In this document: positions 1 to 52,725 of the stretch, piece by piece
Position numbering within the stretch: position 1 is the stretch's first letter
Layout of the letters: each line of letters starts with the position of its first letter
NCBI GenBank assembly: GCA_014879675.1
Contig: JACSRQ010000160.1
Coordinates: 1 to 52,725, forward strand
Reading direction: 5' to 3'
From: Ignavibacteria bacterium
Lineage (GTDB): Bacteria > Bacteroidota > Ignavibacteria > Tepidaquicellales > OLB5
DNA: 52,725 nt
Translations under genes and position numbers: made by a program
Notes under the pieces: generated by a model
The model's database searches: none
What the model was told of the DNA's origin: nothing
What the model saw: only the letters and a program-made list of their open reading frames with translations

Positions 1-198
1 AGCACATTAAGCACTGACGCAGTCAGCGCACTCCAAGAAAAGCAATCTTATGGATAGTAGTTTCTGTTTCATGTGCGACTCCGATGGAGTCGTACTGGGT
101 ATTAATGGTCTTTGCTATAAATGTGTGACCACTACGGGGTCAATCGTTCCGCGTGCCTGCTGCAGTCAACGCAATTCCGAAAGAAGCTAGTTAAAGCA
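1..198. repeat. Non-coding spacer with a palindromic dispersed-repeat-like segment
   Basis: No convincing ORF is seen. At 76-92 there is a perfect inverted repeat, CGACTCC-GAT-GGAGTCG, and at 126-142 a second, weaker one (TGACC...GGTCA). The paired motifs around actccgatggagt and ccactacggggt resemble short non-autonomous dispersed repeats seen between genes in several environmental phyla. That resemblance is from memory; copy number cannot be judged from one window. The segment lies downstream of the TamB gene and could also serve as its 3' end. Confidence 0.4.
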
Positions 199-3100
199 TC
201 AGAACTTAATCTTATATAATATTTTGATCTCGGTTGTAAGTAGGTCATTTTGGCTCGTTGTCAAAGCCTGTTTCTTTTCCTCGCGGGCAAACTCAAGCAG
301 AAGTGTTTCCGGCAGATTGAGGTTAAGCAGTTTGTTAAGCGGATAGTCAACTACAATTTCAAAATTCTTTACTTCCTTAAACAGCTTGCCGCCAAACTTA
401 ACTCTTGCATCGCCCAATTCCGATATCAGTTCAACATCGGTATCTTTAACATTTCCTTCGGTGTAGTTAAACTGTGCATCAACAATGAACGGAAGAATTT
501 CACGCACTGTCTGCGAAAGATAAGAAGATGCGTACAGTGAACCCACGGAAGCGCCGAGCGAAGAAGCTACTGCCGTTCTTTCGGATGCAGTAAGCTCGCT
601 TTTGAATCTGCCAAAAAGCAGATATGTAATGGCATCACTCTGTGCATCACTGCCTGCAACCTCGCTGCCATCCTGGTATAAGCCAAGTGATAGCTCGGGA
701 TTCTTAGGTGTTCCTTTGACTGTAATAACCACCTCAACTTCACTTGTTGTAACAGAACCGTATTGCTCAGTGTTCTTCTGACTCGAATATACTCCTTTAA
801 TATCCAGCTCTGGATTTCCAATATCCCCATCAAACTTGATATTGCTTTCATCTAGCTTGAAATCCCTGTAAAACCTGTAATATGAATCACCTGCGACATC
901 CACAGTACCAAACGCCTGCATTTGGCCATTGACTGTTTTTATATCAAGGTCAGCCTTCAGTTCGCCAAAGAGCCTATCCCTGGTAAGATTATTAAAATCT
1001 ATTGACGCATAGATATTATTTTCGGTTTTAACGTTCAGGTCAAGATTCACATACATTTCCCTGGAGCTATCAACTGCCATAAGGTAACGTGCTCTTTCAA
1101 ACGGATTCAGCAATGCATACTCTTCAGGTGTAATTAACAATGTGGAATCGCGGATAAAATTTGCAGAATCGTTACCTGCATCTATATATACAAAATTATC
1201 ATCCCCGGTATTGTAACCCGAGCCTTCCAGCGGGATTGATGAAATGGTAGCATCCTTTATCAGAAGCTGGCCTGAAACTAAAAGGCTATCGAGACTGCCC
1301 TCAATTTTAACCGGCGGTGTGCCAATCCCTGCAAGTATATAACCATATACTCCCATGTCATTTTGTTCTACATCAGTATCCAGCAGCACCATATCTCCCG
1401 TTGCCTGAATATCGATATCTGTGATCTTAAGGTCTTTAAAATCCAGGCTTCCCGATAAATCTATATGCCTTGAATCATCATTTTCATTGTATAACTTAAG
1501 GTTATCTAATACCAGTTTAAAATTATCCGTACTCATCGATGCCTCAAAGCTGTAATCCATTCCGGTTAAAGGAAGCAGATAAGCTCCTTCAGTTATTTTC
1601 AGGCTTCCAGTCAGTGCGGGGTCAGATGCAGTGCCTTTAGCAGAAAGATCAGCGTTCAGCACTCCCCGCAGGCTTGCGATCTGATTCACGAGCACACTGA
1701 AATAATCAAGTAAAAAGTTATTAGCCTTCAGGTTTATATCCACCGGCGAAGTTGAGATGCCGGTAAGTTGTGTAGTATCGCCACTAAGGGGATTTTTGTA
1801 TGGAATACGGGCCGTTATAATAAGGTCGCCTTTGTTTTCAGCATTCTGAAACTTTACATTAGCTTTGGCTTCGTCATTTTCATAATTTACTTTTGCAGTT
1901 ATTACTCCAATATCACTTTCCCTATATTTAAGTGTATTGGTATTTAATTCAGTTGAAAGCACCGGCGCCTGCATATTACCCTTAAATGTAACAAGCAGTT
2001 TGGTTAACTCACCTTCTATATCTTCATCAGCTGATATCAAGTACGATGAATCTGCCTGATTAATTATTGAAGCTATATCGGTGATCTTCATATTACTGCC
2101 TTCGATCTTGAGATCACTATCTTCATTAATTGCTAAATACCCGTTCATATCGAGTATAGCATTTCTGCTTTTGATCTTAAACTGCTCAAAGTTAAACATA
2201 TCAGCATTCTGCACTGTAAATATCCAGTTTCCGCTGTTCTCTATCCTGAAGCCCGAGTAGTCCGCCAGCACGGTATCCAGATCAGCCCTGATGCTGCCCG
2301 CAGAAAACTGCAGGTTACCCTGAATGTTTGCTTTTGCAGAACTATCCATACCTGCTTTAACAACGAAATCCGCAGTATTGCCTGCCATATTATATTTAAG
2401 CAGCAATGAATCAAACGAGTTTGCACCAAAAGAGATCTTATCGCTTGTCGTATTGAGGTTAACTATCATGCCGCCTAAGCCTGATGAATACTTATTGTTC
2501 AGATCAAGGTTACTTTTTATATTCTTCACTATGATCACAGTATCTCCGTAGGAAAAATCTTTTACATCAAGCCTGGTAACGGATGTAAACTCATCAGCGG
2601 AATTTTTCATCTCACCATTCACATTCCCGGTAAAACTTATGCCGAACGGCTGTAAGACTCTTTGCAGCTTAACGCTATCCTTAGAAACTAAGCTATACTT
2701 CAGTCCAAAATCACCCGTATTAGTGTAAACATTTTCGGTGCCGGTGCTTATCATAGAGTCATTTCCAAGGCTTTCCGTAAACATCTGCTGAGTTCGGCTG
2801 ATGTTATACATCAAAGCATCAATTATCCTGTCAATTTTGAAACTGCCTTCTGCATTAAACTCTGCCATATCTGTAACCAGCTTCACCCTGCCCGATGAAT
2901 TATTATTAACGATCTCAGCATCAACGGGTGTTTGAGGAATTTCGTATTCGCCAAAATTTGATTCGCTTATATCGAGCTTATACACCCCATTAATATTTTC
3001 CGGGGAAATACCCCTGCCGTTTACATCAAATGTAAAGTTCAGGTTACTCTTGCTATCAGCATCTCCCGTTACCCGTGATATATCTAAACCGCGAACATTA

Positions 3101-4698
3101 CCTTTCAAATTGTAACTTGGGCTATTCATATTGGAGATGTTTACCATTCCCTTAATATCCGCATTTCCCATTGAAGAATTGTGCCTGATATTTAAGGTAA
3201 TTGCTCCCCTGCGTGCATTAATAGTGCCTGCAGAAGACCTCACATCATATTTACCGACTCTGGAGCCGGTCATAGAATATGTTACATTTGCCCGCATACT
3301 GTTCAGATCAAATCCAGTGCCGTCAAACTTCGCTGTCAGATTTATTCCGCCGCCAAGCGATCTATCCTTCAATATCCTTCCAAGATCGAGAGCGCGAGTA
3401 TTTACATAACCTGAATAGATTTCTTTATCCAGATCGAGGTTGGCGAATCCATCGGCATAACCCGCATCAGTATTAACAATAAATTCAGAGCTGAATGCTG
3501 AAGTTGAGCCTTTATATTTCAGGTCTGCTCTTATCGTTCCAATATTCGAGAAATCAGGTATTCCGCCGGTATAAATCTGATTCACATCTGCTGAGTTAAT
3601 GACTATATCCTTGCCCGTAACATCGAAATACAGGCTATCCGGATTCTGCAGGTTTTTGATATTACCTTTGAGATTTATCACCGAATTCTCAAGCCTGACT
3701 GTAATATTTTCAGCATTCAGATCGCCATATTTCCCGCTTGCATCAAGCTTTACAGCTGCCACGCTATCAAGGAAATCAATTTCAGGCAGAAAAAACGTAA
3801 GATCATCAAAATTAAACTTCAGTATGTCAATGCTTAGATCTACTTGTTTATTACCCAGATCTTCATATACGAAATCATAAAAAGGATTAAACTTTTCTGC
3901 ACGCATATGGTATATTTTCACATCACTCCTGTTTGTCAGAAGTTCAAAGCCCCATATTTCGGTTAATGTATCTTTTTCGTTGAGGTTAACATTGAACTTT
4001 AGTTTATGCAGGTCGAAATCAGAGTTTGTATTAAAAGAGAGATTGTTAAGTGTAACTGATTTATAGTCACGGTAATATTTTGCGCTGATATCAAGGTTAA
4101 GCTCAGAAATATCCGTATTATTGAAGTCGAAGGAAGTTAGGATGTTTCTTTTTTCTTTCCACCATGGCGCGGTTTCCGTGGAATCTCCCGCAACACGAAT
4201 GAAACCGTTCTCAATTTTCATATTTTCAACACTAACATCCCACTCAAACGGTGAGCTTTCGGAAGTATCGATCACATCAGATCTGAATAAATTCTCAAAA
4301 TTCCATATGAGCGAATCACCGGATTTTATCTTTTCGGCTGAGATAAACGGTTCCTTCAAGGTAAGCTGACTTACTGTAATACGATTATCGAGCAATCCCC
4401 AAACATCATACTTAACTTCCATATAGTTGAACCGCAGCAAAGTATCATCCTTTACAGTGATATTCCCGCCGGTAAGCTTCATCCCGTCAAAAATATTACC
4501 CGTCAACGATTCAGCGTTTAAGCGGTTGCCGTTCTTTTCTTCGGAACTGTTCAGCTTATCAAGTGTAAACTCCAGGGCATACTGATTGAATGTATCTGTT
4601 TGAATGAAGATCAGTATAGCGACAACCAGTACTATCACCGAACCAACAAACCAAAGAAGGATCTTCCCGCCGATACGTACAAATTTCGGTAATGCCAT
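199..4698 (-). CDS. tamB: TamB/DUF490-like translocation and assembly module protein
   Basis: A 1499-residue protein with one N-terminal membrane anchor (about residues 12-33), then long stretches of repeating beta-strand sequence typical of the AsmA/TamB superfamily. The C-terminal ~350 residues look like the conserved TamB domain, with a 'YLLFGRF' segment near residue 1380 and a strand-rich tail ending in 'KIKF'. TamB-type proteins span the periplasm and act in outer-membrane protein assembly or phospholipid transport, usually with the BamA-like TamA. No tamA is visible here. The ATG at 4698 overlaps the stop codon of the upstream YihY gene by one base (TAATG), so translation is probably coupled. 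Length and order suit the family; the exact role in this phylum is inferred. Confidence 0.85.
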   Translation of the reverse strand: MALPKFVRIGGKILLWFVGSVIVLVVAILIFIQTDTFNQYALEFTLDKLNSSEEKNGNRLNAESLTGNIFDGMKLTGGNITVKDDTLLRFNYMEVKYDVWGLLDNRITVSQLTLKEPFISAEKIKSGDSLIWNFENLFRSDVIDTSESSPFEWDVSVENMKIENGFIRVAGDSTETAPWWKEKRNILTSFDFNNTDISELNLDISAKYYRDYKSVTLNNLSFNTNSDFDLHKLKFNVNLNEKDTLTEIWGFELLTNRSDVKIYHMRAEKFNPFYDFVYEDLGNKQVDLSIDILKFNFDDLTFFLPEIDFLDSVAAVKLDASGKYGDLNAENITVRLENSVINLKGNIKNLQNPDSLYFDVTGKDIVINSADVNQIYTGGIPDFSNIGTIRADLKYKGSTSAFSSEFIVNTDAGYADGFANLDLDKEIYSGYVNTRALDLGRILKDRSLGGGINLTAKFDGTGFDLNSMRANVTYSMTGSRVGKYDVRSSAGTINARRGAITLNIRHNSSMGNADIKGMVNISNMNSPSYNLKGNVRGLDISRVTGDADSKSNLNFTFDVNGRGISPENINGVYKLDISESNFGEYEIPQTPVDAEIVNNNSSGRVKLVTDMAEFNAEGSFKIDRIIDALMYNISRTQQMFTESLGNDSMISTGTENVYTNTGDFGLKYSLVSKDSVKLQRVLQPFGISFTGNVNGEMKNSADEFTSVTRLDVKDFSYGDTVIIVKNIKSNLDLNNKYSSGLGGMIVNLNTTSDKISFGANSFDSLLLKYNMAGNTADFVVKAGMDSSAKANIQGNLQFSAGSIRADLDTVLADYSGFRIENSGNWIFTVQNADMFNFEQFKIKSRNAILDMNGYLAINEDSDLKIEGSNMKITDIASIINQADSSYLISADEDIEGELTKLLVTFKGNMQAPVLSTELNTNTLKYRESDIGVITAKVNYENDEAKANVKFQNAENKGDLIITARIPYKNPLSGDTTQLTGISTSPVDINLKANNFLLDYFSVLVNQIASLRGVLNADLSAKGTASDPALTGSLKITEGAYLLPLTGMDYSFEASMSTDNFKLVLDNLKLYNENDDSRHIDLSGSLDFKDLKITDIDIQATGDMVLLDTDVEQNDMGVYGYILAGIGTPPVKIEGSLDSLLVSGQLLIKDATISSIPLEGSGYNTGDDNFVYIDAGNDSANFIRDSTLLITPEEYALLNPFERARYLMAVDSSREMYVNLDLNVKTENNIYASIDFNNLTRDRLFGELKADLDIKTVNGQMQAFGTVDVAGDSYYRFYRDFKLDESNIKFDGDIGNPELDIKGVYSSQKNTEQYGSVTTSEVEVVITVKGTPKNPELSLGLYQDGSEVAGSDAQSDAITYLLFGRFKSELTASERTAVASSLGASVGSLYASSYLSQTVREILPFIVDAQFNYTEGNVKDTDVELISELGDARVKFGGKLFKEVKNFEIVVDYPLNKLLNLNLPETLLLEFAREEKKQALTTSQNDLLTTEIKILYKIKF

Positions 4699-5651
4699 TA
4701 GTGGTTTGACCTGATTATTTTTTGACGCTGTTTTTCGGTTGCAGTTTTAACAAGTTCAGAAACTTTAGGCACAACCAAGCCATCGCCATTTGCAATAAGC
4801 TCCTTACCGCTGTATCTCTTCCGGTAAACCTGCGTAAGCTCTGCACCGAAGAAAAGTATCAGCCCTGAGTAATATATCCAAAGGAATATTATAACCAGCG
4901 ATGCTGCCGCGCCATATGTTGAAGCATAGGAACTGCTTCCCAGATATAAGCCGATAAGGTATTTGCCTATCGAAAAAAGTACAGATGTAATACCCGCTCC
5001 AAGCCAAACATAGCGCCAGGAGATCAAAACATCGGGGAGTACTTTGTAAATCAGCGCGAAAAGTATTGTTATTACGATCAGTGATGCGGCATTATTCAGT
5101 ATAAATGCGATCGGTATCAGTGAAGGGAACATTTCAGCCATAAACTCATTGAGCAATGCTATTGCTGAGTTGATCATCAGCGAAACCATTAACAGAAATC
5201 CTGTTGCCACAACCATAGAAAAAGATATAATCCGGTTTCTTATGAACATTTTGAGTCCCTTACCGGGCTTTGGCTCTACTCCCCAAACCATATTGAGAGA
5301 TTCCTGCAGTTCTACAAACACACCGATAGAACCAAATACCAGCAGTATGACACTGAATATAGTGGCAAATATACCAGTTGTAGTATTAGAAGCACCCTTT
5401 ATTATTGTTTCCATCATCTGCGCTCCATCAGAGCCGATCATGTTTTTCAATTCAAAAAACAACTGGCCTTTTGCAGCTTCTTCTCCAAAGATGAATCCTG
5501 CAATAGCAATTACAATGATCAATAAAGGTCCCAGTGAAAAAGCAGCGTAATAGGAAAGTGCGGCAGCCATTTTGAAACCCTTATCATCCAGCATTTCAAA
5601 GTATGCCTCCGTGATAAGAGAAGGAATAGATTTGATACTGAATTTATTCAA
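4698..5651 (-). CDS. YihY/BrkB family inner-membrane protein
   Basis: A 317-residue polytopic membrane protein of the YihY/virulence factor BrkB family (older texts call some members RNase BN, which is not supported here). The N-terminal 'AAALSYYAAFSLGPLLI' segment (residues 29-45) is the family signature, followed by about six hydrophobic segments and a basic tail. The reading frame begins with TTG at 5651, preceded by an AGGAG-like sequence; it overlaps the end of the upstream glycosyltransferase by 8 bases. An internal ATG (Met21) is an alternative but would cut into the conserved start. The protein is predicted to lie in the inner membrane; transport substrate unknown. Its close packing with tamB suggests an envelope role. 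Confidence 0.85.
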   Translation of the reverse strand: MNKFSIKSIPSLITEAYFEMLDDKGFKMAAALSYYAAFSLGPLLIIVIAIAGFIFGEEAAKGQLFFELKNMIGSDGAQMMETIIKGASNTTTGIFATIFSVILLVFGSIGVFVELQESLNMVWGVEPKPGKGLKMFIRNRIISFSMVVATGFLLMVSLMINSAIALLNEFMAEMFPSLIPIAFILNNAASLIVITILFALIYKVLPDVLISWRYVWLGAGITSVLFSIGKYLIGLYLGSSSYASTYGAAASLVIIFLWIYYSGLILFFGAELTQVYRKRYSGKELIANGDGLVVPKVSELVKTATEKQRQKIIRSNH

Positions 5652-7902
5652 CCTGCAGCTCCTGTCTTATCCTGTACATCCTGTGCAATGAAGTAAGCCA
5701 GCTTACAGTTGACTCCGCACCCTGGTTCTGGTTTGTGAGTGCAGCGGTAAGTCCGTCAAAGCAGCCGCCTGTGGTGAAGTCGTACATCGGTTCCTGGCGT
5801 TCATTGTTGCCGAGAAACCAGCTAAAGGTTAATCCCATTTTGTTTATCCACTCCATATCTTCGGTTATGAGATACGCCTGGTAGCAGGCATCAATTATAG
5901 AGGGAATCTCAACCGGCTGCTGGTCAAATCTGGCCTTTTCGCCATTTTTGTGATACCAGCCGTCATTACCTATCAATGATACTATATTCTTTTCTTTATC
6001 GTGTATGATATCATACATCCATGTAAGTGACTCAAGCCCCGAATAAAGGTAGTTACTGTTCTTGAAATATGTGCCGCCCATTAACAGAGCCTGTGAAAGA
6101 CGCGCATTATCGTAGGTGAGGCTTTCTTCAAACCATTTCCAGCTTTCAGTAGAAGTTTCCATGTATCTTTCGTACAAAGTTTCAAGCATACGTTTGCAAA
6201 TTCTTTTTACTTCCCTTGCACCGGAAAACTTTTGAAGATAAAATATACAGCCCATTATAATATGAGCAATTGCGCGCAGTGAACCGAACTTCTCCATGTT
6301 TTTCAGGGAGGAATCGAACAATGTTTTGCACAGAGCAAGGTGCGAATGGTTCTCTGCATTTTTGATAAAATATCCCAGCACGAACATCGTTCTGCCATTG
6401 GAGTCTTCTGTCCCCTTCTCATCAAGCCACTTTCTATCGTAACTCATGAAATTCCTGAAAAGACCGACCTCCTTATTATATGCATAGTGTATAAATGTAA
6501 TATAAGTGTACATTAGCTGATCAGCCTGTGGATCGCGGAATAAATACTTGTTCAAAATAACCACAAGCAGAGCACGGCAATTGTCATCGATACAGTAGCC
6601 TTCGTTCCGGTTTGGGATAGAAAAAACTGAATGCTGCAGAATTCCCGTAGAATCTGTTATATTTCTCAGGTGAGAAAGGTTTGGCTCAGGCAGCGATGGT
6701 ATAAGTTTGTAACTGGGTGATTTTATCAGGCTGTTAGTGTTAATGGTATACTCTGCAGCCGCCTGCTGAAAAATTTCATAGTAACTTTTGGCAACTTCCG
6801 GCCAAATCATTTTTCTGCCGGTTTCATAAGAATTTCTGCGGAGGCGGTTCCTTTTGTTTTCATCGCTCAAAAGGTCTTTAAGGGAGTTCGAAAGTGAACC
6901 GGGTTCATTGTGAGAATATAAAACCCCTCTTTCATCCCGCAGGAGCTCCTGGGCGTACCAGTATGGAGTTGAAACAATTGCCTTTCCGGATGCAAGAGCA
7001 TAAGTTAAAGTACCCGATACGATCTGCTCCATGTTGTGGTAAGGGGATACATAAATATCGCTCATCAGAAGGAACTCCAGGAGCTCTTCTGTATTGACGA
7101 ACCTGTTTATGAATATTACATTGTTTTCCAGCCCCTTTTTTTTAACAAGATTTTCAAGGCTGTTACGGTATGACTCGCCATACTGCTTACGAACATGAGG
7201 ATGAGTTGCACCGAGGATAATATAAGAAACATCCGGATGATCCTTCACTACATCGGCGAGTGAATTTATTACATCTTCAATACCTTTGCCCGGACTTAGC
7301 AGCCCGAAAGTGAGTATAACTTTTTTTTCAGTAAGCTGAAATTTATCCTTATAATATGTTGTATCAAGAAAAGGAACATCATGTGCTCCGTGAGAGATGA
7401 ATTTAATGTTTGCTTCCGGCACACCGTACACATCTTTCAGCATTCCCAGTGCTTTTTCTGACTGCACTACCATAAACGAGGAATACCTGTTTATTTCCTG
7501 AATTACTTTGAGCTGGTCATCATCGGGATGCTCGAGGACGGTGTGCAGCGTTGTTACAACCGGCTTCTTCAGGTTTTCAAGCAGGTAAAGGATATGCGAA
7601 CCTGCTTCACCGCCGTATAAGCCGAACTCATGCTGAAGGTTTATTATATCTTTATCTGATAGATTCAGATAATATGCTGCTTCCTTGAAGTCATTGATGC
7701 TTTTATCTTTGATCTCAAACTTCACTTCTTCGGGATATTTGTATCCCTCAGGTATATCGTTCAGAGCAGTTACACTTACTTTAAGATTTACGCCATTGCT
7801 CAGGTTCCTGAATGAGTTTGCAAGGTCGTTCGTGAAAGTGGCTATTCCGCACTGCCTGGGTATATATGAAGAAATGAATGAAACTCCGAATGATTTGCTC
7901 AT
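5644..7902 (-). CDS. Glycosyltransferase family 4 protein with C-terminal helical (toroid-like) half
   Basis: About 752 residues from the ATG at 7902, five bases after the stop of the GH130 gene; an in-frame ATG at 7941 would overlap that gene. The N-terminal ~390 residues are a GT-B glycosyltransferase: 'RQCGIATFT' near the start, 'TFGLLSPGKGI' at the start of the second Rossmann fold, and 'SGTLTYALASGKAIVSTPYWYA' split across the donor-binding region. The remaining ~350 residues are helix-rich with aromatic and charged motifs ('FEESLTYDNARLSQALL', 'STVSWLTSLHRMY') like alpha/alpha-toroid sugar-binding folds. I do not recognise a named family for this half. Linked to a GH130-type enzyme, it probably makes or recycles a mannoside-type glycan or solute; this is inference. 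Confidence 0.75.
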   Translation of the reverse strand: MSKSFGVSFISSYIPRQCGIATFTNDLANSFRNLSNGVNLKVSVTALNDIPEGYKYPEEVKFEIKDKSINDFKEAAYYLNLSDKDIINLQHEFGLYGGEAGSHILYLLENLKKPVVTTLHTVLEHPDDDQLKVIQEINRYSSFMVVQSEKALGMLKDVYGVPEANIKFISHGAHDVPFLDTTYYKDKFQLTEKKVILTFGLLSPGKGIEDVINSLADVVKDHPDVSYIILGATHPHVRKQYGESYRNSLENLVKKKGLENNVIFINRFVNTEELLEFLLMSDIYVSPYHNMEQIVSGTLTYALASGKAIVSTPYWYAQELLRDERGVLYSHNEPGSLSNSLKDLLSDENKRNRLRRNSYETGRKMIWPEVAKSYYEIFQQAAAEYTINTNSLIKSPSYKLIPSLPEPNLSHLRNITDSTGILQHSVFSIPNRNEGYCIDDNCRALLVVILNKYLFRDPQADQLMYTYITFIHYAYNKEVGLFRNFMSYDRKWLDEKGTEDSNGRTMFVLGYFIKNAENHSHLALCKTLFDSSLKNMEKFGSLRAIAHIIMGCIFYLQKFSGAREVKRICKRMLETLYERYMETSTESWKWFEESLTYDNARLSQALLMGGTYFKNSNYLYSGLESLTWMYDIIHDKEKNIVSLIGNDGWYHKNGEKARFDQQPVEIPSIIDACYQAYLITEDMEWINKMGLTFSWFLGNNERQEPMYDFTTGGCFDGLTAALTNQNQGAESTVSWLTSLHRMYRIRQELQVE

Positions 7903-7906
7903 AATT

Positions 7907-8863
7907 CTATTTCTGCTTTCTAATGAAGTCCAGTACTTCATGAATTGAAGCTGTTGCTATTGCCATAGTTGTATCAGCAGCTCCATAGTACATTATTAAT
8001 TGGTCACCTTTAAGTACAACTCCGCATGGAAATGTAACATCAGGTACATCTCCCACTCTTTCATAATATTCGATTGGCCCAAAGACCCATTCATCGCATC
8101 GTTTGATAATTTTGCTCGGGTCATCAAGATCCAGCAGCGCAAGTCCGAGCCTGTAAAGAGAGCCGGCCGCTGTGGTTTTGACGCCATGATAAATTATCAG
8201 CCAGCCTTCTGAAGTTTCAATAGGCTGAGGTCCGAGCCCGACTTTATATGCATCCCACCAGCTTCCGGATCTTGCAGGAAGCAATACCGCGCTATCTCCC
8301 CAGTGTTTCAGGTCAGGTGAAAATGACATCCAAATGTGCGCACCCAGCATATAGCTTGTTGGCGAAGGCCTGTGCAGCAATACATACCTGCCATTGAACT
8401 TTCGGGGAAATAAAGACGCATCCTTATCATCAGGAGGCATCACAACACCATATCTTCTGAAGCTTTCGAAATCTTCAGTTGTGGCCAGTGAAACAAGGGG
8501 TCCGCTTTTTGAAAATGAGGTATAAACAATTGCATACCTGTTTTCGTGTTCAAGCTTCACGATCCTGGGGTCTTCCAAACCATATTTTTCTTCAGGATAT
8601 TCATCCGGCTGCGGCGCCAATGTTGGCTGCTTGTCAATTTTCCAGTCTGTAAAACCATCAACACTGGTTGCCTTACATAAATGCGAGAAACCTCTCATAT
8701 CTTCAACCCTGGCGAGCAATAATATCTTGCCGTCATAAACTGTAGCAGCTGCATTAAATACTGCATTTACCCTGTATGGCCACATTGATGGCATAAGCAC
8801 AGGATTTCCTTCGTAACGTTTAAACAGCATATTTTCCTGATAAATACCGACCATTTTTTCCAC
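7907..8863 (-). CDS. GH130-type beta-mannoside phosphorylase/glycosidase
   Basis: A 318-residue five-bladed beta-propeller protein resembling glycoside hydrolase family 130 (beta-1,4-mannooligosaccharide phosphorylases and relatives). Seen in order: 'RYEGNPVLMP' near residue 16, 'VFNAAATVYDGKILLLARVE' (residues 34-53), 'GLEDPRIV' near residue 95, and 'YHGVK' near residue 225, each matching conserved propeller strands of GH130. Family members phosphorolyse or hydrolyse beta-mannosides, usually in the cytoplasm; no signal peptide is visible. Start is uncertain: ATGs exist at residues 1, 4 and 12. Immediately downstream is the glycosyltransferase fusion, and the pair probably works on one glycan. 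Substrate cannot be told from sequence. Confidence 0.8.
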   Translation of the reverse strand: MEKMVGIYQENMLFKRYEGNPVLMPSMWPYRVNAVFNAAATVYDGKILLLARVEDMRGFSHLCKATSVDGFTDWKIDKQPTLAPQPDEYPEEKYGLEDPRIVKLEHENRYAIVYTSFSKSGPLVSLATTEDFESFRRYGVVMPPDDKDASLFPRKFNGRYVLLHRPSPTSYMLGAHIWMSFSPDLKHWGDSAVLLPARSGSWWDAYKVGLGPQPIETSEGWLIIYHGVKTTAAGSLYRLGLALLDLDDPSKIIKRCDEWVFGPIEYYERVGDVPDVTFPCGVVLKGDQLIMYYGAADTTMAIATASIHEVLDFIRKQK

Positions 8864-8891
8864 AATAGATTCCCTCTTTTTAGTTTATAAA

Positions 8892-9005
8892 TTAATGCTT
8901 GCCATCGCCTTTTTTACCGTATCTTCGTGCGGTAATCCAGATCCAGTAAGCATAACCGCCCCATGCTGCAAGCCCTATTAATGCTGCGACTACTATGAAT
9001 TCCAT
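8892..9005 (-). CDS. Tiny single-pass membrane protein (37 aa)
   Basis: An ORF of 37 codons plus stop between the GH130 gene and the methyltransferase. It begins MEFIVVAALIGLAAWGG and ends in a basic tail (ARRYGKKGDGKH). One hydrophobic helix followed by positive charges suggests a single-pass inner-membrane peptide. An AGAGG sequence lies 8-12 bases before the ATG, supporting translation. I recognise no family. It is one of at least eight tiny membrane ORFs in this window. Confidence 0.55.
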   Translation of the reverse strand: MEFIVVAALIGLAAWGGYAYWIWITARRYGKKGDGKH

Positions 9006-9027
9006 GTTTTACCTCTTAGTTTTAGAA

Positions 9028-9816
9028 TCAATTTTCATTGCTGTAATTACCCAGCTCAATTGCTTTTTCAGAGCGCTGTGCAATCATTCTGAAAATATTG
9101 ATGAGACCGTCCGAGTCTTTCTGGAGTGCTTCCGCAATAGCATCCATTTTCTTTTTTTGCGAAAAGTCACGGATGTATTCTGCTTTAATAAAGTCATTTT
9201 GGGGAGTAATCTCGGAGTTCATTATTTTCAAATGCCCGGTTTTATTCCACATTTTAACCCACCATTCCAAAGAATGCACGAAGTACCACTTATCCTGGTA
9301 ATTGTGCCTCAGGAACTCCGGGAGTTCAAAAAGATAATTAATCTCTTTATTAAAACAAATATCGACAATGCCTATTATTCCTCCCGGTTTAAGGAACTGG
9401 GAAATGTACGGAGTGAATCTTTCATCTGTGCCGAAATACATATATGAATCTACGGCAACGATAGCATCGAAAAAACATGGCGGGAAAGGCAGCTCTTTAG
9501 CGTTGAGCTTTAATGGAAAAACACTGTGCTCACAGTTCATTTCCTTGATCCGCCGGAAGTTCTCCGATGGCTGAATATACTGGTCAATTGCCCAAACTTC
9601 TACACCAAATTCTTTGGCTAAAAATATGGCGCTTACACCTGTTCCGCAGCCAAGATCCAGAACACGCATACCCTCCCTGAATTCCATTACTTCGGTAAGG
9701 CTTTCCAGGTTGTATAATACATTTTCGCCAAGTGAATTCTGCCTGATCCAGGCGTGGTCATATGATTCGCTTAATGGGAAGAGTGTCTTTCTGATATTTG
9801 CTGAATTTGAGTTCAT
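9028..9816 (-). CDS. Class I SAM-dependent methyltransferase
   Basis: A 262-residue soluble protein with the class I methyltransferase fold. Motif I is 'VLDLGCGTG' (about residues 54-62), followed by an acidic residue at the end of strand 2 ('VWAIDQ'), and a post-motif 'FFDAIVAVDSYMYFG' and 'LKPGGIIGIVD'. These mark SAM binding; the overall pattern resembles small-molecule or lipid methyltransferases of the UbiE/cyclopropane-synthase-like group. The substrate cannot be assigned. The gene is in line with the GH130/glycosyltransferase genes downstream and the small stress-type genes upstream, separated by 40-odd bases on the upstream side. Confidence 0.8.
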   Translation of the reverse strand: MNSNSANIRKTLFPLSESYDHAWIRQNSLGENVLYNLESLTEVMEFREGMRVLDLGCGTGVSAIFLAKEFGVEVWAIDQYIQPSENFRRIKEMNCEHSVFPLKLNAKELPFPPCFFDAIVAVDSYMYFGTDERFTPYISQFLKPGGIIGIVDICFNKEINYLFELPEFLRHNYQDKWYFVHSLEWWVKMWNKTGHLKIMNSEITPQNDFIKAEYIRDFSQKKKMDAIAEALQKDSDGLINIFRMIAQRSEKAIELGNYSNEN

Positions 9817-9857
9817 CTTTAACCCTTTCTTTTGGTTTCAATAGTTAGGGATTTTGA

Positions 9858-10187
9858 TCATACCTGGAGATTATGCTGCTCTCTCAGTGGTATGCTGCCA
9901 ATCACTTTTGCAAGCTTGGGATCTGAATATGCTCCATAGGAATCAACAAGGACACCCTTTTTACCGTCGATTGATGTAATTGCATATACTATGGCATTAT
10001 CAGAAGGGTCGGAATCACCTTCGTACCGTTCAGTTTTTTCAATTATAAGTTCTTCCGGCTTGAAATAAGAATCTTCACCGGAATCTTCGCAGCAAATGCT
10101 ATCATTCTTAATGCTGTAATCGTGGATGTAACCTTCTTCTCTGAGTGTATCAGTTATTTCAGTAACCGTCTTCATTAATTTATACAT
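9858..10187 (-). CDS. Small conserved Bacteroidota-type acidic protein
   Basis: 109 residues (or 105 from the Met at residue 5), acidic, without signal or membrane segment. It shows 'LREEGYIHDYSI', 'FKPEELIIEKTERYEGDSDPSD', 'AIVYAI' and 'KGVLVDSYGAYSD'. This pattern matches a widespread ~100-residue Bacteroidota family that databases often label 'phosphoribosylpyrophosphate synthetase'. The protein is far too short for that enzyme and lacks its PRPP-binding loop, so I reject that label. Function unknown. It sits among stress-associated genes. Confidence 0.6.
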   Translation of the reverse strand: MYKLMKTVTEITDTLREEGYIHDYSIKNDSICCEDSGEDSYFKPEELIIEKTERYEGDSDPSDNAIVYAITSIDGKKGVLVDSYGAYSDPKLAKVIGSIPLREQHNLQV

Positions 10188-10210
10188 GTGTTTTCTCCTT
10201 ATTTTAAAAT

Positions 10211-10285
10211 TTAAGAACCTGCCAGCACAACTATGGCCGCAAAAACGTAGATCATTGTAAGCAGATACACTACCAGATTTTTCAT
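10211..10285 (-). CDS. Tiny membrane peptide (24 aa)
   Basis: A 24-codon ORF, MKNLVVYLLTMIYVFAAI followed by VVLAGS, which is almost entirely one hydrophobic helix. A near-perfect Shine-Dalgarno sequence (AAAGGAGG at about 10292-10299) lies six bases before the ATG, much stronger than that of most genes here, so I think it is translated. No family recognised. It lies between the DUF421 gene upstream and the small acidic protein downstream on the same strand. Confidence 0.55.
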   Translation of the reverse strand: MKNLVVYLLTMIYVFAAIVVLAGS

Positions 10286-10324
10286 TTTCTAAACCTCCTT
10301 TGTTTATGACAATTCTATAAATTT

Positions 10325-10777
10325 TTACTTCTTGCTATTTTCTATAATGCTGATCTCACCATCAGTTTCCAATACTGCTATTTTTACTTCTTCAATTTTA
10401 GTTAAACCGTTGCTGCGTAATGCCTCTTTCAGATTTCCCATTGTAACTTTTTCTTTTTCCATGTTTGCTTTAAGTACCCGACCATCTTTCACTAACAATA
10501 CCGGTTCGCCATCTACTGCTTTCCTAACCGATTTGGAATAGAACACAGCTCTTTCAAGCGCAAAATTTATTATCCCGAGAGTTACTATACATACGATCGC
10601 CGATATAAATGCATTTTCCTGGGGTATTAATGAACCCAGAGCTTCGCCTATTAAGATTATCAAAACCAAGTCCGGTATTGAAATTTCGCCCAACCCTTTT
10701 TTTCCCAGAAGTCTTAGGCATATCATGATCAGTATATATAGCGCGGCGCTGGCTCCCGCAACTTCCAATAGGCTCAA
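10325..10777 (-). CDS. DUF421/YetF-family membrane protein
   Basis: 150 residues with three N-terminal hydrophobic segments (about residues 5-20, 32-50, 57-75) and a cytoplasmic C-terminal domain carrying 'GEPVLLVKDGRVL', 'LKEALRSNGLTKIEEVKIAVLETDGEISII'. This is the DUF421/YetF arrangement, slightly shorter than Bacillus YetF proteins. The start is TTG at 10777, which overlaps the stop codon of the upstream gene (TTGA), so translation is likely coupled. Members are associated with stress and sporulation in Gram-positives; the biochemical role is unknown. Confidence 0.8.
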   Translation of the reverse strand: MSLLEVAGASAALYILIMICLRLLGKKGLGEISIPDLVLIILIGEALGSLIPQENAFISAIVCIVTLGIINFALERAVFYSKSVRKAVDGEPVLLVKDGRVLKANMEKEKVTMGNLKEALRSNGLTKIEEVKIAVLETDGEISIIENSKK

Positions 10778-11031
10778 GATCTTTTGCTCTTTTTAGTTTC
10801 ACCCTTTTCTTTTCGTGTTTTGTTAACTGTGGCCATAGCTATTTTTTTAGCGGCTTTAACCGGACGGCCTTCCTTTTTTTCGGAATCCAGAACATGTTTA
10901 TATTGTCTTTTCCTTTTCCCGGAAAGCTCAGTCATACTCTTTTTTGCAGCTTTTTTTAGATTTTTCGCTTTTGTTGATGAACCGGAGCTTTTGCTGCCAG
11001 AACTCTTTGAGATACTTTTACTTTCCGCCAT
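10774..11031 (-). CDS. Small lysine/serine-rich protein with a 'plasmid stabilization'-like C-terminus
   Basis: 85 residues, strongly basic. The first ~30 residues are a Ser/Lys low-complexity tail (KSISKSSGSKSSGSS). The rest contains 'ELSGKRKRQYKHV', 'EKKEGRPVKAAKKIAMATVNK', which resembles short proteins labelled plasmid-stabilization proteins in many chromosomes (ending in 'AWATVNK'). That label has no proven basis and the context here is chromosomal stress genes. The net charge suggests nucleic-acid or polyanion binding, an inference only. The stop overlaps the start of the DUF421 gene. Confidence 0.6.
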   Translation of the reverse strand: MAESKSISKSSGSKSSGSSTKAKNLKKAAKKSMTELSGKRKRQYKHVLDSEKKEGRPVKAAKKIAMATVNKTRKEKGETKKSKRS

Positions 11032-11102
11032 TTTATTTTCTGATTAAAACTTATTTCATGTCCTGTATTAACATCTCTTGTCAATTCCCTGTTAAGAAGA
11101 GA

Positions 11103-11135
11103 GGCCTGCCGCCATATTGACCCGGGCAGCAGGCC
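11103..11135 (-). terminator. GC-rich hairpin between two minus-strand genes
   Basis: An 11-base stem (GGCCTGCCGCC at 11103-11113 with GGCAGCAGGCC at 11125-11135, one G-U pair) and an 11-base loop, downstream of the YciE-like gene. On the minus strand the 3' flank is TCTCTTCTT, only moderately T-rich; on the plus strand CTTTTGGGG follows. It probably ends or attenuates the YciE-side transcript. Confidence 0.6.
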
Positions 11136-11167
11136 CTTTTGGGGTAAAATAGATTGGTCTTTGAAAC

Positions 11168-11683
11168 TTATTTTTCTGTCTCTTCTTCAGCAGGCTCTAA
11201 TGCTTCTGCATTGATCTCTTCAGCCAGGCCGGTTAATTTTTCGTTAGCGGCGCTTTCTTCTTCCAATGTTTCTTCAAGCAGTTCCATTACATCATCATAG
11301 CCGCAAAGTCTAGCGTATGTTTTAGCACATCCGTAAGCTGCTATTTCATAATGCTCAACCCTCTGAGCCGCAGCGATGAGCGCAACATCCCTTACTTCAG
11401 GTGTGCAGTCTTCTTCAAGTACTTCCTTGCCTTCTTCAACTAAACCTTCCATGGCTTTGCATTTTTTTCCTGTTAATGCTTTGCCTGTGATCTTCGAGAT
11501 CTTATCAAGCCTTTCGATCTGTCCTTCAGTTTCTTTCAGATGATCCTCAAATGCCATGCGTAATTCGTCTGAATTAGCTGCCTTCGCCATTTTGGGTAAA
11601 GCTTTGGTGAGCTGTTTTTCTGCGCTGTAGAGATCTTTTAATTCATCCATTAAAAAATCTTCTAATGTTTTCATCTTAGGCAT
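11168..11683 (-). CDS. YciE/DUF892 ferritin-like protein
   Basis: 171 residues, all helical, matching the YciE (DUF892) ferritin-like family in length and motifs: 'DFLMDELKDLYSAEKQLTKALPKMA' spread over residues 9-33, 'HLKETEGQIERLDKI' (53-67), 'AAQRVEHYEIAAYG' (109-122) and 'LLEETLEEESAANEKL'. The Glu and His residues in these helices would form a diiron site. YciE-type proteins are induced by osmotic or general stress in other bacteria; the reaction is not settled. The acidic C-terminus (AEEETEK) is ordinary. It belongs to the stress cluster transcribed leftward from the sigma-54 promoter near 12470. Confidence 0.85.
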   Translation of the reverse strand: MPKMKTLEDFLMDELKDLYSAEKQLTKALPKMAKAANSDELRMAFEDHLKETEGQIERLDKISKITGKALTGKKCKAMEGLVEEGKEVLEEDCTPEVRDVALIAAAQRVEHYEIAAYGCAKTYARLCGYDDVMELLEETLEEESAANEKLTGLAEEINAEALEPAEEETEK

Positions 11684-11746
11684 TTTTTTTATTCCTTATA
11701 TTTTTAGTTAATAGTTTAAGTTTGAATTTGATAATCAGATGTTTGT

Positions 11747-12403
11747 TTAGACGCGCTGCTGTTTTTCTTTGTTCATCCTGTTATTGCTATCGCGCTTTTC
11801 TTCTTCCGCCGTATGCGTATAATTATCCTGTCTTATGTTCTGGCCGGTTTTATCTTTGCCCGTACCATATGTTTCAGTTTTTGGTTTATCCAGGATTGAA
11901 TCTTTCCTTTTATCGTTTGTCTGATCATATTCATTTCGGCTGCTGCCCTGAGTTGCTCGCTCTTTTTCTTTACCTTCATCAAGTTTGCCTGCCCGTGTAT
12001 TCTGCAAGTTGCCTTCTTTGTTTTTATCATCATCGGCAGTTTCATCATCATTAAATCCTTCGTTCAGCTTGTCTTTTGCCCATTCGGCATCCTTTGTTTT
12101 CGGATCGGTAGTATCCCTTTCCAGCCTATCGGATTCATTGCCGCGCTTCTGATCATCATTTTTGCTGCCTTTTTCCGGATCAAATCCCGTGCGCTGAGTA
12201 TTTTCTTTTTTTATCTGTTCTTCTTCATCATACTCAATTGATTCGCCATCACCGGTTTCGGGAGATTTCTCAGGCTTTACCGGCTGATTGCCTGTGGTGA
12301 TATCATCATTTTTCTTTTCTGGAACCGGAAGATCAACTTCCTGTGAACGATCATTACCCTGATTGTTCCCCGGGTTTTTTCCGGGGTTCTGTGTGTTAGC
12401 CAT
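11747..12403 (-). CDS. Highly hydrophilic, probably disordered stress protein
   Basis: 218 residues with almost no hydrophobic segments and dominated by Lys, Glu, Asp, Asn, Gln, Thr and Gly, for example 'NPGKNPGNNQGNDRSQE' near the start and repeated 'TGKDKTGQN'/'KDSILDKPK'-like stretches. There is no signal peptide. The composition matches hydrophilins or desiccation-type disordered proteins, but no named family was recognised. The gene has its own sigma-54 promoter (12465-12480) with an upstream GACA-N4-TGTC box (12543-12554), so it is likely a direct target of a sigma-54 activator, probably the one encoded at 13400-14758. Confidence 0.65.
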   Translation of the reverse strand: MANTQNPGKNPGNNQGNDRSQEVDLPVPEKKNDDITTGNQPVKPEKSPETGDGESIEYDEEEQIKKENTQRTGFDPEKGSKNDDQKRGNESDRLERDTTDPKTKDAEWAKDKLNEGFNDDETADDDKNKEGNLQNTRAGKLDEGKEKERATQGSSRNEYDQTNDKRKDSILDKPKTETYGTGKDKTGQNIRQDNYTHTAEEEKRDSNNRMNKEKQQRV

Positions 12404-12464
12404 TGTAATACTCTCCTCTGTTTTATTGAAAGTGTTGTTTGAATTGTGTTATGTGTAGATAAAC

Positions 12465-12480
12465 AACAATTACTGTGCCA
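12465..12480 (-). promoter_or_regulatory. Sigma-54 (-24/-12) promoter for the hydrophilic protein gene
   Basis: On the minus strand the sequence is TGGCACA-GTAA-TTGTT, with the two invariant GG bases separated by exactly ten bases from the -12 GT. The expected transcription start is near 12455, about 50 bases before the ATG at 12403. The -12 element is GT where the textbook consensus has GC, as in the three other sigma-54 sites of the stress region. Confidence 0.8.
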
Positions 12481-12542
12481 AAAAATTTGTGACGAGTTTT
12501 GCCTAAAATTCAAATATTTGACCGGTAATCTTCATTAATTCA

Positions 12543-12554
12543 GACAAATTTGTC
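12543..12554. promoter_or_regulatory. Candidate activator-binding palindrome GACAAATTTGTC
   Basis: A perfect 12-base palindrome centred about 93 bases upstream of the predicted sigma-54 start. The same GACA-N4-TGTC pattern recurs at 20505-20516 and 26426-26437 at the same distance from other sigma-54 promoters, so I call it an enhancer (UAS). Confidence 0.65.
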
Positions 12555-12556
12555 AT

Positions 12557-12584
12557 AAAAAAAGCAGGCAAATTGCCTGCTTTT
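12557..12584 (-). terminator. Intrinsic terminator of the DUF3347 lipoprotein gene
   Basis: Inverted repeat AAAGCAGGC/GCCTGCTTT with a five-base loop, followed on the minus strand by seven T residues. It lies just after the stop codon of the gene at 12612-13286. Confidence 0.8.
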
Positions 12585-12611
12585 ATGTACCAAAAAAAGT
12601 CGTTTTAAAAC

Positions 12612-13286
12612 TCAATCAAATTTCCAGCCTTTAACTACCTGTACACATTTTTCGTTCTTCTCATTTGTTTTATCCTTTCCGTAGTAGGGATTATCCAGGT
12701 CTTTGCTATCAGTGAACCAGAAGCTTCTATCTTTAAGTCTGCTGCAGGATAGCTTATATATATCTTTTCCTTTTACGCCGAATTTTGTGATCATGTTTTC
12801 GATTGAAACACTCATTTCAGAAAAGATCTTTCGCTGAGTAATGAGATCTTTAGCTCCGGCCAGATCAGCATTTATTTTTTCGAATGTTGTGAGCCAGTTC
12901 TTCCACTCTGTACTTTTTTCATATTGAGCAGCAGAAGTAGCCGCACTCATTAATATCTTTTTCATTTCTTCGGATTGCTTTACCACATCTGCAGTATCAT
13001 CATTTTCAAGCTCATCTTTTATATCAATATAATTGTCAAATATGTCATTAAGCACTGACCGGAACACCTTAACTTTCAACTTAGTCGGGTCATTTGGTTC
13101 AAATGCTGTACTATTAAAAACGGAATCTTTGTTTAGATCTGTATTAATAAGAGTATCAACATCGCGGCCTAAAGTAGTTGAAGCAGAATCAATAGTTTGT
13201 TTCACTTCCCTGCGGTCTTGTTTGGAGCAGGAAATAAATCCCATTGCTGCTGCCAGCAGCATCACGAAAACAAATTTGTTCTTCAT
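12612..13286 (-). CDS. Lipoprotein with DUF3347 domain
   Basis: About 224 residues from the ATG at 13286, which has GGAGGAC seven bases upstream; the first ATG (13301) overlaps that Shine-Dalgarno and is less likely. The N-terminus is a lipoprotein signal ending in a 'GFISC' lipobox. Residues ~60-220 resemble DUF3347, found in periplasmic proteins near metal-efflux systems: 'DIFDNYIDIKDELENDDT', 'LITQRKIFSEMS', 'FGVKGKDIYKLSC' and 'FWFTDSKDLDNPYYGKD'. A lone Cys lies in 'KLSC', and a second near the C-terminus ('EKCVQV'), which is where a metal or haem site is often suspected. A sigma-54 promoter lies immediately upstream. Role unproven; metal or stress sensing in the periplasm is a guess. 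Confidence 0.7.
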   Translation of the reverse strand: MKNKFVFVMLLAAAMGFISCSKQDRREVKQTIDSASTTLGRDVDTLINTDLNKDSVFNSTAFEPNDPTKLKVKVFRSVLNDIFDNYIDIKDELENDDTADVVKQSEEMKKILMSAATSAAQYEKSTEWKNWLTTFEKINADLAGAKDLITQRKIFSEMSVSIENMITKFGVKGKDIYKLSCSRLKDRSFWFTDSKDLDNPYYGKDKTNEKNEKCVQVVKGWKFD

Positions 13287-13322
13287 TTGTAAGTCCTCCA
13301 TTTAATTTTAAATGAAGTGTAT

Positions 13323-13339
13323 TACAATTATTGTGCCAA
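13323..13339 (-). promoter_or_regulatory. Sigma-54 promoter for the DUF3347 lipoprotein gene
   Basis: Minus-strand TTGGCACA-ATAA-TTGTA with the required ten-base gap between GG and GT. The predicted start near 13313 leaves a leader of about 27 bases. No GACA-N4-TGTC box was seen in the 120 bases upstream, unlike the other three stress-region promoters. Confidence 0.75.
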
Positions 13340-13399
13340 CCAAATAGTTCTTTTATATCGGATTTTATAAAAGCTATCTTCTACCGCTCCAAAAAAGGA

Positions 13400-14758
13400 T
13401 CAATTTATTCCGAGGTTTTTCAGTTTCCTGTAGAAGGTTCGTTCATTCATATTGAGAAGTTTGGCCGCTTTGGATTTGTTTCCTTCAGCTTCTTCAATAG
13501 CTTTCAGGATAGCATCTTTTTCAGCTTTTTTTGTTACGTTTTCCAGGCTCTGGTCATCACCAGTGTCTTCCGGTTCATTTTTGCGGTAGGCATTTCCTAC
13601 TTCATCGGTAATGCTGATCCTTTCCATAACGCTGCCCTGTGTAAGCAATACGGCGCGCCTGATGGTGTTTCGCAATTCCCTCACATTTCCCGGCCAGTGG
13701 TGTTTGGATATTTTCTCCATAACCTCATCGGAAATAGTTTCGACATTTTTGTTAAGTTCCTGGTTGGCATCAGTAACAAAATGATTGACCAGTGAAGGAA
13801 GGTCGCCGGTACGTTCTCTCAAAGCAGGAAGATCAAGGTGAAATTCATTCAGCCTGTAGTATAGGTCTGCCCTGAACTTGCCGCTGTTAACTGCATCAGC
13901 AAGCCTAACATTGGTGGCAGTTAAAATACGCACATCCAGTGTAAGGGGTTTTTTGCCGCCTATCCTTGTTATTTTTCTTTCCTGAATAGCTCTTAAAAGT
14001 TTGATCTGATTCGGATCCGTTAGATTTGTGATCTCATCCAGAAATATGGTACCACCGTTAGCCTGTTCAAACTTTCCTTCTCTCTGCATCTTTGCATCTG
14101 TAAAAGCACCTTTTTCATGTCCGAAGAGCTCACTTTCAATTAAAGATTCAGGAATTGCGCCACAATCAACAGCCACAAAAGGTTTTTGAGCGCGCTCACT
14201 AGAGCGGTGTATCATATTTGCAATAACTTCCTTGCCTGTACCGCTTTCTCCCTGAATCAGCACGGTTAGGTTTGTTGGCGCAACAATTTTTACCTGGTCA
14301 AAAATCTCCTTCATTTGCGGACTCGAACCGATAATTCCGCTTCCTTTGTATGATTCATCAGACTTTTTCCGCAGGATTTGCAGTTCCTGGTGGAGGTATT
14401 TAAGCTCAAGGGCTTTCCGTATGGTTATGACCATGTCTTCATTATCGAATGGCTTGGTAATATAATCAAATGCTCCCTTTCTCATCGCTTCAACGGCATT
14501 TTTAATATCACCAAATGCGGTAAGAAAGATAAGCGGCGTCTCGGGTGAGATCTTCATGATCTCTTCCATTATTTGCATACCATCCATCTTTGGCAGTTTC
14601 ATATCGCAAATAATGAGGTCATATGATTTTGACTTAACTTCCTCTATTGCCTTAAAACCATCTTCCACAGATGAAGTTATGAAACCGGCTTCTTCCAGCA
14701 CGCTTTCAAGGGTATAACGCACAGATTCATTATCATCAATTATCAGAATTTTTTCCAT
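13400..14758 (-). CDS. NtrC-family sigma-54 response regulator
   Basis: 452 residues in the classic three-part order: receiver (1-120, phospho-acceptor Asp52 in 'IICDMKLP'), AAA+ sigma-54 activator domain (about 140-375, Walker A 'GESGTGKE', Walker B region 'GGTIFLDEI'), and a C-terminal Fis-type HTH ('[25 protein letters not shown]'). The sigma-54 contact loop reads GAFTDA where GAFTGA is the usual form. Its ATG is one base past the stop codon of the giant kinase, so the two form a two-component pair. Four sigma-54 promoters surround the pair, three with a common GACA-N4-TGTC box; this regulator is the best candidate to bind it. That link is inferred from position. Confidence 0.92.
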
Positions 14759-14759
14759 A

Positions 14760-17700
14760 TTACAATACTCCTTTGTTTATAGGGAGCCTGATTTGAACAT
14801 GTGTACCTTTCCCCGGCTCGCTTTCAATATTTAAAATACCATGATGCGATTTTATTGTCTGGTAAGCAAGCCCCAGACCAAGCCCTGTACCAGTTTCCTT
14901 GGTGGTGAAGAATGGTTCGAATATTTTGTCAAGGTTTTCAGGAGGGATTCCCTGCCCCGTATCGATAATATCAATAACTAGTTCTTCCTTCAACTTACTC
15001 ATTTTAGCGTTAACGTTCAGATTGCCGCCTTCAGGCATTGCATCAACAGCATTGGAAAGAAAATTCATGAGCGCATTTTCGAGTTTCATTTTATCTGCCC
15101 TAATGTCAGGCAAGCTATTCTCAATTTTTTTTGTCAACAAAATTCTGCTTTCCTCACACCTTGCTTCAATACTGTTCGTGATATTATCCAGAACGTCGTA
15201 TGTGTTAAAGGCTGAATAAACCAGGTCTTCAGGAGCTGCAAAGTTGAGAAGGTCCTTAATTATCTTATTCGCAATATCGCTGTTAACAAGTATATATTTA
15301 AGATGCTTCTTCATTTTCTCATCTTCAATCTTTGATTTAGAAAGAAGCTGTGCGAGTGCGCTGATATTTGCCAGCGGGTTCCTGATTTCGTGCGCAATAC
15401 CCGAAGAGAACCTGCCTAAAGCGGCAAGTTTTTCGTTATGTATAAGCTCTTTCTGCGCTTCCAAAAGTCTGGCATTTGTTTTTCTCAACTCATCTTCAAC
15501 AAGCTTAATATCTGTAATATCCTGTATGCTACCGAACATGCGCCATGGTCTTTTCCTGTCGTCAAAATCTATTCTTACATCAAGTGTAACATACTTCATC
15601 CTGCCCTCACGGGTAACAAGCCTGTAATCCATTTCTAAATTTTCAGGATCTTTCTTTAACTTTTCAATAATACTCTGCATTTTAGGTCGATCCTCAGGAT
15701 GTACGAACTCGATCAGGTGATCGTACTCAAGCGGCGCTTCACCCGGATAAATTTCATGGAGCCTGTAGATCTCATCAGACCATGATATTGAGCCTGTTTT
15801 GTAATTTGCCTCCCAACTTCCTATTTTGGCAATACTTTGAGCTTCCTTAAGCTGCTTTTCACTTCGTTCTATCTTTTCCTGCGCCAGTTTGATATCAGAT
15901 ATATCGAATATAGTACCCAGTTCAGTTTCGACATTGCCGTTTAGATCAAGGAAAAATTCCCCGTGAGCTTTTAGAAATTTTATTTTACCCGATTCAGTAG
16001 TGATCCTGTACTCATACCCATAAGGTTTCTTTTCCTCGAGAGCTTTTTTGGCAAGTTCATTTAGCATCCGGGCATCATCATCCAGTACAAAATTCATGAA
16101 GAAGCTGCCATCAATCTTTTTTCCATCATTCGGAACTTCGAATATATTATACATCTCTTCGGACCACTCAACAGTATCGGTTTTGATATCGCGTTTCCAC
16201 GTTCCCAGTTTCGCGATCTGCTGAGCAGTACGCAGCAGCTTTTCGCTTTCAACTATTTTGACTTCAGCTTCCTTCAGAACCGTTACATCCATTACTGTAC
16301 CTACCATACGCGAGATATTACCTTCAGCATCAAGTTCAATTTCTCCCTGGGAGCTTAGTATTTTCATATTTCCTGTGCGTGTCCGGTAATTGAGTAAGTA
16401 ATTGAAAGGCTTCCCTGATTCAGAAGCGGTTTCGATTGCCTGCTTCCTTTTTTCCCTGTTTTCTTCATCAAGCAGGTTTAAATATAGTTCGTTGGTTATT
16501 TCAGTGCCTGGTTCGACATCAAACAGATTATACATCTCCTCCGACCATCTTACCTTGTCATTTTTCGCATCCCATTCCCAGCTGCCAAGTTTTGCCATTC
16601 TCTGGGCTTCCCTGAGCTGCTTTTCACTGGCTACGATAGCCTCTTCATTGCGTTTTTTTTCAGTTACATCGCGTGTTACTTTAACAAACCCGGTCAGCGC
16701 CTCTTTTTCATCATACAACGGTGTAAAGATAATATCCGCAAGGAACAGAGTACCATCTTTCTTCACTCGCCAGCCTTCTTTTTCATAACTTCCAAACTGA
16801 ACAGCCTTACCCATATTGATTGAAGGCTCATCATCTACAACATCACCTTTGGTATAAAATATTGAAATGTGTTTGCCCAGAATCTCCTCTTCTTTATATC
16901 CTTTTATCTGCTCAGCTCCTTTGCTCCAGCTTTGTATAAAACCATCTTTATCCATTGTAATGATAGCATAATCTCTTATACTGCTCATAATGAGCCTGAG
17001 CCATTCTTCGTTTTCGCGGATCCTTTCCTCTGCTTCTCTTATTTCGGTAACATCAAGGCAGGTACCTACTAGTTTAACAACCTCTTTGTTTGCATCAGTT
17101 TTTACGCCTCCCTGAGAGCGCAGGATCTTAACCTTACCTGCCGGAGTAACGATCCTTTCGTAAAACTCGAATGGTACCTTCTCATTAAGTGTGCGCTCAA
17201 TATTTCGCCTGACTTCTTCCCTGCTATCTTCATGCAGCCGTGATACAAATCCCTGGAACGTATGATCAAATTCAGCTGGCTGCATTTCGTAAATTCTGTA
17301 CATTTCATCCGACCATTTAATATCATTTGATCTCACATCCCACTCCCAGTTACCCATCCTTGCAATACTTTGAGCTTCCAGCAATGAGTTTCGGCTTTCT
17401 ATAAGCTCCGTTTCGATCTGCTTTCTTCGTGAAATATCCCTGATCATTCCGGTAAAAAAAGGTTCACCGTTCATTTCCCATTTCGCAAGAGAAAGCTCAA
17501 TAGGAAACTCTTCACCGTTTTGGTGCTTCCCGGTAAGTTCAATAGTCTTTCCGATAAGATTGGCTTTACCGGTTTCAACTACATTATTGAAAGCCTTACT
17601 ATGCTGATTACGGAATTCTTCAGGCATAAGTACTGATACAGGCTTATGGTTGATCTCTTCAGGCTTAAATCCGAACACATCTATCAGCCTGTTGTTAGAA

Positions 17701-20498
17701 TATACTATTTCACCGCTGCTGTTGACCGTTAATATTACATCATTTGCAGTATCGGCAATTGCTTTAAAATGTTTTTCTCTTTCACTTATCATTTCAATAT
17801 AGCCGATACGCTCGGCAAAGCCGCCTAATTCGGAAGTAATATTCCTCAGTCCGTTTATTGTTTCGGCATCATATTCAATTTTTTCCACGTGGAGAAACTC
17901 AAGCAGCCCAATAAGTTTGCCTGCACTTATAACAGGAAGCACTATGATCGTTTTGAGTCCAACTTGCATACTTACAGATAACTTGCTGTTGTTTTTTTGA
18001 ACTGCAGCATCTTCAATAGCCTCCCATGCGGGTTCATTTGATCTAATGATGCTGCTATATAAAGGTATATTCTCACTTGCAGCGGGCTCACCGGAGACTG
18101 CACGAAACAGATCATATTCGGGCAAGAGCGTTGTGTTCCATATACCTGAATCTGCTAAGGAATCGTTTTCGAAGCTGATATAATGTCCGATGCTCCATCC
18201 GGTATATTCGCATATTTTATCTATTACAAACTGCAGGCAATCGTCAAGGCTCACCAGCTTATTGGTACCAAGCGCAACATCGTTTAACAGTCTTAGTAGC
18301 GAATTGCGTTTATCAAGCAGATCCTGGGTATCTTTTTCTTCGGTAATATCGCGTACAATGCCCACAATGGAATCAACTTTACCATCTTCATTCCTGATAA
18401 CAGAAGCAGAAAGATAAGCACAAAACTCAGTTCCGTCTTTTCTTTGATTGGTAAAATCGCCTTTCCAGCCGGTCTTCAGTGCAGCTGAAAGTATTTCTTT
18501 TCTTTTTTCCTCAGATACAGTTTCTGAATACAGAACAGGTACAAGCTGCCCGAGTACTTCACTTTCCAGGAACCCGTAACAAACTTCAAATGCAGGGTTT
18601 ACAAAGATCACGCGGTTTTGGAGATCAGTTATATACACGCTCTCTCTTATACCCCTCAGTGCATGACCAAATAGCTTAAGTCTGTTTTGTACTTTTTCTT
18701 TGGTTGCCATTTCATCAAGCAGCCTGTTAAGGGTATTTGCAAGCTCTATGGTTCTTTCGTTAACCCTTGTTTCCAGATCATCATAGGCTATCTTCAGATT
18801 TTCTTCAGCCTTTTTGCGTTCGAGGAAGTTTCCTACCTGCCTGCCAACTGATTCCAGTATCTCCAGAAGGTCCTCTTTTGCTGTCAATGGATCTTTATTG
18901 AAACATTCGATGACTGCCATAATCCTTCCACTATCGCTGATGGGGATCGCAAAAGCTGAGTTCCATCCTAATTTGAGTAAACCCTTTTTACGAACTATCC
19001 TGTCATCATCTGCAATATTTTCTATCCATACAGATTTTTTTTCTTTCAGCACTATTCCCGGAATCCCTTTGCCGGATTCAAGTTCAAAAGACTGGTCATA
19101 CTGTTCGAGGTAGTCATTAACGTCAAACTTGTTATGCCCCCAAAAGGCTTCCTGAACAAGCTTTTTATCTTTTACAATCCATGCAATACCAAACTTCCAA
19201 TTTACGCCTTCGCATATGTTTTGAAGCACATTCCTGAGCGCTGATTCTGTGTTGGTTGATTCCGCCAATGTCCTCGAGACAGCATACTGAATTTTAAGAT
19301 ATCTCTCATTTCTTTTCTTCAGATGAATATCCGCGCAAATGCCTATGAAGCCTTCAAACTCATCGCCGGTAAACCTTGGAATTCCTTTATTCAGGAACCA
19401 GCGGTACCCGCCTTCGGCAGAACGGATACGGAACTCGAGCTCAAAACTCACTCTTTCATCAAATGAAACTGCGTACGTATGCAGGCAATTTTCCAGGTCA
19501 TCCGGATGGATATCATCAATCCAGCCGTTGCCAATTGTTTCTGCCTCACTTCTGCCTGTTGTATCACACCAAACTTTATTTACGTAAGTAAATCTTTTGT
19601 TCCTGCCGCTCATCCAGATCAGCACAGGGGCAAAATCCGCCATTTCTCTGAAACGGCTTTCACTTTCACGGAGAGAGTTTTCTATTCGTACCCTGCTCTC
19701 AATTTCAGCAACAAGATTTTCGTTCGCCTCCTTCAGCTCAGAAGTTCTTTCATCAACCTTATCTTCAAGCTCATCGTAAGACTGTTTCAGCAGTGTTTCG
19801 GCATCATTTTTATTTTTAATAAGCTTCTTTGAAACAAAAAGTGCGAGCGCGAGCAGCCCGAACGCAAAAGCGCTTGTCAACACTATAAAGAGCTGCGTAT
19901 TTTGCAGGCTCCTTTGAGATTTATTCTGTCTCTCATCCAGCAGTTTGAACTCTTCCTGCTTTATAAGGTTTGCGGCTCTGTAACACTTATCCATGTAGTC
20001 TTGCGATTGCAGCGCAAGCCCTGTTTGGATACTATCAACTTTTTTTGTCAGCTCGAAAAGTACAAGCGAAGAATCAAGCAGCGCTATGCTGTTTACGGCA
20101 TTTTTTTCAAGCTCGTCAATGTTCTGCTGCTGAATATCATTATCAAATGTAATTGATTCCAGTTTCCGAAGCATCACATTAAGTGAAGCTTTGGAATTCC
20201 GGTAATCTTCAAGATAGTTCACATTTTCTCTTACAACATAACCTCTTCTTTGAAGCTGAATATTTGATAATACAAAATTTATTTGGTCGGTCCTTTGAAG
20301 TACATCATTAGTGTGATCAACCATATCACCAGATTTTTTATAGACCTCTATACTATTATAGGTAATAAGGCTCAAGATGATAAAACAAAGCAGAAAGACC
20401 AAAAAAGCCGCCGGAATGAACTTTTCAAGCGGCAGTTTTTCTACTAATGACTTAAACTTTTGTTTTTTATGATTTTCCAATATTGCGATTTTCTTCAT
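14760..20498 (-). CDS. Giant CHASE3-multi-PAS/GAF sensor histidine kinase
   Basis: 1912 residues. Approximate order: transmembrane helix (30-53), CHASE3-type extracytoplasmic domain (55-195), second helix (203-226), coiled coil, PAS1 (275-398), GAF1 (400-565), PAS2 (600-735), GAF2 (740-910), PAS3 (915-1035), PAS4 (1045-1160), PAS5 (1165-1290), PAS6 (1295-1415), PAS7 (1420-1540), PAS8 (1545-1665), HisKA with '[13 protein letters not shown]' (about 1700), then HATPase with '[20 protein letters not shown]'. PAS4, 6, 7 and 8 share 'AQ.IA+.G.WE' openings and 'WS(D/E)E.Y' motifs, so they look like recent duplications. No receiver domain is attached; the partner is the sigma-54 regulator one base downstream. 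The membrane segments and CHASE3 domain suggest sensing at the envelope, with PAS/GAF adding cytoplasmic inputs. Confidence 0.9.
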
Positions 20499-20504
20499 GA
20501 TTGC

Positions 20505-20516
20505 GACAAATCTGTC
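20505..20516. promoter_or_regulatory. Candidate activator-binding palindrome GACAAATCTGTC
   Basis: It is centred about 85 bases before the start predicted from the sigma-54 promoter at 20569-20584, and only 7 bases upstream of the giant kinase ATG on the other strand. It matches the boxes at 12543-12554 and 26426-26437, and could serve both divergent genes. Confidence 0.6.
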
Positions 20517-20568
20517 AGAAATGTTTTGGGGTATTACCCTAAAAACAAAGAAAACAGCAAAAAAGATT

Positions 20569-20584
20569 TGGCACGGTAATTGTT
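20569..20584 (+). promoter_or_regulatory. Sigma-54 promoter opening the rightward stress cluster
   Basis: TGGCACG-GTAA-TTGTT with the ten-base GG-to-GT gap. The predicted start is near 20595, about 47 bases before the ATG at 20642. It faces rightward, divergent from the giant kinase. Confidence 0.82.
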
Positions 20585-20641
20585 ATTTTGATAATCGTTG
20601 CAAGATACTAAAAACAATCAAACTTTTAAATGGAGGATGTA

Positions 20642-20767
20642 ATGTTAGAACAAACAATTAGAACAGAAGATATCGGATACTTAAGATTACTGGTAGATAT
20701 TGCAAGCCTGGAACTAAAGGATTCAAAAAAGAAGGATAAAACAGTATCCGCTAAATCGAAAAATTAA
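20642..20767 (+). CDS. Small hydrophilic protein (41 aa) behind a sigma-54 promoter
   Basis: 41 residues beginning MLEQTIRTEDIGYLRLLVDI and ending in a Lys-rich tail (SKKKDKTVSAKSKN). The first half could form one amphipathic helix; no membrane segment. The Shine-Dalgarno is strong (TGGAGGATGTA before ATG), and the sigma-54 promoter with enhancer box lies directly upstream, so it is probably a real and tightly regulated product. No family recognised. The receiver gene follows after 57 bases. Confidence 0.6.
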   Translation: MLEQTIRTEDIGYLRLLVDIASLELKDSKKKDKTVSAKSKN

Positions 20768-20824
20768 AGCTTAACTAAAATGCAGTTTTTTGACACCCAA
20801 CTTAAAGATGTAAGAGGACCTGAA

Positions 20825-21226
20825 ATGCCAAACCTGAATATATTAATACTTGTGATTGAAGATGACAAATACATGAACGAGACACTATGTGAAGTACTTG
20901 AATCTGAAGGTTACAATGTAGAATCAGCACTAAACGCGCTTGATGCAATAAACAAAATAAAGCATAGCGAAAAAAAATACCAGCTGCTGATACTCGATTA
21001 CAATCTTCAGTTCCTGCAGGGAATAACCGGACTTGATATTTTTCAAATTGCAAAAGAGATTGATCCTGATGTAAAGGCAATAATGATCTCTGCATACGGC
21101 AGAGATAAAGAATTGAAAGATAAAGCTTCAAAAGTAGGAATAAGCCAGTTTATAGATAAACCATTCCTGATAACAGATCTTGTAGATACAGTTGATGATA
21201 TTACCCGGAAGGTGTTAGCACTCTGA
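20825..21226 (+). CDS. Single-domain response regulator
   Basis: About 133 residues when started at the ATG at 20825 (preceded by AGAGG); an in-frame ATG at 20780 would add 15 residues that do not belong to the fold. Receiver features: 'VIEDDKYM' acidic pair, phospho-acceptor Asp in 'LLILDYNLQF', Ser in 'MISAYG' and Lys in 'DKPF'. There is no output domain, so it acts by protein contact or as a phosphate sink. It lies divergent to the giant kinase and behind a sigma-54 promoter, hence may feed back on that signalling pair. Confidence 0.85.
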   Translation: MPNLNILILVIEDDKYMNETLCEVLESEGYNVESALNALDAINKIKHSEKKYQLLILDYNLQFLQGITGLDIFQIAKEIDPDVKAIMISAYGRDKELKDKASKVGISQFIDKPFLITDLVDTVDDITRKVLAL

Positions 21227-21278
21227 CATAATTTGATTAAGTATAAGAAACATTTTAATAAAACATATAGGAGAAAAT

Positions 21279-21902
21279 ATGCGTACAGTTAAAAATTCAT
21301 CATTAGTTTTTGTATTAACATTAATTTTTGCATTCACCACGTTTTCACAGGTGCAAACAACGAAACCAATCAGCAAATCAAACGTAAAGAAGCAATCGTT
21401 TCCGGAGTTTTCAATAGCTCCTACAGGCGGTGCGATATTCCCGACTTCAAAAGAATTCAGAAATGATTTCAAACCGGGTGGAATTGCCGGCCTTGATCTC
21501 GGATTGAAGATCAATAAAGAAGTAGCGCTTTATGGAAAGTTTACATACATGTTTCTTTCGTCTAAAAAAAGCGGCGCGCCAATTGGTCAGTACATGGAAT
21601 TTTCGGCTGGTCCCAGGTATTATTTCACACATCCCAAGCTGAAATCACAGGTTTATTTTGAAGGCGGAGCAGGCGCATACTATTTCAAGCAGAATAGTTA
21701 TATAAATCCTGAAGATAATACACAGACTGTTGACCAGGTTTCTACAACAAATGCCGGTATAAACGGTGGTATCGGCGCGAGCCTCTTCCTTACACCGTCT
21801 ATAAGCATTCTGGCTAAAACGAAGTACCATAACATATTCACAAGAACCGGCTCAATCGGATTTATGACTGTCAACGCCGGACTCGAATTTACAATCAGAT
21901 AA
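21279..21902 (+). CDS. Outer-membrane beta-barrel protein
   Basis: 207 residues with a signal peptide (about 1-24, ending near 'TTFSQ'), then beta-strand-rich sequence with Gly/aromatic alternation ('VALYGKFTYMF', 'MEFSAGPRYYFT', 'VYFEGGAGAYYF') and a C-terminal strand ending in 'AGLEFTIR', the usual terminal beta-signal with an aromatic residue close to the end. It resembles small OmpA-type eight-stranded barrels of Bacteroidota. A clear 'AGGAGAAAAT' precedes the ATG. Role unknown; probably part of the envelope-stress group. Confidence 0.75.
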   Translation: MRTVKNSSLVFVLTLIFAFTTFSQVQTTKPISKSNVKKQSFPEFSIAPTGGAIFPTSKEFRNDFKPGGIAGLDLGLKINKEVALYGKFTYMFLSSKKSGAPIGQYMEFSAGPRYYFTHPKLKSQVYFEGGAGAYYFKQNSYINPEDNTQTVDQVSTTNAGINGGIGASLFLTPSISILAKTKYHNIFTRTGSIGFMTVNAGLEFTIR

Positions 21903-21938
21903 ATTAATACGAATTATTCAGCATTACAAATAACTAAC

Positions 21939-21967
21939 TGCTGCAGGGACTACAAGTTCCTGCAGCA
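21939..21967 (+). terminator. Hairpin after the beta-barrel gene
   Basis: TGCTGCAGG/CCTGCAGCA stem, extendable to 11 pairs with one G-U, and a seven-base loop, followed by CTTTAAAA. It lies between the beta-barrel gene and the lipoprotein gene and may end or weaken the transcript; the T-run is short. Confidence 0.55.
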
Positions 21968-21990
21968 CTTTAAAAACCAAACAAAATTAA

Positions 21991-22623
21991 ATGAACAACT
22001 TCATCAAATACTTTTTCATCCTTGCTATTGCCTCGACAGTTTACTTAGGCTGCGATGACGCAGAAGACCCAATAACCCCGGGCTCGACAGATACAAACGC
22101 AGTAAACTATAACAACCTTCTTATCTCAGAAAGAACAATACCGTTTGAGCAGTCAATGAGCGGCATCAACTTCTTCGCAGGAACAGTAGTTCAGGACTCA
22201 AGCAGCATGAAAGACGCCAACCTGATAGATTCACTTTTTGCGGGAGATTCATCTTACTATTTCAGATCAGGCGAGCTATCAGATATACCAAATATGGTAC
22301 CGGGCTATAAGACAAGGTTCAAACTTGTGTCATTAATATCCAGCCAGGCTGAATTTGACACCATGAAAGTAATACCTGATTCAGATACCACACTTTCTGA
22401 AAACGACTTTACAATGGATAATACAAATTCATTCAGCGCGCCGCTCGTTTTCAACAGTGTCTATGCTTTTTATCTTAAAGGTAAATATGATAACAATGTA
22501 ACAACATACCCTATATACGGTCTGTTATACCTGGACGAGGCTTTTAATGAATCGACAGGCTTTAAACTCAGGTTTGATGTAAAAATTAACAAACAGGGCA
22601 AAAACAATTTCAAATCACAATAA
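21991..22623 (+). CDS. Hypothetical lipoprotein
   Basis: 210 residues. The N-terminus (MNNFIKYFFILAIASTVYLGC) is a lipoprotein signal with Cys at position 21, followed by an acidic stretch 'DDAEDPITPGSTD' typical of exported Bacteroidota lipoproteins. The rest is mixed beta with no recognised domain; it contains one repeated-looking 'SG'/'FAGDSSYYFRSGELSD' region and a 'VYAFYLKGKYD' strand. Its position between an outer-membrane barrel and YtxH suggests an envelope function. No Shine-Dalgarno is obvious before the ATG. Confidence 0.65.
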   Translation: MNNFIKYFFILAIASTVYLGCDDAEDPITPGSTDTNAVNYNNLLISERTIPFEQSMSGINFFAGTVVQDSSSMKDANLIDSLFAGDSSYYFRSGELSDIPNMVPGYKTRFKLVSLISSQAEFDTMKVIPDSDTTLSENDFTMDNTNSFSAPLVFNSVYAFYLKGKYDNNVTTYPIYGLLYLDEAFNESTGFKLRFDVKINKQGKNNFKSQ

Positions 22624-22652
22624 TATTTAATTTAGAACGGAGAATACAAATC

Positions 22653-23084
22653 ATGGAAGATAACAAATCAGTAAAAGGTTTTATGCTTGGAATGCTTGCA
22701 GGCGGTGTAGCAGGCGGATTATTAGCACTGTTATACGCCCCTAAAAGCGGTGTTGAGCTCAGAGGAGATATTCGCAAAAAGAGCCAGGAGCTTCTTACAG
22801 AAACCGGCGAATACATTGGTACTGCAAAAGACCGTGCGGGCGAAATGCTGAGCGAAGGCAGAAAAAGGGCAGGAGAATTTATTGACGATGCCAAAGAAAA
22901 AGCCGGAATGATCCAGGAAAACATCAGTAACATCTTTACCCAGGGTAAAGAAAAACTTGACGAAGAAGGCCATAAAGTAAAAGACGCAGTTAAGGCCGGT
23001 GTTGATTCATTCAAAGAAGAAAGGTCCAAACAGACTCAAAATCAGCACAGTAACCAGCATCAGAATAGCAAATCAAGGGCTTAA
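22653..23084 (+). CDS. YtxH-domain general stress protein
   Basis: 143 residues. A Gly/Ala-rich N-terminal membrane helix ('GFMLGMLAGGVAGGLLALLYAPKSG' over residues 10-34) leads into 'GVELRGDIRKKSQEL', the YtxH/GvpP signature. A long charged helix with 11-residue-like periodicity follows ('GRKRAGEFIDDAKEKAG'), ending in a Gln/Asn/Ser tail. YtxH proteins are small membrane-anchored stress proteins of unknown reaction. The next gene encodes a DUF948-like partner, a pairing also found in Bacillus (YtxG/YtxH). Confidence 0.82.
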   Translation: MEDNKSVKGFMLGMLAGGVAGGLLALLYAPKSGVELRGDIRKKSQELLTETGEYIGTAKDRAGEMLSEGRKRAGEFIDDAKEKAGMIQENISNIFTQGKEKLDEEGHKVKDAVKAGVDSFKEERSKQTQNQHSNQHQNSKSRA

Positions 23085-23125
23085 CAAATTAAAGAAATTC
23101 ATATAACGATAAGGGCATAGATAAA

Positions 23126-23563
23126 ATGGAAACTATAAGTTTGATAAACATGATCTCGGCAGCAGTACTTAACATTCTGCTTATAGTATTTTTTGTCTAT
23201 GCTTTTATTTGGTTTAAAGGTATATCAGCAAAGATAGATAAGATCGAAGAAGGCGTTACATCGGTTTACAAAGAAGTTACACCTGTACTATTAAAGATCT
23301 CTTCCGTTGCAGAAGACATACCGCCTGTATTGGCAAAGATCTCTGATATAGCAGAAGACATCAGCGGGATCACATCAGTTTCAAAACGAACTGTTCATAA
23401 GGGAGAAAACCTTGCTAACGAGCTTTTTGATAAAGGCAAAAACCTAGTAAATACGATCTCAATGGTTGAAGATAGAACCAGCGCGGCATACAACAACGTA
23501 ACAAACCTCATTTCCGCCCTAAGGGCAGGTGTAAGAACCTTCGGGCTAAAGATAAAACGCTAA
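23126..23563 (+). CDS. DUF948/YtxG-like membrane protein
   Basis: 145 residues with one N-terminal helix (about 8-30, 'AAVLNILLIVFFVYAFIWFK') and a long amphipathic region of repeating heptads: 'VTPVLLKISSVAEDIPPVLAKISDIAEDISGI', which contains a near-exact internal repeat of about 14 residues. This fits DUF948 proteins, often next to YtxH. It is predicted to be membrane-anchored with a coiled-coil. Function unknown, general stress context. Confidence 0.75.
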   Translation: METISLINMISAAVLNILLIVFFVYAFIWFKGISAKIDKIEEGVTSVYKEVTPVLLKISSVAEDIPPVLAKISDIAEDISGITSVSKRTVHKGENLANELFDKGKNLVNTISMVEDRTSAAYNNVTNLISALRAGVRTFGLKIKR

Positions 23564-23568
23564 AGACC

Positions 23569-23709
23569 ATGGATAAAATTAACGAAAGATCAGACTATTC
23601 TGAAATCGGTTACGAAGATTTTGACATTGATGATTACAATGAAAGGATCTATAAGTGGCTCAGTATAGGAGTATTGATGATTTGGATGATATGCATGTTT
23701 GTTCTTTAG
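23569..23709 (+). CDS. Small acidic single-pass membrane protein (46 aa)
   Basis: 46 residues starting five bases after the DUF948-like gene. The first 28 residues are acidic and Tyr-rich (SDYSEIGYEDFDIDDYNE), the last 18 form one hydrophobic helix ('WLSIGVLMIWMICMFVL'). It is therefore a likely tail-anchored membrane peptide with an acidic cytoplasmic head. No family recognised. Its tight spacing supports co-translation with its neighbour. Confidence 0.6.
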   Translation: MDKINERSDYSEIGYEDFDIDDYNERIYKWLSIGVLMIWMICMFVL

Positions 23710-23791
23710 ATTTCGATATCAAGTTATGGCCTTCAGGAAAAATTGATACAATTATTGCTGAATACCAGTCACTAATTTTCAGGGTAAAAAA

Positions 23792-23938
23792 TTGATCTGG
23801 ATAATTTTCGCAGTACTGGTCCTTTTGTGGATCTTGGGAATAATCGCTACAACTCCGCTTGGTGGCTTTATACACATACTGCTGATCGCAGCCATTGTAG
23901 TGGCAATAATACAGATCTTGCGATCTAAGAAACCATAA
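23792..23938 (+). CDS. Lmo0937/DUF5670-type small membrane protein (48 aa), TTG start
   Basis: 48 residues with two hydrophobic helices, 'IWIIFAVLVLLWILGII' and 'LGGFIHILLIAAIVVAII', joined by a short loop containing 'LGGFIHIL', then a basic tail (RSKKP). This is the pattern of the lmo0937/DUF5670 family, common in stress gene groups. The frame has no ATG; the likely start is TTG at 23792 with a weak AGGGT before it. The role is unknown. Confidence 0.7.
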   Translation: MIWIIFAVLVLLWILGIIATTPLGGFIHILLIAAIVVAIIQILRSKKP

Positions 23939-23967
23939 GTACATTACTAATTTTAAAAAGGCTAAGA

Positions 23968-24456
23968 ATGGAAAAGAGAGATGTATTTTTAACAGAAGCA
24001 TATATTCATTATGACTATTTCATCAAAATCGCGAGGAAGATGACACAAAATGATTTTGATGCTGAAGACCTGGTTCAGGATACGTATATAAGAGCATTCA
24101 AGTTTATTGATTCTTTTGAAACAGGCACAAACTCCAAAGCATGGATATACAGGATCATGAAAAATTTGTTCATAAATTTCAGCAGAAAAAAAATGGCTCA
24201 CCCGCAGTACAGCCTTGATTCGCTGACCACTGAACCAATTTTTGATGACCCGGATCCTACCCTGAGGCATTATGAGCTTACCAGGCTTATGGAAAAGGTG
24301 AAAGATGAATACCGCCAGGTAATAATACTTTTCCATCTTAAGCAGTTTTCTTTGATAGAAATTTCACAGCAGCTTAACTGGCCTCTGGGAACCGTAAAAA
24401 GCAGGCTCCACCGGGCCAGGAAAGAGTTTAAAAAGGTTTTGATCGAAGGGATTTAA
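23968..24456 (+). CDS. ECF-type RNA polymerase sigma factor
   Basis: 162 residues: region 2 with 'DAEDLVQDTYIRAFKF' (about 31-46), a short linker, and region 4 with 'FSLIEISQQLNWPLGTVKSRLHRARKEFKK' split over the HTH. This is a compact ECF sigma factor that would direct RNA polymerase to its own promoters. No membrane anti-sigma factor with a zinc-binding or TM pattern is next to it; the 107-residue protein downstream is not recognisably one. Spacing to the tiny membrane gene upstream is 29 bases. It adds a second regulatory layer inside a sigma-54-controlled cluster. Confidence 0.88.
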   Translation: MEKRDVFLTEAYIHYDYFIKIARKMTQNDFDAEDLVQDTYIRAFKFIDSFETGTNSKAWIYRIMKNLFINFSRKKMAHPQYSLDSLTTEPIFDDPDPTLRHYELTRLMEKVKDEYRQVIILFHLKQFSLIEISQQLNWPLGTVKSRLHRARKEFKKVLIEGI

Positions 24457-24487
24457 AATTCATCTAATAATTAGTGGGGGAGGCAGC

Positions 24488-24811
24488 ATGGAAACTTTAG
24501 GAAATCAGTTGTTCATTGAAGGCGAGAACAACAACATCTACATCTATTTTCACCTCGAGAACTTTAAGGCTGTTTCGGCATCCAAAGTACTGGATAGCTA
24601 CATTGAGACTTATAAAAATTATGATTTTGATAAGCTTAACATTTCATTCTGTAATACCGGCGTTCCAGGTGAACACCTCAGCACTTTCAGGAAAACCGGT
24701 AATAAAGCTATCGGGAAGCTGCTGAAACAAGTTAGGTGTATTGATGCATACTTTCATTTTAAACAGAATGAAAAGGTCATCAGCAAACCAAAAAGGATAA
24801 AAAAAGCTTAG
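24488..24811 (+). CDS. Hypothetical protein next to the ECF sigma factor
   Basis: 107 residues, soluble, with a basic C-terminus (KPKRIKKA). Features: 'YIYFHLENFKAVSASKVLDSYIETYKNYDFDKLNISFCNTG' as an alternating strand/helix pattern, one Cys each in 'SFCNTG' and 'VRCID'. I recognise no family. A very strong purine-rich Shine-Dalgarno (GTGGGGGAGG) precedes the ATG, and the stop is one base before the start of the SDR gene, so the two are co-translated. It may partner the sigma factor or the SDR; neither is shown. Confidence 0.6.
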   Translation: METLGNQLFIEGENNNIYIYFHLENFKAVSASKVLDSYIETYKNYDFDKLNISFCNTGVPGEHLSTFRKTGNKAIGKLLKQVRCIDAYFHFKQNEKVISKPKRIKKA

Positions 24812-24812
24812 A

Positions 24813-25682
24813 ATGCAAAAAGGTTCACAGAAAAAGAGAGTCAGGAAACCATTCAAACTGAGATCACAGCCGGGAATAGAAGCCGGCATGTCTCCCAAGC
24901 CGGTATTCATTTCCGATACTTATAAAGCATCCGGAAAACTTGATGGCAAAACTGCAATCATAACCGGCGGTGATAGCGGCATAGGCCGCGCAGTTGCGGT
25001 GCTTTTTGCACGAGAAGGTTGTAATGTTGCAATTGTATATTTGAATGAGCACAAAGATGCGAAACTTACCCGTTCATTTGTTGAAGCTGAAAACAGGCAA
25101 TGCCTGTTAATTTCAGGAGATATAGGACGTGAATCATTCTGCAGGCAGGTAATAGAGCGCACAGTAAAAAAATTCGGTTCGCTTAACATAATAGTAAATA
25201 ATGCGGCAGTTCAATATCCCCGTGAAGAGATCACAGAGATAACTTCCGCTCAGCTTGAAAAAACTTTTAAGACTAACCTGTTTTCCCAATTCTATATGGT
25301 GAAAGCCGCTATGAAGTATTTGAAAAGGAACTCATCAATAATAAATACCACATCTGTTACGGCATACAGGGGCAGCGGCCACTTGATAGATTATTCCGCG
25401 ACCAAAGGTGCTATAGTATCATTTACAAGGTCGCTTTCAGCAGGACTGGCAAAAAAAGGTATACGTGTAAACGGCGTAGCACCGGGCCCAATATGGACAC
25501 CTCTTATAGCAGCTACATTTCCTCCTAAAGACGTCGCAACTTTCGGAACAGATGTCCCCTTGGGCAGGGCGGGGCAGCCTTTTGAGACTGCCCCATGTTA
25601 CGTTTTCCTGGCGTCCGAAGATTCCTCGTACATGACAGGACAAATTTTGCATCCAAACGGGGGCGAAATTGTAAATGGCTAG
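24813..25682 (+). CDS. Short-chain dehydrogenase/reductase, general-stress type
   Basis: 289 residues. Cofactor motif 'TGGDSGIG' (51-58), 'NNAA' (129-132), catalytic Ser181, Tyr194 and Lys198 ('YSATK'), and 'NGVAPGPIWTPL'. A 45-residue N-terminal extension before the Rossmann fold ('SQPGIEAGMSPKP') matches the long-N-terminus SDR group that includes Bacillus general stress proteins YdaD/YhxC/YhxD. It reduces or oxidises an unknown carbonyl or hydroxyl substrate with NAD(P). Its C-terminus overlaps the next gene by 8 bases. Context is the stress cluster. Confidence 0.88.
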   Translation: MQKGSQKKRVRKPFKLRSQPGIEAGMSPKPVFISDTYKASGKLDGKTAIITGGDSGIGRAVAVLFAREGCNVAIVYLNEHKDAKLTRSFVEAENRQCLLISGDIGRESFCRQVIERTVKKFGSLNIIVNNAAVQYPREEITEITSAQLEKTFKTNLFSQFYMVKAAMKYLKRNSSIINTTSVTAYRGSGHLIDYSATKGAIVSFTRSLSAGLAKKGIRVNGVAPGPIWTPLIAATFPPKDVATFGTDVPLGRAGQPFETAPCYVFLASEDSSYMTGQILHPNGGEIVNG

Positions 25683-26133
25683 AAAGAGTAAGAGCTCAAA
25701 TGAAATTTTTTTTGAAAAGTTTGCTCTGAAATTAAGCCGGTTCTCAGGCACAACTACCGCGTTTGTTATAGCCTTTTCCATCATTGTAATCTGGGCAGCC
25801 AGCGGAAAGTTTTTCGGATTTTCAGAAGTTTGGCAGCTGGTCATAAACACCTGCACCACTATTGTTACTTTCTTAATGGTGTTCCTGATTCAGCGCGCAC
25901 AGAACAAAGACTCCCTTTCGATCCAGCTTAAGCTAAATGAAATTATCGCATCAATAAGCGGCGCAAGCAACAAGCTGGTTGATATTGAAGATATCAGTGA
26001 ACGTGATCTCTTAATACTAAAAAAACACTATCAAAAACTTTCTCAGCTATTCGAAAAAGACTACGATATTAAAGTATCACATTCCATAGAAGAAGCAGAA
26101 TCCAGGCATAAAAGAAAGGTAACATCAAAATGA
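25675..26133 (+). CDS. Low-affinity iron permease family protein
   Basis: 152 residues with two hydrophobic helices (about 25-45 and 50-72), 'TTTAFVIAFSIIVIWAASGKFFGFS' and 'WQLVINTCTTIVTFLMVFLIQRAQNKD', then a helical tail with 'LKLNEIIASISGASNKLVDIEDISE'. This is the low-affinity iron permease (Fet4-like) domain in its short bacterial form. Transport by such small bacterial members is unproven. The ATG overlaps the SDR stop by 8 bases, and its own stop overlaps the next start (ATGA), so three genes are coupled. Confidence 0.8.
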   Translation: MARKSKSSNEIFFEKFALKLSRFSGTTTAFVIAFSIIVIWAASGKFFGFSEVWQLVINTCTTIVTFLMVFLIQRAQNKDSLSIQLKLNEIIASISGASNKLVDIEDISERDLLILKKHYQKLSQLFEKDYDIKVSHSIEEAESRHKRKVTSK

Positions 26134-26309
26134 ACATATTAAAAGCGGGCAGACTTTTTTATTTACCGGCAGTTTTTATTGCACTACTGACATTACCCGG
26201 CTGTGAGTTTATCGGTGATGTTTTTAAGGCCGGCATTTGGGTTGGCATAGTAATTGTGATAGCTGTAGTGGTTGTCATTGCGTTTATTGTTAAGATGTTT
26301 AAGGGCTGA
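26130..26309 (+). CDS. Small lipoprotein-like membrane protein (59 aa)
   Basis: 59 residues overlapping the iron permease stop (ATGA). A signal-like N-terminus with lipobox 'LTLPGC' (Cys25) is followed by 'EFIGDVFKAGIWVG' and a second helix 'IVIVIAVVVVIAFIV', ending KMFKG. This type is common in Bacteroidota and Proteobacteria stress loci and often carries a misleading 'phosphatidate cytidylyltransferase' label. Function unknown; predicted inner-membrane peptide. Confidence 0.65.
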   Translation: MNILKAGRLFYLPAVFIALLTLPGCEFIGDVFKAGIWVGIVIVIAVVVVIAFIVKMFKG

Positions 26310-26425
26310 AAAGCAGTTTTAGCCGTACTGTTTCTCCCGGAAGAAAAATAACTCAGTTGGTATTTTCTTTCGCGGTTATTTATTATTATTCAAGCATTCA
26401 GCCTTAACCTTTGCTCATCAAATAT

Positions 26426-26437
26426 GACAGTGTTGTC
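26426..26437. promoter_or_regulatory. Candidate activator-binding palindrome GACAGTGTTGTC
   Basis: The palindrome extends to TATGACA-GTGT-TGTCATA (26423-26440), with seven-base perfect arms. Its centre lies about 83 bases before the start predicted for the sigma-54 promoter at 26489-26504. Confidence 0.65.
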
Positions 26438-26488
26438 ATAATCTCACCAATAAAACTTTAATTTCATAGCTAAGAAGGCAGATAAGTT

Positions 26489-26504
26489 TGGCACAGACTT
26501 TGTA
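26489..26504 (+). promoter_or_regulatory. Sigma-54 promoter for the zinc-ribbon protein gene
   Basis: TGGCACA-GACT-TTGTA with the correct ten-base gap. The predicted start near 26515 gives a 60-base leader to the ATG at 26575. The whole 26310-26562 spacer carries only this promoter and the palindrome. Confidence 0.8.
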
Positions 26505-26574
26505 TTGTAATATGTAAAGATGGCTACAGGCACATCTATTGTTAAAAGCAGCATTATATTAATTGTTTGATCAA

Positions 26575-26820
26575 ATGGTAAAATGTATGAAATTAGGCAT
26601 AAGGCATGAAAATTCATTCGAAATGGAAATGAATAACAGCATCAAATATAATAACCACATTCAGTACTCTGATAATGAATACATTCCAAAGTGTATACAA
26701 TGCCGCTCGGAATTAATTTCCAGTAACAGGGACAAAAATGGTGTTATTCATTGCTGCTCAAAATGTATCTCGAAAATAGGGCTTACTATGTTCTTTAACA
26801 GGTTTAAAATATACTGTTAA
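26575..26820 (+). CDS. Small protein with a C-x2-C...C-x2-C zinc-ribbon pattern
   Basis: About 81 residues from the ATG at 26575; a TTG at 26563 and an ATG at 26587 are alternatives, and none has a clear Shine-Dalgarno. Near the C-terminus are 'PKCIQCRSEL' and 'IHCCSKCIS', two Cys pairs about 20 residues apart that would suit a zinc ribbon. I recognise no family. It is probably a regulon member because the sigma-54 promoter and enhancer box sit directly upstream. Function unknown. Confidence 0.5.
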   Translation: MVKCMKLGIRHENSFEMEMNNSIKYNNHIQYSDNEYIPKCIQCRSELISSNRDKNGVIHCCSKCISKIGLTMFFNRFKIYC

Positions 26821-26895
26821 CTCATTACTGCAGAATTGTGTTTCTACTTGGTGAGAAATATTCAAATCAGTAATCTATAAATTAATCCAGTTATT

Positions 26896-27441
26896 ATGAA
26901 ACCATCGAAAATTCTTGTACTGCTTTCCTTAATACTTGTCACTTCATTTTCTTTCTCCCAGCTAAAGGAAAAGGATAACCTTCTCGGCGGCTCGGTTGGA
27001 TTTTGGGCAAAGGGAGAAGTACCGATGTTTGGTGTAAATTTTGAATCGAACGTTACACAAGCCGGAATCGGAACAATTGGACTGGGCGGAATATTCAGAT
27101 ACTACACTTACCGTTTTAATTACAACAACGGAGATTCAAGAAGGTATTCATTCAGTTCTGTGGGATTTCAGGCAAATTACAATTTTAACCAGATCGGTAA
27201 TGGAACGTTTGTGCCATTTTTAGGACTGGTAGCCGGGTATAATTATGTGAACAATAAATACACCGATGTTACCCGCAACGGCATTTATGAAACTGATGTG
27301 TCCTATAAAAGCGGTGCATGGATATGGGGACAAACCGGATTCAGGTACTTCTTTAGCCCCACAGTTGCCGGTTCTGTACGTGTTGGATTGGGAAACAATG
27401 ATTTTAATACACTCGAGCTGGGTGTAGATTTCAAACTGTAA
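26896..27441 (+). CDS. Small outer-membrane beta-barrel protein
   Basis: 181 residues, signal peptide (about 1-21, ending 'FSFSQ'), then eight or so amphipathic strands rich in Gly and aromatic residues ('GLGGIFRYYTYRFNYN', 'SSVGFQANYNFN', 'VPFLGLVAGYNYVNN') and a C-terminal 'LELGVDFKL'. It is the OmpA-type small barrel common in Bacteroidota. A strong terminator follows directly, so it is probably monocistronic. No function can be given. Confidence 0.75.
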   Translation: MKPSKILVLLSLILVTSFSFSQLKEKDNLLGGSVGFWAKGEVPMFGVNFESNVTQAGIGTIGLGGIFRYYTYRFNYNNGDSRRYSFSSVGFQANYNFNQIGNGTFVPFLGLVAGYNYVNNKYTDVTRNGIYETDVSYKSGAWIWGQTGFRYFFSPTVAGSVRVGLGNNDFNTLELGVDFKL

Positions 27442-27461
27442 TTTATAACGAATTGATCTTT

Positions 27462-27487
27462 AACCGGGCACACTGCCCGGTTTTTTT
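27462..27487 (+). terminator. Intrinsic terminator
   Basis: AACCGGGCA-CAC-TGCCCGGTT stem-loop followed by a run of seven T's from the stem end, 20 bases after the stop codon of the barrel gene. Confidence 0.9.
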
Positions 27488-27637
27488 ATGGTTAACAGCT
27501 ATTAAATCAGTTATTTGGGTCTTTTAGTATCCTAAAATCTCTCTTATGTTAGCACCGAATTAGTTTATTGCAAAAAATGTTCAAAAAGTGTATATTTGTA
27601 GTTGTTAATATCAACATTCCAAGAACAGGACAAGAAA

Positions 27638-27934
27638 ATGAAAAAGGGAACGCACCCAAAATATATGAAATGTGACGTGATCTGCAATTGCGGTGAAAAC
27701 CGCGGAGTATTGTTTACCACACGTTCAACTGTACCGCAGATAAAAGTGGAAATATGCTCTATGTGCCATCCTTTCTTTACAGGAAAGCAGAAACTTGTAG
27801 ATAGCGCCGGCCGAGTTGAGAAGTTCAACAGGAAGTACGCAAAGAAGAAGAAGGTTGAAGAAACTGTTACCGCAGAGGTTCCGGCAGTAGAAGTTGAAAC
27901 AGCAGAAGTTAAAACAGAAGAAACATCTTCATAA
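27638..27934 (+). CDS. rpmE: 50S ribosomal protein L31
   Basis: 98 residues starting at the ATG at 27638 ([10 protein letters not shown]). An upstream in-frame ATG at 27602 would add 12 residues not seen in L31. The core is zinc-type L31: 'CDVICNC', '[26 protein letters not shown]' spread over residues 28-53, with paired cysteines. A 30-residue Val/Glu/Thr-rich acidic tail after 'KKKKVEE' exceeds the usual ~70-residue length; such tails occur in several Bacteroidota L31 proteins. Part of the large ribosomal subunit. Confidence 0.93.
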
Positions 27935-27981
27935 AATTCTAATAGGCTATCCGGCTAATAATCTGCCGGTGAAAACTTTAT

Positions 27982-28030
27982 GATCCTCAAATTACAATAT
28001 TGAATATGAACATATGTATATTTGAGGATC
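27982..28030 (+). promoter_or_regulatory. Inverted repeat spanning the start codon of the GlmU-like gene
   Basis: GATCCTCAAAT (27982-27992) pairs perfectly with ATTTGAGGATC (28020-28030); the 27-base loop contains the ATG at 28006, and a T-run follows the second arm. In RNA this would hide the start codon or end the upstream L31 transcript. Confidence 0.5.
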
Positions 28031-29232
28031 TTTTTATATCCCGACTTGCACCGTTAAATTACTTCAGGCATACTTCAAAACTTATATGCGGCGCGGATAC
28101 ACTGCTGGAAAAAATTACAAATTTCTTTCCGGCTAAAACTACCCTCACGCTGCACTCAAGAAATTACATAGCTCCATACCTCGCTGAAAAATTCTCGAAG
28201 GCGCGGATCAATGATCTGCCCGAAGGCGATTGTTTATTCTTTAACTCACGTGTTGTATTCAAAGCCGATGATCTTAAAGTAATTACAAAGCTTTTCAAAA
28301 AGCAAAACAACACTGCGATACTGCAGGATAAGGCAGTAATTGCTTTTCACCTTAGCGGGGAAAAGGTATTGCAGTATAAGGAAGTTATCAACCGGGAGGA
28401 TGACAATCTTGTTTCGTATGCAGATATTGAATGGCTGGGGCTGCAGATGACCGAAGCGAAGGATTACAGGCTCATAAATTATCCATCTGACCTTATTCTA
28501 TACAATGAAGATCAGCTTAATTACGACCTTAGCATTGAAATGAAGGGTAAGAAAAAACTTCACATTGGCAAAAAATGCAGCATCGGCAAGAATGTTGTTT
28601 TTGATACCTCTGCCGGCAGAATATACATCAACGATAATACTATCATTGAACCCTTCACCTATATCAAGGGGCCGGTTTACATTGGTGAAAATTGTACAAT
28701 ACGCTCGGGCTCACAAATTTACGGCCCGGTGCGCATTGGCGGTTCATGTAAAGTATCCGGTGAAATTACATGCTCTATACTGCACTGGTATGTAAACAAG
28801 CAGCATTATGGATTCCTGGGCCACTCATATTTATGCGAATGGGTGAATCTCGGTGCCGGAACAACTACAAGCAACCTGAAGAACAATTATTCAAAAATTG
28901 TGCTCGCGGTTAATGGAGAAAAGATTAATACAAATTCTATTTTCCTGGGAAGTGTTGTAGGCGATCATACTAAAATGGGGATCCATACCATGCTTAATAC
29001 AGGTACGATGGTGGGAGTATCCTCAAATCTTTACGGCGCAGGTTATCATAACAAAATGATTCCCTCTTACTCATGGGATGACGCTTCAAGTAATGAGAAT
29101 ATCGCATACGAAATTGAAAAAGCCATCAGCACGGCGAGAACATCCATGCAGCGAAGGAATGTTGAAATGTCAGAAGCATATGAAAAGATGATGCGCCATG
29201 TTTATGAAAACAGGGATGAAACTCAGCTATAA
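28006..29232 (+). CDS. GlmU-like sugar nucleotidyltransferase/acyltransferase
   Basis: About 408 residues; the first in-frame ATG is at 28006. An N-terminal divergent nucleotidyltransferase-like half (1-190, 'FEDLFISRLAPLNYFRHTSKLICGADTLLEK' region) is followed by a left-handed beta-helix of hexapeptide repeats (about 190-355: 'IGKKCSIGKNVVFDTS', 'IYINDNTIIEPFTYIKGPVYIGENCTI', 'VRIGGSCKVSGEI', 'LGAGTTTSNLKNNYS'). This is the Bacteroidota alternative GlmU family proposed for UDP-GlcNAc synthesis. It would make UDP-GlcNAc for peptidoglycan and lipid A in the cytoplasm. Catalysis by the divergent N-terminal half is known only from family inference. The gene follows rpmE closely. Confidence 0.82.
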   Translation: MNICIFEDLFISRLAPLNYFRHTSKLICGADTLLEKITNFFPAKTTLTLHSRNYIAPYLAEKFSKARINDLPEGDCLFFNSRVVFKADDLKVITKLFKKQNNTAILQDKAVIAFHLSGEKVLQYKEVINREDDNLVSYADIEWLGLQMTEAKDYRLINYPSDLILYNEDQLNYDLSIEMKGKKKLHIGKKCSIGKNVVFDTSAGRIYINDNTIIEPFTYIKGPVYIGENCTIRSGSQIYGPVRIGGSCKVSGEITCSILHWYVNKQHYGFLGHSYLCEWVNLGAGTTTSNLKNNYSKIVLAVNGEKINTNSIFLGSVVGDHTKMGIHTMLNTGTMVGVSSNLYGAGYHNKMIPSYSWDDASSNENIAYEIEKAISTARTSMQRRNVEMSEAYEKMMRHVYENRDETQL

Positions 29233-29302
29233 GAACTTAAGCACCTGCCAATATCCCGGAATAATATAGAACACCATTTCTCCTTTTAAGGGAAACCATA
29301 TC

Positions 29303-29764
29303 ATGAAAATTTCGTCCAATACCAGTAAGCTCATTGAAGAGCTTTCACATTATTCAAGCAGCAAGCTCAAGAATATTCCGGAGCTTTCGCTGCTTGTAGA
29401 ACTTGCAGAAAATTCTAAAAAAGACAAGCTTTTCCACGATATCCAATTTACCGCTAAATACCTGAATGGGCTTGGTAAGATACTGCAAAGTAATGTTGCC
29501 CTAAACACCCAGAAAAAGCCCGGTTCAAACGGCGAAGTCCCCCCCACTGCGGAAGAAGCCCGTGAAAAGATAATGGGTGAATACAAAGCCAATATTATTA
29601 AATTTACAAACTACCTCAAAGATCTGATCATAGATGCAGATGATACAGACCGTAAGGAAATAGAGGAAAAATACCTTGCACTTTCCCGCAGCTCAATGGT
29701 AAACCTGACAACCTTGATATATGACCTTAGCTGGCTGAAGAGATTCTTGAATAGCAAGAGATGA
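29303..29764 (+). CDS. Hypothetical helical protein
   Basis: 153 residues, soluble, mainly helical with two charged coiled regions ('LSHYSSSKLKNIPELSLLVELAENSKKDKLFHD' start and 'TAEEAREKIMGEYKANIIKFTNYLKDLI' middle). I recognise no family. It follows the GlmU-like gene after 70 bases in the same direction with an 'AAGGGAAACCAT' sequence before the ATG. Possibly co-transcribed; function unknown. Confidence 0.65.
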   Translation: MKISSNTSKLIEELSHYSSSKLKNIPELSLLVELAENSKKDKLFHDIQFTAKYLNGLGKILQSNVALNTQKKPGSNGEVPPTAEEAREKIMGEYKANIIKFTNYLKDLIIDADDTDRKEIEEKYLALSRSSMVNLTTLIYDLSWLKRFLNSKR

Positions 29765-29935
29765 AGTCCTATAACCGAAGAGACAAGAAAACCAAACTCC
29801 CATCGCGGAATTAAGGAGTGTAGAATTTGAGGATGAATTTCATTACTACAAAATTGCAGAGATTGAAATGATGATCGATGGGATTTAATCGCTTATGAAT
29901 ATGTCAGATACAACATATCTTATTGCCGGATTGAG

Positions 29936-29955
29936 ATTCCCGCTTTCGCGGGAAT
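29936..29955. repeat. Palindromic element ATTCCCGC-TTTC-GCGGGAAT
   Basis: A perfect 8-base-arm hairpin at the convergent end between the plus-strand hypothetical gene and the minus-strand kinase. There is no T-run on the minus side, so it is not a classic terminator for the Kdp transcript. Its form (ATTCCC, eight bases, GGGAAT) equals the Neisseria dRS3 pattern, which may be chance. The rest of 29765-29935 shows no supported gene. Confidence 0.5.
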
Positions 29956-29957
29956 AG

Positions 29958-31793
29958 TTAGTTTACCGGCAGCGAGAAGCTGAATTCACTTCCCTTCCCT
30001 ACCTCGCTCTTCACCCATATTTCACCGCCATGCGCATTCACAAATTCTTTTGATATTGCGAGTCCAAGTCCCACTCCGCGGTTAAGGCTTTCAACATTTT
30101 TGGTTTTCACCTGAACGAATTTTTCAAATATGCGGCTTAGATACTGCGGCTCAATTCCCGCACCGTGATCTTTAACACTGAACACTAACTTATCATTAAC
30201 TCTTTTTACCTTCAGCTGAATACCGGCACCCTCGGGTGAATATCGCACAGCGTTATTGAGCAGATTTATAAGCACCCATGCAATCTTGTTGGCATCTGCT
30301 TTAACCGGCGGAATATTATCTTCAATAACGGTATCAAGCTCAATATTCTTTTGCTCGAGCTGCATAAGCATTGGTGTAATGGCAGCATCTATCAGCTCTT
30401 CTGCCCTAACTTCGCGGAAGTTGAGCATATCCCCGCCGGATTCTATCCTTGAGAGATCGAGCAGTTCATTTACAAGCTTGAGCAGGCGCTTAACTTCTTC
30501 CTTCATTGCACCTGTCAATCGAAGCTGTTCATCATTCATTTCACCAATACGTTCATCCTGCAGCAGGCGCAGGCTCATGTTCATTGCCGAGAGCGGCGTC
30601 CTGAGCTCGTGAGATACGGTCGCAACAAACCCGCTTTTGAGCTCATCAAGCTCCTTAAACCCGGTAACATTTTTGAGAATAATAATGTAACCAAGTATCT
30701 TCCCCGGATCAGACTTAACGTTAACCTTAATAATTTCTTTCAGGAAGAACTCTTCTTTCTCTCTGAACACGATCCTGATATAATTAAGCTTGTTTTTACC
30801 GGGCTCCGGGTTCACAAGTTCCCCTGTGAGATTTTTAACCAGGCTGTTTGACTCAGAAACATTCCGGACATCCCTGCCAAGAATATCTTTTTCCTTCAAT
30901 CCGATCAGCTCGACGCCTGTATTATTGACCAGGATCACATTCATATTTTCATCCAGCACAATAATTCCATCGATCATGCTTTTCACGATAGCTTCCGCAC
31001 GTTTTTTCTCAGCGATCAGCATCTCGATATTGGTTCTTTCATACTCTTCAAGCCTTTCAGCCATGCGGTTAAATGATACAGCCAGCTTGCCCAGCTCGTT
31101 TTCTGAGTTCACTTCCATACGGGCCGAATAATTCTTTGCGGCTATCTGCTCCACGTTTGTAGTGAACTGTTCTATAGGGCCGGCAACAAGCGAGGGCACT
31201 TTGATAACTGCGATGACAAGTATGATCAGTGATATTCCTGCGATCACAAGCATGTATATTTCTGCACTTTCGGAAATTTTGACCGTTTCATCTCTGCGAA
31301 GCAGCATACCTTTATGGTTAAGATTGAGCAGCAGGTAACAATCTTTCTTCAGAGCGGAATATTTTGGAGCTATTATTGAGTCATAGTGCTCAATAGTACT
31401 GAATTCGGTTAGGTGTTTTTCAAACGATTCAGCATATTCAGTTGACTTCGTTTTAACATTCAAAAGCAACTCCAACTCACCGGGCTCTGTTATATTTCCT
31501 TCGCACAAAGATAAGTTTTCAAAATACCTCTTCTTTGACGCTTCAAAAAGCGAATCCGCAAACTTCTTTTCTTTATTGCCTGCCACAAATGTAATTATGG
31601 CATTATCCATGTTATCAAGCTCATCTATCATATTTTGCGCCGCCAAAATGCTGCCATAGTTATCCTTAAGTATTTTATCAGGAGTATTAGAGAGCTTTTC
31701 AATAAAATAAACGCCGGCCGCGCCCAGCATTACGGCAATTATGCCCAGTAACAGGTAGCCCAGCAGAAAGAGTGTTTTAAGTTTGATTTTCAT
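29958..31793 (-). CDS. HAMP-PAS sensor histidine kinase of the Kdp locus
   Basis: 611 residues: helix 1 (8-31), periplasmic helical domain (32-177), helix 2 (180-199), HAMP (200-255), PAS (265-380), HisKA with His395 in 'VSHELRTP', HATPase with 'VNLLNNAVRYSPEG'-type N box, 'VKDHGAGI' and 'GVGLGLAISKEFV'. It lies 21 bases after the KdpD-like sensor protein, which itself has no kinase. I infer that the two together replace full-length KdpD, with the NtrC-type regulator at 39124-40470 as partner. This split arrangement is recurrent in Bacteroidota Kdp loci. Confidence 0.88.
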   Translation of the reverse strand: MKIKLKTLFLLGYLLLGIIAVMLGAAGVYFIEKLSNTPDKILKDNYGSILAAQNMIDELDNMDNAIITFVAGNKEKKFADSLFEASKKRYFENLSLCEGNITEPGELELLLNVKTKSTEYAESFEKHLTEFSTIEHYDSIIAPKYSALKKDCYLLLNLNHKGMLLRRDETVKISESAEIYMLVIAGISLIILVIAVIKVPSLVAGPIEQFTTNVEQIAAKNYSARMEVNSENELGKLAVSFNRMAERLEEYERTNIEMLIAEKKRAEAIVKSMIDGIIVLDENMNVILVNNTGVELIGLKEKDILGRDVRNVSESNSLVKNLTGELVNPEPGKNKLNYIRIVFREKEEFFLKEIIKVNVKSDPGKILGYIIILKNVTGFKELDELKSGFVATVSHELRTPLSAMNMSLRLLQDERIGEMNDEQLRLTGAMKEEVKRLLKLVNELLDLSRIESGGDMLNFREVRAEELIDAAITPMLMQLEQKNIELDTVIEDNIPPVKADANKIAWVLINLLNNAVRYSPEGAGIQLKVKRVNDKLVFSVKDHGAGIEPQYLSRIFEKFVQVKTKNVESLNRGVGLGLAISKEFVNAHGGEIWVKSEVGKGSEFSFSLPVN

Positions 31794-31814
31794 TTTTCAG
31801 ATCTAGTGTAATTG

Positions 31815-32963
31815 CTACGCAATTATTTCAATATCAATAACCCGCTCGCTGCCCGAAACTTTTTCAAGCAGCCTATCAACAATTGTAGATGATACGAGCT
31901 TCTTAAGGTAGCCTTGTTTTGAAGGCTTACCCAAAATTATCTTGGTAATACCTTTCTCGCTAGCGAAATCTAAGATCCCGTCAACAATATCTTCAGCGCT
32001 TATCTTTTCACTCACGGCGCCAAGCTCGGTAGCCATCTTGAAGTTATTTATGAGGTACCGCTGAAGTTTCAAGTCCAGGTTTTCGAATGTGTTGCCCGGA
32101 GTATCTACGTACAGCGTGAACCACTTTAAGTCAAACCTTTCCGCAAGCCGTGAGCTTCTACGGATCACTTTATCGTTCTTTTCCGGATCGCCGCCCAGGC
32201 ACACCAGTATGATCTCATCTTTAGCCCTATCGGTCGAAGTAACCTCGGTATTGATCTTTTTCTCAACCTGGTTGGCAACTTCACGCAATGCAAGCTCACG
32301 AAGCTGCAGCAGGTGTTCACGTTTGAAAAAATTCGCAAGAGCTGTCTGTATCTTATCCGCTTTATATATCTTACCTTCTTTCAAGCGTTGTATAAGCTCA
32401 TCGGCAGTAAGATCGATGTTAACAACTTCATCGGCAAGTCCGATGATCTTATCTGGTACAGTTTCGGAGACCTTAACTTTTGTGATACTTTCAACAATCG
32501 TGTTCAGGCTTTCGATGTGCTGGATATTCATAGCACTGATAACGTTGATGCCATTATTTAAAAGCTCTTCAACATCCTGGTATCTTTTTGCATGAATACT
32601 TCCCGGCGCATTGGTATGAGCAAGCTCGTCAACTACAACCACTTCCGGCCTTCGGAGTAAAATGGCATCGAGATCCATTTCTTCGAGCTCTTTTCCCCTG
32701 TAGTAGATCTGTTTACGCGAGATAACCGGCAAACCCTGCAGCAGAGCTTCAGTATCTTCCCTACCGTGCGTTTCGGCATAACCTATCACAACATCAACAC
32801 CCCGTATAATAAGCTGTTTAGCATCCTGCAGCATGCGGTAAGTTTTGCCAACACCCGCTGCCAGCCCAATATATATCTTAAAGCTTCCCCGCCTTCCCTT
32901 TTGAACAAGGTCGAAGAAGTTTTCTCCTGAAGCCGCCATTTTTAAGTCACCGGGATTTACCAT
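31815..32963 (-). CDS. kdpD: KdpD N-terminal sensor module with USP domain, no kinase
   Basis: 382 residues covering only the cytoplasmic N-terminal part of KdpD. The KdpD domain (about 24-235) has Walker A 'GLAAGVGKT' (33-41), 'VIGYAETHGR' and Walker B 'VVVVDELAHTN'. A universal-stress-protein domain follows (about 245-380: 'DEIILVCLGGDPEKND'). The four transmembrane helices, GAF and kinase core of E. coli KdpD are absent, so the usual ~890 residues are cut to 382. The reading frame ends naturally and the neighbour supplies a kinase, so I see a modular design and no sign of a broken gene. It would sense K+ or ATP in the cytoplasm. Confidence 0.92.
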   Translation of the reverse strand: MVNPGDLKMAASGENFFDLVQKGRRGSFKIYIGLAAGVGKTYRMLQDAKQLIIRGVDVVIGYAETHGREDTEALLQGLPVISRKQIYYRGKELEEMDLDAILLRRPEVVVVDELAHTNAPGSIHAKRYQDVEELLNNGINVISAMNIQHIESLNTIVESITKVKVSETVPDKIIGLADEVVNIDLTADELIQRLKEGKIYKADKIQTALANFFKREHLLQLRELALREVANQVEKKINTEVTSTDRAKDEIILVCLGGDPEKNDKVIRRSSRLAERFDLKWFTLYVDTPGNTFENLDLKLQRYLINNFKMATELGAVSEKISAEDIVDGILDFASEKGITKIILGKPSKQGYLKKLVSSTIVDRLLEKVSGSERVIDIEIIA

Positions 32964-32984
32964 AATACCGTTTATAAATAACTA

Positions 32985-33014
32985 AACCCTGCCGGCAGAT
33001 CAGCTGGCAGAGTT
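32985..33014 (-). terminator. Hairpin between the porin and kdpD-like genes
   Basis: AACCCTGCCGGC and GCTGGCAGAGTT form a 12-pair stem (two G-U pairs) around a six-base loop. The minus-strand 3' flank lacks a strong T-run, so it may be an RNA processing or partial-termination site that lowers expression of the sensor genes relative to the transporter. Confidence 0.5.
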
Positions 33015-33046
33015 CAATAATATCTGAATTTTTAGAGCTTTTAAAG

Positions 33047-34111
33047 TTAAAATTCCACGCCAATATTTGTGATTGCTTCTATCCTCGCGTTTTTACTATC
33101 GAAGAATATTTTTTGATTGTTATCAGAAGAAAGATACCGGCCTTCCATCCTGAAATATGCATTTGTTACCGGGCGGACCTCAAATCCCAGGGTTACTCCA
33201 TAAGCCTTGAGTCCGGATGATGTTCCATCGGACTGAGTAATTACACCCGATAGAAATCCATCCTTATCATTAAATATTTCTCCCCTCAGAGAAACTGAAA
33301 ACTTTGAAGTAGGTTTGAATTTTACAGCCGCCAAACCGGAATACATTACCGCGGAAGAAGTTGTATCTGTGAGTCCGGATTTTTCCTGTATTGCAACATC
33401 GCCGCCCAACAGAATATCAACCTTTTTCGATGGTGAGAATTTCACGACAAGATTATTGTATATCCGCGTTTTACCGTTAACACCCGAAGGCATTTCATTT
33501 CCAACCAGGTTATTGTAAATGATCTCCAGATTGTTCTTAGGTTTATAGCCAAGTGTCAAACCAATTGATTTGTTTTTATTATTATCTGTAAACACATTGT
33601 ATCCATTCAGCAAATGAATAGCACCGTAGAATTTTGGTGAAAATTCATATGAAACCCTGACTCCGCTTTGATAGAACGGTTCATAAAATGTTGCCAATGC
33701 AAGAGAGGTAAGAAAGTTACCTTTTGGCAATACACCCTCCGCACCAATATGTGTGAGGAAATACCCGGCATCTATCCAAAGCCTTTTAGCAGGCTGAAAT
33801 CCTGCATAAGCTTCCTGGATGAACTGCTGGCTTGCCGGCCAGTTTACTGAGGGAATATCTCCATACTGTAGTGTGATAGCCCCGTGTACTTTTTCATCAT
33901 TATATTTCAAAGAAACCTGGGCAATGTTCAGCCTGAATTCTTCTCTATATGGCGCAATTGAAGAGAATTGCCTGAGTGAATTTCCGTTTTTATCGTTATC
34001 CCAGCAATAGTAAGTATCCACATAGCCGCCAAGGCTGAATTTAATGAAGTCCTGCGCGATAGCTGCTGAGCATGAAGCAAAAACAAACAGCAAGATTAAG
34101 ATCTTTTTCAT
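33047..34111 (-). CDS. Outer-membrane porin in the kdp operon
   Basis: About 354 residues from the ATG at 34111 (an upstream TTG adds two residues). A signal peptide (about 1-20, 'SCSAAIAQ') precedes a beta-barrel with tyrosine/aromatic-rich strands ('GYVDTYYCWDND', 'EEFRLNIAQVSLKYND', 'GAITLQYGDIP', 'FFLTHIGAEG-like' strand) and a final 'IEAITNIGVEF' with a terminal Phe. It resembles the beta-barrel porin-2 (OmpL-like) group found between kdpC and kdpD in Bacteroidota. It probably lets K+ or other small ions cross the outer membrane. Its ATG is two bases after the 40-residue ORF. Confidence 0.82.
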   Translation of the reverse strand: MKKILILLFVFASCSAAIAQDFIKFSLGGYVDTYYCWDNDKNGNSLRQFSSIAPYREEFRLNIAQVSLKYNDEKVHGAITLQYGDIPSVNWPASQQFIQEAYAGFQPAKRLWIDAGYFLTHIGAEGVLPKGNFLTSLALATFYEPFYQSGVRVSYEFSPKFYGAIHLLNGYNVFTDNNKNKSIGLTLGYKPKNNLEIIYNNLVGNEMPSGVNGKTRIYNNLVVKFSPSKKVDILLGGDVAIQEKSGLTDTTSSAVMYSGLAAVKFKPTSKFSVSLRGEIFNDKDGFLSGVITQSDGTSSGLKAYGVTLGFEVRPVTNAYFRMEGRYLSSDNNQKIFFDSKNARIEAITNIGVEF

Positions 34112-34113
34112 TT

Positions 34114-34236
34114 TCAAAAATATAGTTTATATAAAATGTACATAATTAGTATAGCTGCCGCAGTTACCGCAGGCGGTATTAGTACTGCAAGCATTTCATG
34201 ATCGTTTCCCGGTTCTTTCATATTCAATATATGCAT
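34114..34236 (-). CDS. Small membrane protein (40 aa) between kdpC and the porin
   Basis: 40 residues, MHILNMKEPGNDHEMLAVLI then PPAVTAAAILIMYILYKLYF: a short charged N-terminus and a single hydrophobic helix with two prolines. It starts 7 bases after the kdpC stop and ends two bases before the porin ATG, filling the gap exactly, which argues for a translated gene. I recognise no named family. It might be an extra transporter subunit or an assembly peptide. Confidence 0.6.
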   Translation of the reverse strand: MHILNMKEPGNDHEMLAVLIPPAVTAAAILIMYILYKLYF

Positions 34237-34243
34237 GGCTGAA

Positions 34244-34798
34244 TTATTTAAGTTCATCAAGCTTTAAATTGAGCTTTAAAACATTTATAACGGGCATGCC
34301 AAGAACTGTATTCTCGACTGATGTGCTAACCAGCTCCTTTACCGCAGACTCGCTTAGATTCCTTGAGGCTGCAACCCTTTTAACCTGAATGTAAGCTGAT
34401 TCCGGCGATATATTCGGGTCGATACCGCTGCCGGGGGCAGTAACAAGATCCGAAGGGATTTGTTCTTTTTTAACTCCCGGGTTATGAACAAGGAATGTAT
34501 CTATCCTCGCCTGAACTTCGGCAAGGTAATCAGGGTTTGATGGCCCTTTATTTGAACCGCCCGTTGAAGCGGCATTATAACCAACTGCGGAAGGCCTGCC
34601 CCAGAAGTACTTATCATCTGTAAAGCTTTGCCCGATATTTTCAAATCCTATGATATTTTCCTGCTTCACTATTGGCGAGCCAACAGAACCGGACGGGAAT
34701 GCAAATCCTATAGTGTAGATGATCAGCGGGTAAATTACGCCAAAGAGCGCTATAAGTATTACAGTTAATATAACCGAGTTTTTTAAGTTCTTTATCAT
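34244..34798 (-). CDS. kdpC: Potassium-transporting ATPase subunit KdpC
   Basis: 184 residues: one N-terminal membrane helix (about 8-33), then the periplasmic domain with 'IGFENIGQSFTDDKYFWGRPSA' region, 'GGSNKGPSNPDYL', 'SDLVTAPGSGIDPNISPESAYIQ' region and 'LGMPVINVLKLN', all KdpC hallmarks. KdpC is needed for assembly and high-affinity K+ uptake by the KdpFABC complex. Spacing to kdpB is seven bases. Length is normal for the family. Confidence 0.96.
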   Translation of the reverse strand: MIKNLKNSVILTVILIALFGVIYPLIIYTIGFAFPSGSVGSPIVKQENIIGFENIGQSFTDDKYFWGRPSAVGYNAASTGGSNKGPSNPDYLAEVQARIDTFLVHNPGVKKEQIPSDLVTAPGSGIDPNISPESAYIQVKRVAASRNLSESAVKELVSTSVENTVLGMPVINVLKLNLKLDELK

Positions 34799-34805
34799 TT
34801 TAAGT

Positions 34806-36857
34806 TTAGACTAATTTCAGGATCGTTAGAAGCACGTCAATTAATTTTATACCAACAAACGGCACTATAATTCCACCAAGCCCGTAAAGAAATAGATTCC
34901 TTGCAAGCAGGGATTCAGCTCCGAGCGGCTTGTATGCTACGCCTCTTAGTGCAAGCGGTATAAGTACCGGGATAATGAGTGCATTAAATATTACTGCCGA
35001 TAGTATTGCAGATTGCGGACTGGTGAGCCCCATTATATTTAAAACCTGCATCTGAGGTATTGAAGCGATAAACAGCGCCGGCACTATTGCGAAATACTTG
35101 GCAACATCATTGGCTATAGAAAATGTAGTTAATGCGCCCCTTGTGATCAGAAGCTGTTTGCCAATTTCCACTACTTCAATAAGTTTTGTAGGGTCATTAT
35201 CCAGATCAACCATATTGCCGGCTTCCTTTGCTGCCTGAGTGCCGGAGTTCATAGCGACGCCAACATCCGCCTGTGCCAAAGCCGGGGCATCGTTGGTTCC
35301 ATCTCCCATCATAGCAACCAGCTTGCCTGAAACCTGCTCTGCCTTAATGTAATTCATCTTATCTTCCGGCTTTGCTTCGGCAATAAAATCATCAACGCCG
35401 GCTTTGCCTGCAATATATTTTGCAGTCAAAGGATTATCACCTGTTACCATTACGGTTTTAACACCCATCTTGCGCAGCCTTTCAAATCGTTCCTGGATAC
35501 CGGTCTTAATAATATCTTCCAGCTGTATCACACCCGCGGCTTTGCCATTTACAGCAACAGCAAGCGGTGTTCCGCCGTTCATTGCTATTTCTTCCACTAT
35601 CTTCTGCATGTTCGGTGGAATTATCCCGCCGTTAGACTGCACGAGATTCCGGATAGTATCAATAGAGCCTTTCCTTACCGAGAGCCCCGTGGCAGAATCC
35701 AGACCGCTCATTCTTGTTTGTGCGGTGAATTTTATGAATGTATCGTTCGCATAGTCATTCACATTTATTTCGATATTATTTTTCTTTGCGAGCTCTACAA
35801 TTGATTTCCCTTCCGGCGTTTCATCGGCAATTGAGCTTATAGCGCAGTACTTGATGAATTCGCTATCAGCCATACCATTCACGTTGTAGAAATTAGTTGC
35901 TTTCCTGTTTCCTATCGTGATTGTTCCGGTTTTATCAAGCAGCAAAGTATCAATATCACCCGCCGTTTCAACTGCACGCCCTGATTTGGCAATAATATTC
36001 GCTCTTAGAGCTCTATCCATGCCGGCAATTCCAATAGCTGAAAGCAATCCGCCTATAGTAGTAGGAATAAGGCACACAAACAGTGATATCAGCGATGCAA
36101 TTGCGATCGGTGTATTGGCATAACGCCCGAAAGGCTCAAGCGTTACCGTAACGATAAGAAACATGAGTGTAAACCCAGAAAGCAGAATAGTGAGCGCGAT
36201 CTCATTCGGAGTTTTCTGCCGCTTTGCGCCTTCAACCAGTGTTATCATCTTATCAAGGAACGACTCGCCCTTTTCAGTAGTAACGAGAACTTTGATGCTA
36301 TCGGTCAGCACTTTGGTACCGCCTGTAACTCCCGACCTGTCGCCTCCGGCTTCACGTATAACAGGGGCAGATTCGCCCGTGATTGCAGATTCATCTATAG
36401 TTGCAATACCTTCAATAATTTCGCCATCAGTTGCAATAAGCTCGCCTGCCGTGGTAAGGAACACATCGCCCTTCTTAAGCTCTGAAGACATGACGGGCTT
36501 CACTTCTCCATTGGGCAGCAATACATTTGCCGGCGTTTCCTGCCTGGTTTTGCGCAGAGTTTCTGCCTGCGCCTTACCCCTTGCTTCAGCAAGCGCTTCC
36601 GCAAAGTTGGCAAACAATACAGTTATGAAGAGCACTAATGTTATTGAAAAATTGTACATAAATGAGCCCTGAACTGCATCAGGTTTAAACAAAAGGTAAA
36701 TGCTCAATACGAGCATCACCAGGGTTCCGATCTCAACCAAAAACATAACGGGGTTTTTCACCATCATTTTTGGATTCAGTTTCAAAAATGAATCCCTAAT
36801 GGCTTCTGTTACAAGATCCTTTTGGAAAAGCTTTGATACACGCGGATGTTTAGACAT
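34806..36857 (-). CDS. kdpB: Potassium-transporting P-type ATPase subunit KdpB
   Basis: 683 residues. Phosphorylated Asp308 in 'DKTGT', actuator 'TGES' (160-163) whose Ser163 corresponds to the inhibitory phosphorylation site reported for E. coli KdpB Ser162, 'CLIPTTIGG' helix (262-270), and the hinge '[16 protein letters not shown]'. It hydrolyses ATP to drive K+ uptake by KdpA. Membrane segments number about seven. The gene is downstream of kdpA after 18 bases. No anomaly in length or key residues. Confidence 0.97.
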
Positions 36858-36875
36858 ATAATTTTAAATTTCCTT

Positions 36876-38582
36876 TTACCTTACAATAGTTAAATATTCA
36901 GAAACGGGCCCGAGTACCAGCGCGGGAATAAACAACAAAGCTCCTACGATCATTATCACAGCGAATAGCATAATTCCAAACATGGGCGAGTCCAGTTTGA
37001 GTGTGCCGGAAGATTCAGGTATGAACTTTTTACTCGATAGGAAGCCGGCAATCATAATAGGCCCTATAATGGGGATGTACCTGCTGAGCAGCATTACCAA
37101 ACCGGTCGAAATATTCCAGAATGGAGTGTTATCACCCAGACCTTCAAATCCCGACCCGTTATTGGCTGCGGATGAAGTGAACTCATAAAGCATTTCGCTG
37201 AAGCCGTGAAAGCCCGGGTTGTTAAGCCATTTCAGGGTTTCACCGGGATTTTCCGCAATCATCCAGGTATGCGATGCGAGCGCTGTTCCGCCAAGTATAA
37301 GCAGCGGGTGCAGCAATGCAACCAGCACGGCAATTTTAACTTCACGAATCTCTATTTTTTTGCCCAGAAATTCCGGCGTTCTGCCTACCATTAAGCCTGA
37401 AATAAAAACTGCAATGATCATAAAAATGAACATGTTTATAAATCCCACTCCAACGCCGCCGTAAAATGCATTTAGCTGCATACCCATCATCTGGAACGCA
37501 CCCGAAAGCGCTGTGAAGCTATCATGCATGGAATTCACCGAGCCATTGGAAGTAACTGTCGTGCTTATAGACCATAGCGCAGAGAGTACAGGTCCAAACC
37601 TCGCTTCTTTGCCTTCCATACTGCCCTGTGGCTGCGTAATACCCATTTGCGTTATCATCGGGTTGCCACCCGTTTCCTGTACTATTGTTGGAATAAGCAG
37701 CATCAGGTATCCGGCCGTCATTACCGCCATGATCATCCATGCTAATTTTTTCCGGTTTAGGAAATAGCCCAAAGCAAAAACCATCGCAATAGGTATGAGT
37801 ATAATTGCTGAGGTTTCAGCGGCATTGGTAATACCGTTTGGATTTTCAAACGGGTGCGTTGAGTTTGGCCCGAAAAATCCGCCGCCATTTGTACCAAGCT
37901 GCTTAATAGCAACCATTGCCGCAACAGGGCCGCGGGCAACATTTACAGTATCACCCTGCAGAGTTACGATCGTTTCCGCGCCTTTGAATGTCATTGGCGT
38001 TTGATTCATAAGCAGAATAATACTCAATACTATCGCAAGCGGCATCAGTATCCTTGTGCATGCCCTTACAAGATGATAATAGAAGTTTCCCAGGTTCTTC
38101 GATGACTTGTTGGCAAGTCCCCTGAAAAGCAGCGCAAGCGCTGCAATTCCTGTTCCCGCTGATACAAACTGCAGGAATACAAGTGCCAATAGCTGCGTTA
38201 AGTACGAAGCGCCGGTTTCGCCGGAATAGTGCTGAAGGTTCGTATTGGTTACAAAACTTACTGCCGTATTGAATGCCTGTGTTGGCTCCATGGATAAAAC
38301 ATTATCCGGATTCCAGAACGGGTGCCAGGTTTGGGTAAGCAATACGAACATTATCCATATAAACCAAACCAGGTTGATCGTCAATAACGCCCGAAGGTTC
38401 TGCTTCCAGTCCATTTCGGCATTTGGATCAATACCGGATACCCTGAAAATAAATTTTTCCAGCGGCGCGAGGAAATCCAGGAAAGTCTTTTCGCCTTTAA
38501 AAACTTTTGAAATGTACCTGCCTAAAGGGATAGCAAGCACGATAGTAACTAATATGATCAGCGCAGAATACAGAATATCCAT
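36876..38582 (-). CDS. kdpA: Potassium-transporting ATPase subunit KdpA
   Basis: 568 residues with about ten membrane helices and the four selectivity-filter-like loops of the superfamily: 'FVTNTNLQHYSGE', 'GTNGGGFFGPNSTHPFENP' split over the second loop, 'TTVTSNGSVNSMHDSFT' and 'SAANNGSGFEG'. KdpA is the K+-binding channel-like subunit of KdpFABC in the inner membrane. The ATG is seven bases after the kdpF stop. Length agrees with E. coli KdpA (557). Confidence 0.97.
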   Translation of the reverse strand: MDILYSALIILVTIVLAIPLGRYISKVFKGEKTFLDFLAPLEKFIFRVSGIDPNAEMDWKQNLRALLTINLVWFIWIMFVLLTQTWHPFWNPDNVLSMEPTQAFNTAVSFVTNTNLQHYSGETGASYLTQLLALVFLQFVSAGTGIAALALLFRGLANKSSKNLGNFYYHLVRACTRILMPLAIVLSIILLMNQTPMTFKGAETIVTLQGDTVNVARGPVAAMVAIKQLGTNGGGFFGPNSTHPFENPNGITNAAETSAIILIPIAMVFALGYFLNRKKLAWMIMAVMTAGYLMLLIPTIVQETGGNPMITQMGITQPQGSMEGKEARFGPVLSALWSISTTVTSNGSVNSMHDSFTALSGAFQMMGMQLNAFYGGVGVGFINMFIFMIIAVFISGLMVGRTPEFLGKKIEIREVKIAVLVALLHPLLILGGTALASHTWMIAENPGETLKWLNNPGFHGFSEMLYEFTSSAANNGSGFEGLGDNTPFWNISTGLVMLLSRYIPIIGPIMIAGFLSSKKFIPESSGTLKLDSPMFGIMLFAVIMIVGALLFIPALVLGPVSEYLTIVR

Positions 38583-38589
38583 TTTTTGG

Positions 38590-38667
38590 CTAGAACCTTT
38601 CTGCTTTAATTAATGAATAGACCAGGTAAACAATAGCAGCTATACTGATGATGAAAAGGAGCGTCAT
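38590..38667 (-). CDS. kdpF: KdpF small subunit (25 aa)
   Basis: 25 residues, MTLLFIISIAAIVYLVYSLI then KAERF. A single helix with the typical 'YLVY.LI.AE.F' ending of KdpF. It lies directly before kdpA, as in other kdpFABC operons, and starts within the stop codon of the preceding 31-residue ORF (ATGA overlap). KdpF stabilises the complex in the membrane. Confidence 0.85.
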   Translation of the reverse strand: MTLLFIISIAAIVYLVYSLIKAERF

Positions 38668-38759
38668 AAGATCTTCTCCCCCTTATCGGTAAAAAAGAAA
38701 AATATACCAAACAGTATAAAACCGCTGAGAAGCATTAACAGGATATTTACGATTTCCAT
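38664..38759 (-). CDS. Small membrane protein (31 aa) upstream of kdpF
   Basis: 31 residues: MEIVNILLMLLSGFILFGIF then FFFTDKGEKIL. One phenylalanine-rich hydrophobic helix and a charged tail. It overlaps the 51-residue ORF by 13 bases on one side and the kdpF ATG by 4 bases on the other, which suggests a translationally coupled string of micro-genes. No named family recognised. Confidence 0.6.
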   Translation of the reverse strand: MEIVNILLMLLSGFILFGIFFFFTDKGEKIL

Positions 38760-38902
38760 TTAGTTTTAATGTTTTTAATTGATGGTGAACGGTAATGCAA
38801 TACTCTAACTTTTGCCTTCTTCTGGTCATTTGATATAAATGCTATCAGGAATACCAATAAAGAAGAGATCAAAGCTAAAGATATTAAGTATGATGTATCC
38901 AT
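38747..38902 (-). CDS. First small ORF of the kdp transcript (51 aa)
   Basis: 51 residues: an N-terminal helix (MDTSYLISLALISSLLVFLI) followed by a basic, polar tail with 'NDQKKAKVRVLHYRSPS'. It starts about 16 bases after the predicted sigma-54 transcription start, so it would be the first gene of the kdp message. No Shine-Dalgarno is visible. It could be a K+-related membrane peptide or a leader ORF; family unknown. Confidence 0.5.
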   Translation of the reverse strand: MDTSYLISLALISSLLVFLIAFISNDQKKAKVRVLHYRSPSIKNIKTKWKS

Positions 38903-38927
38903 TTTTGTTAATTTTTGATATAAGGTA

Positions 38928-38943
38928 TTGCAATTCCCGTGCC
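38928..38943 (-). promoter_or_regulatory. Sigma-54 promoter of the kdp operon
   Basis: Minus-strand CGGCACG-GGAA-TTGCA, with exact ten-base GG-to-GC spacing and a consensus -12 GC. The predicted start is near 38918. Confidence 0.8.
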
Positions 38944-38994
38944 GGAATAATATTTCGTTTTTGCTAAATTTTTGAGGTTTTTAGGGGAAGGGGT

Positions 38995-39028
38995 ATTTCA
39001 AAATGAAATAGTGCATTTCAAAATGAAG
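38995..39028. promoter_or_regulatory. Paired activator-binding boxes (ATTTCA-N3-TGAAAT)
   Basis: Box 1, ATTTCA-AAA-TGAAAT (38995-39009), is a perfect inverted repeat. Box 2, ATTTCA-AAA-TGAAG (39015-39028), is nearly so. Their centres are 20 bases apart, two helical turns, and lie about 80-105 bases upstream of the predicted kdp start, the usual place for a sigma-54 enhancer. Confidence 0.65.
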
Positions 39029-39040
39029 GGGTAACACGTG

Positions 39041-39120
39041 TTTTTTGTTATTCGCTTTATGTTATTTGTTTTTTGTTATTTGCTTTTTGGTATTTGTTAT
39101 TTGTTATTTGCTATTTGCCA
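39041..39120. repeat. Degenerate short-period repeat (TTGTTATTTGC-like)
   Basis: About six imperfect units of 'ttgttatttgctt' type fill the spacer just after the stop codon of the sigma-54 regulator. A reverse-complement fragment of the same theme lies at 47985-48017. Not a CRISPR: units are too short, without spacers. Confidence 0.6.
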
Positions 39121-39123
39121 GTG

Positions 39124-40470
39124 CTATTTGTCTTCAAGTCCGTATTCCTTTAGCTTGCGATAAAGTGTAACCGTACCTATTCCCAGGGCTTTGGCTGTTT
39201 GTGTTTTGTTGCCGCCAAAATCCTCCAGGGTCTTGAGTATGTGGACTTTTTCAACCTGGTCAAGGGAATGCTCAAGGGAATGTTCTGAATCCGGGGATTT
39301 TGCTGAATACTCTTCAGGCAGCAGATCTTTAGTTAAGCTATTGTTTGGAGTAAGGATCACTGCCCTTTCGATGATATTTTTAAGCTCCCGGATGTTTCCT
39401 TTGAACCGGTATGATTTAAGTGTGCTCAGGAAATCACTGCTAACATTATCAATTTTCTTGTTCAGCTTTTCGGAGTAATTATCAACAAAGTAGGCAGTTA
39501 AAATGTCGATATCATCGGGTCTTTCAGAAAGTGATGGCAGATGAATTATGAATGTATTGAGCCTGTAGTACAGGTCTTCCCTGAATGTGCCTTCGGAAAT
39601 ACACGTTTTTAGATCGCGGTTAGTAGCGGCAATTATTCTTACATCAAGCGAGTGTTCTTTGGGGTCACCCACCTTCATATACGTTTTTTCTTCGATGGTG
39701 CGCAGAAGTTTAGCCTGCGTTTGCATCGACATTTCTCCAACTTCATCAAGGAAGATAGTTCCGCCATTTGCCTCTTCAAAGTAGCCTTTTTTATCACTTG
39801 CTGCGCCGGTGAACGCGCCTTTTTTATAACCGAAGAATTCTGATTCCTGGAGGTCTTTAGGTATTGCGCTGCAGTTTATCGCGATGAATTTTTTCAGGCT
39901 GCGCTTGCTTGAGTTGTGTATAGCCTGCGCGAAAAGCTCTTTGCCTGTACCTGTTTCACCAAGCAGAAGTACAGTGGTATCGGTTGGCGCGGCTTTTTTA
40001 GCAAACTCAATAGCCCCGGATATCTTTTTAGATTTGCCGATAATTTTACTGAATGCGTATTTGGAATCAATACGGCTCCTAAGCTCTTTAACTTCACGGT
40101 GCATCATCGCCTTTTCGTAGGCTCGTTTTACCGTAAGCGGAAGTTTATCATCATCATCGCCTTTAACAAGGTAATCAAATGCGCCGTTTTTCATGGCTTC
40201 AACGCCATCTTTGATCTGTCCGAAAGCAGTTATTACAATAATCTCTACATCAGGGTAATTTTCTTTGATCTTACGGATAAGCTCTATTCCGCTGCCGTCC
40301 GGCAGCTTTACATCTGTTACCAGTACTAGGATATCATTGCCGGCAAGAAGCCGGGTTCCGCCGGAAATGTTTTCAGCAGTAACAACACTGAAACCATCCA
40401 GTGTAAGTATCTTCTCCAGCAGAGAACGGATCTGCGGTTCATCATCTATTATTAAGACCTTAGGCTCCAT
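39124..40470 (-). CDS. NtrC-family sigma-54 response regulator of the kdp locus
   Basis: 448 residues: receiver (1-120, Asp53 in 'VTDVKLP'), AAA+ domain with 'GETGTGKE', canonical GAFTGA sigma-54 contact loop, '[12 protein letters not shown]', and a Fis-type HTH ('NKTQTAKALGIGTVTLYRKLKEYGL'). It takes the place of the OmpR-type KdpE used in E. coli; no kdpE is present. Downstream on the same strand lie two enhancer-like boxes, a sigma-54 promoter and the whole kdp operon, so I infer that it activates kdp, paired with the kinase at 29958-31793. Confidence 0.92.
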   Translation of the reverse strand: MEPKVLIIDDEPQIRSLLEKILTLDGFSVVTAENISGGTRLLAGNDILVLVTDVKLPDGSGIELIRKIKENYPDVEIIVITAFGQIKDGVEAMKNGAFDYLVKGDDDDKLPLTVKRAYEKAMMHREVKELRSRIDSKYAFSKIIGKSKKISGAIEFAKKAAPTDTTVLLLGETGTGKELFAQAIHNSSKRSLKKFIAINCSAIPKDLQESEFFGYKKGAFTGAASDKKGYFEEANGGTIFLDEVGEMSMQTQAKLLRTIEEKTYMKVGDPKEHSLDVRIIAATNRDLKTCISEGTFREDLYYRLNTFIIHLPSLSERPDDIDILTAYFVDNYSEKLNKKIDNVSSDFLSTLKSYRFKGNIRELKNIIERAVILTPNNSLTKDLLPEEYSAKSPDSEHSLEHSLDQVEKVHILKTLEDFGGNKTQTAKALGIGTVTLYRKLKEYGLEDK

Positions 40471-40584
40471 AATGCAAATATATATGTTGCAAAGGTCACA
40501 AAAATGGAAAAAATGAAGACATTAAAATACCGGAATAGGCAATTGGAGAATATTAGAATACCATCCTCTAAGATGTGGAATTGA

Positions 40585-40983
40585 TCAGTTCATATTGCAA
40601 ATGTCTTGAACAGCTTCAACCGTCAATGGTTTTTCGTAGAAACCATTTACCATATCGAACTTGTCTGCCCTTTTTTTGTCATTTGGATCAACCGAAGAAG
40701 AAAGCATATACACAGTAATGTTTTCCTTAACAGCAGAGGATGTTTTCGAAAGCTCATCCAGTACATCCCAGCCTGAAAGCACGGGCATATTTATATCAAG
40801 GAACAAAACTGTACTTATTCCATTTATGGCATATTCTGCATTTATATAGATCAATGCTTTCTGCGGAGAAGTGAACATTACTATTTCACTTTTTTCCTCC
40901 AGAGCTTCTTTAATAATGTATCTGCAAAACATGTTATTTATTGAATCATCATCAAGTACAATGATCCTGTCGGGAATTTTCAT
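40585..40983 (-). CDS. Single-domain response regulator (CheY-like)
   Basis: 132 residues, receiver only. Acidic pair in 'IVLDDDSINN', phospho-acceptor Asp in 'VLFLDINMPVLSGWD', Ser in 'YMLSSSVDPND' and Lys in 'YEKPLT'. This is the Bacteroidota-type lone receiver often adjacent to PAS kinases. It follows the MEDS kinase by 32 bases and is probably its target. Output is unknown as no DNA-binding domain is present. Confidence 0.85.
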   Translation of the reverse strand: MKIPDRIIVLDDDSINNMFCRYIIKEALEEKSEIVMFTSPQKALIYINAEYAINGISTVLFLDINMPVLSGWDVLDELSKTSSAVKENITVYMLSSSVDPNDKKRADKFDMVNGFYEKPLTVEAVQDICNMN

Positions 40984-41015
40984 AGTCTTTATATTTAGTA
41001 AGATTATTATTAAAG

Positions 41016-42854
41016 CTACTGGTTCAACTCAATTGTAAATTCTGTACCTTTATTTACTTCGCTCGAAATTTTTATAATACCTCCCAATATATCGACCTGG
41101 GCTTTTACCATAAAAAGGCCCATTCCTTTACCTTCTGTGTCATGATGGAATCTCTTGTACAAGCCGAAAACTTTCCCGCCGTACTTCTTCAGATCGATAC
41201 CGAGCCCATTATCGCTGTAGACTATGATCAGTTTATCTTCTTTTTTGAGTGTTGTGATCTCAATATGCGGCAGCACACCCGTGTTGTGAAATTTTAAACT
41301 GTTGGAGACCAGGTTCAGAAAGATACTGTAAAGGTAAACCCTCCTGCAGATAATCGTCTCAGCAGCTTCGAAATTTTCAATAATTACAGCATTTTCTTTT
41401 TCGATAGTATTCTTTAAAGTTTTCCTGATACTCTCAAGTATTTCGGCAAAACGGACTTCTTCTTTCTTCGCATGTGATTCCGTTTTAACCTGCAGTATCA
41501 TATTCAGGTCACGTATCACTTCATCAAGGTTCTCTGCTGAAGAGTCAATTTGCTGGATGAAGTTCTTTACTTCACTTTCCTCATACTTATCCTGTAATGC
41601 CAGCTTTGAAAACCCCAGAATATTCGCAATTGGGGCTCTTAAATTATGCGAAACCATATACGAAAACTGTTCCAGATCTTTGTTCCTGTGTATAAGATCA
41701 AGAGTAATACTTTCCTTCTCCAGTTCCCTTGTCTTGCGGTCGGTAATATCTTCGGCAGAGATACAAATTCCGATATGTTTACCTTCATCAATCTTAATGG
41801 GGAACATACGGGTATCATACCAATAAACGCTGTTATTAAAACCGTGGTAATCAACTTCAAATTTGATCTGTTTTCCTTCGAGCACTGAGTTACACCTGCT
41901 TTTAAACTCCTGCCTTGAAACTTCATCAAGCATATTATACATACTCTCGCCATTCATATAGTTCCGCCCAAACGAGCTAACAGCCAATTCGCTGGCGATC
42001 TTATTGAACAGGATAATGTTCATATTAGTATCAAGCAAAAGATAACCTGTATCTGTATTTTCAAAAATGCTGGCAAGATTGGCATTGGATCTTTGAAGCG
42101 CCTCTTCGGTTGACGCTTTTTTCAGCATGACAATTTCAAGATCAGTACTTGCATCCTTGAGCTGCTGAGTTCCTATTTTCACTCTATCCTGAAGCTGTGT
42201 ATTTTTTTTCAAAATATCAGCTTTGCTCCGCTTGGTATCAGGCGACTCGAATATTTCCCATGAACCTTTCCTTTTAGCTATTGCAGCTTTGTGAACATGA
42301 GCCACATCAAGAACATCTGCCGCAAAGCATTTATCCATAGGATAGGTGCACATAACAATTATATTTTTATCTTTAATGTGATGATTCAGATCATTTTCAT
42401 ATTCGAGGAAAGAATCCCATAAGCGGCGTTCAAGCCATGCTGCGTTACCGTTTATCCTCAGCCCTTCGAATCCCCCGTTTAATGCCAGGTTAAGTTTCTT
42501 ATCCCAGCAATCAAATACATCAACAGGATCAAAATTGCCGCTTTTTAGATACCACTCCGTATGATTGATTACTTCAATTTTTCCTTCTGCAAGATATTTA
42601 TCAAATAGGGGGATGCCTTTCCGCAGGGATCTTTCCGCATCTTCTACCGATACAGGGCTGCATGCTATGTAAACACAGTATTCATTATTTTCGAGCCCCG
42701 AACGGAAAAAAGGTACAAGGATATCAAGCATATCCTGTTTGGTCTCATAGAAGTTGCAAAAATGCGTGCCCCATGATGTTTCGCTTATTACTTCTATTCC
42801 TGTTTTTCTTAATTCATTCGGGTTTTTTGTTTTTGTAAGCATTTGAGTAAGCAC
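41016..42854 (-). CDS. MEDS-PAS sensor histidine kinase
   Basis: 612 residues. The N-terminal ~27-195 match the MEDS (methanogen/methylotroph DcmR sensory) domain: 'GTHFCNFYETKQDMLDILVPFF' region, 'EYCVYIACSP', 'GFEGLRINGNAAW', 'NIIVMCTYPMDKC'. A coiled coil (200-260), a PAS domain (about 265-385), HisKA with 'SYMVSHNLRAPI' (about 405) and HATPase with 'NLVSNSLKFH' and 'YSDNGLGIDLKKYG' follow. No membrane helix, so it is cytoplasmic. MEDS domains are thought to bind small hydrocarbons or similar ligands; the ligand is unknown. The receiver gene downstream is its likely partner. Confidence 0.88.
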   Translation of the reverse strand: MLTQMLTKTKNPNELRKTGIEVISETSWGTHFCNFYETKQDMLDILVPFFRSGLENNEYCVYIACSPVSVEDAERSLRKGIPLFDKYLAEGKIEVINHTEWYLKSGNFDPVDVFDCWDKKLNLALNGGFEGLRINGNAAWLERRLWDSFLEYENDLNHHIKDKNIIVMCTYPMDKCFAADVLDVAHVHKAAIAKRKGSWEIFESPDTKRSKADILKKNTQLQDRVKIGTQQLKDASTDLEIVMLKKASTEEALQRSNANLASIFENTDTGYLLLDTNMNIILFNKIASELAVSSFGRNYMNGESMYNMLDEVSRQEFKSRCNSVLEGKQIKFEVDYHGFNNSVYWYDTRMFPIKIDEGKHIGICISAEDITDRKTRELEKESITLDLIHRNKDLEQFSYMVSHNLRAPIANILGFSKLALQDKYEESEVKNFIQQIDSSAENLDEVIRDLNMILQVKTESHAKKEEVRFAEILESIRKTLKNTIEKENAVIIENFEAAETIICRRVYLYSIFLNLVSNSLKFHNTGVLPHIEITTLKKEDKLIIVYSDNGLGIDLKKYGGKVFGLYKRFHHDTEGKGMGLFMVKAQVDILGGIIKISSEVNKGTEFTIELNQ

Positions 42855-43190
42855 CTTTGTTTTAGCAATTCTTTGTCTTCTATTTTATTATTATACTTTA
42901 TAATATAGAAGCATTTTAAGGAAATGTGGTTTTTGGAATATCCAAAACACCCCAATTATGCAATCTTTCAGCCGGTTATCCAATGCGTGTTTCAAGAAAA
43001 TCACTAACTTGTTGTATTATATAACGTAAATTACGAATAGTTCTAAATAATTAAAACCATACTCGGGATGAAAATGGAACTACATCTTAAGACTTAGAAA
43101 AAAGGAGACAATATGAATAGAACTTACAAAAATGAATGCCTATTTTAAATATTATGGTCCATTACAATTCAATTTAGATTATAAATTTTT
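42855..43190. other. Divergent spacer with one mini-ORF
   Basis: A 336-base AT-rich spacer between the MEDS kinase (leftward) and the DUF2721 gene (rightward). The only coding-like signal is an 11-codon ORF at 43113-43148 (MNRTYKNECLF) with a perfect AAAAGGAG Shine-Dalgarno before it. It may be a leader peptide for the DUF2721 gene or the remnant of a lost gene. No sigma-54 site or hairpin was found. Confidence 0.5.
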
Positions 43191-43676
43191 ATGAATGATA
43201 CAATTATAACAGGCATAGAAGCGATACAGGCAATGATGGCGCCGGCATTGGGAATTTCCGCGACGGCGCTGCTGCTGCTGAATATGCATAACAGATTTTC
43301 TGCTGCTTTCAACAGGATAAGATTGTTGACAGATGAAAGAAGGAAGTATCATATAAGGATCGCAGAGAATGAAGATTCGGGTGCATATGAGCAGTTCCGC
43401 TACTCGAGTATATCAAGCCAGATCAAAATGATGACCCTCAGATGCAGGGAACTCAGGAATGCAATTTTGTACATGATGGGATCGATAATGTTATTTGTCC
43501 TGTCTTCGCTTCTGATAGGCATAAACATATTCTACACATCCTTCCTGCTCAGAATGACACCGCTTGTGTTTTTTTCTATCGGAATGATAATGGTGCTTAT
43601 TGGCATAATATACTCCGCCAAAGATGTAGTGAATTCATACAAAATTACAGAAGTTGAAGTTAAGGGCGATATATAA
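43191..43676 (+). CDS. DUF2721 family membrane protein
   Basis: 161 residues with membrane helices at about 12-32, 91-113 and 122-142 and a cytoplasmic basic loop ('NRFSAAFNRIRLLTDERRKY'). The pattern 'LLNMHNRFSAAFNRIR' and 'LRCRELRNAILYM' is characteristic of DUF2721 proteins (often annotated II family cellulose-binding, which is not supported). Function unknown, inner membrane. It converges on the exbD genes, with a hairpin terminator between them. Confidence 0.82.
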   Translation: MNDTIITGIEAIQAMMAPALGISATALLLLNMHNRFSAAFNRIRLLTDERRKYHIRIAENEDSGAYEQFRYSSISSQIKMMTLRCRELRNAILYMMGSIMLFVLSSLLIGINIFYTSFLLRMTPLVFFSIGMIMVLIGIIYSAKDVVNSYKITEVEVKGDI

Positions 43677-43702
43677 ATCCATCGGGTTGTGCAGAAAAAA
43701 AT

Positions 43703-43731
43703 AGAGGATATTCAGTAGATGAATATCCTCT
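43703..43731 (-). terminator. Terminator of the adk-STAS-exbBDD transcript
   Basis: AGAGGATATTC/GAATATCCTCT stem of 11 pairs with a seven-base loop. On the minus strand ATTTTTTTC follows directly, giving a strong intrinsic terminator for the leftward ExbD gene. On the plus strand it would only be a hairpin after the DUF2721 gene. Confidence 0.85.
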
Positions 43732-43795
43732 TAGGAATGAAACAATCCGTCATCACAAATTTTGTTGTTTGTGATATTGATAACTACTTTTATAT

Positions 43796-44320
43796 TTATC
43801 CGCCGATGGCTTCGAGCACCTTAAAATCAGGCTCTTCCATTTTGGAAAAACTGTAACGTTTTTCTATGGCTGCGCGGTTGATCTCATCCAGAACGCTGAT
43901 CATAGTATCATATTTAGCTTTCCTGTGAAATTTAAGTATCATGATCATATCTTTGTTAGCTGTTCCCCAGCCTTCAAGGTATTGTCTCATCTGCTCAAGG
44001 TTCACTTTTATAGGCTGTTCTTCAGTTCCGTCGGATTTACCCTTTGAGAGCCCGATATTGCCTTTTTCAGAGATCCTTATAAAAACAACATTACCCATAT
44101 CCACTTTTACAGTAGTGTTCTCATCACCTTTCGGCAGATTGATCTGCATTACCTGCGGCTGGTTCAATGTTGATGTCATAATGAAGAATGTTAGCAGAAG
44201 CATGATAACATCCACATAGGGCGTCATATCAATATGAAAACCTACGCGTTTCCTGTTCTGCCATTTATTCTGTTTGCGGCCGCGATTTTCGCCACCTTCG
44301 GCTTGTTCAACACTTGCCAT
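43796..44320 (-). CDS. exbD: ExbD/TolR family biopolymer transport protein
   Basis: 174 residues with a basic N-terminus, one membrane helix after 'IDMTPYVDVIMLLLTFFIMT' (31-50), whose Asp residue matches the proton-conducting site, and a periplasmic domain ('KVDMGNVVFIRISEKGNIGLSKG' region, 'KFHRKAKYDTMISVLDEIN'). It should form the ExbB/ExbD motor that energises TonB-dependent outer-membrane transport. Its 79-base gap to the upstream exbD is small. Confidence 0.9.
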   Translation of the reverse strand: MASVEQAEGGENRGRKQNKWQNRKRVGFHIDMTPYVDVIMLLLTFFIMTSTLNQPQVMQINLPKGDENTTVKVDMGNVVFIRISEKGNIGLSKGKSDGTEEQPIKVNLEQMRQYLEGWGTANKDMIMILKFHRKAKYDTMISVLDEINRAAIEKRYSFSKMEEPDFKVLEAIGG

Positions 44321-44399
44321 TATAGATTTCTCCTAAAACTGTTTATTATTTTATATCAAAACAGCAGCATCACAATTAAGTAAGTTACTTCAGAGTGAG

Positions 44400-44987
44400 C
44401 TACTTTTTCTCTTTTTCGTCCGTTTCAAGATCGGTAACAAAAGAGAACCTGGTATTTTTAGTTTCCTTCAGGATTTCCATAAGATCCTGCACGGTGCCGA
44501 TATCTGCTTCTTTATCACCTTTCACCACGATCCTGAGATCTTTCCCTACATTGCTTTTTGAAGACAATCGGAAATCGATAAGAAGTTTCTTGAACTTTTC
44601 CCTGTCATTAAAAGCAATGATAGGCCGTCTCATTTCTCCTTTATCATTCAGGTTAGCGGGATTTGTCCACCCCGGCTGAGTGGTGCTATCAGGATGATAT
44701 GCGGCAAGCCCGATGGGGTCGCCAAGCACATCTTCCCTTACTTTGATATTATCAACGTCGGCGAAAACATCGCCGAAACGGTTAATAACAAGAGTCATAA
44801 CGTTCCTTTCGGGCAATTTGGTTGTATCATTACCCGAGTTCGGCAGCTTCACCTGTATATCTTCGGCAAGCTCTGCTTTGAACTGAGCTGTTAATATAAA
44901 GAACGTTAATATAAGCATGATAACGTCAACATACGGCGTCATATCTATGGTTTGCGAAGGTCGTTTGCGTCTTTTGACTGCTGGCAT
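44400..44987 (-). CDS. exbD: ExbD/TolR family protein (first copy)
   Basis: 195 residues with 'IDMTPYVDVIMLILTFFILT' (14-33), the same membrane helix and Asp as the other copy. The periplasmic part is longer and carries 'NVMTLVINRFGDVFADVDNIKV' and 'NVGKDLRIVVKGDKEADIGTVQDLM' segments. Two ExbD proteins with one ExbB is a normal Bacteroidota arrangement. No tonB gene is seen in the window. Confidence 0.9.
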   Translation of the reverse strand: MPAVKRRKRPSQTIDMTPYVDVIMLILTFFILTAQFKAELAEDIQVKLPNSGNDTTKLPERNVMTLVINRFGDVFADVDNIKVREDVLGDPIGLAAYHPDSTTQPGWTNPANLNDKGEMRRPIIAFNDREKFKKLLIDFRLSSKSNVGKDLRIVVKGDKEADIGTVQDLMEILKETKNTRFSFVTDLETDEKEKK

Positions 44988-45045
44988 ATTCTTTTATTTC
45001 TATTACTAAATTTTTCTGAAAATAGTTACTTAATTAAGTAATGCC

Positions 45046-45822
45046 TTACTTCGTTTTAACAGTCAGGATCTGCATGATGTTATAAGTTGCCTCATCGATC
45101 ATATAGGTAAAGTTGCTTACCCTTGTTGAGAAGTAGTTGTATCCGATGATAGCAACAATAGCGCCGAAAATACCGAATGCTGTGTTGATAAGCGCCTCAG
45201 AGATACCTGTTGAAAGCTCTGTTGCGTTAGGTGTACCTGCGGTAGCAAGCGCCTGGAATGAACGTATCATACCAAGTACCGTTCCGAACAGACCAACAAG
45301 CACTGAAATTGATGCGATAGTTGAAAGAGCAACAAGGTTCCTTTCAAGCAGGGGAACTTCAAGCATCATTGCTTCTTCGATGGCTCTCTGTACTTCAGCC
45401 ATTTTCTTTTCGCCTTCTATCGGGTCATTCTTAACTACGTTATACCTTTCAAGAGCCAGCCTGAGCACATTGGCCAGCGAGCCCTTTTGCTTATTGCACT
45501 CTGCAATAGCTCCATCTATATCATTATCCAGAACGAGCGTCTGAACTTTTTTTACAAATGGTTCGATAGGACCGCGGCCCTTGGCTTTGCCAAGAGAAAG
45601 CTGTCTTTCGATGATGAAAGTAATAACCATGATACTGATAGTCATAAGCGCTACAACAACCGGACCGCCCTTGTAGATCTGACCAAATACGTTTACAGGT
45701 GTTCCTGAAACTACATCGCCGCCCTTGAAATTATTCGGGCTGCCAAATACGAACATAAAAACTAATAATGATACCACAAAAGCAACAACAAGGACAATAG
45801 TGATAAAAACGGATTGTTTCAT
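45046..45822 (-). CDS. exbB: MotA/TolQ/ExbB proton channel family protein
   Basis: 258 residues: three membrane helices (about 8-27, 55-72 and the pair at 165-190/215-235), with 'NLVALSTIASISVLVGLFGTVLGMI' (161-185) as the ExbB signature and 'ISEALINTAFGIFGAIVAIIGYNYF'. With the two exbD genes downstream it forms the inner-membrane motor that transmits proton-motive force to outer-membrane receptors. A GGAGGAATAA sequence precedes the ATG. Confidence 0.92.
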   Translation of the reverse strand: MKQSVFITIVLVVAFVVSLLVFMFVFGSPNNFKGGDVVSGTPVNVFGQIYKGGPVVVALMTISIMVITFIIERQLSLGKAKGRGPIEPFVKKVQTLVLDNDIDGAIAECNKQKGSLANVLRLALERYNVVKNDPIEGEKKMAEVQRAIEEAMMLEVPLLERNLVALSTIASISVLVGLFGTVLGMIRSFQALATAGTPNATELSTGISEALINTAFGIFGAIVAIIGYNYFSTRVSNFTYMIDEATYNIMQILTVKTK

Positions 45823-45872
45823 AGTTAAGTTATTCCTCCAATAGATTTATTGAGTTCTTTTTATTTTTTTAC

Positions 45873-46226
45873 TTAGGCAGAAAATGCTGCTACAGCTTCC
45901 ATTTCGGAAGGATAGGTATCGAAAATCAAGCTGAGCTTTGTTATAACAAATAAGTTTTCCAGATTTTTATTGAGCTGGCAAAGTTTTACCCTGCCTTCTC
46001 TTTTTGTATAATTTGCGTGCGCTGATATTAATACACCAAGGGCAGAGCTGTTAAGATATGATACTTCACCCAGATCAATTACGAGTTTCAGGTTACCATT
46101 TTCAGATAACTTCTTGATTGTATTTTGCAGTTCGTCAGTTTCATCTCCGCCGACAAAGTTTCCCTTCAGCTTTAAAACTATGATGTTGCCATCCTGCAAA
46201 GATGTCTCTTTAATGTGTGAACTCAT
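45873..46226 (-). CDS. STAS-domain anti-sigma factor antagonist-like protein
   Basis: 117 residues covering one STAS domain. The loop with the phosphorylated Ser reads 'DLGEVSYLNSSALGVLISAH' (51-70), like SpoIIAA/RsbV. Such proteins switch partners with an anti-sigma kinase; none is present in the window. Located between adk and exbB, it may regulate envelope or stress response elsewhere. Confidence 0.85.
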   Translation of the reverse strand: MSSHIKETSLQDGNIIVLKLKGNFVGGDETDELQNTIKKLSENGNLKLVIDLGEVSYLNSSALGVLISAHANYTKREGRVKLCQLNKNLENLFVITKLSLIFDTYPSEMEAVAAFSA

Positions 46227-46398
46227 ATTATATGCTTGTAGATTTTATTAGTTTGGAATGTTTACACGGCAAAGATAAACTGATTTTTTTATATTTGCAA
46301 CCAAATATTGCCATTATTTACTTAATTATAAAGAGAATAATGACCCCATAGCTACCAATTTAAAGTTACCCGATTTCATTGTTTTGTCAAACATAAGA

Positions 46399-46947
46399 TT
46401 ATTTCAATACAGCCAGAATGTTATCATTTATCTCATTAATGCTGCCGATACCGTATATATCAAAAACAGCAGATTTTGAGCCATAATGCTCTCTAACAGG
46501 AGCAGTTTGAGCTTTATAAACCACTAACCGGTTCTTTATAGTCTCTTCGGTATCATCTTTCCTGCCCCTGCCCAGCATACGCCTCACAAGCTCATCGTCA
46601 TCTAAAGTGAGGTTGATCACTTTAATAGCGTCATTACCTAATGAATCCATTATCTTATCAAGTTCGCGAGCCTGCTCTAAAGTTCTGGGAAAACCATCTA
46701 AAATGAAACCTTTTTTCGCATCTTCGTTAGAAATAGCATCTTTGACGATGCCGATCATGATATCATCGGATACCAGATTTCCTGAATCCATCACTTCCTT
46801 TGCTTTTAGACCCAGCTCAGTGCCATCTGTGACAGCCTGGCGCAGTATCTCGCCTGTGGAAAGATGTTTCAGTTTCAGCTTTTCAGCAACAAGAATCGAT
46901 TGCGTGCCTTTGCCCGCACCGGGAGGCCCAAGTATTATAAGATACAT
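46399..46947 (-). CDS. adk: Adenylate kinase
   Basis: 182 residues. P-loop 'GPPGAGKGTQ' (7-16), 'STGEILR' and 'FILDGFPRTLEQA' NMP-binding region, 'GRGRKDD' short LID and 'VFDIYGIGSINEI' C-terminus. The LID is the short type without the four-Cys zinc site. It balances AMP, ADP and ATP in the cytoplasm and is an essential enzyme. It opens a leftward group with the STAS and exb genes. Confidence 0.97.
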   Translation of the reverse strand: MYLIILGPPGAGKGTQSILVAEKLKLKHLSTGEILRQAVTDGTELGLKAKEVMDSGNLVSDDIMIGIVKDAISNEDAKKGFILDGFPRTLEQARELDKIMDSLGNDAIKVINLTLDDDELVRRMLGRGRKDDTEETIKNRLVVYKAQTAPVREHYGSKSAVFDIYGIGSINEINDNILAVLK

Positions 46948-47417
46948 TTATAATTAAACAGTAACTTACTAATTAATTGTTTGGATTAGACTCAAATTTA
47001 GTCAAAAAAACATTAAAAGAAACTGTTTTAAATATTCATTTTAAATTTTGTGACTTTAAAAAATGATTTTTTTATAATAAACGCCCATGCAGATCCTTTC
47101 TCCCCGATTTGGTAAAAATCAATATCCTTACACTGGCCTCTGATAATAGACTATTGAGTTCGTGTAATTCGTGTAATTCGTGTCTAAGCTTTTTATGATG
47201 CTATATGATCACCTCACCCCTGACCCCTCTCCTGTCAGGAGAGGGGAAAATGTCCTTTAACGTATTTTCCAATCTTTATCTTTCGTGCAATTTGTGTCTA
47301 AGCTTTTTATGATGCTTCTAAAAAATCCAGCAAATCTGCCAATATTAACTTTGCATTGAATCTTATTGCATCAATAGGTAAATTAACGGACTTTTTATTA
47401 ATTTTAGCGAACAATAC
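46948..47417. other. Long spacer with duplicated repeats and a palindrome
   Basis: No ORF is supported. It contains 22 identical bases in two copies (47181-47202 and 47295-47316, tgtctaagctttttatgatg...), each preceded by TTCGTG(T/C)AAT(T)-type repeats; a related inverted copy lies at 49267-49290. A 9-base-arm hairpin (CCCCTCTCC-N5-GGAGAGGGG, 47224-47246) sits between the two copies. The 5' part up to 47090 is AT-rich and probably holds the adk promoter. Confidence 0.6.
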
Positions 47418-47981
47418 ATGAAAGCAAAACTGTTTACCTTCATCTTACTGGCAGCATTCTGGGCTTCTTCTATTATATTGCCTTCATGCGGCAAAAAGGA
47501 AGAGACTACTACTGTTACGGATACCACCAAAACCACGCAGCAGAATACTCAGCAGCAAACACAACAGCAGACACAGCAGAACACGCAGCAGGAGACAAAA
47601 AAGGATTCTGTAAAGACTGACGATAAGAAAAAAGAAGAGGATAAGAAAAAAGAGGAAGAGAAGAAGAAAGAAGAAGAGAAAAAGAAGGAAGAAGAAAAGA
47701 AAAAAGAAGAAGTTAAGAATGAACAGAGTTCAGGCGTTGATTTTGCAGCAATGTGGCCCAAGAAATGCGCCAAATGCCACGGCAAAGACGGCAAAGGCAA
47801 GCTTGAAGGCGTACCTGATCTTACCGGCGAAACAAAGGGAAAAAGCGTAAACCAGCTTAAACAGATCATTGAAAACGGCAAGAAGGGCAAAACCGATGAC
47901 GACGAAGATATGCCCTCATTCAAAGGCAAACTGACTGATGAAGAAATCGATGCGGCTGCGAAATATGTAAAAGGACTCTAA
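47418..47981 (+). CDS. Cytochrome c lipoprotein with long charged linker
   Basis: 187 residues in three parts. A lipoprotein signal ends at Cys24 in 'ILPSCGKK'. Residues 30-105 are low complexity: a Gln/Thr-rich run, then Lys/Glu repeats ('KKKEEEKKKEEEKKKEE') that would form a single straight alpha helix. The C-terminal ~80 residues are a monohaem cytochrome c, haem site C117-A-K-C120-H121 and likely axial Met165 in 'DMPSF'. It is tethered to the membrane facing the periplasm, with the helix acting as a rigid spacer for electron transfer. Partners unknown. Confidence 0.82.
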   Translation: MKAKLFTFILLAAFWASSIILPSCGKKEETTTVTDTTKTTQQNTQQQTQQQTQQNTQQETKKDSVKTDDKKKEEDKKKEEEKKKEEEKKKEEEKKKEEVKNEQSSGVDFAAMWPKKCAKCHGKDGKGKLEGVPDLTGETKGKSVNQLKQIIENGKKGKTDDDEDMPSFKGKLTDEEIDAAAKYVKGL

Positions 47982-48070
47982 TTCAAATACCAAATAGCAA
48001 ATAGCAGATAACAAACTAATAATACATCTATCCTTCGGAAAAGCCTAGGATTAACAAAAGGAGAATATAC

Positions 48071-48748
48071 ATGAAAACAAACGAGCAGCTTGTTCAGGAA
48101 CTTACAAGGGTTCTTGAGGAAAAAAGTATCTTGAAACATCCATTCTACCAGAAATGGAACGAAGGAAAGCTTACAATGGGTGAACTGCAGGATTACGCGA
48201 AGCAGTATTACCATTTTGTAAAACACTTCCCTATGTTCGTAAGCTCGGTTCACTCAAACTGCATGGATACCGAAACACGCAAAATGCTGGTTGAAAATAT
48301 CGCAGATGAAGACGGATACAAGACAGGCATCAGCGACCATCCCACATTATGGATGAACTTCGCAAACTCACTCGGCGTTAGCGCAGAGGAAGCTGAGAAT
48401 GTTGAAGTCTGTGATGAAGTTAAGAGATCAATTGCAGGATTCTACGAGCTTACAAGAAATGCTGATCACAGGGTTGGGCTTGCCGGACTTTATGGCTACG
48501 AGGCACAGATCCCCGAGGTTTCATCAGTAAAGATAGATGGCCTGAAGAAATTCTATAATATAGATAGCGAAAAGGCTCTAGAGTTCTTCGCTGTTCATCA
48601 TGAAGCTGATATCTATCACAGCAAGTCTGAGCTTGATGCAATTGTAGCGGCATGCAAAACCGATGAAGACAGGAAGAATGTTCTCGCTGCTGCGGAAAAG
48701 TCAGCAGGACTCTACTGGCAGATTCTTGACGGCGTGTATGTGAATTAA
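48071..48748 (+). CDS. CADD/PqqC-like haem-oxygenase-fold protein, possible p-aminobenzoate synthase
   Basis: 225 residues, all helical, of the TENA/PqqC fold, closest to Chlamydia CADD. Apparent metal ligands: Glu80 or Asp81, His90, Glu144 ('YGYEAQIP'), His176, Asp180 and His183 ('HHEADIYH'). The Tyr and Lys reported as the sacrificial donors in CADD correspond here to Tyr26 ('HPFYQKW') and Lys154 ('SVKIDGL'). CADD makes p-aminobenzoate for folate by consuming its own residue. The alignment was done by eye. A good AAAGGAG precedes the ATG; a terminator follows, so the gene stands alone. Confidence 0.75.
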   Translation: MKTNEQLVQELTRVLEEKSILKHPFYQKWNEGKLTMGELQDYAKQYYHFVKHFPMFVSSVHSNCMDTETRKMLVENIADEDGYKTGISDHPTLWMNFANSLGVSAEEAENVEVCDEVKRSIAGFYELTRNADHRVGLAGLYGYEAQIPEVSSVKIDGLKKFYNIDSEKALEFFAVHHEADIYHSKSELDAIVAACKTDEDRKNVLAAAEKSAGLYWQILDGVYVN

Positions 48749-48820
48749 GACAAAAGTGAAAAGGCAATAGGCAAAAATAGAAGCCAAAACCAGAGGCAAA
48801 TGCCGAAGCAAAATATAGTT

Positions 48821-48851
48821 AAAGAGATGCTCCATTGGGCATCTCTTTTTT
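48821..48851 (+). terminator. Intrinsic terminator of the CADD-like gene
   Basis: AGAGATGC/GCATCTCT stem with an eight-base loop, followed by six T's. Confidence 0.88.
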
Positions 48852-48856
48852 GTTGC

Positions 48857-48905
48857 CCGTCAGGAGGTAACTCCTGACGGCACGATCGAGGTAAGTCCAG
48901 ACGGC
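48857..48905. repeat. Palindrome CCGTCAGGAG-GTAA-CTCCTGACGG with degenerate second copy
   Basis: A perfect 10-base-arm hairpin at 48857-48880. From 48887 an imperfect copy (cgaggtaagtccagacgg) follows. It has the look of a dispersed intergenic repeat unit. Confidence 0.6.
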
Positions 48906-48925
48906 TCAATCAATTCATAATTGGA

Positions 48926-49189
48926 TCAATACTTCATGTACTTGCCGTCAGCGTAGCACCATGCCCATTTTTCGCCCGGTTCGGCTGAAATGATAACCGG
49001 ATGTTTTGTGGTGCGAAAGTGTCTGTTGGCATGCTGATTCTTTGAATCATTGCAGCAGAATGTTTCGCCGCAGGTTTGACATGTGCGCAGGTGAACCCAT
49101 GTTGCGCCTGTTTTGACGCATTCTTCGCACTCAAGAACTTTTGCCTGCTTAATATGGGCAGGATCGAAATGTTCGCAATATTTTGGCAT
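48926..49189 (-). CDS. UBP-type zinc finger protein
   Basis: 87 residues forming a single UBP zinc finger: 'CEHF' at residues 4-7, 'VLECEECVKTGATWVHLRTCQTCG' over residues 18-41, 'FCCNDSKNQHANRHF' and 'KHPVIISAEPGEKWAWCYAD'. The Cys/His spacing suits three zinc ions. In eukaryotes the fold binds ubiquitin tails; the bacterial role is unknown. It stands alone, with a repeat-rich leader at 49199-49254. Confidence 0.85.
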   Translation of the reverse strand: MPKYCEHFDPAHIKQAKVLECEECVKTGATWVHLRTCQTCGETFCCNDSKNQHANRHFRTTKHPVIISAEPGEKWAWCYADGKYMKY

Positions 49190-49198
49190 AATTCAAAT

Positions 49199-49254
49199 AG
49201 TGAAATAATGAAATAGTGAAATGGTGAAATGGTGAAACGGTGATATGGTGAATA
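49199..49254. repeat. Period-8 tandem repeat (GTGAAAT-type)
   Basis: Seven consecutive 8-base units (agtgaaat, aatgaaat, agtgaaat, ggtgaaat, ggtgaaac, ggtgatat, ggtgaata). Three similar units recur at 50447-50470. They lie upstream of the UBP zinc-finger gene. Confidence 0.75.
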
Positions 49255-49303
49255 ATGAAGCAGTCAGACACGAATTACACAAATTACACTAAAATTAATT
49301 TTA

Positions 49304-49552
49304 TCAGCTGTTGTTAAGTATAACTTCCCTGCTGCGTTCGTCAAATTCATTAATATTATCATTAGTAACTATTGCAATAGTAATCTCTTTTGAATCACTC
49401 TTATCAATATCCTCTAATAAATGGATATGATGAATAGATGGATTCTCTATAAGCTGACATACATATGACTTTAGCTGATGCAATTCATCAACTGAAAGAA
49501 AAAGTTCAATGTCATCAAAAAGTTGATTTGTTTCCCGATGGAATATTTTCAT
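49304..49552 (-). CDS. Small acidic hypothetical protein
   Basis: 82 residues, acidic and without membrane segments: 'ETNQLFDDIELFLSVDELHQLKSYV' opening, 'SIHHIHLLEDIDKSDSKEITIAIV', ending 'REVILNNS'. It could be a small alpha/beta fold. I recognise no family. Flanked by repeat-rich spacers and not clearly in an operon; the ORF is short, so confidence is moderate. Confidence 0.5.
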   Translation of the reverse strand: MKIFHRETNQLFDDIELFLSVDELHQLKSYVCQLIENPSIHHIHLLEDIDKSDSKEITIAIVTNDNINEFDERSREVILNNS

Positions 49553-49653
49553 TTCCGTTACAAAAGTTCAATTCGTTGCACTAGAAAAGCACTATAATGC
49601 GCTAATCTTACTTAAGAAATATAAAAAAATTGACTACTAATTTCAGAAATATA

Positions 49654-50340
49654 CTAATCAAACAACTCAGAACCATGTTTTAGTTCTATTTTATGGTCAC
49701 TTGTGAACAGGTATGCACTTTTATCTCCGACTACTTTCCATTTCCCATTTTTAGAATATATTCCGGTTTCGTCAGGTAACGCCAGGACATTTGATCTGAA
49801 TTCTTTTACAAATCTGAACATTTCTAAATCGTCATTTTTCGTATAGTGACATTGTACTGATAGTCCCTTAACCAAATTCATACCTTTAAAATTTCTGAGC
49901 CCAACATTGTTTTTATCAGCATCACCACCAAATCCAGCAGTCTTAATACTTTTTCCGAAGATTATTGCTCCCGCACTGCCGCCATACACAACTCCGCCCT
50001 TTTTAAGATATAAAGCCAGTTGTTTATCAAAACCGTTTTTCCTGATATCATTCAAAAGGCTGAATGTATTGCCGCCACCAATGTATATGGCTGAATACTT
50101 GTTAAGTTCTTTTGATGACCTATTCTTTAGATCCGTCCACATATCGATATGCAAATATCCCAGCTTTGGAAATACTGCACATATCCATTCGAAACATTCC
50201 CCGTAAGAAAATGCTTCTCTCGGCATCGCAACCGGGATGTATAACATTCTCCCGGATTTGGTGATACCTTTCAGGAAAATTTCATCCAGCTTTTTTGTTT
50301 TGTTGGCATTTCCGCCGCCAGAAAGAAAAATCTGCCCCAT
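49654..50340 (-). CDS. Peptidase S51-like (peptidase E family) protein
   Basis: 228 residues with the class I glutamine-amidotransferase-like fold of peptidase S51: 'IYIGGGNTFSLL' (85-96), nucleophile Ser122 in 'VYGGSAGAIIFG', 'LALPDETGIY' near residue 190. Family members (peptidase E, cyanophycinase) cut Asp-X or Asp-Arg bonds; which applies here is not clear. Cytoplasmic, no signal peptide. It stands alone in the minus direction. Confidence 0.82.
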   Translation of the reverse strand: MGQIFLSGGGNANKTKKLDEIFLKGITKSGRMLYIPVAMPREAFSYGECFEWICAVFPKLGYLHIDMWTDLKNRSSKELNKYSAIYIGGGNTFSLLNDIRKNGFDKQLALYLKKGGVVYGGSAGAIIFGKSIKTAGFGGDADKNNVGLRNFKGMNLVKGLSVQCHYTKNDDLEMFRFVKEFRSNVLALPDETGIYSKNGKWKVVGDKSAYLFTSDHKIELKHGSELFD

Positions 50341-50446
50341 TGTTTATCTAAAAAATTGTGAAATTAGAAGCTTAAGTTTTGATTATTCAGCTTGTTTCTC
50401 ATACCAAAAAGATCTTTCTTCACTACTTACTCCCAAAACTTGGAGT

Positions 50447-50470
50447 GGTGAAATAATGAAATAGTGAAAT
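50447..50470. repeat. Period-8 tandem repeat, second copy
   Basis: Three 8-base units of the 49199 array (ggtgaaat, aatgaaat, agtgaaat) between the peptidase gene and the exported protein gene. Confidence 0.65.
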
Positions 50471-50502
50471 AGTATTGATTGTTTTTATGATTTTTTGGTA
50501 AC

Positions 50503-51009
50503 CTAATCCGTAAAAACAAAAGAACTCAGAACATCATTGATCATCTTTTCATCCTTTGGGTATTGATCTGCTGTGCTGGATGCGGTAACAGCAAATAAAC
50601 GGGAGTTATGAACAAGGAAGTAATGAGTTGAAACAAGCTTAATATCCGAGAATAGATCACATGTGTAGCTGAACCCGTACGCGTCATACCCGTTAAAGTT
50701 GGTGAGCCCGCTGTTGGTTACGGAAAGATTATCAAACAATGAAGAGTACTGCTCAAGCAGCGCATTTTTGAAATCATCGCTGGCGACTTCACCGATAGTT
50801 TTGTTCTTAAAGTCCCTGTGCTCTTTTACTACTACGTAAACATCTGATACACCTGACTTACCTTTAACTTCCATGCTGCCGGAGTTTTTTTCCAGTTCCC
50901 AGTCTGTGGGGAATGAAATTTTAAACCCGTTGGCATCGCTTATGTATTCCCGTTGGGAAAACAAAGTTCCGGATAGGATGAAAAGTACAATAAAGAGGAT
51001 CAGTTTCAT
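50503..51009 (-). CDS. Exported PsbP/DUF1795-like hypothetical protein
   Basis: 168 residues from the ATG at 51009; an upstream ATG at 51102 would add 31 polar residues before the signal peptide and is unlikely. The signal (MKLILFIVLFILSGTLFSQ) is followed by 'SDANGFKISFPTDWEL', then 'VKEHRDFKNKTIGEVASDDF' and 'YDAYGFSYTCDL', a pattern like PsbP/DUF1795 domains that bind membranes or lipoproteins. Role unknown; likely periplasmic. Confidence 0.65.
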   Translation of the reverse strand: MKLILFIVLFILSGTLFSQREYISDANGFKISFPTDWELEKNSGSMEVKGKSGVSDVYVVVKEHRDFKNKTIGEVASDDFKNALLEQYSSLFDNLSVTNSGLTNFNGYDAYGFSYTCDLFSDIKLVSTHYFLVHNSRLFAVTASSTADQYPKDEKMINDVLSSFVFTD

Positions 51010-51164
51010 TTTGAATTTTATTTTTCTTTGTGGTCTCGACTTTCGTCTGTTGAGAGTTTTGTGTTGGTGTTTATGTTTTTCGTTTACCGCTATGTAACAC
51101 ACCCCGGGCTAAAGCCCACCCCTCTCCAGAGGGGAATTATATGAAAGTCGGATTGAGCTTTGAT

Positions 51165-51199
51165 CTTAATTCTTAATTCCTAATTCGTAATTCTTAATT
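51165..51199. repeat. Period-7 tandem repeat (CTTAATT-type)
   Basis: Five 7-base units (cttaatt, cttaatt, cctaatt, cgtaatt, cttaatt) ending inside the stop codon of the ABC binding protein. Just left of it, at about 51119-51134, is a short CCCCTCT...AGAGGGG palindrome. Confidence 0.75.
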
Positions 51200-52725
51200 T
51201 ATTCCATTCCCATTCTTGCTCTCTTCAATATCATAGTATTCAATCCATCAATATACATGTTGCTTACCTTTTTATTTTTCAGGTAAACTATCTGGTTATA
51301 ATATAGTATTATCAACGGTGAATCTTCCAGCACTATTTGTTCCATTTCGTTATAAAGCTTCACGCGCGCGGGGAAATCGGTCAGCTTCATGGCTAGCTCG
51401 TAGAGTGAATCTGCCTTAGCATTGGTATAATGCGTGTAATTCGGACCCATCGGCGTATGGTTCTTACTATAGAATAGCGCCATAAAGTTCTCCGGATCGA
51501 AATAATCAGCGCCCCAGTTGCCGCGCCAGAATGCGATCTCGCCGCCAACTTGTGACGAACGCAAAGTCGATGCCTGCATGAAATCAAGCTGCGCATCGAT
51601 TCCAAGATCTCTAAGCTGCGCCTGTACGGATTCCCCTATCAGCTTTTGGGTATCATCGTTGCTTACTGTAAGCTTAAGGCTTAATCCCTTGCCGTCCGGA
51701 TAGCCCGCTTCCGTAAGCAATTGCTTGGCTTTTGTTACATCATAGCTGTAGCCTTTCAGATCTTTATTGTAACCGGGCATACCGGGAGGTATAGGTCCGT
51801 TTACACCGGGAGTACCGCGAAACTTAAGTACGTAGTTGATTATCTTTTCTCTATCAACCGCATAGTTGATAGCCTGTCTAAGCTTTTTGTTATCGGTGAG
51901 CGGATTATTTTTTCCGCCGGGTACGTTTTTATCAAGCTGCACTCCGAGATATACCGTGTTGAGCCAGGGCTGCTTTACAAGATCGAAATCATACTCAGGC
52001 TTCAGTTTTCCTGTTTCATCTGTTATCTGGCTTAGTACTTCCGGCGAAGGGTCGTAGTAATCAAACTTGCCCTGCTGGAAATCAAGGAATGCGGTTTCGC
52101 TGGATTTTATAAAATTCACTTTGATACCATCAAGATAAACGAGCGGCTTGCCTGCTTTGTTGAGGCTCCAGTAGTTTGGATTCTTAACCATTTCAAGCTC
52201 GCGGTCAACTTCCCATTTAACGAATTGGAAAGGCCCGGTGCCAACCGGATTGTATCCGAAATTATCCTTGTAATGTTCAACGGCTTCTTTCGGGTAAACA
52301 AATGCATAAGCCATCGTAAGTATGCTTAAGAATGGCGCGAATGGTTTATTCAAAGTGATCTCAAGCGTTGTATCATTTGGCACCTGGATGCCGGTTATCT
52401 CATTAACGTTGTTATAATTTTCTTTGATCGAGTTTATATATTCAAGCGCGCCTTTTACTTTATCGCGGAAAAGCCACGCGCCGCGCGTCTTGGTTCTGGG
52501 GTCACACAGCCGCTCAAAGCAATATTTGAAATCAGATGCTTTCAGTTCTCTCCCCTTCCCACCGGGGAAGCATGCATTATCGTGGAAGAACACATTTTTC
52601 CTGATAGTAAAGGTGTATATCAAGCCATCTTCAGAGATCTTGTGTGAAGATGCAAGAGAAGCGCGGAGGCTCATATCCTGGGTATATTCCAGCAGCCCTT
52701 CCATCATTTGCTGCAGCGGCCAGCC
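51199..52725 (-). CDS. Oligopeptide-type ABC transporter substrate-binding protein (3' part)
   Basis: About 508 residues visible, open at the right edge: the frame continues upstream of the first Met (52707) with 'GWPLQQ', so the gene start and signal peptide lie outside. Family-5 binding protein signatures: 'SEDGLIYTFTIRKNVFFHDN' region near the visible start, 'NPVGTGPFQFVKWEVDRELEMVKNPNYW' over the second domain, 'RQAINYAVDREKII' and 'YPDGKGLSLKLTV'. It would capture oligopeptides or similar solutes in the periplasm for an ABC importer whose permease genes are probably further right. Confidence 0.9.
   Translation of the reverse strand, partial: GWPLQQMMEGLLEYTQDMSLRASLASSHKISEDGLIYTFTIRKNVFFHDNACFPGGKGRELKASDFKYCFERLCDPRTKTRGAWLFRDKVKGALEYINSIKENYNNVNEITGIQVPNDTTLEITLNKPFAPFLSILTMAYAFVYPKEAVEHYKDNFGYNPVGTGPFQFVKWEVDRELEMVKNPNYWSLNKAGKPLVYLDGIKVNFIKSSETAFLDFQQGKFDYYDPSPEVLSQITDETGKLKPEYDFDLVKQPWLNTVYLGVQLDKNVPGGKNNPLTDNKKLRQAINYAVDREKIINYVLKFRGTPGVNGPIPPGMPGYNKDLKGYSYDVTKAKQLLTEAGYPDGKGLSLKLTVSNDDTQKLIGESVQAQLRDLGIDAQLDFMQASTLRSSQVGGEIAFWRGNWGADYFDPENFMALFYSKNHTPMGPNYTHYTNAKADSLYELAMKLTDFPARVKLYNEMEQIVLEDSPLIILYYNQIVYLKNKKVSNMYIDGLNTMILKRARMGME

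Follow-up and report, generated by a model that had tools for sequence, protein, structure and literature searches.

The window, as the whole 52,725-nucleotide stretch of Ignavibacteria DNA analysed here is called, carries the genes of a very large membrane histidine kinase and of an NtrC-type activator, together with neighbouring genes, -24/-12 promoters and palindromic boxes:

11168..11683, minus strand: YciE/YciF-like DUF892 protein, encoded second in the hydrophilin operon (Pfam DUF892, E 3e-55)
11747..12403, minus strand: disordered protein of 218 aa, hydrophilin-like (Gly 7.8%, GRAVY -2.07; no Pfam match)
12466..12480, minus strand: -24/-12 promoter of the hydrophilin operon, TGGCACAGTAATTGT
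12543..12554: predicted enhancer box of the hydrophilin operon, GACAAATTTGTC; gap to promoter 62 bp
12612..13286, minus strand: DUF3347 lipoprotein-like protein (Pfam DUF3347, E 6e-12)
13324..13338, minus strand: -24/-12 promoter of the DUF3347 gene, TGGCACAATAATTGT
13400..14758, minus strand: NtrC-type activator (Pfam receiver, sigma-54 AAA+ and Fis-type HTH domains), the proposed box binder
14760..20498, minus strand: membrane histidine kinase, 1912 aa (CHASE3, 8 PAS, 2 GAF, HisKA, HATPase)
20505..20516: predicted enhancer box of the putative stress operon, GACAAATCTGTC; gap to promoter 52 bp
20569..20583, plus strand: -24/-12 promoter of the putative stress operon, TGGCACGGTAATTGT
20642..20767, plus strand: 41-aa leader protein of that operon (36-58% relatives behind the same promoter)
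20780..21226, plus strand: stand-alone receiver (Pfam Response_reg; 56-85% relatives)
21279..21902, plus strand: outer-membrane beta-barrel protein (Pfam OMP_b-brl)
21991..22623, plus strand: lipoprotein (no Pfam match; 62-72% relatives in the same place)
22653..23084, plus strand: YtxH-domain protein (Pfam YtxH)
23126..23563, plus strand: DUF948-like membrane protein (below the Pfam cut-off, 25.4 vs 37.2 bits)
23968..24456, plus strand: ECF-type sigma factor (Pfam Sigma70_r2/r4), candidate member of the stress transcript
24813..25682, plus strand: SDR-family oxidoreductase (NCBIfam PRK06701 subfamily)
25675..26133, plus strand: low-affinity iron permease family protein (Pfam Iron_permease, E 6e-47)
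26426..26437: predicted enhancer box of the zinc-ribbon/OMP operon, GACAGTGTTGTC (16-bp form ATGACAGTGTTGTCAT); gap to promoter 51 bp
26489..26503, plus strand: -24/-12 promoter of the zinc-ribbon/OMP operon, TGGCACAGACTTTGT
26563..26820, plus strand: small CxxC (zinc-ribbon-like) protein (32-35% relatives; no Pfam match)
26896..27441, plus strand: outer-membrane-like protein, 181 aa (no Pfam match; 76-84% relatives behind boxed promoters)

The window regulator is an NtrC-family two-component sigma-54 activator: it has a receiver domain (Response_reg, E 3e-32) with the phospho-acceptor Asp in IICDMKLP and a Lys in ITKPF, a sigma-54 AAA+ domain (Sigma54_activat, E 5e-70) whose loop reads GAFTDA, a variant of GAFTGA, and a Fis-type HTH (HTH_8, E 6e-12); the partner kinase gene ends 1 bp before its own, and the genome encodes rpoN (Sigma54_DBD, E 1e-57). 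It falls below the NCBIfam cut-offs for AtoC (450 vs 714), NtrC (434 vs 559), ZraR (390 vs 760), LuxO (373 vs 800), GlrR (372 vs 763) and NtrX (366 vs 600). The start codon of the kinase is uncertain; the N-terminus is not conserved among relatives.

Of the gene assignments made when the sequence was read without databases, Pfam confirms the activator, the kinase (CHASE3/PAS/GAF/HisKA/HATPase) and the DUF3347 protein, the mechanical open reading frame of which begins at 13301, with an ATG preceded by GGAGGA at 13286. The leader protein has the 41 residues ascribed to it if the second ATG, after GGAGGA, is used, the mechanical frame being of 45 residues, and for the zinc-ribbon protein there are CxxC pairs and 32-35% relatives but no Pfam match. 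The stand-alone receiver retains the phospho-acceptor Asp, and an internal ATG may be its translation start. Hydrophilins are defined by Gly over 6% and high hydrophilicity.

Promoters, boxes and helical phase

The four TGGCAC-N5-TTGT sites reported in the sequence-only reading are present, with coordinates agreeing within a base or two, and GACA-N4-TGTC boxes stand before three of them, at gaps (bp between the box and the TGG of the promoter) of 62, 52 and 51 bp. The box at 20505..20516 also sits directly upstream of the kinase start. No box was found within 170 bp upstream of the DUF3347 promoter, an unboxed equivalent of which lies behind the regulator gene in five relatives; a weaker near-box (matrix score 13.3) occurs at 13035, inside the DUF3347 gene.

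Neither motif is enriched alone in the genome that contains the window: TGGCAC-N5-TTGT gives 7 matches (4 in the window) vs 10 for the reversed pattern, and GACA-N4-TGTC gives 59 vs 57. Among the 50 of these 59 palindromes listed, 35 carry one of two dispersed-repeat cores and 6 of the remaining 15 lie at promoters described here, and the bare palindrome was rejected as a regulon marker. The conjunction of box and promoter is instead found 5 times in this genome vs 0 with the reversed pattern and, at gaps of 45-68 bp, 42 times vs 1 in 44 genomes of the order. Equal density of the palindrome away from sigma-54 sites, which was to refute the original claim, is a fact for the bare palindrome and false for the phased conjunction. 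Exact TGGCAC-N5-TTGT sites on contigs C51, C54 and C137 are boxless (best matrix score 5.4) and were not counted; a half-site search of the same genome returned 8 matches vs 5 in the control, five of the 8 being already known and the others lying on contigs C47, C112 and C196.

The gaps fall in clusters near 52, 62, 74 and 84 bp, that is, one helical turn apart. Among 41 distinct sites the gap is 50-55 bp in 25, 59-65 bp in 14 and 56-58 bp in none. A uniform-gap draw, which takes no account of the kinship of the sites, gave 0 of 20000. The range of 70-100 bp, originally intended as a negative control, yielded 12 matches vs 1 control, all in phase at 72-76 or 84 bp. Measured to the -24 element, the boxes thus placed at 51-55, 59-65, 72-76 or 84 bp share a single face of the helix. 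Conservation also extends to bases that were not part of the search pattern: the base flanking the box is A in 37/41 sites, giving a 16-bp palindrome, ATGACAWWWWTGTCAT, and the base after TTG at -12 is T or A in 38/41 (TTGT/TTGA). Of the 20 promoters that have no box at 45-68 bp, 12 show a near-match at gaps of 50-65 bp when scored by a matrix built from different sites. Most boxes are single, which counts against the proposed mechanism, two or more sites being common among NtrC-type activators.

Predicted targets and a structured RNA

Outside the window the same genome has at least three further boxed loci, namely a divergent pair adjoining an oxidoreductase-Ku-LigD cluster, a second hydrophilin-like protein (Gly 4.6%, GRAVY -2.00) and a structured RNA gene, and in relatives the box precedes the same kinds of operon as in the window. 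Across 12 genomes, 13 sites repeat the box-promoter-gene order of the putative stress operon with gaps of 51-53 bp, the zinc-ribbon/OMP promoter has boxed equivalents in seven relatives, and relatives of the hydrophilin-like protein (43-47%) lie behind the boxed promoters L058 and L063; in relatives, too, the DUF892 gene comes after the boxed hydrophilin gene. Of the signalling island originally proposed, the regulon is supported, while its confinement to the island is not, and one of its four promoters is boxless.

The gene content suggests a general stress response (desiccation, osmotic and DNA damage). It is possible, if doubtful, that the regulon is real but specific, controlling the outer membrane, osmotic balance or surface proteins: several of the predicted targets belong to the outer membrane or carry the type IX secretion domain Por_Secre_tail, which fits a published view in which sigma-54 governs the exterior of the cell (PMC3162934), and a K+ uptake (kdp) system is nearby. 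Hydrophilin-like proteins, DUF892, YtxH, the ECF sigma factor, the SDR oxidoreductase, the iron permease and a Ku/LigD neighbourhood, taken together, are more like a general stress set.

The structured RNA of this genome was found by a covariance model built without its own copy, at a locus with two in-phase boxes (gaps 53 and 73 bp), a -24/-12 promoter and a terminator; the predicted transcript would extend from about 6054 to 5596 of contig C121. One Rfam search gave a single match (23.3 bits vs a gathering score of 80) and another nine, all below gathering (best 28.2 vs 114), so that known families were set aside as its identity. The model has one match in the window (16 bits, E 0.036), taken as chance, and weak reverse-strand matches (17-30 bits) at 6/8 RNA loci, which are expected because the sequence is self-complementary. 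We regard the boxed RNA as a candidate new family, putatively a regulatory RNA of the Qrr/CrcZ kind that a sigma-54 activator would switch on. That it should rather be an mRNA leader or a short-peptide gene, as its position about 500 bp before a same-strand glycosyltransferase-like gene in six relatives might suggest, is unlikely, given that the RNA ends in an intrinsic terminator, folds far better than shuffled sequences (z -6.2 and -5.8), shows paired changes, adjoins other genes in the present genome and, by eye, contains no conserved same-strand open reading frame.

Distribution of the regulator and of the boxes

Of the 44 genomes of the order, 18 have an ortholog of the regulator; one more ortholog is a fragment at the edge of a contig. 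Box-promoter sites are found in 14/19 genomes with an ortholog vs 2/25 without (Fisher p 1.4e-5) or, when the in-phase matches at wider gaps are added, in 17/19 vs 2/25 (p 3.7e-8). Since related genomes do not supply independent sites, these p-values overstate the association. Within the genus, two genomes (97% and 99% complete) have rpoN but neither regulator nor sites; G030 and G043 (67% complete) have the regulator and no match at any gap searched. A 12-residue recognition helix is near-invariant in the 19 ortholog sequences.

The box and its promoters could be real and yet serve another activator or a helper protein, the window regulator being a bystander: four further strong sigma-54 activators are encoded in the genome, binding of the regulator to the box is a prediction from sequence, and matches occur without a detected regulator in G001 (75% complete) and G038. 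This is nevertheless quite unlikely in view of the co-occurrence just described and of the sites that flank the operon of the window regulator; furthermore, where a genome lacks the ortholog and has activators of other kinds, sites are mostly absent, none of the loci of 27 more distant relatives combines such a promoter with a box less than 200 bp away, and the recognition helix is different in the window paralog and in the four distant relatives aligned. The central claim of the sequence-only reading, that a dedicated box links a sigma-54 regulon to the activator encoded with the giant kinase, is supported by footprinting in relatives, phasing, co-occurrence and helix conservation, and by two promoters of the same genome found afterwards, with binding by the regulator as the predicted link. 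That short motifs were over-read by eye, each being at background alone, is practically inconceivable in the face of the conjunction, the phasing, the flanking-base conservation and the later finds, and is refuted by the reversed-pattern controls.

Known systems and proposed mechanism

GlrR, a sigma-54 response regulator, controls GlmY/GlmZ. The latter are small RNAs (PMC7073468), and LuxO is likewise a sigma-54 response regulator controlling small RNAs, the Qrr RNAs (PMC11407668); both systems differ from that of the window in box, RNA and signal. CbrA/CbrB of Pseudomonas putida is similar in that an NtrC-family activator drives protein genes and small RNAs (CrcZ, CrcY) from sigma-54 promoters, by way of subsites on one helix face at set spacing, but the subsites are non-palindromic (TGTTAC/GTAACA) and in threes, the control is of carbon use and the RNA is unrelated (PMC6296734). 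DVU3305 of Desulfovibrio vulgaris, termed a general stress regulator by its authors, is, according to extracts of the two papers, a two-component sigma-54 activator with a histidine kinase (DVU3304), a second response regulator (DVU3303) and a site conserved across species, as in the window; its targets differ (UspA-type and membrane genes, a lon-type regulator, a transporter, kdp) and those extracts report no structured RNA (PMC3333781, PMC4641369), the likeness being one of description.

Outside the order, the nearest activator relatives among the matches listed (47-51% identity) are gas-vesicle activators, found in kinase-activator-receiver-GvpA clusters in Omnitrophota, Thermodesulfovibrionia and Syntrophus, and L143-L145 share with the window the order of activator and then stand-alone receiver. 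We take the targets of these activators to be gas-vesicle genes. They differ from the window regulator in their recognition helix, and no box was found in these relatives from other phyla; GvrA of Serratia is a gas-vesicle sigma-54 activator (PMC4982088). The kind of system is already known (LuxO-Qrr, CbrB-CrcZ, DVU3305), whereas this regulon and its RNA seem new, and in the open-licence literature searched nothing was found linking Ignavibacteria to sigma-54 or on a general stress response in them.

The CHASE3-8PAS-2GAF kinase and the NtrC-type activator probably command a sigma-54 stress regulon. The operon at 20498-13400 would supply a membrane sensor kinase and its NtrC-type partner; on some signal the kinase would phosphorylate the activator, which, judging from co-occurrence, linkage and helix conservation, would bind the 16-bp palindrome and, by analogy with its family, activate transcription as its AAA+ domain remodels the sigma-54 polymerase waiting at TGGCAY-N5-TTGT/A. 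The predicted targets, all of them with observed boxes, are, in the window, the stand-alone receiver/OMP/YtxH, hydrophilin-DUF892 and zinc-ribbon/OMP operons and, elsewhere in the genome, the second hydrophilin-like protein, the divergent pair at oxidoreductase-Ku-LigD and the free-standing structured RNA. More speculatively, the stand-alone receiver could act as a phosphate sink for the kinase, and the operon could regulate itself through the box that lies just ahead of the kinase start.

A broader proposal, tentative although it could well hold, is that Ignavibacteria run their general stress response via sigma-54, with one giant multi-PAS kinase and one activator in charge of an ECF sigma factor, an NHEJ cluster, hydrophilins, proteins of the envelope and of iron handling, and structured RNAs of about 370-460 nt that form a new family, with the stand-alone receiver as a feedback arm and an enhancer that tolerates whole-turn shifts only. 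Elsewhere the general stress role is held by RpoS, sigma-B or EcfG, and sigma-54 would here do their job. With its natural series of spacings (about 52, 62, 74 and 84 bp) the regulon would open enhancer geometry to comparative tests; the RNA would be a candidate new family whose switch is known, and a phylum with few genetic tools would gain a stress regulon that can be read from box, phase and promoter.

Promoter-linked boxes and their spacing

The four -24/-12 sites and three GACA-N4-TGTC palindromes (boxes) that the sequence-only reading had placed in the window were confirmed in position. It had named an equal density of the palindrome away from sigma-54 sites as a refutation; such a background density is seen for the bare palindrome, and not for the combination of the two motifs. 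In the organism's own genome, neither the bare box (59 vs 57 for the same pattern reversed, the control used throughout) nor TGGCAC-N5-TTGT alone (7 vs 10) is in excess, whereas box and promoter occur together five times vs none reversed, two of the five having one common box on contig C7. The conjunction is found 42 times vs once reversed in 44 genomes of the order, and 43 times vs once among 59 relatives. A dispersed repeat, AGTAGCACAGACATTC(C/T)TGTCTGTG, lies on many contigs of the own genome (L008, L009, L011, L015-L017, L019, L021, L022), at times within apparent reading frames, and makes up 35 of the 50 box places listed there (59 in total).

In a footprint set of 20 stretches (19 around regulator orthologs, and C7), the boxes stand at fixed distances from TGGCAY-N5-TTG. 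The order-wide collection comprises 41 distinct box sites, two of the 42 pattern rows using the same box; the gap between box and TGG is 50-55 bp in 25 and 59-65 bp in 14, none falling at 56-58, with single sites at 45 and at 48, the latter also having a promoter at gap 60. The range 70-100, intended as a control, gave 12 matches vs 1 reversed (ten at 72-76, two at 84), so that the clusters in both ranges form a full series of about 52, 62, 74 and 84 bp, spaced by one helical turn. Outside the search pattern, the base 3' of the box is A in 37 of the 41 sites and the next one T (27 sites) or G (11); T directly precedes the box in 27. The usual -12 element is TTGC; here, TTG is followed by T (27 sites), A (11), C (2) or G (1), and the element therefore differs from it.

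With a matrix derived from the 41 sites, 20 promoters of these loci that have no box at gap 45-68 were scored. Twelve have a box scoring at least 9.8 at gaps 50-65, one an exact box at gap 84 and one a weak box (6.6, gap 53); the six in which none was found are all the DUF3347 promoter directly behind the regulator. Within the window's DUF3347 gene, downstream of that unboxed promoter, lies a near-match box, TTGTCAAATATGTCAT (13035-13046, score 13.3), which could act from downstream or be due to chance. A short protein starting MLWTIA lies behind a sigma-54 promoter with a near-match box at L057:8697; MLWTI proteins of about 50 aa resembling it adjoin boxed genes in L075, L062 and L072.

The regulator, its kinase and a second system

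Features of the window
13400-14758, minus strand: NtrC-type regulator (receiver, AAA+ with GAFTDA, Fis HTH)
14760-20498, minus strand: 1912-aa kinase (CHASE3, 8 PAS and 2 GAF segments, HisKA, HATPase)
39124-40470: second NtrC-type activator, in the kdp region
38944, minus strand: CGGCACGGGAATTGC site with canonical TTGC -12 element
about 38996-39027: two TTTCAAAATGAAA-like copies, a box unlike GACA-N4-TGTC

Among the order's 44 genomes, 18 carry a regulator ortholog (E 1e-130 or better), at 58-80% identity with next matches at most 45%, and G043 carries a further one as a contig-edge fragment; no equivalog cut-off was reached among the best 25 NCBIfam models listed for the regulator. A site at gap 45-68 occurs in 14 of the 19 regulator-bearing genomes vs 2 of 25 others (Fisher p 1.4e-5, relatedness ignored), rising to 17 of 19 vs 2 of 25 when in-phase wider gaps are added (p 3.7e-8, relatedness again ignored). 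The genomes with sites and no detected regulator are G001 (75% complete) and G038; G004 and G009 (same genus; completeness 97-99%) carry rpoN and neither regulator nor site. In the alignment, the recognition helix is kept, with small changes, in 19 ortholog sequences from 18 genomes, and is different in the window's second activator and four gas-vesicle relatives. In 27 loci of more distant relatives, the 200 bp ahead of such promoters hold no box.

The regulator, presumably phosphorylated by the kinase, would bind the box and activate promoters that are probably sigma-54 dependent. In all 10 loci examined, a box is located immediately ahead of the kinase start, the start codon itself not being conserved, and autoregulation of the kinase operon through it is therefore possible. 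Competition for phosphate may come from the receiver that the first target operon encodes.

The second sigma-54 system (29958-40470) includes kdpABC/kdpD genes along with the second activator; Desulfovibrio vulgaris DVU3334 likewise controls kdp, according to the accessible part of PMC3333781.

Boxed operons and a structured RNA

The 41-aa protein/receiver/OMP/YtxH operon has a box ahead of it at 13 sites (12 genomes; gaps 51-53), and the zinc-ribbon/OMP181 operon at 8 (8 genomes). Several genomes show a box in front of the hydrophilin/DUF892 operon, some of these boxes being near matches. In the own genome outside the window, a single box (C7:893-904) is flanked by divergent promoters at gaps 61 and 51. 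In one direction an Ig-like protein comes first, followed by genes for a DAO-Rieske oxidoreductase and Ku (Pfam match at E 2e-47) and what we take to be LigD-like genes; a site at C28:6513 (gap 74) leads to a second hydrophilin-like protein (175 aa, ATG at 6654). The first ~600 bases of C7 (L075), at the end of the contig, contain an open frame with the reading RRRQRQMCIRDS, presumably a translated sequencing-adapter artefact. In the window, a conserved 107-aa protein (24488-24811) stands behind an ECF sigma factor, its sole Pfam match being sub-cut-off (18.2 vs 22 bits).

A further boxed own-genome locus, on C121, belongs to a structured RNA. In seven relatives (G001, G002, G003, G005, G008, G010, G012; loci L173-L178 and L115), a conserved stretch, in which inspection revealed no conserved same-strand ORF, lies behind a boxed promoter and ends at a terminator hairpin, giving a predicted RNA of 365-427 nt. 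The same two genes follow in six of the seven, which we take to be glycosyltransferase-like and purD-like; the seventh contig stops there. The RNA domain, of about 172 nt, is closed by a 10-11-bp stem, with both-sided changes in 12 of 50 predicted pairs (13 of 47 once the own copy is included). G001 and the own copy, both divergent, account for much of this paired change, and in some sequences certain pairs are broken. A covariance model (R1), built without the own copy, matches in 8 of 59 genomes, including the own (C121:5738-5909, minus strand, E 7e-12). The predicted length of that copy (C121:5596-6167, L188) is about 460 nt. Ahead of it, two boxes at gaps 53 and 73 precede CGGCACGGAAATTGT, a promoter not caught by the TGGCA search pattern; the copy also has a terminator, and neighbours differing from those in the relatives. 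Predicted folding energies are far lower than those of shuffled sequences (G012, z -6.2; a 399-nt part of the own copy, z -5.8), and no Rfam family reached its gathering score. The RNA is a candidate new family, which may well be functional.

Relation to known regulators

Activator relatives at 47-51% (L139-L141, L143-L146; Omnitrophota, Thermodesulfovibrionia, Syntrophus) adjoin PAS kinases and, in L141 and L143-L145, are followed by a stand-alone receiver and a second protein, presumably GvpA-like. As far as the accessible parts of the respective papers go, the gas-vesicle activator GvrA is NtrC-like and sigma-54 linked (PMC4982088), CbrB drives crcZ/crcY through in-phase subsites (PMC6296734), and DVU3305 of D. 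vulgaris, which works with kinase DVU3304 and a second regulator, DVU3303, is assigned to general stress (PMC3333781, PMC4641369); the accessible text of a 2025 cross-phylum sigma-54 survey leaves Ignavibacteri* unmentioned (PMC12316311). The regulator is assigned to an already known kind, with the candidate new RNA family attached to it. Based on gene content, namely hydrophilins, DUF892, YtxH, ECF, SDR, a low-affinity iron permease and NHEJ, the regulon would serve a stress role.
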